DNA from: Planktothrix paucivesiculata PCC 9631
Lineage (GTDB): Bacteria; Cyanobacteriota; Cyanobacteriia; Cyanobacteriales; Microcoleaceae
Length of the DNA stretch: 40,322 nucleotides
Reading direction: 5' to 3'
NCBI RefSeq assembly: GCF_900009265.2
Contig: NZ_LR734982.1
Location: 1 to 40,322 of the forward strand
Part shown: one piece after another, positions 1-40,322 of the stretch
Layout of the letters: each line of letters opens with the position of its first letter
How positions within the stretch are numbered: position 1 is the stretch's first letter
The notes under the pieces: generated by a model
Database searches by the model: none
What the model saw: the letters and a program-made list of their open reading frames with translations, nothing else
What the model was told of the DNA's origin: nothing
Position numbers and translations under genes: made by a program

Positions 1-74
1 ACAGGGAACAGGGAACAGGGAATAGGGAATAGGGAATAGGGAATAGGGAATAGGGAATAGGGAATAGGGAATAG
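1..74. repeat. Tandem heptamer array (AGGGAAC/AGGGAAT)
   Basis: About ten head-to-tail copies of a 7-base unit, AGGGAAC changing to AGGGAAT, run from the window edge to about position 74. The same unit recurs, in either orientation, at 10141-10211, inside 14728-14899 and in degenerate form at 36891-36926, always between genes. It has no coding potential of its own and lies beyond the stop codon of the flavin oxidoreductase. The array may extend outside the window. Confidence 0.9.
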
Positions 75-114
75 AGATCAGTATGAGTCCTAACTGCCAA
101 GCGCGACAGCTATA

Positions 115-1260
115 TTATGAATTAACGACAACGGATTGCAGTTTTTCTAAAGTAGGATAATCCGTATAACCTTTTTCTGTCCCCCCATAAAATAAAGACC
201 GATCATAGGGATTTAATGGGGCATTGATCTCAAAACGTTTAGGTAAATCTGGATTAGAAATAAATAACCGTCCATAGGCAATTAGATCGGCATTTCCAAC
301 AGCGATCGCTTGGTTTCCGCTCTCTCGATCATGCGATCCGGCGGAAATAATTGCACCCTTAAAATAGTTACGGAAAAATCCCGCGTTTAATTCTGCCAAG
401 CGAATTTCTGTTTGATCCATTTTATCCCAATTATTCAGAGCATCAGCATTCGATCGCGGTTCAACAATATGCAAATAGGCTAGATTAAATTGATTTAAAG
501 CATTAGCTACATAACTAAAGGTTGCTACGGGATTAGAGTCGGAGATTCCATTAAATGTACCCCCTGGAGAGAGTCTCACCCCGACGCGATCGCTTCCCCA
601 AACACCCACCACCGCTCTCGTTACTTCTAATAAAAATCGAGTTCTATTTTCCAGTGTGCCACCATAGCGATCGCTGCGTTTGTTTGTACCATCTTGGAGA
701 AACTGATCCAATAAATAGCCATTGGCACTATGAATTTCTACCCCATCAAATCCCGCAGATAAGGCATTTTCCGCCGCTTTGCGATAGTCTTCTACAATCC
801 CAGGAATTTCCTCGGTTGCTAACGCCCGGGGGGTGACGAAGGGTTTTTCCCCCTCCAGGGTGCTGGCTGTTCCTTCCGGGGCGATGGCTGAGGGGGCGAC
901 GGGCAAGGCTCCATTGGGTTGTAGCAGGGGATGGGAAATCCGGCCAACGTGCCATAATTGCAGGAAAATTCGGCCTCCCTGTTGGTGAACTGCTTTAGTA
1001 ACCAGTTTCCAGCCTTCGGTCTGTTCGGCAGAATGAATTCCTGGTGTGCCTGGGTAGCCTACGCCTTGGGGAGAAATTTGGGTAGCTTCAGAAATAATTA
1101 ATCCCGCCGAGGCCCGTTGTCCATAATATTCGGCGTTCAGGGGTACGGGGACGTTTCCAACTCCGGCCCGGTTTCGGGTGAGTGGAGCCATCACAACGCG
1201 GTTGGGCAAGGTGTAGCGACCCAATTGGAAGGGGGAGAATAGGTTAAATTGAGTGTTCAT
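115..1260 (-). CDS. Old Yellow Enzyme-type NADH:flavin oxidoreductase / alkene reductase
   Basis: A 381-residue FMN-dependent reductase of the Old Yellow Enzyme family (NemA/XenB-like), expected to reduce activated C=C bonds or nitro compounds with NAD(P)H in the cytosol. The TIM-barrel start FxPFQLGRYTLPNRVVMAPLTRNR is followed by the LWHVGR segment (about residues 102-107). The substrate-anion pair His177/Asn180 lies in HSANGYL with the proton-donor Tyr182, then DQFLQDGTNKRSDRYGG. Length is normal for the family. The start is ATG with GGAG about 11 bases upstream. It is divergent from an ArsR-type regulator across 194 bases that carry operator-like repeats, so regulation by that protein is likely but inferred. 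The natural substrate cannot be read from sequence. Confidence 0.93.
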   Translation of the reverse strand: MNTQFNLFSPFQLGRYTLPNRVVMAPLTRNRAGVGNVPVPLNAEYYGQRASAGLIISEATQISPQGVGYPGTPGIHSAEQTEGWKLVTKAVHQQGGRIFLQLWHVGRISHPLLQPNGALPVAPSAIAPEGTASTLEGEKPFVTPRALATEEIPGIVEDYRKAAENALSAGFDGVEIHSANGYLLDQFLQDGTNKRSDRYGGTLENRTRFLLEVTRAVVGVWGSDRVGVRLSPGGTFNGISDSNPVATFSYVANALNQFNLAYLHIVEPRSNADALNNWDKMDQTEIRLAELNAGFFRNYFKGAIISAGSHDRESGNQAIAVGNADLIAYGRLFISNPDLPKRFEINAPLNPYDRSLFYGGTEKGYTDYPTLEKLQSVVVNS

Positions 1261-1289
1261 AATGTCTTTTCTCCAAAGATTTAGTTTAG

Positions 1290-1357
1290 TAGTTAAACAA
1301 CTGTTTAATTATCAAGGTAAAACATTCCTCTGAAAAAGTCAAGCGGTTGCTTAACTA
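1290..1357. promoter_or_regulatory. Candidate operator region for the ArsR-type regulator
   Basis: The spacer between the divergent oxidoreductase and regulator genes holds a perfect palindrome, TTAAACA-AC-TGTTTAA, at 1293-1308. A longer motif, TAGTTAAACAACTG (1290-1303), recurs inverted at 1344-1357 as CGGTTGCTTAACTA, matching at 12 of 14 positions. The copies are 54 bases apart, about five helical turns, so a dimeric regulator could bind both on one DNA face. Binding by the adjacent ArsR protein is inferred. Confidence 0.55.
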
Positions 1358-1384
1358 TTTAAGTTTGGGCTCACAGGAGGTAGA

Positions 1385-1447
1385 ATGGTGATAATACAGC
1401 ATCCGTGTCAAGTGGTTGATACCGATGGAAATATAGCCCCACTTTAA
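1385..1447 (+). CDS. Possible 20-residue leader ORF upstream of the ArsR gene
   Basis: A short ORF (MVIIQHPCQVVDTDGNIAPL) begins with ATG five bases after a perfect AGGAGG and ends with TAA seven bases before the ATG of the ArsR-type gene, in a different frame. The downstream ATG has no visible ribosome-binding site, so translational coupling is possible. It could also be a chance ORF. I recognise no homolog. It contains one Cys and no run of a single amino acid that would suggest classical attenuation. Confidence 0.35.
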   Translation: MVIIQHPCQVVDTDGNIAPL

Positions 1448-1454
1448 CCCCATT

Positions 1455-1778
1455 ATGTCCGACTCCTGCGAAAGTCTCGATACCTATTCACCTTTAACCG
1501 TAACCATTAGTGATACGGAAAAACGAGCTAAAATCTTTGCAGCTTTAGGCGATCCCACCAGATTACGAATGATTGAGATCTTAGCACAACAAAAGGAAAT
1601 GAGTGGATCTAAAGTGGCATCCCGGGCGGGAATTAGTTTAGCTTTGTTTTGTCACCATTCTAAAATTTTAGCAGAAGCGGGATTAATTAATATTAGAAAA
1701 GACGGACAAACCAAGTATAATTCGATTAATTGGAATGTCCTAAAGGAGTGTTTTCAAAGGTTAATGCAGTCGGACTGA
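1455..1778 (+). CDS. ArsR-family winged-helix transcriptional regulator
   Basis: A 107-residue DNA-binding repressor-type protein. Residues 24-45 (RAKIFAALGDPTRLRMIEILA) are the classic ArsR dimerisation and first-helix signature. Residues 50-85 form the helix-turn-helix and wing (SKVASRAGISLALFCHHSKILAEAGLI, then RKDGQ). There is no ELCVCDL metal-binding motif; Cys5, Cys66 and Cys99 are scattered, with Cys66 in or beside the recognition helix followed by HH, so thiol or redox sensing is conceivable but unproven. It faces an Old Yellow Enzyme reductase and precedes a DUF1349 gene by 107 bases. Inverted repeats in the divergent spacer suggest it controls both directions. Its own start lacks a clear Shine-Dalgarno and follows a short leader ORF. 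Confidence 0.88.
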   Translation: MSDSCESLDTYSPLTVTISDTEKRAKIFAALGDPTRLRMIEILAQQKEMSGSKVASRAGISLALFCHHSKILAEAGLINIRKDGQTKYNSINWNVLKECFQRLMQSD

Positions 1779-1885
1779 AAAAAGCAGTAATCCTGATGTT
1801 AATACTTGCAAAATCGACGGTTGCAGACTATCATCAGTATAATTAAGTTGCAGCATTAAAGAAAACTGGTATAAGGAGTTTAATA

Positions 1886-2449
1886 ATGTCTGAAGCGCTA
1901 TCGACGAATAAAATTTGGTACAATCAGCCTAAATTTTGGCAAGAAACAGAGGACAAAATTATTGTTCAATCCCTAGGAAAAACCGATTTTTGGCGAATCA
2001 CCCATTATGATTTTATTCGAGATAATGGACATTTTTATTATCAAGAAATATCGGGAAATTTTAATCTGGATATTAAAATTACGGGAGACTATCAAACCCT
2101 TTATGATCAAGCGGGGTTAATGGTCAGGGAAAGTGAAACGGTTTGGTTAAAATGCGGAATTGAATTTGTAGAAGCAGTCCAGAATATTAGTGCGGTGATT
2201 ACGAGAAACTATTCAGATTGGTCGGTTATTCCTCTGTCTTCTCCCCCGGTTTCCTTATGGTTAAAATTAGAGCGACGAGCAGAAACGGTAGAAATTAAAT
2301 ATTCTTTGAATGGTCAAGATTATCAACTGTTACGTTTAGGATATTTAACTTATAATCCAACAGTTCAAGCGGGTTTAATGTGTGCATCTCCTCAAGGAGA
2401 AGGGTTTTTAACTACCTTTGAAGGGTTTAAACTTCAGATGGTTGAATAA
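1886..2449 (+). CDS. DUF1349 domain protein (concanavalin-like fold)
   Basis: A 187-residue soluble protein with no signal peptide, recognised as DUF1349 (YesU-like), a beta-rich concanavalin/lectin-like jelly roll. Supporting segments are DFWRITHYDF near residue 35, GDYQTLYDQAGLMVRE (about 87-102), WLKCGIEF and the late QAGLMCASP stretch. The fold is related to carbohydrate-binding domains, but no substrate or reaction is known for the cyanobacterial versions. ATG is preceded at seven bases by AAGGAG, a strong start. It lies 107 bases after the ArsR-type gene on the same strand and may be co-transcribed; the association with the divergent OYE gene hints at a shared detoxification or stress role, which is inference only. 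Confidence 0.8.
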   Translation: MSEALSTNKIWYNQPKFWQETEDKIIVQSLGKTDFWRITHYDFIRDNGHFYYQEISGNFNLDIKITGDYQTLYDQAGLMVRESETVWLKCGIEFVEAVQNISAVITRNYSDWSVIPLSSPPVSLWLKLERRAETVEIKYSLNGQDYQLLRLGYLTYNPTVQAGLMCASPQGEGFLTTFEGFKLQMVE

Positions 2450-2536
2450 TACATAATATATAGGAAATAGAAGTTTAGAACACAGAATGATTAAGCAAAC
2501 CTAGATGATCAGATCTTTTTCCCGTTCGGCTAACGC

Positions 2537-3820
2537 TCACGGCGCAGCCTGTTGTTTGTTTCCTGTTAACTGTTCCTTGCTGTAACTGATTTCCTGATAA
2601 AAAGGCAAGGTAATGGTAAAATCACTTCCCTCTCCCACCTCAGAGCTACAGGTTAAGGTTCCCCCATGTTTATCAACAACAATAGCATAGGTAATTGCTA
2701 ATCCTAAACCCGTGCCTTGTCCCACAGGTTTTGTGGTAAAAAATTGATCAAAACTGCGACGGATAACTTCCGACGACATCCCAATCCCATTATCACTAAT
2801 ATTGATCATTAATTGGCATTTATCAGTGATTGATTCGATTTTAATTGTGATTTTAGGTTTAAAATCTTCTTGATGATTTGGTTTATTTTCTAACATCGTG
2901 ATTTTACTATCAATGGCATCAATAGCATTATTAAATAAGTGAATAAAAACCTGATTAATTTCACTAGCATAGCATTCAATAGTCGATAATCGATCATAGT
3001 CTTGAATCACTTGAATTTCAGGACGATGGGAAGTAGATTTTAGCCGATGACTTAATAGCATTAATGTACTTTCAATTCCTTCTTTGAGATCTACTGTTTT
3101 TAATTGTGATTCATCCAGTCGAGAAAAAACCCGTAGAGATCGGACTAAATCTCGAATCCGATTTGCACCCACTTCCATGGAGGATAAGAGTTGTGGGAGA
3201 TCATTTTTTAAAAACTGTAAATCAATTTCTTCAGACCATTGTTCAATTTCAGGGATATCAGGGGGAAGATACTGTTCATAAAGTTGAATGGTTTTGAGTA
3301 AATCTCTAACATATTGTTGAGCGTAAAAGATATTGCCATAAATAAAATTAATTGGATTATTGATTTCATGGGCCACACCCCCGACTAATTGACCTAAAGA
3401 AGACATTTTTTCAGTTTGAATTAACTGAAGCTGCATTTTTCTTAATTGTAAATGAACATTAATTCTGGCTAATACTTCTTCCGGTTCAATGGGTTTAGTA
3501 ATATAATCTACCCCTCCCACTTGTAACCCTTTGACTTTATTAACTAACTCACTCAAAGCCGTCATAAAAATCACGGGAATATCTTTTGTTTTAGGATTTT
3601 CTTTTAATTGACGACAGGTTTCAAAGCCATCAATTCCCGGCATCATCACATCTAATAAGATTAAATCCGGTAAGGTTTCTTGAAGTTTAAGTAAAGCATT
3701 TTCCCCACTTTTTGCAATAGATACTCTAAATCCTGACTGATTTAAAACATCCAATAATAATTTAATATTAGTCAAATTATCATCTACGATTAAAATAGAA
3801 TAGGAATAAGTATTTTTCAT
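2537..3820 (-). CDS. Response regulator-histidine kinase (REC-HisKA-HATPase)
   Basis: A 427-residue cytosolic two-component protein. An N-terminal receiver (about 8-125) has the acidic pair DD13-14, phospho-acceptor Asp57 in LLDVMMPG, Thr87 and Lys109. A short helical linker leads to an HisKA-type dimerisation domain with His151 in GGVAHEINNPINFI. The ATPase follows, with FNNAIDAI as N box, ISDNGIGM, and [11 protein letters not shown]. There is no membrane segment, so input probably comes by phosphotransfer to the receiver. Its ATG lies three bases after the stop of the membrane hybrid kinase at 3824-6601, which makes that protein a natural donor. The last residues (GNKQQAAP) are encoded by dispersed-repeat sequence, suggesting the original C-terminus has been replaced or extended. 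Confidence 0.92.
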   Translation of the reverse strand: MKNTYSYSILIVDDNLTNIKLLLDVLNQSGFRVSIAKSGENALLKLQETLPDLILLDVMMPGIDGFETCRQLKENPKTKDIPVIFMTALSELVNKVKGLQVGGVDYITKPIEPEEVLARINVHLQLRKMQLQLIQTEKMSSLGQLVGGVAHEINNPINFIYGNIFYAQQYVRDLLKTIQLYEQYLPPDIPEIEQWSEEIDLQFLKNDLPQLLSSMEVGANRIRDLVRSLRVFSRLDESQLKTVDLKEGIESTLMLLSHRLKSTSHRPEIQVIQDYDRLSTIECYASEINQVFIHLFNNAIDAIDSKITMLENKPNHQEDFKPKITIKIESITDKCQLMINISDNGIGMSSEVIRRSFDQFFTTKPVGQGTGLGLAITYAIVVDKHGGTLTCSSEVGEGSDFTITLPFYQEISYSKEQLTGNKQQAAP

Positions 3821-3823
3821 GGA

Positions 3824-6601
3824 TTATTGATTATTAATATAAGGGTGAATAAAGCGGATAATTTGTTCGTCTTCAAAAGTTTCAGCTAATTGAATTATAT
3901 AATCGGCAAAATCAGTATATTGAGTATCTAACTGTTTAATCCGATTTGCTTCATTTTGAATATCTAAAATATAACCTCCCTTGGCAAAATTATACAAGCT
4001 GATCAGTTCTTTGGACGGAGGAATAATTAAGGAATTAAGGGATATAGGTGTTTTTGAATGGTCTATTATTCTTTCTGAATCTTGATAAATCCAAGTTAAT
4101 TCCAACCATTCTTGTAGTTGATTTAATAAAACTGCTTCTTGTATAGGTTTAGCTAGAAATCCATTACAACCTGCCTTAAAACATTCTTCTCGATCCGCAC
4201 TAAATACAGAAGCAGAAGAAGCAATAATCACCAGATCACAAAATTCAGGATCATTTCTTAATTGTTTAGTCATGTCCAAGCCACCCAAAATAGGCATCGT
4301 TAAATCTGTGATAATTATATCAGGATACCATTGTCGCACTTTTTCTAACCCTTCCTGTCCTTGAGTAGCTTCGATGACTTCAAAGCCCAGGGGTTCTAAT
4401 AAATTAACAATAACAGATCTATTTTCCCAGCGATCATCGACAATTAAAATTGTGCGTTTTTCTCCTTGATAACCGATAATTTGTTGTGAGGATTCAGTTT
4501 TTTTAATCACTTGATCTTGGGCTGCGGGTAAATTGATATCAAACCAGAATTTACTACCAATTCCGGGTATACTATCAACATTAATTTTGCCTTCCATCAT
4601 CTCTATGATTTGATGACTAATGGCTAATCCTAATCCCGTACCTTCAGCTTTGCGGGCGTGTTCTCCCACCTGTTCAAAGGGTAAAAATATTTTTTGAATT
4701 TGTTCGGGATTAATCCCAATTCCCGTATCCTCAACTAGAAATCTTAAGGTATACATTTTAACGGAATCAGCTTCTATTGATTCGGATAAAACTTGCACTT
4801 GAAAAGAAACCGACCCGGTATCAGTGAACTTAATGGCATTGCCCAATAGATTTAATAAAACTTGACGCAACCGTTTTTCATCGGCATGAATGACTTGGGG
4901 CAAAGCCGTTAATTCTTGATAATTAAATTCTAATTCTTTTTGTTCGGCTTTTAGACGACAAATTTCTTTAATTCCCCATAAACAATGTTCTAAATTAAAG
5001 TCAATGGGATAAAGTTCTAGTTTCCGGGCTTCGATTTTAGAAAAATCTAAAATATCATTAATTAGGGTTAATAAATGAGAACCACATTCATAAATAATAT
5101 GGAGTCCTTGCAGATGTTTAGGAGTTAGAGTTGGTTCCCTTTGTAGAATTTGAGCATAGCCTAAAATCCCATTTAAGGGGGTACGAAGTTCATGGCTCAT
5201 ATTAGCTAAAAAGTCACTTTTAGCTTGGTTAGCAGATTCAGCTTCTAAGGCGGCGGTTTGTAGTTGGGAGGTACGTTCTTTAACTCGTTGTTCTAAGGTT
5301 TCATTGGCGGTGGCTAAAATCGTAAATGATTCTTGTAATTGTTGAGCCATTTGATTAAAAGAATTTCCTAAAATTATAATTTCTTTAATTCCCTTAATCC
5401 GAATTTTTTGTCTGAGATTTCCATTGGCAATTTCCCGGGAAGCGATACTCAAGCGCATAATTTTTTCGGTAATCCAACGGGAAGTTAATAGTCCGAATAA
5501 CATGGCTATGATTAGGGCAATAATACAAATAAGAATGGTTTTTTGAGTATTAGCATTAATTTGTCCCATAAAATCCGCTTCGGGAATTACCACTACAATT
5601 AACCAATCTAAACCCCACGGATCTTTCCAAGGGGTAATTTGTACAAATTGATCCTGATTGTTAATGGAAATTTGTAGAGATTTATCTTGGGTAATTGAGC
5701 TAACTTGACCGAATTTTTGAGTTAAGGCTTTAAAGGTTTCTCGAATTACTGGCTCTTGACTATCAGCAGCATTCAACCGTTGCGCCACACCCTCCACCAT
5801 TTTATAAGGCAGTTTTGAGGAAGAACTTGCCACCAAAAGTCCGTTCCGTTCTAAAATAAATATTTGCCCAGAGTTGCTGGTTTTTAGCTTTTTTAAAAAC
5901 TCACTAATTTGGGATAGGCGTAAATTTGTTACCAAGACAGCAGTTAAATCTTTCCTGGTATTATATAGGGGATAACTAGCGGAAATAGAGATAATATCGG
6001 GAAAATTATCCCATTGATAAATCTGACTCCAAATTGGTTTTTTTTCCCGAACTGCATCGGTATAAGCAGCTTCATTGCGGGGATTGTAATTATCATAAGA
6101 ACCGACTAATTTAGTCCGATTTCCCTGGGCATCTGTTGCATAGGTATTAGATTTCCATTGGGTTTGGGGAGAAAGTTCATCAATGCCGGCTTTATTCAAA
6201 TCCAAAAAATATCCGGCTCCGGCATATTCTCCCGTGGGTAATACATAATAAACATAACCCACATCAAAGGATTGAAGTTGTTTCCAAAAATAATGCCCAA
6301 CTTCAGAAAAATTTTTCAGATCTAATAAGCCTAATTCAACAGCATCGGCATTAATTTTATTGATTTGATGGGGGGTGGCAAGATAACTATTTAAGTGTTG
6401 TTCGACTCGAGAACTAACTTCATTTTCAATTTCTTGTGCAAGTTCCTTAATCGCTTTTTCTCCATGACTGAAAGCTAACCAACCGGTCAAACCCACCGCA
6501 ATAGAAATTTCCAATAAAAAAGGCACTACCAGTACCCAACGCAGGGAAATTCCCTGGGATTGCTTAAACTGACGAAATCGGGGAGAGAAAGAGAAGATCA
6601 T
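3824..6601 (-). CDS. Membrane hybrid histidine kinase (Cache-HAMP-HisKA-HATPase-REC)
   Basis: A 925-residue sensor kinase. TM1 lies at about 22-44 and a long extracytoplasmic dCache-like region at about 45-350, followed by TM2 (about 353-373), HAMP (about 374-427) and a coiled coil. HisKA has His470 in [12 protein letters not shown], with the N box around LLGNAIKF, G1 EDTGIGI and G2 EGTGLGLAI. The receiver spans about 716-835 with Asp766 in ITDLTMP and Lys818. After it comes a C-terminal helical segment of about 85 residues that resembles those on other hybrid kinases in this window and lacks an obvious Hpt phospho-histidine. It is flanked by a diheme cytochrome c gene (32 bases upstream) and a REC-kinase (3 bases downstream), so the three probably form one operon. 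The Cache ligand is unknown. Confidence 0.93.
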
Positions 6602-6633
6602 ATTAAAGAACTTGAGATTATATTAATAACTAA

Positions 6634-7200
6634 TTAGGGAGAATTTTGCCACTCTGAAGTTAAGCTGCGAAAGTTGAATTGCGATGCACCCGGATGACAA
6701 CTCACACAACTATTTACCGTCAGAGGTTGAGGGATATCAACCCGGGGATGAAGGGCTTTAAAATAACGGGAACGATTAAAACGATAGGGAACAGTCTCAT
6801 CTTTGAGGGCAATGGGACGGGAATAGGTTTGGAGATATTTCCACATTAACAACAATGATGGCCCTTCCAAGGGTTGTAGTGTTGCACCATAATGTTGGGG
6901 ATCTTGAATCACTTGCTGCCAAGTTTGGGTGGGAAATACCTGGGGTGGGATAGCAATATGACAGGTGGAACAGGTGTTAAGATAAAGTTCATGTCCGAGT
7001 GCTGTTCCAGGTTGGATGTTGTCCACACTGGCGATTTGACTCATTTCGGAAACCTGGCTTCTATTGGGGGAAACAGCATTCAGGGTTTGGGCCATCCCCA
7101 AGGCAATCCCGATACTCCAGATCCCGACTACTGCAATTAATACCCAGGAAGCAGAGCGTCCCTTTTGATTTTTAATTCTGTTTTGACTTAAAAAACCCAT
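6634..7200 (-). CDS. Diheme cytochrome c, membrane-anchored or exported
   Basis: A protein of about 188 residues with two covalent haem c motifs, CSTCH (about residue 77 from this start) and CVSCH (about 165), and one N-terminal hydrophobic segment (SASWVLIAVVGIWSIGIALGMA) that is either a Sec signal or an anchor. The protein should therefore work on the lumenal or periplasmic side. It matches the cyanobacterial dihaem cytochrome c type; the C-terminal CxSCHPGA resembles the DHC family. The first in-frame start is a TTG at 7206, but ATG at 7200 is preferred; neither has a visible Shine-Dalgarno. The hybrid kinase follows 32 bases downstream. An electron-transfer or redox-sensing role tied to that kinase is inferred from position only. 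Confidence 0.85.
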   Translation of the reverse strand: MGFLSQNRIKNQKGRSASWVLIAVVGIWSIGIALGMAQTLNAVSPNRSQVSEMSQIASVDNIQPGTALGHELYLNTCSTCHIAIPPQVFPTQTWQQVIQDPQHYGATLQPLEGPSLLLMWKYLQTYSRPIALKDETVPYRFNRSRYFKALHPRVDIPQPLTVNSCVSCHPGASQFNFRSLTSEWQNSP

Positions 7201-7273
7201 AACCAAGACAAATAATCTGGCAACATCACTGAAATCCTAGCTCAGATTAGCACCGTCTTTGGAGAATTGGCAG

Positions 7274-8182
7274 TTAATCTAGGTTTAAGATCATGCCTTC
7301 CCTAGCCACAACACCCTTGGGAAAAACAGCCTGAACTTGGGCTTCTATCCGATCAAGAATTTCATCGGTATGGGAGGGATCGTGTTGGTACATCACCACC
7401 TGTTTTACCCCGGCTTTTTTTGCCAATTCCACCCCCACTTCCCAGGTGGAATGTCCCCAACCAATTCTAGGTAATTGGTGATTGTGATATTCTTCGTTGG
7501 TGTAGGTGGCATCGTAAATAAATACATCCGCGTCCCTGGCCAGATGTAAAACATTTTTATCGAAGTGATCGGGAAAATGTTCGGTATCGGTACAATAAAC
7601 CGCCGTTTTTCCCTGCCAAGTGACTCGATAGCCCACGGCGCCATTTGGATGATTCAGGGGGGCTGTTTCGATTTTGATATCATCTAAAGTTAATGTATCC
7701 CCCGGAAAGAGGTCATAAAACTTCATATCCGACTGCATGACATGGATGGGGACGGGAAAATTGGGGTGCACCATCTGATCACACAAACGGTCTTTGATGG
7801 TACTTCCATCCGGTGCGATCGCCCCATAAATATGAAAGCGATTAATTGGAATAAAAGCAGGAACAAAAAACGGAAACCCTTGAATATGATCCCAATGGGT
7901 ATGGGAAAAAAACATATAGGCTTCCACGGGCATTTGTTTGAGCAGATCCATTCCCAGGACTCTTAAGCCTGTACCTGCATCAAAAATTAAGCGTTTTTCA
8001 CCCAAGCGCATTTCCACACAGGAGGTGTTCCCTCCGTATTCAACCGTTTGAGCTCCAGGTGTGGGTATACTACCGCGCACCCCCCAGAATCGCACGGAAA
8101 AATCAGTTGCAGAGTTCTTGTCCATGGGGGTTACTTGATCAGAGGAATGTGGGTTCTGGGCTCGCGGATCAGAAACTGGCAT
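7274..8182 (-). CDS. MBL-fold metallo-hydrolase
   Basis: A 302-residue cytosolic metallo-beta-lactamase-fold protein of the COG1235 (PhnP/RNase Z-like) type. The entry strand RFWGVRGSIPTPG (about 31-43) and YGGNTSC are typical. The metal motif HTHWDH lies at 94-99, with LIFDAGTGLR before it and further ligands in CTDTEH and the late GHSTWEV segment. No signal peptide is present. The reaction is probably phosphodiester hydrolysis, but the substrate is not predictable. The N-terminal 20 residues are poorly conserved-looking, and Met20 (8125) just before the conserved core is an alternative start; neither start has a strong ribosome-binding site. It stands alone between the cytochrome c gene and panD. 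Confidence 0.88.
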   Translation of the reverse strand: MPVSDPRAQNPHSSDQVTPMDKNSATDFSVRFWGVRGSIPTPGAQTVEYGGNTSCVEMRLGEKRLIFDAGTGLRVLGMDLLKQMPVEAYMFFSHTHWDHIQGFPFFVPAFIPINRFHIYGAIAPDGSTIKDRLCDQMVHPNFPVPIHVMQSDMKFYDLFPGDTLTLDDIKIETAPLNHPNGAVGYRVTWQGKTAVYCTDTEHFPDHFDKNVLHLARDADVFIYDATYTNEEYHNHQLPRIGWGHSTWEVGVELAKKAGVKQVVMYQHDPSHTDEILDRIEAQVQAVFPKGVVAREGMILNLD

Positions 8183-8269
8183 CGTTTATTTTAGCCTTGG
8201 ACGTAGAAGGTTGACTTAGCCGGCAATTAAAAAGATATGGGAATAATTGCGGTTTTAGCTAAAATCATT

Positions 8270-8629
8270 TTAGCCTCGAATTTCCGCAATTCGATTATTT
8301 TGATCCACGAAAACTACTCTAGGTTCATGAGTAATTGCTTCTTCGGGTGTAAATTGTGCGTAGGACATCACAATTAGGCGATCGCCGACAACACCTAAAC
8401 GGGCCGCTGCGCCATTCAATTCGATCGCCCCAGAGTCGGCTGCACCGGGAATGACATAGGTGATAAACCTTTCCCCGTTGGCAACATTCACGACGTGCAC
8501 CTGTTCATGAACGAAGATTCCGACAGCATCAAGCAGGGATTGATCAATAGTTATACTTCCTACATAGTTAACATTGGCGGAGGTCAGAGTACAGTTATGA
8601 ATCTTAGCGGATAGTAGTGTTCGGAGCAT
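8270..8629 (-). CDS. panD: Aspartate 1-decarboxylase, pyruvoyl-dependent
   Basis: A 119-residue zymogen that cleaves itself to form the pyruvoyl cofactor, then converts L-aspartate to beta-alanine for pantothenate and coenzyme A synthesis. The processing site is Gly24-Ser25 in NYVGSITID. Catalytic-region residues Lys9 and His11 (SAKIHNCT) and Tyr22 are present, as are the [10 protein letters not shown] and [12 protein letters not shown] segments. The length is normal for the family (about 115-130). It is read in the same direction as its neighbours but is separated from ppa by a 151-base repeat-containing spacer, so it is probably a separate transcription unit. Confidence 0.96.
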
Positions 8630-8748
8630 TTGCTATTATCAGTAATCAGTGTAGAAACTTCACGATCGCACTGGGTGTACCAGTCATCACTTCAGAGGAA
8701 AGTTTACAGTTACTATTAATCAATAAAATCGAGATTTTATTTCTTCCA

Positions 8749-8778
8749 CTGATAACTGATAACTGATAACTGATAACT
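8749..8778. repeat. Short tandem repeat, unit CTGATAA
   Basis: Just over four copies of the heptamer CTGATAA sit directly downstream of the ppa stop codon. The same family, in both orientations, is found around 18858-18899 and 19011-19044 beside tig. Confidence 0.85.
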
Positions 8779-8780
8779 AA

Positions 8781-9296
8781 TTAGTGATTACCGGCTGCTT
8801 TAATCCCTTTTTCTACCAGGGGAGCAACTTGATCCACATCCTGCCAACCCAGAATTTCAGTAACTTTCCGTTCTAGGTTTTTGTAGGTTCGGAAAAATTC
8901 AGCAATTTCCTCTAAACGATGGGGCGCGATATCTTTCAGGGATTTGACATGGGCGTAGCGGGGATCGGCTGCGGGAACACAAAGAATCTTTTCATCGCGA
9001 TCGCCACCATCGACCATCTCTAAAAACCCAACGGGTCGGGCTGCGATCACACATCCGGGAAAGGTGGGTTGATCCATAATCACTAAACCATCTAGGGGAT
9101 CTCCGTCATCCCCGAGGGTATTAGGAATGAAGCCATAATCAAAGGGATATTGGACGGAGGCAAACAAAACTCGATCGAGAGCAAAGGCTTGTAACTCTTT
9201 ATCGTATTCGTATTTGTTTTTGCTTCCGGCTGGAATCTCAATCAAAACGTTAATTAAACCCGGTTTGGGTTGGGGCGCAATCTTTGATAAATCCAC
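8781..9296 (-). CDS. ppa: Inorganic pyrophosphatase, family I
   Basis: A soluble family I pyrophosphatase that hydrolyses PPi to phosphate, pulling biosynthetic reactions forward. The signature [10 protein letters not shown] with its metal-binding aspartates is present, along with the N-terminal [22 protein letters not shown] and [11 protein letters not shown] segments and the late ADPRY and FFRTYKNLE. The frame is open to a TTG at 9320, but the better start is GTG at 9296: GGAG lies eight bases upstream and the resulting N-terminus ([13 protein letters not shown]) matches cyanobacterial Ppa. This gives 171 residues, the usual length. No operon partner is evident. Confidence 0.96.
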
Positions 9297-9424
9297 GAAT
9301 CGTTCTCCAAGCTTAGACAATCATTAAAATCGGGGAAAGATCCCCTCTATAATTCTAAGGCGGATGGGGATTTCCTCCAAGGGGGGTTAGGGCTGACAAG
9401 CGATCGGGCTTTTGCGTTTCCCGA

Positions 9425-10066
9425 TTAACTCACATCAATTCCCCGACCCTTTTGATTAAACTCTATAACGGTTTGTTCTGATAATTCATGGGTTGTCATA
9501 GCAGTTAAAATTTCTAAGGGTAAGGTTAAATGATAAGCCCCGGCTTGTAGGGTTTCTGCGGCTTCCTGGGGGGATTTAATACTCGCGGCCAGAATTTTGG
9601 TAGGGCTTCCTGCTAATATCTGGTTCATCTGTTTGACTAATCCAATGCCATCTCCTAATAATCGAGTTGCCCGATTTACATAGGCGATCGCATATTTTGC
9701 CCCCGCTTCCATCGCCACGGCGGCTTGAGCAGCACTATAAATAGCAGTCACAGAACAGGGTATTTCTGGAGATAAATAGGCAACGGTTTGAAATCCCACG
9801 GAGGTCGCTGGAATTTTTAAAACCGTTTGTTCTCCTAGTAATTCAAAGGCTTTTTTTCCTTCTCTTACCATTCCTTGAAAATCCGATGCTATTAACTGAT
9901 AATAGATTTCCCCCGAAATTAATTGTTTTAACTGTCTCAAAGTTTCTTCAGGAGATAATTCACTTTTAGCTAATAAAGTAGGATTAGTTGTAATTCCCTT
10001 CACCCATCCCCAATCTTTCACCATTTGTGCTTCCGAAATAATTGCCGAATCCAAATATAAACCCAT
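9425..10066 (-). CDS. Transaldolase-family protein (fructose-6-phosphate aldolase-like)
   Basis: A 213-residue TIM-barrel aldolase of the small transaldolase/FSA subfamily, expected to be cytosolic and to act on sugar phosphates. The N-terminal LYLDSA supplies the conserved Asp6, GITTNPTLLAK (24-34) is the family signature, and the Schiff-base lysine is Lys84 in TVLKIPAT. The following VTAIYSAAQA and ILAASIKSPQEA segments also fit FSA. Full-length transaldolases are much longer (over 300 residues), so this is the short form; whether it cleaves fructose 6-phosphate or transfers dihydroxyacetone cannot be decided here. The gene is monocistronic in appearance, with repeats upstream. Confidence 0.9.
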   Translation of the reverse strand: MGLYLDSAIISEAQMVKDWGWVKGITTNPTLLAKSELSPEETLRQLKQLISGEIYYQLIASDFQGMVREGKKAFELLGEQTVLKIPATSVGFQTVAYLSPEIPCSVTAIYSAAQAAVAMEAGAKYAIAYVNRATRLLGDGIGLVKQMNQILAGSPTKILAASIKSPQEAAETLQAGAYHLTLPLEILTAMTTHELSEQTVIEFNQKGRGIDVS

Positions 10067-10140
10067 AGATTTAATTCTTTTTAGGTGTTGAGTGTTGATT
10101 ATTGATTTCTGTTAGTCTGTTAGTCAGCGAGCGGGGACGC

Positions 10141-10211
10141 TCCCCCTGCTCCCCCTGCTCCCCCTGCCTCCCCCTGTTCCCTGTTCCCTGTTCCCTGTTC
10201 CCTGTTCCCTG
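10141..10211. repeat. Low-complexity tandem repeat (CCCCCTGCT and CCCTGTT units)
   Basis: The spacer between the transaldolase-family gene and the DUF218 gene consists of CCCCCTGCT-like units that pass into five or so copies of CCCTGTT. The latter is the reverse complement of the AGGGAAC array at the window start. No coding signal is seen. Confidence 0.88.
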
Positions 10212-10213
10212 AT

Positions 10214-10870
10214 TTATGACATTCCTTCAAACGGCCCTAAAAAGGTCGGTTTGGGGCGAACAATATGCAGTTCTAAGATAGCTTTAATTACGGCTAAAAC
10301 TTCCCGTTGGGTATAGAATCTCATGGAATCATCCCGAAATTTTCCCCAGTCTGGTGTTCCTAAGCCCACGGATTCTACACCCAATTGGTTGCAGGTATAA
10401 ACCGCCCGGGGAAGATGATATTTTTGAGTAATTAAAACCGCCCTTTCTATGCCAAAAATAGCTTTAGCCCGATAACAACTTTCATAGGTACTAAATCCAG
10501 CATAATCTAATCTAATATCTTTATTCGGAACTCCCAAACGTTCTGCATATTGCTGCATTGCCACCACTTCATTATATTCGGGAGTACCATTATCCCCCGT
10601 CATTAATATTTTATGAACTCGCCCCAAACGATATAATTCCACTGCCCCTTCTACCCGATCTGCTAACATAGGTGTGGGGGTTCCGTCCGCCCAAACTCCT
10701 GCCCCAAACACAATCGCCACGGGTTTATTCGGGACGGTTTCCGGTTGCGTAAATCGGCGATTATTCGTAACAGTTTTAATATAAATCGTCAACAAAAAAG
10801 GGACTAATATTGTTCCTAAAACCATTAATATACCCAGAAAACGCCAGTGCAAGATAAACCATTTAGGCAT
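10214..10870 (-). CDS. DUF218 family protein (SanA/ElyC/YdcF-like), membrane-anchored
   Basis: A 218-residue protein with one N-terminal membrane segment (about 9-31) and a DUF218 domain facing the outside. Family landmarks are VAIVFGAGVWADGTPTP (about 51-67), LADRVEGAVELY, ILMTGDNG, YAGFSTYESCYRAK and VLITQKYHLPRA. SanA of E. coli is linked to vancomycin exclusion and envelope integrity, and ElyC to cell-wall precursor lipid carriers; the molecular reaction is poorly defined. Length and architecture are closest to SanA. It has about 60 bases to cobU on the same strand, so readthrough is possible, but no functional link to cobalamin is apparent. Confidence 0.88.
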   Translation of the reverse strand: MPKWFILHWRFLGILMVLGTILVPFLLTIYIKTVTNNRRFTQPETVPNKPVAIVFGAGVWADGTPTPMLADRVEGAVELYRLGRVHKILMTGDNGTPEYNEVVAMQQYAERLGVPNKDIRLDYAGFSTYESCYRAKAIFGIERAVLITQKYHLPRAVYTCNQLGVESVGLGTPDWGKFRDDSMRFYTQREVLAVIKAILELHIVRPKPTFLGPFEGMS

Positions 10871-10933
10871 AAGATTGAAGTTAACCGTGGTAGAGACAAA
10901 GTTTAGCTTAGGAATAGGGTATCAGCAAAGCGG

Positions 10934-11497
10934 TTATTTTGACTCCAAGGGTGAACCCAATTGGGTCAAATTCAAAACATAACCCCCTGTCACCAGATAA
11001 ACGGAGTCCGCTATCGCCCCTAAATGACGCACTAACGCCCCTAAACGATCGCGGAAGGTTCTACCCATGGGATATGCGGGAACCACTCCCCATCCAGTTT
11101 CTTCGGCTACTAAGATGATCATTCCTGGAAGTTTATCTAATATTTGTAATAATTGATACTGCGTATTTTCCCAGGTAACTTCATCTTGTTCCAGCAAATT
11201 AGCTAACCAAGTTCCCAAGGAATCGACTAAAATACAAGTATTTTGACCCGATATTTTTTCTAAGGTTGCAGTTAGGTCTATCGGAACTTCTAAAATTTCC
11301 CAGGAAATGGGGCGACGTTCTTGATGTTTTTGAATCCTAATTTGCCATTCTTGATCCATTGGATCTCGTTGAGAAGTTGCAATATAAATCACTTGTTTTT
11401 CAGACTGTTTGGCTAAGGTTTCCGCCCATTCACTTTTCCCTGAACGGGCTGGGCCAGTTACTACTATTAATTCAGAAGGAATAATTAAAGAACTCAT
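10934..11497 (-). CDS. cobU: Adenosylcobinamide kinase / guanylyltransferase
   Basis: A 187-residue cytosolic enzyme of the cobalamin nucleotide-loop pathway. It phosphorylates adenosylcobinamide and then transfers GMP to it. The P-loop GPARSGKS lies at 15-22, the loop with the likely guanylylated His58 is in RIQKHQERRP, and the Walker B-like ILVDSLGTW with Asp92 follows. VAEETGWGVVP and GRTFRDRLG near the C-terminus are CobU signatures. Only one base separates its ATG from the stop codon of the upstream DUF5009 gene, which indicates translational coupling. No other cobalamin genes are in the window. Confidence 0.94.
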   Translation of the reverse strand: MSSLIIPSELIVVTGPARSGKSEWAETLAKQSEKQVIYIATSQRDPMDQEWQIRIQKHQERRPISWEILEVPIDLTATLEKISGQNTCILVDSLGTWLANLLEQDEVTWENTQYQLLQILDKLPGMIILVAEETGWGVVPAYPMGRTFRDRLGALVRHLGAIADSVYLVTGGYVLNLTQLGSPLESK

Positions 11498-11498
11498 A

Positions 11499-12938
11499 TT
11501 AAGTTTTCCAAAATAATTTTAATCTTGTACACAAACTTACAAATAAAGCTATAATTAAAGTGTAAGATAATCCGCGCAAAAATCCCAGGGTTGGAGTATT
11601 AGTTAGGGCTTCAATTTTAGTAGTCCAACCTTTTAGTTCTAAAATCGGCCATAATAAATTAGCAAAGGCGACATAACCAATCATCGGATTTTTACCCGTA
11701 TCAATGAATAACTGAAACCAGGGTTTTTGCCGGAAACCGTCAATCAAAATTGTTAAGATAATTAACAGAAAAATAGCGATCGCCGTGGTAATAAAAAAAT
11801 AACTCATCGTGGCGGGATCTTTTTTTATTCCTCCTTGATAGGGTTCAAAAGCTAATCCTAAAATTAACCCATACATTCCCCATTGATACATCTGATATAA
11901 TAACATTTCTAGGGGATGGTTAGGTTCCCTGAGTAAGCGATAACTAAAAAGCAATAAAATTAAACTAATTCCTGTGGTTTGGGGGAGTAAGCGAGATTGT
12001 AAACCAATGAGTAAATTTAAAATAATTAATCCCATGACAACCACAATTCCAATTAAGCGAAATTGGTTCCAATTTTTGGGGATATCTTGATCCTCAACTT
12101 GTTGATAATTAATGATTTCTTCTCCTACAAAAGTTCCGGGGATCGCAATAAATAAATATTTTAAATATTCAAATTTATATAACCAAGGAATCGGGGATAT
12201 TGATAGAATATCTGTTATCCATCCTCCGGCGGATTTCGAGAGAATTAAACCTAATAAAACTCCCAGTAACCCGATCCTAAATTGGGGATAATTTCGAGTG
12301 AATAGCCAAATCAAAGAAGTAAAAACAATAATATTAGTTAAGACTAATAAAATAATATCACTACGATAGAGAGAAAATTGAGGAAATTTGAGATCATGGG
12401 GGTATTTAATATGAGTTAAAATTGCGATCGCAGCCCCCCAACCCATTAAATTTAAACCCAAATTCAACCATTTAGGAATAAACTTAGGTAATTGTACAAA
12501 CATTAAAAATAATATCGTAAATCCAATTAAGGCGAGTTGCCATTTTTCGGAATTAGGTTCAGGACTAATAACTGTTGGTCTAAAATGTTGTAAAACAATC
12601 GCAAAAGTTGCTAATAAAAATCCCCGTTTTAAAATTCCTATAATGATATCAACAGTTTTCCATCCTTGAGATAACCGTCGAGATAAGGCTAAAGGAATCG
12701 CTATTCCTAAAGAAAATAGAAAAATAGGAAAGACTAAATCTACCCAAGTTAGTCCAGATACTTTAGGATTAAATTGATGGTTAGGAGGTGGAAATTGGGC
12801 GTGATACATCCAAGGCGGTAAAGTTCCATTAAAAGGAATTACACCGGATAAAACCATCGCTAAAACCGCTATCCCTCGCAAAGCATCTAAGGCTTCTATA
12901 CGTGGAAAACTGGATCGATATTGATAGGCTAATTTCAT
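11499..12938 (-). CDS. DUF5009 / NagX-HGSNAT-like membrane acyltransferase homolog
   Basis: A 479-residue polytopic inner-membrane protein with about ten hydrophobic helices. The N-terminal RIEALDALRGIAVLAMVLSGVIP and LTWVDLVFPIFLFSLGIAIPLAL are the hallmark of the COG4299/DUF5009 family, related to heparan-alpha-glucosaminide N-acetyltransferase and bacterial NagX. C-terminal DTGKNPMIGYVAFANLLW also fits. Members are thought to move acetyl groups across a membrane onto sugars, but the bacterial substrates are mostly unknown. It is translated just ahead of cobU with a single intervening base. A candidate minus-strand promoter with an extended -10 lies near 13013-13043. Substrate and biological role remain open. 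Confidence 0.82.
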   Translation of the reverse strand: MKLAYQYRSSFPRIEALDALRGIAVLAMVLSGVIPFNGTLPPWMYHAQFPPPNHQFNPKVSGLTWVDLVFPIFLFSLGIAIPLALSRRLSQGWKTVDIIIGILKRGFLLATFAIVLQHFRPTVISPEPNSEKWQLALIGFTILFLMFVQLPKFIPKWLNLGLNLMGWGAAIAILTHIKYPHDLKFPQFSLYRSDIILLVLTNIIVFTSLIWLFTRNYPQFRIGLLGVLLGLILSKSAGGWITDILSISPIPWLYKFEYLKYLFIAIPGTFVGEEIINYQQVEDQDIPKNWNQFRLIGIVVVMGLIILNLLIGLQSRLLPQTTGISLILLLFSYRLLREPNHPLEMLLYQMYQWGMYGLILGLAFEPYQGGIKKDPATMSYFFITTAIAIFLLIILTILIDGFRQKPWFQLFIDTGKNPMIGYVAFANLLWPILELKGWTTKIEALTNTPTLGFLRGLSYTLIIALFVSLCTRLKLFWKT

Positions 12939-13012
12939 TAGGGTAAATCGTCTATTTCTTAACCACTAACGGATGGTAAATCATCAATCATACCCCCTTT
13001 TTGTTAACTTTT

Positions 13013-13043
13013 ATTATAGCAGAATCATCCTAATTTTTTGCAA
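13013..13043 (-). promoter_or_regulatory. Candidate promoter for the DUF5009-cobU pair
   Basis: On the minus strand, TGCTATAAT (an extended -10; the hexamer is 13013-13018) is preceded by TTGCAA at 13038-13043. The spacer is 19 bases, longer than ideal. It lies about 75 bases upstream of the DUF5009 ATG in otherwise featureless AT-rich DNA. Confidence 0.4.
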
Positions 13044-13140
13044 AAATATCAATAGAAAATTTGGCTCAGTGATTCGTTATATCAGAAAAGATAACTTAAA
13101 GGGGTAAGGATTAAAGTTGTTTCAAATTGATGAAACTAGA

Positions 13141-13530
13141 TTAACTTCCACCGGCTGCAATACCCAATATAATAGCGGCAATTAAACCAATTGCCATAAA
13201 GATTACAGCAATCAAGAATAGCCAATATTGCAGAGTATAAAGTTTCCGCAATTGTCCCAGAGCACCCATCAAATTTTCAATATCATTTCCTTGGGTATCA
13301 ACAATTAATTGAAACGCTTTTGCAGCATTAATTGTCCAAATTCCAGTGATTAATAAAATAACTCCCTGTACCAGTCCGCCAAATCCTCCCTTTAACACCA
13401 TAATAAGTCCAGTAATTGCCCCTAATACCCCACTGGCAATCAGAAAGTAACTCACAAACATCATTTTTTTAGACAAATCCAAAATCAGTTGATTCTGAGA
13501 TTCATTAAACTCATAAGTTCCGTTGTCCAT
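13141..13530 (-). CDS. Small membrane protein, possibly DUF5362-like
   Basis: A 129-residue protein of unknown function. A hydrophilic N-terminus (about 1-22) is followed by three hydrophobic helices at about 25-45, 51-68 and 102-126, the last two separated by a polar loop (about 70-97) with QGNDIENLMGALGQLRKLY. Glycine-rich helix faces suggest tight packing. It recalls small cyanobacterial membrane proteins annotated DUF5362, but I am not sure of this. ATG is preceded by AGGGGA, a good ribosome-binding site. The gene is divergent from the pentapeptide-repeat gene across 183 bases. Confidence 0.78.
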   Translation of the reverse strand: MDNGTYEFNESQNQLILDLSKKMMFVSYFLIASGVLGAITGLIMVLKGGFGGLVQGVILLITGIWTINAAKAFQLIVDTQGNDIENLMGALGQLRKLYTLQYWLFLIAVIFMAIGLIAAIILGIAAGGS

Positions 13531-13615
13531 AATTTCCCCTGAAAAAAAGTTAAGTTAATTACAGCTTAATTTTACTCCTATTTTCTAAAATGGCAATCAT
13601 TCAGTTAAAAAACTC

Positions 13616-13643
13616 TTGTCACTTCTGCTGTCTGTGATAGAAT
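13616..13643 (+). promoter_or_regulatory. Sigma70-type promoter for the pentapeptide-repeat gene
   Basis: TTGTCA (13616-13621) and TAGAAT (13638-13643) are separated by 16 bases, and TGA just before the -10 gives an extended -10 element. Transcription would start near 13650, a few bases before a strong hairpin. Confidence 0.6.
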
Positions 13644-13653
13644 TTGGGCAAAC

Positions 13654-13694
13654 GCTCAATCCATTGCTAACCCCCAGGTTAGAAACGATTGAGC
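13654..13694 (+). promoter_or_regulatory. Two-tier 5'-UTR hairpin before the pentapeptide-repeat gene
   Basis: GCTCAATC (13654-13661) pairs perfectly with GATTGAGC (13687-13694). Inside, CTAACC (13667-13672) pairs with GGTTAG (13677-13682) around a CCCA tetraloop, with an internal loop of 5 and 4 bases. The structure would lie at the very 5' end of the mRNA, about 16 bases ahead of the Shine-Dalgarno. There is no T-tract, so it is not a standard terminator. Confidence 0.6.
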
Positions 13695-13719
13695 AGAAAT
13701 ACTAAAAAATGGAGTGAGG

Positions 13720-14493
13720 ATGATGAATTTTAAAACCTTAGCATTGTCTGTTATTCTATCTACATTGGGATTGGCAACCGTAGCTCAAGCGGAAAATGAA
13801 TCGGATTTGCAACAATTAAGAACTACAAATCGTTGTCCCGAATGTGATTTAAGAGGGGCAAATCTACAACAGTTTGATCTGCGGGGGGCTAATTTATTTA
13901 AAGCTCAACTGCAAGGAGCAGATTTAAGAGGAGTTGATCTTCGCAGTGCTAATCTAAATCAAGCAAATTTATATAATGCAGATTTAACTCAAGCTAATTT
14001 AGCATCTGCTAACTTATTTGATGCTAATTTAAGGAATACTATATTAGAGCGAGTGGATTTTAGAGAAGCGGATCTTTCCCAAGCGGATTTAGCTCAGGCA
14101 AATTTAATCAAAGCGGATTTAAGAGATGCCAGTTTAGTCGGTACAAATTTTAGCCAATCCTATATGAATCAGGCAAATTTAGAAAATGCTGATTTGCGTC
14201 AGGCATTTTTATTTGAAACTGATTTAGAAGCAGCAAACCTCACCGGAGCTAATTTATTGGGTGCGGATTTACGCAGAGCTAATCTGGATCGTGCAGTTTT
14301 AGAAAATGCCAATTTAACTGCTACGATTCTAGCTGATACTAACATTGATCGCGCTAAATTATCTCAAACTACACTCAGGGGAAGTCTTCTCCAAGGCACG
14401 GATTTATCCCCGGTTGTTTGTGTCATTACAAATGTTGTCAATTGTGTGGTGGTACCGACTTCAGAACAGGTTGAAAGTTTATTATTTCAATAG
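13720..14493 (+). CDS. Exported pentapeptide-repeat protein
   Basis: A protein of about 257 residues. After a Sec signal peptide (MMNFKTLALSVILSTLGLATVAQA, cleavage likely after AQA) comes a run of roughly 35 pentapeptides of the A(D/N)LXX type from about residue 40 to 230, predicted to fold as a right-handed quadrilateral beta-helix. Two Cys in RCPECDLRG precede the helix and two more (VVCVITNVVNCVV) follow it, so end-capping disulfides are possible. The open frame begins at GTG 13714, but ATG at 13720 or 13723, five to eight bases after GGAG, is better. Such lumenal/periplasmic repeat proteins are abundant in cyanobacteria and usually have no known function. A promoter and a structured leader precede it. 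Confidence 0.93.
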   Translation: MMNFKTLALSVILSTLGLATVAQAENESDLQQLRTTNRCPECDLRGANLQQFDLRGANLFKAQLQGADLRGVDLRSANLNQANLYNADLTQANLASANLFDANLRNTILERVDFREADLSQADLAQANLIKADLRDASLVGTNFSQSYMNQANLENADLRQAFLFETDLEAANLTGANLLGADLRRANLDRAVLENANLTATILADTNIDRAKLSQTTLRGSLLQGTDLSPVVCVITNVVNCVVVPTSEQVESLLFQ

Positions 14494-14535
14494 GGAATAG
14501 AAAGCCAGAGAGAATATTAACAGGTTACAAAAATG

Positions 14536-14558
14536 GTAGGGGCGATACTCGCTCCTAC
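14536..14558. repeat. GTAGGGGCGA palindromic dispersed-type repeat
   Basis: GTAGGGGCGA, TAC, TCGCTCCTAC forms a 10-base-pair palindrome with one G-T pair. It lies just after the pentapeptide gene in a repeat-rich spacer and could act as a hairpin in either transcript. It resembles short palindromic elements common in cyanobacterial intergenic DNA. Confidence 0.6.
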
Positions 14559-14598
14559 AAGGGAATTTCGGTAATTTTATGCCATCTTGAATATCATG

Positions 14599-14682
14599 TT
14601 GAGCCATCTGACGTTGAGATAGATGATTGTCAGTATAAATATCTATAATTTTTGGTCTGAGGTCAACAGAATGGGCTTTCAT
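14599..14682 (-). pseudogene. IS630-family transposase, N-terminal remnant
   Basis: The minus strand encodes about 28 residues starting with ATG, MKAHSVDLRPKIIDIY and LSQRQMAQ, which match the N-terminal helix-turn-helix start of IS630-type transposases. After this the reading frame passes into unrelated repeat DNA and ends at 14482, so the DDE catalytic domain is absent. No matching terminal inverted repeats were recognised. It marks an old insertion at the left border of the FkbM segment. Confidence 0.7.
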
Positions 14683-14727
14683 CTTTTTTTCTGGATTAGT
14701 TAGTTATCATTTTCTGATCGTACCTCA

Positions 14728-14899
14728 CTATAGCAATCCTAAATAGGTTGTAATATTTCAATACTGACATGAAACAGTCAGAAGTATTATCCAGTGTTGC
14801 CTGTTCCCTATTCCCTGCTTTGCACTGAGCTTGTCGAAGTGTTCCCTGTTCCCTTTTGATCGGGAATTTTGAACACAACTCAAATTAGGATTGCTATAG
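14728..14899. mobile_element. MITE-like element with 15-bp perfect terminal inverted repeats
   Basis: CTATAGCAATCCTAA (14728-14742) is repeated exactly inverted at 14885-14899, bounding 172 bases. The inside has no credible gene; it holds CCTGTTCCCTATTCCC heptamer repeats split by GCACTGAGCTTGTCGAAGTG. The size and ends suit a non-autonomous miniature transposable element. Direct target duplications are not clear. Confidence 0.65.
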
Positions 14900-14952
14900 T
14901 TTGGGAATTGCTATAATCGATTCACTTTCTACGATGGAGTCATATAGTCCAG

Positions 14953-15771
14953 ATGAAGCAACAGTTATTGGGTGGTCTGATTGGCGGACTTGCATTATCC
15001 CTTCGCGACAAGTTCGATATTTTTAACATGGCGTTCTCATATCCGGAGAGAGTCGGTACAGTTGCAAATGATCAAATGGCAACGAAACTTGTGACGACAA
15101 TTTGTCAATCTCATAAGACATTCGTTGATGTGGGAGCCCATATTGGCTCTGTTATTTCTGAAGTTGCTAACACCGACTCTACGATAAAAATTGTAGCTAT
15201 CGAGGCAATTCCGGAGAAAATTGTCAAATTACGGCGAAAGTTTCCGTTTATTGAGCTTCACGATTGCGCAGTTGGCGAATCCAGAGGAGAGGTTTCATTT
15301 TTCGTACACTTAAAACAGTCAGGATATAGCTCACTCAGAAGGCCAGTCAGCCTCAACGAATTGGAAACATACGAAATAAAAGTGCCGATCAAAAGACTAG
15401 ATGAGATAGTCTTATCTAATGATATCGATGTCATTAAGATTGACGTTGAAGGGGCGGAATTGGGTGTACTTCGTGGAAGTACAAAAATATTGAATGAGAA
15501 TCGTCCAACAATAATGTTTGAAAGTGGACCTCAATTGGATGATGATCTGGGGTATACCAAAGAAGAATTGTATGAGTTCTTCTTCTCAAGTGACTATGTT
15601 GTGCTTATACCTAATCGCGTTGCCCATAACGATTTTGGACTTTCTAAAGATGGATTTATTGAAAGTCACCTATATCCGCGACGAACAACAAATTATTTTG
15701 CTATACCAAAGGAGCGACGTATTGAGATTAGGGATCGAGCACGTAGCATTCTTAAAATTCTTGTACCATAG
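14953..15771 (+). CDS. FkbM-family SAM-dependent methyltransferase
   Basis: A 272-residue Rossmann-fold methyltransferase. Motif I is FVDVGAHIGSV (about 57-67), the acidic motif II follows in VAIEAIPE, and the FkbM-type DVIKIDVEGAELGVLRG (about 157-173) is clear, with RPTIMFE afterwards. FkbM enzymes O-methylate sugars, polyketides or surface glycans; the acceptor here is unknown. Codon choice and base composition look less AT-biased at third positions than in neighbours, and the gene is preceded by an IS630 remnant and a MITE-like element, so it may be an acquired gene. It stands alone and converges on the TPR gene. The ATG has GGAG about 13 bases upstream, somewhat far. Confidence 0.88.
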   Translation: MKQQLLGGLIGGLALSLRDKFDIFNMAFSYPERVGTVANDQMATKLVTTICQSHKTFVDVGAHIGSVISEVANTDSTIKIVAIEAIPEKIVKLRRKFPFIELHDCAVGESRGEVSFFVHLKQSGYSSLRRPVSLNELETYEIKVPIKRLDEIVLSNDIDVIKIDVEGAELGVLRGSTKILNENRPTIMFESGPQLDDDLGYTKEELYEFFFSSDYVVLIPNRVAHNDFGLSKDGFIESHLYPRRTTNYFAIPKERRIEIRDRARSILKILVP

Positions 15772-15908
15772 TCATACTGATTATTCATTTGTATCAAATG
15801 ATATCAAAAATTTAGTCAGGTGGGTTTATAAAGCGAGTTTATAAAGGTTATCTGTGGAGAATTACAAATTTCCACGAAACTCACCCCTGCAATTAATATG
15901 ATTGTGTA

Positions 15909-16538
15909 TTATTGTGAGGTTTGACTTAACATTTGTTGTAGTTGTAAGACGGCTTTATTATTCCCCTGTTGTGTATATAATTCCAAGGCTTTTTTCCAAG
16001 CATTAGTGGCTTCGGCGGTATTGCCTTTTTTCCATAATGATTCCCCTAAATTTTTTAAGGCTTCCGCATAGTCAGGATTAATTTCTAGTGCTTTTTGATA
16101 TTGGCCGATTGCTTGATCCCATTGTCCTTGACTAGCGTGTAAAAATCCTAGACTATTATAAGCTAGGGCGTATTTAGGATTCAAACTAATAGCTTCTTGA
16201 TAGGCTTGAGTTGCTTCTTCAATTTTTCGTTGATAAAATAAAGAATTTCCTAAATAAAAATGATATTTAGCTTCCTTGGGTTGATTTTCTACCAACTGAC
16301 GAAAAATGGCTTCAGAGGCGACATAATTTCGATCTTGATATAGTTGAATTCCCTGACGAACTATGGCTTGTCGAGATTGTTGCTCATCTAATTTTTGTTG
16401 TTGCGCTTCATTGGGTTTACCCCGCAATTCGCTAGGAGTGGGTAGATCATTTTGAGCTTGTACTTTTGATGGTAATACAATAATTATTCCTAAAATTATT
16501 GTTTTGATTAGGCTTGAATTTAACCGTTTATTTTTCAT
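15909..16538 (-). CDS. Exported TPR-repeat protein
   Basis: A 209-residue protein with an N-terminal signal peptide (about 1-28, ending PSKVQA) and four tetratricopeptide repeats at about 58-91, 92-125, 126-159 and 160-193. The second and third are canonical (for example YAEALKNLGESLWKKGN and ALAYNSLGFLHASQGQWDQAI). A Gln-rich tail follows. It should act as a protein-interaction scaffold in the periplasm or lumen; partners are unknown. It lies 79 bases downstream of purH on the same strand, but a 12-base-pair inverted repeat in between suggests separate transcripts. Confidence 0.9.
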   Translation of the reverse strand: MKNKRLNSSLIKTIILGIIIVLPSKVQAQNDLPTPSELRGKPNEAQQQKLDEQQSRQAIVRQGIQLYQDRNYVASEAIFRQLVENQPKEAKYHFYLGNSLFYQRKIEEATQAYQEAISLNPKYALAYNSLGFLHASQGQWDQAIGQYQKALEINPDYAEALKNLGESLWKKGNTAEATNAWKKALELYTQQGNNKAVLQLQQMLSQTSQ

Positions 16539-16576
16539 CTTTGTAATGGTAATCTGATCTTGAACTATTTATTCAA

Positions 16577-16608
16577 AATATTCCGATAGTTTTATATATC
16601 GGAATATT
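16577..16608 (-). terminator. 12-bp inverted repeat after purH, probable terminator
   Basis: AATATTCCGATA (16577-16588) and TATCGGAATATT (16597-16608) are perfect inverted copies around an 8-base loop. On the minus strand the stem is followed by TTTTG. It lies 10 bases past the purH stop codon. The stem is AT-rich, so strength is uncertain. Confidence 0.5.
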
Positions 16609-16617
16609 CATTGTTAA

Positions 16618-18165
16618 TTAATGCAGAAAATGACGAATACCCGTGAAGACCATAACTAATCCTAACTCATTAGCTGCCTTAATTGAATCTTGATCTCGCA
16701 TACTTCCGCCGGGTTGCACAATCGCAGAAATCCCTGCCCCCGCCGCCGTGCGAACCGAATCATCAAAGGGAAAAAAGGCATCACTTCCTAAAACACCGCC
16801 TTTAGCGTTATCTCCGGCTTGTTTCAGGGCAATTTCCACTGACCCCACCCGATTCATTTGTCCGGCCCCAACGCCTAATGTCGTCTGATTTTTGGTAATA
16901 ACAATGGCATTAGATTTAACGTGCTTAACCACTTTCCAAGCAAACATTAATTCCTCTAATTCTTCCGGGGTGGGTTGTTTTTCTGTCACCACTTTCCAGT
17001 CCGTAGATTGCTCTACAATATCATCGGCGGTTTGAACTAAAAAACCCCCCGCAATTAGTTTAATTGTTTCCCTTGAACCTTTAGTTAAATCTGGTAAAAG
17101 TAACACCCGCAGGTTAGATTTTCTCTTCAAAATCTGAGCCGCTTCTGGATCACAATCCGGGGCAACAATACACTCTAAAAAGGTTTTGCTTAATGCCGTT
17201 GCTGTCTCTTGATCAATAGTTTGATTTAATGCTACAATACCCCCAAAAGCCGAGGTTGAATCGGCACTAAAGGCTTTTTCATAAGCTGTACATAGGCTAT
17301 TAGCAACAGCAACACCGCAGGGATTAGTATGTTTTAAAATGGCGGCGGCGGGTTGATCGGGAAACTCACAAATAATCCGTCTAGCGGCTTCTAAATCCAC
17401 TAAATTATTATAACTTAAGGGTTTACCTTGTAAAATCTGACCCGATGCCCAGCCGGTGGGTTGAGTTCCACTTTGATACCAAGCTGCGGGCTGATGGGGA
17501 TTTTCCCCATATCTTAAGGATTGAATTTGAGTTCCTGCTAGGACAAAACTTTGGGGTAGGGGAGATTCTTCTCGCAGTTCTTGTTGTTCTAAATAGGCTG
17601 CGATCGCCCGATCATAAGCTCCCGTATGTTGAAAGGCTTTTAAGGAACAATGTTGCCTAAATTCTAAAGAAATTTCTCCATTTTTTTGCTTGAATTCTTC
17701 TAAATAAGATCCATATTGTTCGGGATTACATAATACAGTTAAATGGGCATAATTTTTAGCCGATGCGCGTAATAAAGTTGGGCCGCCGATATCAATATTT
17801 TCGATCGCGTCTGCTAAAGAAACATCCGGTTTAGCAATAGTTTGTTCAAAGGGATAAAGATTAACCACAACTAAATCAATAGCACGAATATTATGGGTTT
17901 CTAACTCACTTAAATCTTGAGAAACATCTCGACGGGCTAAAATTCCCCCATGAATGCGAGGATGGAGGGTTTTAACTCGTCCGCCTAAAATTTCGGGAAA
18001 TCCCGTATAATCAGAGACTTTGGTAACAGCAAGTCCCGCAGCTTTTAAAGCCGTGGCCGTCCCCCCACTACTAATTAAATCAAAACCCAATTCTTCCACG
18101 AGACTTTTAGCAAACTCAATCAGTCCTCGTTTATCCGATACACTTAATAAAGCTAAACGTGCCAT
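16618..18165 (-). CDS. purH: Bifunctional AICAR formyltransferase / IMP cyclohydrolase
   Basis: A 515-residue cytosolic enzyme catalysing the last two steps of IMP synthesis. The N-terminal MGS-like cyclohydrolase domain (about 1-190) shows LLSVSDKRGLIEFA, SSGGTA and FPEILGGRVKTLHPRIHGGIL. The C-terminal transformylase domain has SLRYGENPHQ, the catalytic LKHTNPCGVA region, SAFGGIVALN and KSNAIV. The frame runs back to 18195, but Met at 18165 (MARLALLSVSDK) matches the family N-terminus and is preferred. The upstream spacer carries a small inverted-repeat element. Confidence 0.97.
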   Translation of the reverse strand: MARLALLSVSDKRGLIEFAKSLVEELGFDLISSGGTATALKAAGLAVTKVSDYTGFPEILGGRVKTLHPRIHGGILARRDVSQDLSELETHNIRAIDLVVVNLYPFEQTIAKPDVSLADAIENIDIGGPTLLRASAKNYAHLTVLCNPEQYGSYLEEFKQKNGEISLEFRQHCSLKAFQHTGAYDRAIAAYLEQQELREESPLPQSFVLAGTQIQSLRYGENPHQPAAWYQSGTQPTGWASGQILQGKPLSYNNLVDLEAARRIICEFPDQPAAAILKHTNPCGVAVANSLCTAYEKAFSADSTSAFGGIVALNQTIDQETATALSKTFLECIVAPDCDPEAAQILKRKSNLRVLLLPDLTKGSRETIKLIAGGFLVQTADDIVEQSTDWKVVTEKQPTPEELEELMFAWKVVKHVKSNAIVITKNQTTLGVGAGQMNRVGSVEIALKQAGDNAKGGVLGSDAFFPFDDSVRTAAGAGISAIVQPGGSMRDQDSIKAANELGLVMVFTGIRHFLH

Positions 18166-18225
18166 GGGGCAAAACTCCGCACTCAAAAACAACAATCTAC
18201 CATTGTTGCACCTACTGGCTCAATT

Positions 18226-18326
18226 AGGACTTACGCACCAAACCGGGTTTCTGAACGACAAATCCAGATTTCATCCGCAAAATCAGGGCCAGAAACCGGG
18301 TTTCTTTGGTCTTGTGCGTAAGTCCT
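18226..18326. mobile_element. MITE-like element with 13-bp perfect terminal inverted repeats
   Basis: AGGACTTACGCAC (18226-18238) is inverted exactly at 18314-18326, bounding 101 bases. The inside carries two copies of AAACCGGGTTTCT. The element lies between purH and the CheY-like gene, 60 bases before the purH ATG, so it may sit in or near the purH promoter. AAACCGGGTT also occurs in the hairpin at 25665-25698, pointing to a dispersed family. Confidence 0.65.
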
Positions 18327-18486
18327 GTCAATTTCTATTCTCACCGCCGATGGAACCGACCCCCCAAGAACTCAGTTTGTCCGTTGTGGATATTTTGGTT
18401 GGTCAAATCCGCTAGAATATGATCAACCAACGTAAAAACAAGCCCCAAAATCCATATATTCTAGCTTTTAATAGGCAAAATTAAAA

Positions 18487-18855
18487 ATGACTACCGTGAT
18501 GATTGTCGATGATAGCAACGCTCTCCGAGAGATAATTGCTAAGATGTTGCGAGACAGTGGGATCGACGTGATCTCAGCCGAAGATGGAGTTCAAGCCTTA
18601 GAAAAAATTGAACAGGTTACACAACTGGATTTAGTCGTATTAGATATTGTCATGCCCAATATGAATGGCTATGATCTGTGTCGCCATATTAGAAAAAACC
18701 CCAAAACCCAGAATCTTCCTGTGGTGATGTGTTCTAGTAAAAGTGAGGAATTTGATCGCTACTGGGGAATGAAACAGGGGGCTGATGCCTATATTTCCAA
18801 GCCTTTCCGTCCTGAAGAACTTTTGAGTACCATCAAACAACTACTACGGAGGTAG
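18487..18855 (+). CDS. Single-domain CheY-like response regulator
   Basis: A 122-residue stand-alone receiver. The acidic pair is DD8-9, the phospho-acceptor Asp53 lies in VVLDIVMPNMNG, Ser83 or Ser84 occupies the switch Thr/Ser position and Lys105 is in ISKPF. No output domain is present. It resembles PilH/PixH-type regulators of cyanobacterial motility, but neighbouring pil or che genes are missing, so the partner kinase is unknown; the orphan kinases in this window are possible partners. No clear Shine-Dalgarno is present before the ATG. Confidence 0.92.
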   Translation: MTTVMIVDDSNALREIIAKMLRDSGIDVISAEDGVQALEKIEQVTQLDLVVLDIVMPNMNGYDLCRHIRKNPKTQNLPVVMCSSKSEEFDRYWGMKQGADAYISKPFRPEELLSTIKQLLRR

Positions 18856-18857
18856 GG

Positions 18858-19044
18858 ATCAGTCATCAGTTATCAGTCATCAGTCATCAGTTATCAGTTC
18901 TAGGGACGGGTTCATCGAGATTGAGGTGATTAACTCATATCTAAAATAACCCGCTCGTACCAGTTAAAGAGTTATCAGTTGAAGAGTTAATAAATTAACT
19001 GTAAACTTCTTAACTGATAACTGTTAACTGTTAACTGATAACTG
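18858..19044. repeat. Inverted arrays of TCAGTTATCAG / CTGATAACTG units
   Basis: Several ATCAGT(C/T)ATCAG units (18858-18899) are mirrored by CTGATAACTGTTAACTG units (19011-19044) about 110 bases away, so the transcript could fold into a long imperfect stem. They lie in the convergent spacer between the CheY-like gene and tig. Confidence 0.7.
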
Positions 19045-19065
19045 AATAGTCGTCCCGCAGATTAT

Positions 19066-20463
19066 TTATTCTTCTTCGGTACTATCAATTTCCTCATCAT
19101 CTTCATCGTCTTCATAGTCTTCATCGTCTTCTTCAGGGGTTAAAGTCCCTTCGGGAACTAACTCAATAGTTGAGTTTTCTTCCAGCCAGGTGAAGGTTTT
19201 TTGCTGAACTAAATCTTCTGTCACAAAAGCGCGTAACCGTTGAGGATCAACATCTTGACCCTTAAGTTCTGAAAGAACTTTGATTTCTTCGGCTTTAATT
19301 TCTTCATCGGTGACGGTCAAAGATTCTAGTTTGGCGACTTCCTTCAAAGCTAAAGACCGCTTCAAAGCGTCAATGGCCTCTGGACGGGCTTGTTCTCGCA
19401 GACGAGGCACCATTTCCCCCGTGAATAACCGTTTAACATCTAACCCCATCTTGCTCAACTGCATCACCTGTTCAGTAATCAGTCGGTCAACTTCCTGACG
19501 AATTAAAGTTTCAGGTAAATCGACTTCAATGGTTTCTGCTAAAGCCGCAACCAACGCTTTACGTTTATTAGATTTGGTTTCGTCGTCTTTTTCTCCTTGG
19601 AAACGTTTTTCCAAAGATTCCCGCAGTTCGGCTAAAGTTGCAAACTCGCTGACTTCTTCAGCAAATTCATCATCTAACTCAGGCAGTTCTTTCGCCTTAA
19701 TTTCATTTAAAGTAATGGTAAAGGTAGCATCCTTTCCCGCCACATCTTTATCCCCATATTCATCAGGAAACTTGAGGTTTAAGGTTTTGGTTTCTCCGGG
19801 ATTCATGCCAAAAATACCCTCGACAAAACCCGGAATAAACCGTCCTTCCTCCAATTCCACTTGAAAATTATCGCCTTTAGCGCCGGGAATTTCTTCAAGT
19901 TCGTCGGTTTCTGATTCTGGGGTAAAATGGCCTTTAAAATCCACAAACGCCACATCCCCGGCTTGGGCGGGTCGGCCTTCCACGGGAATTAAGGTGGATC
20001 TTTTTTCCTGTTCCTGTTTTAAGACCTGTTCGACCTGTTCGGGGTCAAACTTCACTTCTTCGGCTTGGACAGTTAAGCCCTTATATTCACCGAGTTTCAC
20101 CTCGGGTTCCACATCTACAACCACTTTAATCGTCAGAGTTTGTCCGGGTTCAAATTGCTGAATCAGTTGATCAATATCGCCTTGGGGCTCAAAGTTGCCA
20201 ATGGCCGGAATCTTCTCCTGTTCGACAGCTTTGGGTAAATACTGGTTCATTAAATCATCCAACGCAGCAGCCTTAATTCGTTCCTGACCCAAGCGCTGAA
20301 TCAAAATGTGGCGAGGCACTTTGCCCTTGCGGAACCCAGGAATATTCACCGAACGGCTCATTTTCCGAACAACTTGCTCGTATGCGTTTGTAGACATTTC
20401 AGGGGTAATCTCAATGTCTAATCCAATTTGACTTGCGGGAAGTTTTTCCTGGGTTACTTTCAT
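19066..20463 (-). CDS. tig: Trigger factor (ribosome-associated chaperone)
   Basis: A 465-residue chaperone that binds ribosomal protein L23 at the tunnel exit and assists folding of nascent chains. The ribosome-binding signature GFRKGKVPRHI lies about residues 42-52 of the chosen start, the FKBP-type peptidyl-prolyl isomerase domain (about 140-230) has GDVAFVDFKG and FIPGFVEGIFGMNPGETK, and a helical C-terminal chaperone domain follows. The tail is extremely acidic (Asp/Glu-rich, last 25 residues). The frame is open to 20529, but ATG at 20463 (MKVTQEKLP) matches the family start. It is divergent from asd. The clpP and clpX genes, which often follow tig in bacteria, are not here. Confidence 0.97.
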   Translation of the reverse strand: MKVTQEKLPASQIGLDIEITPEMSTNAYEQVVRKMSRSVNIPGFRKGKVPRHILIQRLGQERIKAAALDDLMNQYLPKAVEQEKIPAIGNFEPQGDIDQLIQQFEPGQTLTIKVVVDVEPEVKLGEYKGLTVQAEEVKFDPEQVEQVLKQEQEKRSTLIPVEGRPAQAGDVAFVDFKGHFTPESETDELEEIPGAKGDNFQVELEEGRFIPGFVEGIFGMNPGETKTLNLKFPDEYGDKDVAGKDATFTITLNEIKAKELPELDDEFAEEVSEFATLAELRESLEKRFQGEKDDETKSNKRKALVAALAETIEVDLPETLIRQEVDRLITEQVMQLSKMGLDVKRLFTGEMVPRLREQARPEAIDALKRSLALKEVAKLESLTVTDEEIKAEEIKVLSELKGQDVDPQRLRAFVTEDLVQQKTFTWLEENSTIELVPEGTLTPEEDDEDYEDDEDDEEIDSTEEE

Positions 20464-20781
20464 AAAAAATCGTGATATTCTGAATTCAACACCCCCAACA
20501 CATTTAACTCGCGGGGGAAACATAATCACCGGATTAGCAAGGTAAAATTGCTAATGTCGGTTTGTGTAATCAAATAATGATCGTAACTGATTATGCGCCC
20601 TTGTGTGACTGTTTCTTAGATTGTGTTCGATTTTGGTCAGGATCAGAACGGCCCAACTATAACGGCTAAGGCGGATTAAGCCTCCACCCAACGATTAATA
20701 ATCATTAACCCAAAGGTTCTGCGGGCTATAAAAATTTACATTTATTAAAATTGGTATTTTTTGATTACGGAGGTTACAATT

Positions 20782-21810
20782 TTGTCAAATTCTTATCGAG
20801 TTGCCATTCTAGGGGCGACGGGTGCGGTCGGGGCGGAGTTAATCGAACTCCTGGAAAGTCGTAATTTTCCAGTGGGGGAATTAAAGTTATTGGCTTCTCC
20901 GCGTTCGGCGGGAACCTCGTTAACCTTTAGGGGGGAAACTTTAGCCGTGGAAGCGGTCTCAGAAACCAGCTTCGATCAGGTTGATATCGTGTTGGCATCG
21001 GCCGGAGGATCAACCTCTAAGGTTTGGGCATCAAAAATAGTCGCGGCCGGGGCGGTGATGATCGATAACTCCAGTGCCTTCCGCATGAACCCCGATGTGC
21101 CGTTAGTTGTCCCGGAAGTCAACCCCCAGGCCCTTAACCACCATCAAGGGATTATTGCTAACCCCAACTGCACCACGATTTTAATGACGGTGGCGGTTTG
21201 GCCGTTATATCAGGTACAACCGATTCGGCGAATCGTCGTTGCCACCTATCAATCGGCGAGTGGGGCTGGAGCCATGGCAATGGAGGAAATGAAGCAACAG
21301 GCCTTAGCTATTTTGCAAGGGGAAACACCCAAAACGGATATTTTTCCCTATCCCTTGGCTTTTAATCTTTTTCCTCACAACACACCCATTAATGAATTCG
21401 GTTATTGTGAAGAAGAAATGAAAATGATCCATGAAACCCGCAAAATTTTTGGGGTCAATGATCTGAGGATTTCACCAACTTGTGTGCGGGTTCCCGTGTT
21501 GCGCGCCCATTCGGAAGCGATTAACTTAGAATTCGACCAACCTTTGAGTGTGGAAAAAGCACGGGATATCCTCAGCACCGCCCCGGGTGTGGAACTGGTG
21601 GATGATTCAAAAGCCAACTATTTCCCCATGCCCATTGATGCCAGTGGACGTGATCCGGTGTTAGTCGGTCGGATTCGTCAGGATTTGTCCCATCCCTGTG
21701 GATTGGAATTATGGCTCTGTGGCGATCAAATTCGTAAGGGTGCAGCCTTAAACGCGGTGCAAATTGCTGAATTGTTAGTGGAAAAACAGCTTTTAGGTTT
21801 GAGGCGTTGA
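20782..21810 (+). CDS. asd: Aspartate-semialdehyde dehydrogenase
   Basis: A 342-residue NADP-dependent enzyme that converts aspartyl phosphate to aspartate semialdehyde, the branch point to lysine/diaminopimelate, threonine and methionine. The nucleotide-binding loop is GATGAVG (about 11-17), the catalytic Cys130 lies in NPNCTT, and SASGAGAMAM follows. An earlier TTG at 20761 is in frame, but TTG at 20782 is preferred: GGAGG lies eight bases upstream and the product begins MSNSYRVAILGATG as in other cyanobacteria. dapA follows 75 bases downstream, the next lysine-branch step. Confidence 0.97.
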   Translation: MSNSYRVAILGATGAVGAELIELLESRNFPVGELKLLASPRSAGTSLTFRGETLAVEAVSETSFDQVDIVLASAGGSTSKVWASKIVAAGAVMIDNSSAFRMNPDVPLVVPEVNPQALNHHQGIIANPNCTTILMTVAVWPLYQVQPIRRIVVATYQSASGAGAMAMEEMKQQALAILQGETPKTDIFPYPLAFNLFPHNTPINEFGYCEEEMKMIHETRKIFGVNDLRISPTCVRVPVLRAHSEAINLEFDQPLSVEKARDILSTAPGVELVDDSKANYFPMPIDASGRDPVLVGRIRQDLSHPCGLELWLCGDQIRKGAALNAVQIAELLVEKQLLGLRR

Positions 21811-21833
21811 GGTTTTGACCGTCAATCAAAACC
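21811..21833 (+). other. Small hairpin directly after asd
   Basis: GGTTTTGA (21811-21818) and TCAAAACC (21826-21833) form an 8-base-pair stem with a 7-base loop, starting at the first base after the asd stop. No T-tract follows, so it looks more like a processing or stability hairpin between asd and dapA than a terminator. Confidence 0.4.
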
Positions 21834-21885
21834 CAAAACCTGATCGAAAAACGCAGGAAACACCGATAACTGATATTAAAGAGAA

Positions 21886-22773
21886 ATGGTAAGTTTTGGA
21901 CGAGTTATAACGGCCATGGTAACGCCGTTTCACGAAGACGGTAGTGTGAATTATGCAGTGGCGGAAAAGTTAGCCACCCATTTAGTGAACACCGGCAGCG
22001 ATGCCGTAGTTGTGTGCGGAACTACGGGAGAATCTCCGACCTTGACTTGGGATGAGGAATACGAGTTATTTCAAGTTGTGCAGAAGGCGGTGTCGGGAAC
22101 AGCTAAGGTAATCGCCGGAACGGGATCGAATTGCACCCAAGAGGCGATCAGTGCCACTCAAAAAGCCACTAAACTAGGATTAGATGGCACATTACAGGTT
22201 GTCCCCTATTACAATAAACCTCCCCAGGAAGGTTTGTATCGGCATTTCCAAGCGATCGCCCAGGCCTGTCCCGATTTGCCAATTATGCTTTACAATATAC
22301 CTGGACGCACAGGACAAAATCTCCTTCCAGAAACGGTAGCGCGTTTGGCGGAGATTGAGAATATTGTGGCGATTAAGGAAGCCAGTGGCAATTTAGATCA
22401 AGTCAGCCAAGTTCGACGGTTGACACCCTCGGAATTTTCGATCTACTCTGGAGATGATTCTCTGACCTTGCCCATGTTAGCCGTTGGCAGTTCCGGGGTG
22501 GTCAGTGTCGCTAGTCATCTGGTGGGAACGCAACTCCAACAGATGATTCAAGCCTTTGAAGCGGGTCAAGTACAAGTGGCAACCGATATCCATATCCGGT
22601 TATTGGGGTTGTTTAAAGCCTTGTTTGTTACCACAAACCCCATTCCCTTAAAGGTGGCATTGAACTTGCAAGGCTGGAATGTGGGATCGACCCGTTTGCC
22701 TTTATGTGAACCAACGGTTGAAGTGACAAACGCATTGAAGGACGTGCTGAGTCAATTAGATCTAGTTAAGTAG
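21886..22773 (+). CDS. dapA: 4-hydroxy-tetrahydrodipicolinate synthase
   Basis: A 295-residue class I aldolase condensing pyruvate with aspartate semialdehyde in lysine and peptidoglycan precursor synthesis. The family signature GTTGESPTL (45-53) contains the Thr of the catalytic triad, Tyr136 lies in LYNIPGRTG and the Schiff-base Lys164 in VAIKEASGN. The C-terminal region includes [23 protein letters not shown]. It follows asd by 75 bases and precedes rnj by 154 bases, an order that I recall from other cyanobacteria. Confidence 0.97.
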
Positions 22774-22927
22774 AACTCGGCAAACTTTTCTAGGCTTTGT
22801 GAAAACTAAATATCCACCCGGATTGACAGAATTTTCAAAATGATTAGGATGATTCTGTAAATTCTCTCAAATCTTGAATAACGCCTTGATTATTTCATTC
22901 ATTAACCCCTAACAAAAAAGGATCAGC

Positions 22928-24760
22928 ATGATTAAAAACACAAACACTCCGGTGATTAGAAAAAGAAGCTCTACTATGGCTACCCCCACTTCAAATCCGG
23001 TATATAGTTCCGGTTCCCTGAAGATTATTCCTTTAGGGGGATTACATGAAATCGGAAAAAATACTTGCATCTTTGAGTACGAAGATGAAATTATTATTTT
23101 AGATGCGGGTTTAGCCTTCCCCACCGATGGAATGCACGGGGTTAATATTGTTTTACCCGATGTCACCTATCTACGGGAAAACCGAGAAAAAATTAAGGGG
23201 ATGATTGTTACCCATGGTCATGAAGATCATATTGGCGGTATTGCTTTTCACCTGAAACAATTTGATATTCCGGTAATTTATGGCCCTCGGTTAGCGATGG
23301 CCTTATTACAAGGAAAATTAGAAGAAGCCGGAGTGGCAGATCGCACGGAATTGCGCTCAGTTCGTCCCCGGGAAATGGTCAGAATTGGGAAATATTTTCT
23401 AGTAGAATATATTCGCAATACCCACTCAATTGCTGATAGTTTTACCGTAGCCATTACTACCCCCGTGGGCGTGGTGATTCATACGGGAGATTTTAAAATT
23501 GATCATACTCCGGTGGATGGAGAATTTTTTGATTTCCAACGGTTAGCTGAATACGGAGAAAAAGGGGTTCACTGTTTATTAAGTGACTCTACAAACGCTG
23601 AAACTCCAGGATTTACCCCGTCGGAAAGTTCCGTTTATCCTAACTTGGAGCGAGTTTTTTCCCAAGCTCAGGGTCGGATTTTAGTCACAACTTTTGCTTC
23701 TTCGGTTCACCGTCTAAATATTATTTTAGATATTGCCCAAAAACAGGGAAGGTTAGTCTCAGTCGTCGGGCGCTCCATGTTAAATGTGATTGCCCACGCT
23801 CGGACATTAGGATATATCAAATGTGAGGATCGGTTATTTGTACCCCTGAATGCGATTAGTGGGATTCCTAATGATAAATTACTGATTTTAACCACCGGAT
23901 CTCAAGGGGAACCGTTATCGGCCTTAACCCGCATTGCTGAAGGAGCCCATCGTCAAATTAATATTAAGCAAGGGGATACCGTTGTCTTTTCAGCTAACCC
24001 GATTCCTGGGAATACAATTGCAGTGGTGAACACCATTGATAAATTGATGATGCAGGGAGCTAATGTGATTTATGGACGGGAAAAAGGGATTCACGTTTCC
24101 GGTCACGGATGTCAAGAAGATCAGAAGTTAATGTTAGCTTTAACCCGTCCGAAATTCTTTGTTCCTGTCCATGGAGAACACCGGATGTTAGTTCAACACC
24201 AAAAGACGGCCCAAAGTATGGGGATTCCCGCCGAAAATATGGTGTTAATTGATAATGGGTTTGTGGTGGAATTAACCAAGGAATCTATCCGCATTGCGGG
24301 TAAAGTGCAAGCGGGTATTGAACCTGTAGACTCCTCTCGCTCTGGAGTGGTTAAAGATGAAACCATGAAGGAACGCCGTCAGTTAGCCGAAGAAGGGGTG
24401 GTAACTATGGCGGTGGCGGTGGGAACCGATGGTAAGTTATTAGCACGCCCTGAGCTTCATTTGAAAGGGGTGGTTAATAGTGTTAATCAGGCTGTTTTAC
24501 AAGAACAATTAACTCAAACTATCGAAACAGTTTTAAGTGAACGTTGGGCAGAATTTTCCCGCACTTTTGACTCAGAAACAAAAGAAGTTGATTGGGAAGG
24601 GTTAAAAGTTCAGGTTGAACGTTCAATTCAGCGTGTCCTGCGCCGTGAAGTTGCCAGTAATCCTTTGTTGGTTTTATTAGTTCAAATTCCCGACGAAGAA
24701 CCTGCTACAAAACTCACGGGTCGCCGTCGTCCTCGTAGTGCTGCAAGAGTGGCTTCTTAG
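22928..24760 (+). CDS. rnj: Ribonuclease J
   Basis: A 610-residue metallo-beta-lactamase/beta-CASP nuclease with 5'-to-3' exonuclease and endonuclease activity, central to mRNA turnover and processing. The metal motif HGHEDH lies at 96-101, the next ligand in NTHSIADS, HTGDFKID supplies the bridging Asp, and the beta-CASP segment has LLSDSTNAE, TTFASSVHR and the late ISGHG-equivalent HVSGHG and PVHGEHRML. The C-terminus ends in a basic Arg-rich tail (RRRPRSAARVAS). ATG 22928 has AAGGA close upstream; Met17 is a weaker alternative. Confidence 0.96.
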   Translation: MIKNTNTPVIRKRSSTMATPTSNPVYSSGSLKIIPLGGLHEIGKNTCIFEYEDEIIILDAGLAFPTDGMHGVNIVLPDVTYLRENREKIKGMIVTHGHEDHIGGIAFHLKQFDIPVIYGPRLAMALLQGKLEEAGVADRTELRSVRPREMVRIGKYFLVEYIRNTHSIADSFTVAITTPVGVVIHTGDFKIDHTPVDGEFFDFQRLAEYGEKGVHCLLSDSTNAETPGFTPSESSVYPNLERVFSQAQGRILVTTFASSVHRLNIILDIAQKQGRLVSVVGRSMLNVIAHARTLGYIKCEDRLFVPLNAISGIPNDKLLILTTGSQGEPLSALTRIAEGAHRQINIKQGDTVVFSANPIPGNTIAVVNTIDKLMMQGANVIYGREKGIHVSGHGCQEDQKLMLALTRPKFFVPVHGEHRMLVQHQKTAQSMGIPAENMVLIDNGFVVELTKESIRIAGKVQAGIEPVDSSRSGVVKDETMKERRQLAEEGVVTMAVAVGTDGKLLARPELHLKGVVNSVNQAVLQEQLTQTIETVLSERWAEFSRTFDSETKEVDWEGLKVQVERSIQRVLRREVASNPLLVLLVQIPDEEPATKLTGRRRPRSAARVAS

Positions 24761-24794
24761 GGTAAGAAACGGTTTAGAAACCCGGCGACTTTCC

Positions 24795-24880
24795 TCTCGT
24801 TCCATCTTCCAGGTTCGAGATGGGAATGCGAACAGGGAGGCTCTGGCTCCGTTTGATTCAACAGCAGGCGGAGCCTGCAC
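24795..24880. repeat. Palindromic dispersed-type repeat between rnj and the ycaC-like gene
   Basis: Two hairpin-forming units: TTCCATCT / AGATGGGAA (24800-24826, one bulge) and GGCTCCG / CGGAGCC (24845-24875), with CAGGCGGAGCCTG nested at the end. It resembles GTTCCCA-type palindromes found between genes in filamentous cyanobacteria. It could end rnj transcription, but lacks a T-run. Confidence 0.55.
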
Positions 24881-24928
24881 TTCAGATCACTTCATTATTC
24901 ATCAATAAAATTAAGGAAGTATCTAAAC

Positions 24929-25543
24929 ATGGCTAAGTACAACCGTCTCGACAAAGACAATGCGGCAGCGCTTCTGGTCGATCATCAAACTGGACTCTTC
25001 TCTCTTGTCAATGACTATGGCCCCAGTGAATTCAAAAACAATGTGTTAGCTCTTGCCAGTACAGTTAAGTTCTTTGAATTGCCAACGATCCTGACTACTA
25101 GCTTTGAAAATGGCCCTAATGGCCCTCTCATTCCTGAACTGAAGGGGATGTTTCCCGATGCTCCCTACATTGCTCGTCCAGGACAAATCAATGCTTGGGA
25201 CAATGAGGACTTCGTGAAGGCAGTAGCGGCAACAGGAAAGAAGCAATTGATTATTGCAGGAATTGTCACTGATGTCTGTGTGGCATTTTGCGCTCTATCA
25301 GCATTGGAAGCAGGATATGAAGTTTTTGCCGTAACCGATGCTTCTGGTACTTTCAATGAATCTTGTCGCCATGCGGCTTGGGATCGAATGTCTAGTGCAG
25401 GTGTGCAATTAGTTAATTGGTTTGCTGTTGCTTGCGAACTGCATCGCGATTGGCGAAATGATATCGAAGGACTCGGTAACCTGTTGGGAAATTATATCCC
25501 CAACTACAAAAATCTGATGACTAGCTACTCGGCGAAGAATTAA
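24929..25543 (+). CDS. Isochorismatase-like hydrolase, YcaC type
   Basis: A 204-residue cysteine-hydrolase-fold protein of the isochorismatase superfamily. Asp18 (LLVDHQTG) and the nucleophile position Cys117 in VTDVCVAF are present, with the cis-peptide GIVT just before it. ILTTSFENGPNGPL, YIARPGQINAWDNEDF, DASGTFNE and ACELHRDWRNDI make it very similar to E. coli YcaC as I remember it, whose substrate is unknown and which forms ring octamers. The sequence AAGGAAG lies upstream of the ATG. The gene is boxed in by a palindromic repeat and an IS630 remnant, and such close similarity to a proteobacterial protein suggests possible lateral transfer. Confidence 0.9.
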   Translation: MAKYNRLDKDNAAALLVDHQTGLFSLVNDYGPSEFKNNVLALASTVKFFELPTILTTSFENGPNGPLIPELKGMFPDAPYIARPGQINAWDNEDFVKAVAATGKKQLIIAGIVTDVCVAFCALSALEAGYEVFAVTDASGTFNESCRHAAWDRMSSAGVQLVNWFAVACELHRDWRNDIEGLGNLLGNYIPNYKNLMTSYSAKN

Positions 25544-25544
25544 T

Positions 25545-25665
25545 TTAGGTGAAACCATCATCCCTATAAGATTTGGCATACAAACATTTCTTTTTTACGA
25601 ATTTCCAAAGATGCTCAATCAAATTGAAATTAGGAGAGTAGGACGGCAAATAAAAAAAATATTCA
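25545..25665 (-). pseudogene. IS630-family transposase, C-terminal remnant
   Basis: The minus strand encodes about 39 residues ending at TAA 25545-25547: YLPSYSPNFNLIEHLWKF then KKKCLYAKSYRDDGF. LPxYSPxxNxIExxW is the signature around the final catalytic Glu of the IS630 DDE domain. Upstream, the frame runs into the AAACCGGGTT repeat hairpin, so the rest of the transposase is missing. This half is not the complement of the N-terminal fragment at 14599-14682 in position; they are two separate relics. Confidence 0.75.
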
Positions 25666-25704
25666 GAAACCGGGTTAATCGAAAGAAACTCGGTTTCTTT
25701 TTTT
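25665..25704 (+). terminator. Rho-independent-type terminator
   Basis: AGAAACCGGGTT (25665-25676) pairs with AACTCGGTTTCT (25687-25698), 12 pairs including one G-U, around a 10-base loop, and is followed by a T-run to 25704. It lies between the ycaC-like gene and the kinase operon. The stem shares sequence with the dispersed AAACCGGGTTTCT repeat. Confidence 0.6.
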
Positions 25705-25724
25705 CGGGGAATTTCGGATTAAAA

Positions 25725-25730
25725 TATAAT
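25725..25730 (+). promoter_or_regulatory. Candidate -10 element for the signalling operon
   Basis: A consensus TATAAT in AT-rich sequence lies 69 bases before the first kinase ATG and after the terminator hairpin. No convincing -35 is present, and no Shine-Dalgarno precedes the ATG, so this is tentative. Confidence 0.35.
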
Positions 25731-25798
25731 ATCAGAATTAGCGATCGCCATCCAGAAATTACGGGTTCCAATTTTTCTAGTTTATAGTTACTTAAAAT

Positions 25799-28210
25799 AT
25801 GAACTTATTCAATCAGAGGGTTTTTCGTGATTTAAACCCCGAAATATCAAGAATTATTATTTTGAATATTTCCTTGGGAATTGCCTATGCTATCGGTACA
25901 AAAATTAGTCTAAGTATCGCATCACTGCATGGAATATCTGCCATTTGGTTGCCTTCGGGAATGACTTTAGCTGCATTTCTTTTATTCGGCTCAAAAATAT
26001 TTCCGGCTATCGTTTTTGGTTCAGTGATGGGACTGATTAATGTCTTTAATTCGACTGGATCTTTACTAGATATTTTTATTCTGAATATGGGTTGTATTTT
26101 AGGAAATTATTTACAACCCTTCTGCGCTACATTTGTTATTAAAAAATATAGCAATATTCAAACATTATTTATTAGTATTAATGGAATTATTGTATTTATA
26201 ATAACTGGTTTTTTCTCTCCCATAATTTCCGCAGTTATTATCATTATCACTGGTGTTTATACGGGGTTTTATCCAGCAGAAAATTACTGGGTTCCTTTAT
26301 TAACAATTTGGATAGCGAGTGGGTTGACCCATTTAATTTTTACTCCGGTATTTTTAATTAATAAAATTCCTTCTGTTTCGGGGAAAGACAAGATTAAGCC
26401 CCGGGTTAAATTATTTATTCTATTGTTCGTTATCATTGCAACAAGTATAATTTTTTGGGTGACTTTTGTAAAAAATTATTCCGTTGAATATATTCTATTA
26501 CTTCTGCTAATTTTAACGGTTTTTACCCTCGGTAAAAAGTTTTCGATTTTGATGGTGGCAATCGTTTCTTCTCTGGCTATTATTGCTACAACTTTAGAAT
26601 TTGGCCCTTTTGTCAAATCATCAATTAACCAATCATTATTACTATTACAATCATTTATTGGGGTTTTTTCGGTCGCTTCTTTAATCTTATCGGCCATTAT
26701 TGATGAAAAACAACAGGCGACTAATAAACTAGAATTAACCCTAGCTAATTTAGAAAATACTATCAAAGAGCGAACATTGCAGCTAGAAACAGCTAAGGAA
26801 AAAGCCGAAGTTGCCAATCAAGCTAAAAGTACCTTTATTGCTAATATGAGTCATGAATTGCGATCGCCTTTGAATGCCATTCTGGGTTTTTCTCAATTAA
26901 TGTTACGTTCTCATAATCTCCCATCCGATCAATATGAAAATATAGGTATTATTTATCGCAGTGGAGAATACTTACTGACATTAATTAATAATGTTCTGGA
27001 TTTATCCAAAATAGAAGCCGGAAAAACCACCCTAAATCCCGCTAATTTTGACTTATATCAATTATTAGATGATTTAGAAGATATGCTCAATTTACGAGCT
27101 AGTAATGCTGGATTAAAATTGATCTTTCAACGGAGTGAAACTATTCTTCGCTATATCTACGCCGATGAAGTTAAATTGCGTCAAGTCTTAATTAATTTAC
27201 TCAGTAATGCGATTAAATTTACTCCAGAAGGAGGAATTACCTTAACGGTTTTTCAGGAAGAAGAAAACTCAACGGATGTTGTCACCATCAATTTCCAAGT
27301 CCGCGACACCGGAGTGGGAATTTCTCAGGCAGAATTACCTAAACTTTTTGAAGCTTTTACCCAAACCCAAGCGGGGAAAGAATCGCAAGAAGGCACGGGT
27401 TTAGGATTAGCCATTAGTCGGAAATTTGTGCAACTGATGGGCGGAGATATTACAGTAAAAAGTCAACTCGGTCAGGGCACAACCTTTTCATTTCAAATTC
27501 AAGCTAAACCCGGTAAAAATATTAACGATGAACCGCTTAAAACCAGAAAAAGAGTATTAGGTTTAGCTCCTGGTCAAGCGACTTATAAAATTCTAACTGT
27601 TGATGATAAAGAAATTAATTGTCTATTATTAATTAAACTTTTAGAACCCTTGGCATTTGAGTTAAAAACAGCTAGTAATGGAGCAGAAGCGATCGCAATA
27701 TGGGATGAATGGGAACCCCATTTAATCTTTATGGATATGCGAATGCCCGTGATGGATGGTTATGAAGCGACAAAACAGATTAAATCAACTACCAAAGGCA
27801 ATGCTACGGCTCTAATTGCTGTAACTGCTAGTGTATTAGAAGAAGAAAAGGCTATTGTATTATCGGCGGGGTGTGATGATTTTATGAGAAAACCTTTTAC
27901 AGAAGATCAGATTTTTGAGGTTTTGGCTAAACATTTAGGGGTTAAATATATCTATGCAGAAATCCAGCCTATTGTAGATATAAACTCAGAGAAGGAGTTA
28001 ATTTCTGAGGATTTAACAGTCATGTCTCAGGAGTGGATGAATCAACTCTATCAAGCCTCAATTGAAGCCAATAGTCAAGCTGTGATAGAATTAATTGCAG
28101 AAATTCCCGAAACAGAGATTTATTTAATCGAATTTCTAACCAAGGCAGTGCGTAAATTTCAATTTGAACAGATAATTAATTTAGCAGAACCTTTGATCGG
28201 CAATGATTAA
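25799..28210 (+). CDS. MASE1 hybrid histidine kinase (copy A of the operon)
   Basis: An 803-residue membrane kinase. Residues 1-300 form a MASE1-type sensor with about eight helices; HGISAIWLPSGMTLAA and LFGSKIFPAIVFGS are typical. A coiled coil (about 305-345) leads to HisKA with His352 in [13 protein letters not shown] box LLSNAIKF (Asn470), G1 RDTGVGI, G2 EGTGLGLAI, then a receiver (about 596-715) with Asp646 in [11 protein letters not shown] and Lys698. After it comes a 65-residue helical C-terminal segment without histidine, similar to an Hpt bundle in outline only. It is the first gene of a five-gene operon, 17 bases from the solute-binding lipoprotein gene. The transmitter is nearly the same as in the kinases at 29215 and 31901. 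Confidence 0.94.
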   Translation: MNLFNQRVFRDLNPEISRIIILNISLGIAYAIGTKISLSIASLHGISAIWLPSGMTLAAFLLFGSKIFPAIVFGSVMGLINVFNSTGSLLDIFILNMGCILGNYLQPFCATFVIKKYSNIQTLFISINGIIVFIITGFFSPIISAVIIIITGVYTGFYPAENYWVPLLTIWIASGLTHLIFTPVFLINKIPSVSGKDKIKPRVKLFILLFVIIATSIIFWVTFVKNYSVEYILLLLLILTVFTLGKKFSILMVAIVSSLAIIATTLEFGPFVKSSINQSLLLLQSFIGVFSVASLILSAIIDEKQQATNKLELTLANLENTIKERTLQLETAKEKAEVANQAKSTFIANMSHELRSPLNAILGFSQLMLRSHNLPSDQYENIGIIYRSGEYLLTLINNVLDLSKIEAGKTTLNPANFDLYQLLDDLEDMLNLRASNAGLKLIFQRSETILRYIYADEVKLRQVLINLLSNAIKFTPEGGITLTVFQEEENSTDVVTINFQVRDTGVGISQAELPKLFEAFTQTQAGKESQEGTGLGLAISRKFVQLMGGDITVKSQLGQGTTFSFQIQAKPGKNINDEPLKTRKRVLGLAPGQATYKILTVDDKEINCLLLIKLLEPLAFELKTASNGAEAIAIWDEWEPHLIFMDMRMPVMDGYEATKQIKSTTKGNATALIAVTASVLEEEKAIVLSAGCDDFMRKPFTEDQIFEVLAKHLGVKYIYAEIQPIVDINSEKELISEDLTVMSQEWMNQLYQASIEANSQAVIELIAEIPETEIYLIEFLTKAVRKFQFEQIINLAEPLIGND

Positions 28211-28227
28211 AAAATATCGCTTATACT

Positions 28228-29205
28228 ATGCTTAAACTCCTTAGATACATTAGTATTTCTCTGATTACCGTCTGTTTGTTATTTGCTTGTCATGCTTCAG
28301 TACCAATTAAAGTAAAACACCCTCCCTTGAAAGTGGTATTTACATCTTTTGTTGGGGAGCATTCAGGCATCATTGCTCAAGAAAAAGGATTTTTCAAAGC
28401 CCAAGGGGTAGATGTGGAACTAATTTATAAACAATACATCCAATTGGAAATGGCAAATTTCAGTGCGGGTAAGTATGATGGCATGGTATTGACCTTGGGA
28501 AGTTTTATCAACTTGAGTGCCACAAATCCAGATATACAAGGTGTCGTGGTTATAAATGAATCAACAGGAGCAGATGTGGTAGTCGCCCAATCGCAAATTA
28601 AAACCGTCGCTGACTTAAAAGGTAAAAAATTGGGTGCAAATCTAGGCGGTTTTAGCGAAATTTTCGTGACTGAAATGTTGAAAACTGCCAACTTAACCAG
28701 CGATGATGTGAACTTGGTTAAAGTAGAGGCTTCAGAAATTCCTCAACACCTGAAAAATAATGCTATTCAAGCCGGACACACTTGGGAACCCCATCTTTCT
28801 GAAGCCATTAAATTAGGGGGGAATATTTTATTTACCAGCAAACAAACTCCTGGCTTGATATTAGATATGATTATCTTTCGCAGTGAGATAATCCGCGATC
28901 GCCCCGAAGATGTTCGGGCATTTGTACGAGGATGGCTAGAAGGCTCTGCCTACTGGAAAGCAAATGTTCAGGAAGGAAATGCTATCATTAGTAAAGCGTT
29001 AAAAATTCCTCTTAATACAATCTATTTGGAGGGAGTCAACCTAACTGATTTAAGTGAAAATCAAAAATTATTTCAATCTAGCAACCCTAATTCCATTTAC
29101 AAAACTGCCAAGATCTATGCAGACTTTTTTATTCGCTCTGGAAACGTAACGCGCATTCCTAAGCTAAAAAGTTTGTTCAATTCTTCTTTCTTAAACCCTC
29201 CCTAA
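28228..29205 (+). CDS. Solute-binding lipoprotein, NMT1/TauA-like, without transporter genes
   Basis: A 325-residue periplasmic binding protein of the NitT/TauT (ABC transporter substrate-binding, type 2 fold) class. The signal ends in the lipobox LFAC, with lipidation expected at Cys21. PLKVVFTSFVGEHSGIIAQEKGFFKAQGVDVELIY (about 33-67) is the usual start of the mature domain; AGKYDGMVLTLGSF and VADLKGKKLGANLGGFSEIF are ligand-pocket segments, and FVRGWLEGSAYW is typical further on. No permease or ATPase gene is nearby. Instead it lies between two kinase genes, 17 and 9 bases away, so it probably delivers a ligand signal to a kinase sensor. Ligand is unknown: taurine, sulfonate, nitrate, bicarbonate and pyrimidine-type binders all belong to this class. 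Confidence 0.9.
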   Translation: MLKLLRYISISLITVCLLFACHASVPIKVKHPPLKVVFTSFVGEHSGIIAQEKGFFKAQGVDVELIYKQYIQLEMANFSAGKYDGMVLTLGSFINLSATNPDIQGVVVINESTGADVVVAQSQIKTVADLKGKKLGANLGGFSEIFVTEMLKTANLTSDDVNLVKVEASEIPQHLKNNAIQAGHTWEPHLSEAIKLGGNILFTSKQTPGLILDMIIFRSEIIRDRPEDVRAFVRGWLEGSAYWKANVQEGNAIISKALKIPLNTIYLEGVNLTDLSENQKLFQSSNPNSIYKTAKIYADFFIRSGNVTRIPKLKSLFNSSFLNPP

Positions 29206-29214
29206 TGTAAAGCC

Positions 29215-31872
29215 ATGCAGCATTCCCTTTTGGGCGGTATCCGTACAAAGTTGATCGCCTCCTTTCTGATTGTTTCTTTGAGTCCGTTGCTGCTATTGGC
29301 ATTTCTCGACAAACAGACAACTGAAAAAGCACTAACTGATAACGCCAAACAAGCCCTCTCGACGGCGGCTAACGAAACCTCTAACAGAATAGATGCCTTT
29401 ATTGATGCAAATCTCGATGCCGTGCGCGTAGAGGCGATTTTACCCGGTTTTGCCCGTTACCTCAGCCTAACTCCAAAACAGCGAGTTGACAGCCCCGAAA
29501 TGCAATTGGCGACAGAAACATTAATCCGTCTCAGTCGCAAAGATATGATCAATGTTATCTCATATTCTTTGCTCGACTTAAACGGAAAAAATGTATTGGA
29601 TACATATACATCAGATATTGGCAAAGATGAATCGGATCAAGATTACTTTAAAAAACCCCGGCAAACTGGGTTATCTTTTGTTTCTAACATGAAGCGATCG
29701 CCGACAATTCCTGACCTGGTAACGCTCTATTTTAGCAGTCCAGTTCGCAATGCCAAGGGAGATATATTGGGTGTATTGCGTGTTTCATACAATGCTACTG
29801 TTGTTCAACAATTAGTAACTCGACAAACTGAACGGGCTGGGGCAAAATCTTTTGCTATTCTGTTAGATGAAGATAATATTTATCTGGCACATAGCACTGC
29901 ACCAGAACTGCTTTTTAAATCTATCGTGCCTTTGCCTGCCGATGTTTTAACTCAACTGCAACAAGAAGGGCGTTTATCTAATTCTCCTGTTAAGGAATTG
30001 GCAACTAATGAGCCAAAACTTCAGCAAGCATTGGATCATAAACAGTCATATTTAATTGCATCTTTGGCAGCAACAGATAATCAGGTTAATTTGATTGCGA
30101 TCACTCGTTTAAAATATAAACCTTGGTCTGTGTTGTTCGCCCGGCCCCTTGCTGTTGCCCTAGCACCCGTAGAAAAGCAAATGCGTGATGCAATATTTCT
30201 ATTGGTATTGATCGCGGGAGTAGTGACAATCATCGCTTTTGCCATTGGGCAACTACTAACAAAGCCAATAATTAACCTTACCAATATAGTTTCCCATTTT
30301 ACCGCAGGTAACTTAAATATTCGCGCCAAAACCAACTCAAAAGACGAAATAGGTCAACTGGCAAAATCGTTTAACAACATGGCACTTCAGTTACAAACAT
30401 CTTTTGAAACCTTAGAACATCGGGTAGACGAACGCACAGCAGAGTTAGTTATTGCCAAGGAAAAAGCCGAAGTTGCTAATCAAGCCAAAAGTAACTTTAT
30501 TGCTAATATGAGTCACGAATTGCGATCGCCCTTAAATGCCATTTTAGGCTTTTCTCAAGTCATGTTAAGAAGCCCCGATCTCCCCTCGAAACAATCGGAA
30601 AATGCCGGAATTATTTATCGCAGTGGTGATTATCTATTAACCTTAATTAATAATGTTTTAGATTTATCTAAAATTGAAGCGGGAAAAACCACATTAAATC
30701 TAACTAATTTTGACCTGTATCGGTTATTAGATGATTTAGAAGATATGCTAGATTTACGAGCTAGTAATGCCGGATTAAAATTAATCTTTCAACGGAGTGA
30801 AAATGTCCCTCGTTATATTTGTACCGATGAAGTTAAATTGCGTCAAGTTTTAATTAATTTACTCAGTAATGCGATTAAATTTACCCAAGAAGGGGGTATT
30901 ACCTTAACGGTTTTTCAGGAAGAAGAAGACTCAACAGACGTTATTAGCTTAAATTTTAAAATCCGCGATACGGGTGTAGGAATTTCTGAGGCAGAATTAC
31001 CTAAACTTTTTGAAGCCTTCACCCAAACCCAAGCGGGGAAAGAAGCCCAAGAAGGCACGGGTTTAGGATTAGCTATTAGTCGGAAATTTGTGCAACTGAT
31101 GGGGGGAGATATTACTGTTAAAAGTGAATTAGGAAAAGGCACAACCTTCTCGTTTCAAATTCAAGCCAAACCGGGTGAGAATATCAACGATGAATCCATA
31201 AAAACCCGGCAAAAAGTATTGGGTTTGGCTCCGGGTCAAGCGACTTATAAAATTCTAACTGTTGATGATAAAGAAATTAATTGTCTATTATTAATTAAAC
31301 TTTTAGAACCCTTGGGATGGGAAATGAAAATAGCCCGAAATGGAAAAGAAGCGATCGCAATATGGGAAGAATGGGAACCCCATTTAATCTTTATGGATAT
31401 GCGAATGCCCGTGATGGATGGCTATGAAGCCACAAAATATATTAAATCAACTACAAAAGGTAATGCTACGGCTGTAATTGCTCTAACTGCTAGTGTTTTA
31501 GAAGAAGAAAAAGCCATTGTGCTTTCAGCCGGCTGTGATGATTTTATTAGAAAACCTTTTAATGAATCGGTCATTTTTGAGGCTCTGGCTAAACATTTAG
31601 GTGTAGAATATATCTATACAAAAACCCCCTTTAGTTCAGATCATCATTCAGACAAAGAGATAACTGATCATGATTTAAAGACCATGACTCCAGAATGGAT
31701 TAACCAACTTTACAGAGCCGCTTTAGAAGCCGATTCTAACCGAGTTCTGGAACTAATGATAGATATTCCCGATTCAGAGATTAATTTAAGACAATTTCTG
31801 GCCAAGGCGGTGCGTTTATTTCAATTTGAGCAGATCGTTGATTTAACTGAAGCGTTAATCAATCATGATTAA
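29215..31872 (+). CDS. Cache-HAMP hybrid histidine kinase (copy B of the operon)
   Basis: An 885-residue membrane kinase. TM1 is about 13-31 and a double-Cache-like extracytoplasmic domain about 35-320 ([30 protein letters not shown], then [15 protein letters not shown]). TM2 is about 326-346, HAMP about 347-400, then coiled coil. HisKA has His434, followed by the ATPase with GTGLGLAI and a receiver with Asp728 in [11 protein letters not shown]. From about residue 413 ([13 protein letters not shown]) the protein matches copies A and C almost residue for residue, while the sensor is unrelated: a clean sensor swap. It ends in the same Hpt-like C-terminal segment. The binding lipoprotein gene is 9 bases upstream, and its product could dock on this Cache domain. 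Confidence 0.94.
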
Positions 31873-31900
31873 CCCTGGGTTTATTAAATCTTAAAAAAAT

Positions 31901-34321
31901 ATGAAATTATTTAATCAGGAAGTTTTTCGTTATCAAAAATCACAATTATTCAAGCTGATTGTGATTAATATTTGTTTGGGAATTGCTTACCTTCTGGGAG
32001 TAAGATTTAGCATCAATGTTACATCTGTCCATGGTTCTTCTGCGATTTGGTTGCCCGCAGGTATGGTTTTAGCTGCTGTCATGTTATTCGGTTCAAAAGT
32101 ATTTCCAGCAATTGCTTTTGGTTCAATAGTAGGATTAATTGATAACCATAGTTCCATAAATTCATTTACGAATTTGATTTTGATTAATGTCGCTTGTATT
32201 TTAGCCAATTATTTACAACCTTTATTTATTACATTACTACTTAAAAAATATACTAATATTAAAAATTTATTTAATAGTATTAATGGAGTAATTACTTTTT
32301 TTATTTTATCCTGCTTTTTGGTTCCCATATTGTCCCCGATTCTGATCGTTAATACTGCTGTTTATATCGGGTTATATTCAGCCGAAACTTACTGGAGTTC
32401 TTTCTTTACAATGTGGGCATCTAGTGCCTTGGGTCATGTAATTTTTACTCCCCTATTTTTAATTCATACTATTCGTCCTGTCCCGGGATCAAAGAAACTG
32501 CCCTCGAAAATCAAATTATCAATAATCGGCTTTGTGATCATCGGTACAATTTTAATTTTATGGATAACTTTTATCAAAAATATTTCTGTTGAATATATTT
32601 TCTTGCTCTTACTGATTTTAACTGTATTTACTTTAGGTAAAAAGTTTTCGATTGTGATGGTAGCCATTGTTTCCTGCGTGAGTATTATTGCCACTTCCCT
32701 AGGATTAGGCCCTTTTGTCAAAGCCTCACCGAATCAATCTCTATTTTTAGTTCAATTATTTATTGGGGTTTTTGCGGTCACTTCTCTGATTCTATCCGCC
32801 ATAATTGATGAAAAGCAAAAAGCAACTAATAAATTAGAATTAACTCTGGGTAATTTAGAAGATACAGTCAAAGAACGAACGTTACAACTGGAAAAAGCCA
32901 AGGAAAAAGCTGAAGTTGCCAATCAAGCCAAAAGTACCTTTATTGCTAATATGAGCCATGAATTGCGATCGCCTTTGAATGCGATTTTAGGCTTTTCTCA
33001 AATCCTACTCAGGACGCCCAATCTTCCCCCGGAAAATTTAGAAAATGCCGGAATTATCTATCGGAGTGGGGAGTATCTCTTAACCTTAATTAATAATATT
33101 CTGGATTTATCGAAAATAGAAGCGGGAAAAATCACCTTAAATCCCACGGATTTTAATTTATATCAATTGTTAGATGATTTAGAAGATATGTTGCACCTGA
33201 GAGCAGCGAATGCGGGATTGAATTTGATATTTAAGCGAGATTCGTCAGTTACCCAATATATTTATACCGATCAGATTAAGCTGCGTCAAGTTTTAATTAA
33301 TTTACTTAGTAATGCGATTAAATTTACCCCCGAGGGTGGGGTGACTTTAACGGTGCTTCAACGAGAAACCCAAGACACCGATAGCGCCCTATTGGAGTTT
33401 GAAGTTCGGGACACGGGGGTGGGAATTTCTCCCCAAGAATTGCCAAAACTCTTTCAGGTATTTACTCAAGCCCAAGCAGGAAGGGAATCCCAAGAAGGGA
33501 CGGGTTTAGGATTAGCCATTAGTCGGAAATTTGTCCAATTAATGGGGGGACAAATTCAAGTCGAAAGCCAATTGCATCACGGGACAACCTTTAGATTCCA
33601 AATTCAAGCCCAACGGGGTCAAAATTCCCAGGATAAGCCAACGGCAGCCAAACGGATTGTATTGGGTTTAGTCAAGGGTCAACCGACCTATAAATTGCTA
33701 ACAGTTGATGACAAAGAAGTGAATCGAAAATTATTAATAAAACTTTTAGAACCCCTAGAATTTGAGGTAAAAGAAGCCAGAAATGGACTAGAAGCGATCG
33801 CAATTTGGAACCAATGGGAACCCCATTTAATTTTTATGGATATGCGAATGCCCGTGATGGATGGCTATGAAGCCACTAAATATATTAAATCCACAACAAA
33901 AGGCAATGCTACGGCTGTAATTGCTCTAACTGCTAGTGTTTTAGAGGAGGAAAAAGCTATTGTGCTATCCTCTGGATGTGATGATTTTATTAGAAAACCC
34001 TTTACCGAGCATAATATTTTTGAGACACTCACCAAACATTTAGGTGTAAGATATATTTATTCAGAAACAAAGCCCTCTGTGTCGGATGTTACTGTAGATA
34101 GTAGCTTGACATCTCAACAATTAACCTGTATGCCTAAAGAGTGGATAATTGAGCTATATCAAGCTACTCTTGAAGCAAATACGGGTCTAGTTATGCAGTT
34201 AATCACACAAATTCCTGATATAGAAACTCATTTGATACAATCCCTTACACAACTTGTACGTAAATTTGAATTTGAACAGATTATTAACTTAGTTGAAACG
34301 CTCATTAGTCATGAATCCTGA
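31901..34321 (+). CDS. MASE1 hybrid histidine kinase (copy C of the operon)
   Basis: An 806-residue paralog of copy A with the same order: MASE1 sensor (1-300), coiled coil, HisKA (His353 in [11 protein letters not shown]), ATPase, receiver (phospho-acceptor near Asp647 in [11 protein letters not shown]) and a C-terminal helical segment with WIIELYQATLEANTG. The MASE1 half has diverged more from copy A than the transmitter has. In the receiver it shares long identical DNA stretches with copy B rather than A. It ends 11 bases inside the diguanylate cyclase gene (ATG 34311, TGA 34319-34321), so translation is coupled and phosphotransfer to that protein's receiver is plausible. Confidence 0.94.
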   Translation: MKLFNQEVFRYQKSQLFKLIVINICLGIAYLLGVRFSINVTSVHGSSAIWLPAGMVLAAVMLFGSKVFPAIAFGSIVGLIDNHSSINSFTNLILINVACILANYLQPLFITLLLKKYTNIKNLFNSINGVITFFILSCFLVPILSPILIVNTAVYIGLYSAETYWSSFFTMWASSALGHVIFTPLFLIHTIRPVPGSKKLPSKIKLSIIGFVIIGTILILWITFIKNISVEYIFLLLLILTVFTLGKKFSIVMVAIVSCVSIIATSLGLGPFVKASPNQSLFLVQLFIGVFAVTSLILSAIIDEKQKATNKLELTLGNLEDTVKERTLQLEKAKEKAEVANQAKSTFIANMSHELRSPLNAILGFSQILLRTPNLPPENLENAGIIYRSGEYLLTLINNILDLSKIEAGKITLNPTDFNLYQLLDDLEDMLHLRAANAGLNLIFKRDSSVTQYIYTDQIKLRQVLINLLSNAIKFTPEGGVTLTVLQRETQDTDSALLEFEVRDTGVGISPQELPKLFQVFTQAQAGRESQEGTGLGLAISRKFVQLMGGQIQVESQLHHGTTFRFQIQAQRGQNSQDKPTAAKRIVLGLVKGQPTYKLLTVDDKEVNRKLLIKLLEPLEFEVKEARNGLEAIAIWNQWEPHLIFMDMRMPVMDGYEATKYIKSTTKGNATAVIALTASVLEEEKAIVLSSGCDDFIRKPFTEHNIFETLTKHLGVRYIYSETKPSVSDVTVDSSLTSQQLTCMPKEWIIELYQATLEANTGLVMQLITQIPDIETHLIQSLTQLVRKFEFEQIINLVETLISHES

Positions 34322-35729
34322 TTTAGTCGCAGAGAACAAAGGGAATATTCTTCTGGTTGATGATCTGCCAGAGAATTTACAATTACTAAGTGATTTGTTA
34401 ATTAAACTTGGCTATACAGTTCGCAGTGTCACCAGTGGTAGAATGGCACTCAAAACCGTTAAAGTTAAGCAACCTGATGTTATTTTTTTAGACATTAAGA
34501 TGCCAGAAATGGACGGTTATCAGGTGTGTCAAGCTCTGAAGGCTGATGAGAATTTATCCCATATTCCGATTATTTTTATTAGTGCTTTAAACGACGTTTT
34601 TGATAAAGTTAAGGCATTTCAGTCTGGGGGGATTGACTATATTACTAAACCCTTTCAAGTCGAAGAAGTTGTGGCGCGTTTGGAAAGTCAGTTAACTATT
34701 CAACGACAAAAAAGACTTCTGGAACAGGAAATTATTAAACGCCGAGACGCGGAGGAAGTGTTATACCAATCCCGGGCACTGTTATCAAGTATATTAAATA
34801 GTTCCCTGGATGGTATTGCCGCCTTAGAAGCCCTGCGCGAACCCGAAACCGGAGAAATTAAGGATTTTAGGTGTTTAGTAGTTAACCCGATCTTAGCGAA
34901 GGTTTTTGACCGCACTCGGGAAGATATGATCGGTAAAATTATCCTCAGAAGACTCCTAAATCGGATTCAACCGGAACTGTTTTATCGTTTTGTTAAAATT
35001 GTTGAAACTGGGGAATCCTTAGAACAGGATATTTACTATCCCGTTGGGGACTCCTACTGGTATCATTTTGTCGCCGTCAGGTTAGGGGATGGTTTTGCCA
35101 TTACCATTCGCGATATTACCGCCCGCAAAAAAATTGAATTAGCCCTGCAAGAAGCCAATCAAAAATTAAAAGAACTCGCTAATGTCGATAGTTTAACTCA
35201 AATCGCCAATCGTCGCTGTTTTGATGGCCGTCTGCAAAGGGAATGGGAGGTTTTAGCCCAACAACAACGACCCTTGACCTTGATTATGTTTGATCTCGAC
35301 GGGTTCAAATCCTATAACGACCATTATGGTCATCTGGCGGGGGATGATTGTCTCGTCCAGATCTCTCAAGCCGTCTATCAATGTACTCGCCAGCAGGATT
35401 TGCGCCGCCCCATTGACCTCGTGGCCCGTTATGGGGGAGAGGAATTTATTGTCCTTTTATCAGCGAAGGATTTAGCCACAGGAATTCAGGTTGCAGAACG
35501 AATTCAGCAGGCGATTTACCGTTTAAAAATTCCCCATGAATACTCCCATGTTAAGGAAATTGTGACCGTCAGTTTGGGGATTGGTTCGGTTATCCCCAGT
35601 TTAGAAGTTCAGCCCAATTACTTAATTCAATTAGCTGATCAGGCATTATACGATGCTAAACAACAGGGACGCGATCGCTATTGTATTAGTAGTAGTTGTC
35701 ATCAGAAACAGGAAGTAGGAAATAGTTAA
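34311..35729 (+). CDS. REC-PAS-GGDEF diguanylate cyclase
   Basis: A 472-residue cytosolic response regulator that should make cyclic-di-GMP from GTP. The receiver (about 11-130) has DD17-18, Asp61 in FLDIKMPEMDG, and ITKPF. A PAS-like domain follows (about 152-280). The GGDEF domain (about 290-460) has DSLTQIANRRCFD, MFDLDGFKSYND and the active-site variant GGEEF at 375-379. An RPID motif five residues before GGEEF is a complete RxxD inhibitory site, so product feedback is likely. The frame is open six codons further upstream (34293), but ATG 34311, overlapping the stop of the preceding kinase, matches the REC start. It is the likely output of the operon. Confidence 0.93.
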   Translation: MNPDLVAENKGNILLVDDLPENLQLLSDLLIKLGYTVRSVTSGRMALKTVKVKQPDVIFLDIKMPEMDGYQVCQALKADENLSHIPIIFISALNDVFDKVKAFQSGGIDYITKPFQVEEVVARLESQLTIQRQKRLLEQEIIKRRDAEEVLYQSRALLSSILNSSLDGIAALEALREPETGEIKDFRCLVVNPILAKVFDRTREDMIGKIILRRLLNRIQPELFYRFVKIVETGESLEQDIYYPVGDSYWYHFVAVRLGDGFAITIRDITARKKIELALQEANQKLKELANVDSLTQIANRRCFDGRLQREWEVLAQQQRPLTLIMFDLDGFKSYNDHYGHLAGDDCLVQISQAVYQCTRQQDLRRPIDLVARYGGEEFIVLLSAKDLATGIQVAERIQQAIYRLKIPHEYSHVKEIVTVSLGIGSVIPSLEVQPNYLIQLADQALYDAKQQGRDRYCISSSCHQKQEVGNS

Positions 35730-35804
35730 CGGATAATAAATAAAGATTTATTGACTCAAAAAATAAGGTAAACTGAACAGTGGTTAATGTAAGCTCCACT
35801 TTTC

Positions 35805-36884
35805 ATGACAAATCCCGCTCCCCCCGAAATTAATCCCAATCTTTGGCCGCAATTATTACAACAACTGTTAGACCGCCAATCCCTTTCTGTAACCCAAGCC
35901 TCACAATTAATGCAGGGATGGCTCCTAGAAACAGTTCCCCCCGTCCTTTCCGGGGCGATTTTGGCAGCGATACAAGCCAAAGGCGTCTCCGCCACGGAAT
36001 TAACCGGAATGGCCGCGGTTTTACAATCCTTTGGTTCCTCGGATACCGCCACAACAACCAATTCCGGCATCATTTCCAACTACCGTGTAATTGATACCTG
36101 CGGCACCGGGGGCGATGGAGCTTCCACCTTCAATATTTCCACTACCGTTGCCTTTGTCGCCGCGGCGGCGGGGGTTCCGGTGGCAAAACATGGAAATCGT
36201 TCCGCATCGAGTAAAGTTGGCTCTGCGGACGTCTTAGAAGCCCTGGGCGTCAACCTCAAAGCCCCCAGCGAAAAAGTCAAACAGGCGTTATCAACGGTCG
36301 GAATCACCTTTTTATTCGCCCCCGGTTGGCATCCCGCCCTCAAAGCCGTGGCCCCCCTGCGTCAAACCCTGAAAGTCCGAACCGTCTTTAATCTATTAGG
36401 GCCCCTGGTCAATCCCCTATATCCTACTGGACAAATCATTGGGGTTTTTGACCCAACAATGCTGCCCATCATTGCCCAAGCCCTAAACCAACTTGGGACA
36501 GAAGTGGCGATCGTTTTACATGGACGGGAAAAACTTGATGAAGCGGGCTTAGGAGATATCACCGACTTAGCGATTTTATCCCAAGGGAAGGTTAAAACAG
36601 CCACCCTCAGCCCCCAGGACTTAGGATTAACTCCCGCCCCCCTAACCGCCCTCAGAGGGGGAGAGGTGCAGGAAAATTCGGAGATTCTGAAAAATTTATT
36701 ACAGGGAAAAGGCACACAAGCACAAAAAGATGTGGTAGCCCTGAATGGGTCTTTAGCCTTACAGGTTGCGGGTGTTGTACCCATGGGCGACCATCAGCAA
36801 GGAATTCATTTAGCTCAAGAGATTTTACAAAGTGGTGCGGCTTGGTCAAAACTGGAAGAATTGGTTAAATTTCTTCAGGATTAA
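35805..36884 (+). CDS. trpD: Anthranilate phosphoribosyltransferase
   Basis: A 359-residue enzyme that transfers phosphoribose from PRPP to anthranilate, the second committed step of tryptophan synthesis. The PRPP loop is [15 protein letters not shown] (99-113), KHGNRS lies at 128-133, and [12 protein letters not shown], the [13 protein letters not shown] segment and the DE-containing [10 protein letters not shown] metal-binding region are present. No other trp gene is adjacent, consistent with scattered trp genes in cyanobacteria. It begins 75 bases after the diguanylate cyclase stop, with no Shine-Dalgarno, and is probably a separate unit. Confidence 0.97.
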
Positions 36885-36890
36885 TGTTAT

Positions 36891-36926
36891 AGCAGGGAAC
36901 AGGCAACAGGCAACAGGCAACAGGGG
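36891..36926. repeat. CAACAGG tandem heptamers after trpD
   Basis: About four units of GGCAACA/GGGAACA lie between the convergent ends of trpD and the UPF0182 gene. It is a degenerate member of the AGGGAAC family seen at the window start. Confidence 0.8.
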
Positions 36927-36943
36927 AAATGGTTCATTTATAT

Positions 36944-39900
36944 TTAACTGGCTTCTGGAATCGGTAAAGCTAGGGGAACAGCAGGTTGAATGGGTGCAAC
37001 TTGAAAGACATCTCTTAATGCTTCTTCTAAAGTTGGTCGCATCACAACTCGGTTTTCACTAGCAACAATTACTCTAACTAAGGTGGGTAAACTATTTTCC
37101 TCTGCTTCTAAATATAAAGGTTCCACATAAAGTAGGGATTGTTCAATGGGAATCACTAATAAATTGCCTTGAATTACCCGGGAACCTTGGCGACTCCAGA
37201 GGGAAATTTGCTCGGAAATTTCAGGTTGTTGGTTAATTAACGCTTCTACCTGTTCCGGCCCAAAAATTAGGCGTTGTTTGGGGAAACGATATAATACTAA
37301 ACTGCCATAATGTTCGAGATCAGAGCGAGCGGCTAACCAGGCGACTAAGTTATTCCGACTAGACGGAGTAAACGGAAGCATAAGCATGAATTCTTCAGTT
37401 TTTTCCGTCGGTAATCGCATGATTAAATAATAGGGTTCCATCGGTTGTTGTTGACTAGCATAAATTTCTACCGGAACCCGCCAGAGATCTTCCCGATTAT
37501 AAAAAACAATCGGATCACTCATGTGATAGGTGAGTAAATGTTGAGATTGAACGCTAAATAAATCAACCGGGTAGCGAATATGTTGACGCAGGGTAATCGG
37601 CATTTCTTCAATAGAATTAAACAAATCGGGAAAAACCTGTTTTAGTGTAGAGATAATGGGATCTTGATCTTCCTCTAATGAATAGAATTTAACCGTACCG
37701 TTATAAGCATCAACAATCACCTTAACCGAATTTCTAATATAGTTAAATGGCGCTCCTTCGGGATCGGAATAGGGGTAAAGATTACTGGTGGTATAAGCAT
37801 CAATCATCCAATATAAATGATTATAATCAACCGATGTAGAATTAGAGTCAGCAACCACAAGATAGGGGTTACTATCATAATGTAGAAAAGGTGCGATCGC
37901 TTTGACTCTTTCTAAGATATTCCGGCGAAATAGTAATTTAGTTTCGGGGGTGAAGTTATCCGTAAATAACATTTGCCAGTTTTTTAAATAGTAGGCAAAT
38001 AAAAACCGTTTCCATCCGGTTCCAATCACAATTCCGCCTTCGCCATCATAGATATTATAAACATTCTCATTTCCCAGGGGAAAATCTAGTTCTTTGACTT
38101 GAGTAGAAGTCATGATTTGAGTATTAGTTAATAAACCGTAATAAAGTCGCGGTTTACCAATCGGAATTATATTTTTAATTCGAGGAGAAACTTCTAAGGT
38201 TGTATCGGGATCTAATTGGGGATCAGCGCCAATATTTTTAACAAAAAATTCAGGCAGACCGCCCTCAGCCACGCGATTCACGGGAGAGAGGGTAAAACCA
38301 TAACCATGGGTATAAACTAAATGTTCATTAACCCAAGTCTTGGCTTTTTCCGGGACTAATTCATAGTTTAATTCCCGAGGGGAAATGAGTACCTGTTGTT
38401 TTTGTAAACCCGTATTATACTTTCCTAAAAATTTATCGGGTAAAATAGAATAGCGATCATAATCGGCGTCGGAAAATTCATAATAAAGACGAATTTGTTG
38501 TAATTGACGATTAGTTTGTAATAACGGTCGTTTATCCCAAAGACGAATATTATCAATCGTTAAATTATTGTTTTTAATATCGGTATAACTTAATTTGGCA
38601 TTGGGATCAAAAGTTTCAACGTTAATTTTATCTAAATTAAATCCTTGGCGAGTATATTGAATACTGTGTTTAATATAAGGTAATTCTCGCTCTAATTCGT
38701 TGGGTTGAACAATCAACTGTTGAACCAAATGGGGGATAATACTTACCACTAGAATACTCAGCCCTAAATACCAAGTAAATATTGCTCTGAGGGAATAGCT
38801 ATCTGCGAATAATTTATCTCGGCCTGAATTTCGTTTTTTAATTAGATATAGCGCGCCTATTTTTCTTAGGAGAATATCAATATAGGGTCTAACTTTTTTG
38901 ACTGAAAAAATTGCTTGCCAGATCAGGAAAAAAGAAAGTAATATAGCGATAATAGATAATAATAAATAACCGGGCTTTAGTATATTGACATCGGTAAAAT
39001 TTGCGCCAAATACAACCCCCTGGGTGGAGTATAAAAGTTCATAACGGGCTAACCAATACCGCATGGCACAACTAAACATCAAAAGCCCTGCCAGTCCGTG
39101 CAGATGACGTTGTTGGGGTTGGGAAAAACTCGGAAATCGCCCTTGACTGAGACTATTTCCAGAGAGCAAATACATTAAACTACAAGTAATAAAACCAACT
39201 GAAAATAATCCAATCAACCAAAATTCCAAAAGGTGAGCAATGGGGAGACTAAAAATATAAAAGCTAATATCTCGATTTAATAAGGGTTCGGTTTGGTTAA
39301 ATAAAGTAGGATGAAAATATTGTAAGAAATTTGACCAATGACTCGACAACAACAAGCTAAATCCAAAACCAAAGGTTAAAGCAATAAAACTAAAAACAAT
39401 GAAAGGATTCCAGAGAATAGAAATTACTAAAATTACTAAAATAGGTATTTTCCAACTGTAGGCTTTAAAATTGTTAATCCATTGCTCAACAATTTGAGGT
39501 TCAAACTGGGCAGGTAGATTAGAAAATAGAGGTTGACTTGCATCCCAATGCCAATAACTGATAAAAATCTGGCTATAATGAATTATAATTAAACCTAGCA
39601 ACAGAGATAAACCCATGACCATCACTAAAAGCGAAGGTAATCCCAAGGAAAATCTAGGTAAATTCTGATGAGATAAATCAAAAAGATGATCGGGAGATTT
39701 ATTTTGTAAATGTTCATAAGAATATTGATGCCGTCGGGCAATGACTAAATTTCCGATTAACCAAGCTACGGTAATCGATAATCCCAATACGGCTAACCCA
39801 ATTTCCATCCCTAATCTTGCTTGAAAAACCGATAAATAATTGACTTCTTTAAACCAAATTAACTCAGCGAAAAATTTGGCAGTCAGATCTAAAATAAATA

Positions 39901-39952
39901 CCAAACTCAATATCGCTAAACTAACTTTAAAAATTAGATTTTTTTTTGCCAT
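36944..39952 (-). CDS. UPF0182 family large membrane protein
   Basis: A 1002-residue protein of the COG1615/UPF0182 family. About seven membrane helices occupy residues 1-430; the rest is a large extracytoplasmic region. Recognised segments include SYTDIKNNNLTIDNIRLWD, YYEFSDADYDRYSI, YTHGYGFTLSPVN, KNWQMLFTDNF, DAYTTSNLYPYS, HIRYPVDLFSVQ and MEPYYLIMRLP, typical of this family. Members occur in actinobacteria and cyanobacteria; the function is unknown. The gene is alone on the minus strand, converging on trpD and divergent from the ndhP-like gene. Confidence 0.93.
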   Translation of the reverse strand: MAKKNLIFKVSLAILSLVFILDLTAKFFAELIWFKEVNYLSVFQARLGMEIGLAVLGLSITVAWLIGNLVIARRHQYSYEHLQNKSPDHLFDLSHQNLPRFSLGLPSLLVMVMGLSLLLGLIIIHYSQIFISYWHWDASQPLFSNLPAQFEPQIVEQWINNFKAYSWKIPILVILVISILWNPFIVFSFIALTFGFGFSLLLSSHWSNFLQYFHPTLFNQTEPLLNRDISFYIFSLPIAHLLEFWLIGLFSVGFITCSLMYLLSGNSLSQGRFPSFSQPQQRHLHGLAGLLMFSCAMRYWLARYELLYSTQGVVFGANFTDVNILKPGYLLLSIIAILLSFFLIWQAIFSVKKVRPYIDILLRKIGALYLIKKRNSGRDKLFADSYSLRAIFTWYLGLSILVVSIIPHLVQQLIVQPNELERELPYIKHSIQYTRQGFNLDKINVETFDPNAKLSYTDIKNNNLTIDNIRLWDKRPLLQTNRQLQQIRLYYEFSDADYDRYSILPDKFLGKYNTGLQKQQVLISPRELNYELVPEKAKTWVNEHLVYTHGYGFTLSPVNRVAEGGLPEFFVKNIGADPQLDPDTTLEVSPRIKNIIPIGKPRLYYGLLTNTQIMTSTQVKELDFPLGNENVYNIYDGEGGIVIGTGWKRFLFAYYLKNWQMLFTDNFTPETKLLFRRNILERVKAIAPFLHYDSNPYLVVADSNSTSVDYNHLYWMIDAYTTSNLYPYSDPEGAPFNYIRNSVKVIVDAYNGTVKFYSLEEDQDPIISTLKQVFPDLFNSIEEMPITLRQHIRYPVDLFSVQSQHLLTYHMSDPIVFYNREDLWRVPVEIYASQQQPMEPYYLIMRLPTEKTEEFMLMLPFTPSSRNNLVAWLAARSDLEHYGSLVLYRFPKQRLIFGPEQVEALINQQPEISEQISLWSRQGSRVIQGNLLVIPIEQSLLYVEPLYLEAEENSLPTLVRVIVASENRVVMRPTLEEALRDVFQVAPIQPAVPLALPIPEAS

Positions 39953-40128
39953 AATATTAAATTAAGCGACCGAAAAGTAATTGATTTTATTCTAACCGAT
40001 AAACCAAAATTATTTATCAAAACAGACCCTAGGATAAAATCGGACAAACCCGTTATAGATTGCTATACATCTGTTAACTCAGAAGGGTCTACAATCAAAA
40101 GCGTATTGAGTGGAGTTGATTACCAAAA

Positions 40129-40251
40129 ATGGATATTAAATTGGCACTGACTGTATTAACGGTGTTATTTACCTTGGGCTGTCTGTTCTTCGGAACCAAA
40201 AACGGCTTCTATGATAGCAATGATTATCATGGTAACGGTTCTGCTCATTAA
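40129..40251 (+). CDS. ndhP: Small single-helix membrane protein, probable NDH-1 subunit NdhP
   Basis: A 40-residue ORF with one N-terminal transmembrane helix (about 4-21, LALTVLTVLFTLGCLFF) and a short polar C-terminus (GTKNGFYDSNDYHGNGSAH). The conserved-looking GTKNGFYD and YHGNGSAH tail reminds me of the cyanobacterial NDH-1 subunit NdhP, a roughly 40-residue protein that stabilises the large thylakoid NDH-1 complex in respiration and cyclic electron flow. The identification is from memory. GGAG lies about 13 bases upstream of the ATG, rather far. No other ndh gene is nearby, as is common for the small subunits. Confidence 0.6.
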   Translation: MDIKLALTVLTVLFTLGCLFFGTKNGFYDSNDYHGNGSAH

Positions 40252-40289
40252 TTAGGGAGCATGGAGTAGGATCAGGGGGAGTAGGGGGG

Positions 40290-40322
40290 CAGGGGAGGCA
40301 GGGGAGGCAGGGGAGGCAGGGG
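40290..40322. repeat. G-rich 9-base tandem repeat (AGGGGAGGC)
   Basis: At least three copies of a CAGGGGAGG unit run to the window edge after the ndhP-like gene, preceded by a looser G-rich stretch from about 40270. It probably continues beyond the window. It resembles the C-rich units at 10141-10180 on the opposite strand. Confidence 0.85.

Follow-up and report, generated by a model that had tools for sequence, protein, structure and literature searches.

The window analysed here, a 40,322-nucleotide stretch of Planktothrix paucivesiculata PCC 9631, holds at positions 25799-35729 five genes that are, as judged from sequence comparison, the meeting point of two separable modules, one for input and one for output. 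With a probability of roughly 0.7 we read them as a sensor array acting on a single diguanylate cyclase (DGC), in which a ligand-loaded solute-binding protein (SBP) would signal through a dCache domain to a kinase, from there to a receiver and finally to c-di-GMP, with two MASE1 kinases as further inputs. According to this reading, the lipoprotein would bind a small periplasmic solute and dock on the dCache domain of the kinase HK2, the signal would cross the second transmembrane segment and the HAMP domain to the kinase part, and the REC-PAS-GGDEF receiver would be phosphorylated by HK2 itself or via an Hpt protein made elsewhere, changing c-di-GMP synthesis.

All five ORFs lie on the forward strand, and their domains were assigned with Pfam. 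HK1 (25799..28210, 803 aa) is a MASE1-HisKA-HATPase-REC hybrid kinase. It is followed by the SBP (28228..29205, 325 aa), an orphan NMT1/SsuA-like solute-binding lipoprotein that matches NMT1 at 81.7 bits (cut-off 20.5), and by HK2 (29215..31872, 885 aa), a dCache_1-HAMP-HisKA-HATPase-REC hybrid kinase that is the presumed receptor partner of the SBP and whose sensor stretch (29311..30240) served as probe in the sensor comparison. HK3 (31901..34321, 806 aa), again a MASE1-HisKA-HATPase-REC hybrid kinase, adjoins the DGC gene (34311..35729, 472 aa), encoding a REC-PAS-GGDEF response regulator in which REC and GGDEF were matched and PAS_4 scored marginally below its cut-off (22.0 vs 23.1). The intergenic gaps are 17 (HK1-SBP), 9 (SBP-HK2) and 28 bases (HK2-HK3), and HK3 and DGC overlap by 11 bases (34311..34321) when the DGC start is placed at the ATG at 34311, the start in the ORF list being the TTG at 34293. 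This co-directional arrangement, with its gaps and overlap, had been described in the first-pass annotation and is confirmed by the ORFs and Pfam. A scan of 25540-35900 gave 37 promoter sites (34.6 in shuffles) and 9 terminator sites (8.5 in shuffles).

The same annotation had called the five genes an operon and had named a lack of conserved order in relatives as a refuting result. Conservation of the five genes as a unit is not supported: among the loci of relatives compared, the exact five-gene order was found in the window alone, so a fixed old operon was rejected. The refuting result thus applies to the five-gene order but not to the two sub-modules, which recur. The uniqueness of the order, together with 16 kinase-core matches (E 1e-100) and 42 GGDEF matches in the source genome, would suit signalling genes that lie together merely by chance in a genome rich in kinases, but we consider this very improbable in view of the conserved spacing: SBP and receptor genes lie 9 bases apart in 34 of 54 receptor-bearing loci, and the 11-base kinase/REC-PAS overlap recurs in 18 of 20 pairs, the window counted.

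On the output side, the cyclase carries LDIKMP and GGEEF, with an RxxD motif (RPID) five residues ahead, and 25 residues of motif sequence plus RKPF are present in all three kinases. On this motif reading the catalytic and phosphoacceptor residues are intact, as expected of a hybrid kinase/REC-GGDEF pair of the CdgK-CdgS type. We read the upstream gene of 23 REC-PAS genes with at least 71% identity, some of which end in a kinase and not in GGDEF. In 20 of them the gene directly upstream encodes a hybrid kinase with this family's core, and the remaining three lie behind a REC-PAS-kinase gene that is itself behind such a hybrid kinase; in L042 and L063 the kinase-cyclase distance is 133 and 109 bases, respectively. 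The core of the upstream kinases is near-constant and their sensors vary (MASE1, other dCache or SBP-type dCache); at one site, compared in five genomes of the genus, four input arrangements precede the same cyclase. Because the cyclase sits behind kinases of changing sensor, the two MASE1 kinases would bring other signals to the same receiver, and the earlier proposal that several inputs converge on one c-di-GMP output gains support from the comparison. In the case of Planktothrix PCC 11201 (L022), the SBP and receptor kinase occur without an adjoining cyclase, which is elsewhere, behind a MASE1 kinase, at a site with PIN/TPR flanks; the idea that this genome holds a rearranged split of the window's order was dropped on account of those flanks.

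The kinase parts of HK1, HK2 and HK3 are 73-85% identical and their receivers 84-87%, so the three kinases are not independent. HK1 is a mosaic, its MASE1 part being 60% identical to that of HK3 and its kinase part 85% to HK2 and 77% to HK3. G048 and G051 both carry a kinase half with 91% identity to that of HK3, yet the MASE1 part of G048 is 84% identical to HK1 and 61% to HK3; in L080 the sensor half is 88.5% and the kinase half 72.6% identical to the window. These half-by-half identities point to exchange inside a gene, and the close likeness of the kinase halves probably lets recombination swap sensor halves between kinases. The argument is made from identity profiles because the kinase tree has poor resolution, with 16 of its 29 inner branches left open (L080 with L058/L082 at 84/88, not starred). 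Kinase cores this similar could also accumulate copies by recombination alone, and another contig carries a tight group of four further kinase-core matches (67-68%). On this view the MASE1 kinases, like SBP and HK2, might serve other targets, their adjacency to the cyclase arising from recombination into copy-holding sites, a view that the cyclase-free L022 and the ability of a REC-PAS-kinase to occupy the cyclase's place would also favour. We regard it as unlikely, since such a kinase precedes so large a share of the REC-PAS genes with the same overlap, and since two types of fusion (see below) join the receptor straight to GGDEF.

A sensor array on one cyclase has a parallel in another filamentous cyanobacterium. 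In Anabaena sp. PCC 7120, the hybrid kinase gene cdgK is immediately upstream of, and co-transcribed with, the receiver-GGDEF gene cdgS, and phosphorylation has been proposed to increase cyclase activity, according to the available text of the report (PMC9927289). A kinase gene directly before the REC-GGDEF gene is common to both systems. The likeness is one of gene arrangement, and the domains differ: CdgK is described there with CHASE, five PAS, GAF, two REC and Hpt domains, whereas each of the three kinases in the window has MASE1 or dCache and a single REC, Hpt is absent and a binding lipoprotein is added. The Hpt step by which a CdgK-CdgS-type relay reaches a separate receiver was not found at the locus; Pfam matched none in the proteins of the locus and 11 Hpt domains in the genome, all of them outside the window, so that any relay from the hybrid kinases to the receiver is presumptive and may use an Hpt protein supplied in trans. 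Dgc2 was set aside as a comparison, being presented in the accessible part of its report with CHASE2, PAS and GGDEF and no receiver (PMC10581220). In the literature we found no paper joining a cyanobacterial diguanylate cyclase with a substrate-binding protein and Cache; one match on Planktothrix histidine kinase and c-di-GMP concerned Microcystis, as far as its available text goes.

On the input side, the SBP has a Cys at the lipobox position that is at least 90% conserved in 43 aligned relatives, and the HK2 dCache domain lies between two hydrophobic segments ahead of HAMP; from sequence alone, then, the SBP is predicted to be exported and the receptor domain to be periplasmic, as in SBP-activated receptor kinases. 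The class sample comprised 22 SBP genes in 20 of 388 genomes, and the SBP precedes a dCache receptor in 18 of them (taking the first gene of tandem SBP pairs), lacks a receptor in three and meets a contig end in one. This supports the earlier suggestion that one input passes through the binding protein, and a repeated SBP-receptor adjacency of this kind is what would be expected of LuxPQ-type systems. In the pattern-based locus set both genes form a unit in 53 of 58 loci. QAGxTWxP was dropped as a mark of the SBP family, as IQAGHTWE had itself been a search pattern; even QAxxTWxP is lacking in 6 SBP ORFs from five class-sample loci (L148, L151, L153, L158 and L157, which is broken and lacks the motif in both pieces).

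The SBP could instead be a scavenging lipoprotein of a distant transporter that makes no contact with the receptor, the dCache domain binding its own ligand. Its nearest solved relatives have taurine, sulfonates, pyrimidine precursors or nitrate as ligands, and most of them are enzymes or transporter-binding proteins. In the family genomes, moreover, an adjoining SBP is missing from 5 of the 19 dCache matches: G011, G028 and G029, which are of the nucleotide-cyclase type, and G040 and G055, at 38% identity. This explanation seems rather improbable to us. No permease or ATPase gene, as in an ABC transporter operon of the SsuA/TauA type, is found beside the SBP among the nine ORFs of at least 150 aa in 22928-39952 (six scanned; those at 22928, 35805 and 36944 judged by reading). 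Against it, too, stand the frequency with which the receptor follows the SBP, the two or four tandem SBP genes ahead of a single receptor in some loci, and the SBP genes immediately ahead of dCache kinases in Chloroflexota, Myxococcota and Thaumarchaeota.

LuxP-LuxQ is one of the SBP-activated sensor kinases. In such systems the SBP gene adjoins the kinase gene and the ligand-loaded SBP activates the kinase, according to the available parts of two reports (PMC9602780, PMC11113362); the window shares this gene order, and SBP family and output differ. Binding proteins can also control c-di-GMP. In Salmonella, the periplasmic binding protein ArtI and the dCache_1 of STM1987 are both described, in the accessible sections, as required for ligand control of c-di-GMP (PMC8846402), and in Vibrio cholerae the NspS-MbaA pair, likewise a binding protein and a receptor, itself synthesizes or degrades c-di-GMP upon polyamine binding, with no kinase relay in the available account, unlike the pathway proposed for the window (PMC8967002). 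ArtI-STM1987 resembles the fused Nostoc form (SBP plus dCache-HAMP-GGDEF), although ArtI is a putative arginine-binding protein and the GGDEF of the window sits in a response regulator of its own, encoded after a kinase.

Pfam was run on representatives of the receptors, and the 60 dCache-HAMP receptors fall into five output classes (hybrid kinase, GGDEF, SpoIIE phosphatase, GAF-kinase and nucleotide cyclase), with at least seven output changes on the sensor tree. The HK2-type sensor keeps its conservation across all kinds of output domain (40-90% identity to the window) and includes a conserved NLxAVRVEA segment. One two-part input is thus joined to several output types, as in the RsbQ and RsbP-PAS sensing module, whose two genes are combined with phosphatase, histidine kinase and diguanylate cyclase outputs; the available text describes that module as a hydrolase plus PAS, whereas ours is a secreted SBP plus dCache and has further outputs (PMC3183031). 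Since SpoIIE, GAF-kinase and nucleotide cyclase also serve as outputs of this input module, c-di-GMP is not its obligatory target.

Many Nostoc have a receptor without the kinase that is fused to the GGDEF of the neighbouring cyclase, the junction running from the kinase linker '..AKEKAE' into the cyclase linker '(D)ANQKLE..GGDEF', for which deletion would be the simplest origin. In a Nostoc lineage the receptor thus probably became joined to the neighbouring GGDEF, with removal of the phosphorelay. A second type (L027 and L054) consists of a receptor-GGDEF gene, a frame-broken kinase relic and then the cyclase. The fused genes of L027 and L045 are each split across two ORFs. The GGDEF tree groups the window with 27 fused GGDEFs and 11 stand-alone locus cyclases in a single clade of 39 members (support 100/97), to which none of the other sampled GGDEFs belongs; the locus cyclase of L063 falls outside it, and that of L042 groups among the fused GGDEFs with weak support. 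Three other genomes hold 38, 22 and 26 GGDEF matches, and in each of them the copy at this locus is closest to the window GGDEF (65%; the next reach 51-54%). The two receptor-GGDEF fusion types support c-di-GMP as the output.

The SBP is 84-91% identical to those of G006, from another genus, and of three Nostoc genomes in which TrpD is 70-71% identical; in two Microcoleus-type genomes SBP and TrpD are alike (72-74% and 70%), and the flanks of the module differ between genomes. Horizontal transfer of the cassette is therefore likely, as gauged against one marker gene, TrpD. A plasmid-borne cassette was rejected, as 28228-30400 gave no match in the plasmid collection. We lean towards a mobile cassette, made of the SBP and the sensor half of the receptor, that would move among cyanobacteria and attach by homologous recombination to a resident output, re-wiring one ligand signal to c-di-GMP or to a phosphatase, a kinase or a nucleotide cyclase; the locus would also record how removal of a phosphorelay left a receptor leading from ligand to c-di-GMP in one step. 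Both the chimeric junction and the exchange of halves can be read in the sequence itself.

These loci offer a natural series in which one input is wired via kinase and receiver or straight into the cyclase, and the junction can be seen. Existing proteins thereby make it possible to test how a phosphorelay is lost and how sensors are exchanged at a fixed output. The prediction is that Planktothrix and Nostoc adjust c-di-GMP to an extracellular solute, and a one-step assay for identifying that solute would be provided by the short fused receptor of Nostoc.

The five genes that the first-pass annotation had described at 25799-35729 were recovered with their spacing and domains by ORF and Pfam analysis; on the + strand they encode HK1 (a MASE1 hybrid kinase), an orphan NMT1/SsuA-like lipoprotein (SBP), HK2 (a dCache-HAMP hybrid kinase), HK3 (MASE1) and a REC-PAS-GGDEF cyclase. 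They are flanked by dapA, rnj and a YcaC-type hydrolase gene (NCBIfam YcaC) upstream and trpD downstream; dapA, rnj and trpD, like rsmG, PIN, TPR and adhE elsewhere, are labels given by sequence reading alone. Between the YcaC gene and HK1 there is a transposase C-terminal relic (~25551-25660, - strand, reading ..YSPNFNLIEHLWKFVKKKCLYAKS..), presumably of the IS630 type. The three kinases (25799-34321) share a conserved C-terminal tail of ~90 aa past the receiver (47-52% identity among them), for which Pfam gave no hit.

The SBP and HK2 form a unit. When 388 genomes of the class were searched with the SBP (E 1e-45), 22 matches were obtained in 20 genomes, and in the neighbourhoods read a same-strand dCache receptor followed the SBP in 18 of them, including one SBP of genome G232 via a tandem SBP and a receptor piece at a contig end in G275; three matches (two in G113, one in G064) had no receptor after them and one (G089) lay at a contig end. 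In a pattern-based set of 58 loci, the receptor was present in 53, the others being one receptor without a dCache hit, three contig ends and one locus in pieces. Of the 54 receptor-bearing loci, 34 have a 9-base gap between SBP and receptor. This set includes SBPs adjoining dCache kinases in Chloroflexota (locus L068), Myxococcota (L073) and Thaumarchaeota (L076, L077, and L079). Within the family, the SBP was found in 14 of 61 genomes (E 1e-50) and the dCache sensor in 18 (19 matches, E 1e-30); 13 of these matches adjoin an SBP, one lies on a different contig from its SBP (G036), and no SBP was present in the stretches read around five (G011, G028, G029, G040, and G055). The SBP place in G051, of the same genus as the window's genome (6.15 Mb, 184 contigs), matches that of Planktothrix sp. 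PCC 11201 (L022). Tandem SBP genes, two or four, precede a single dCache receptor in L069 (6871-13623), L057, L060 and L070, as if several ligands served one receptor. Two further SBPs of the same superfamily in the window's genome (25-26% identity; L089 643-1650 and L090 9312-10316, contigs C7 and C184) adjoin membrane kinases with HAMP, and the QAGxTWxP motif is absent from both.

The receptor output is the exchanged part. Among 60 distinct receptors, whose output domains were named by Pfam for representatives and by home-made profiles for the remainder, we found GGDEF (26), hybrid kinase (18), GAF-kinase (8), SpoIIE (6) and PAS-nucleotide cyclase (2), and at least seven output changes are required on the sensor tree. 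An SBP lies upstream of all 60, but the loci were fetched through the SBP and this count is no test of pairing. SBP-activated receptors are an established class (PMC9602780), among whose members are ArtI-STM1987, which pairs a binding protein and a dCache_1 cyclase (PMC8846402), and NspS-MbaA (PMC8967002); in RsbQ-RsbP (PMC3183031), a sensing module of two parts is known to be coupled to a phosphatase, a kinase or a cyclase. Among the literature matches listed, none concerned the present SBP-dCache pair and its five outputs or the kinase-to-cyclase short cut.

Such a short cut, a form carried by many Nostoc, may be seen in 27 of the 58 pattern-based loci, where the SBP is accompanied by a dCache-HAMP-GGDEF protein from which the kinase part is missing. 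The GGDEF tree contained 29 fused proteins, 12 locus cyclases and 28 others (one of them, L094, the window's own, and the remainder mostly best matches from four genomes, a subset of the GGDEFs there), and a clade of 39 (100/97) consists exclusively of 27 fused proteins, 11 locus cyclases and the window's; the twelfth locus cyclase (L063) falls outside. When aligned, the fused protein follows the kinase linker through AKEKAE and thereafter the cyclase linker from ANQKLE, and in the DNA GCAAATCA is present at the junction point in both L031 parent genes and in six of the seven fused genes printed. The junction is of the long type in 22 of the 29 fused ORFs, shorter in two (L048 and L059) and of a second type in two (L027 and L054), three giving no match to the junction expression used. 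The simplest reading of these alignments would be that HK2 and the neighbouring cyclase were joined by a deletion in which the kinase, two receivers and the PAS domain were lost. The L027 and L054 fusions carry a different GGDEF, in a clade with L063 and L100. The fusion is followed there by a frame-broken piece of the kinase receiver and tail, and then by a REC-PAS-GGDEF gene; this relic suggests that the kinase form was the earlier state at these two loci.

Recombination also appears to act inside the kinase genes. The receptor of L080, from another genus, shares 88.5% identity with HK2 of the window in the sensor half and 72.6% in the kinase half, which reaches 83-84% with L058 and L082, the identity changing around and past the HAMP/HisKA border. 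The gene ahead of the cyclase in G048 encodes a kinase half 91% identical to that of HK3, joined to a MASE1 of the HK1 type (84% vs 61% to HK3). In the window, the MASE1 sensors of HK1 and HK3 are 60% identical, and the kinase part of HK1 is closer to that of HK2 (85%) than to that of HK3 (77%).

The cyclase, in turn, appears to be the retained part and the sensors the changing part. Its REC-PAS part gave 24 near-full-length matches (at least 71% identity) in 21 of the 61 family genomes, many without an SBP; the set omits one partial match (134 aa) and weaker matches in further genomes. The upstream gene was readable for 23 REC-PAS genes (the window counted, the G036 place excluded). For 20 of them the gene directly ahead is a hybrid kinase from the core family of the window's kinases, with a core 75-86% identical to that of HK2 (L194 open only as a 161-aa piece, the L189 kinase divided between two ORFs). 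The remaining three come after a REC-PAS-kinase gene, which in turn stands behind a kinase of this family. Among the 20 kinase/REC-PAS pairs, 18 overlap by exactly 11 bases, L192 and L201 deviating, and the sensors ahead are SBP-type dCache, other dCache (Pfam) or MASE1. Within the genus, a site marked by rsmG on the upstream and TPR on the downstream side holds as inputs an SBP and a dCache kinase in G047, two dCache kinases in G050 and G053, and a dCache kinase plus a REC-PAS-kinase in G052; G051, which has only the PIN/TPR side in common with this site, has a MASE1 kinase. All five genomes have a cyclase 85-96% identical to that of the window. The site that the locus occupies in the window carries, in G048, rnj, a dCache kinase, a MASE1 kinase, the cyclase (96%) and trpD.

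The REC-PAS-kinase genes, in which a histidine-kinase ATPase end replaces GGDEF (L082, L192, L196, L197, L200, and L201; Pfam for L082 and L196), are 71-75% identical to the cyclase REC-PAS, and some precede a cyclase. Elsewhere in the window's genome, contig C149 (27021-36956) has four evenly spaced matches to the kinase core (67-68% to HK2's). At 2537-6601 of the window (- strand), another hybrid kinase (925 aa, with a dCache-like sensor 41% identical to that of L022) adjoins a 427-aa REC-kinase; the receiver of the latter and the cyclase REC-PAS stretch share 42% identity.

Among proteins of solved structure, those closest to the SBP are named as taurine, sulfonate, nitrate or bicarbonate binders or as THI5-type pyrimidine enzymes, which does not fix the ligand. 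Anabaena CdgK requires its own second receiver and Hpt (PMC9927289); an Hpt was looked for in the proteins of the locus and none was found. From the genes, domains, adjacency, chimeric proteins and exchanged halves observed, we infer a path from the SBP to c-di-GMP, of which ligand binding by the SBP, its contact with the receptor, phosphotransfer and the sign of the effect are putative elements. The ligand-loaded SBP would act on the dCache sensor of HK2 and, through the kinase and the cyclase receiver, on c-di-GMP, and the MASE1 kinases would be parallel inputs beside this path.
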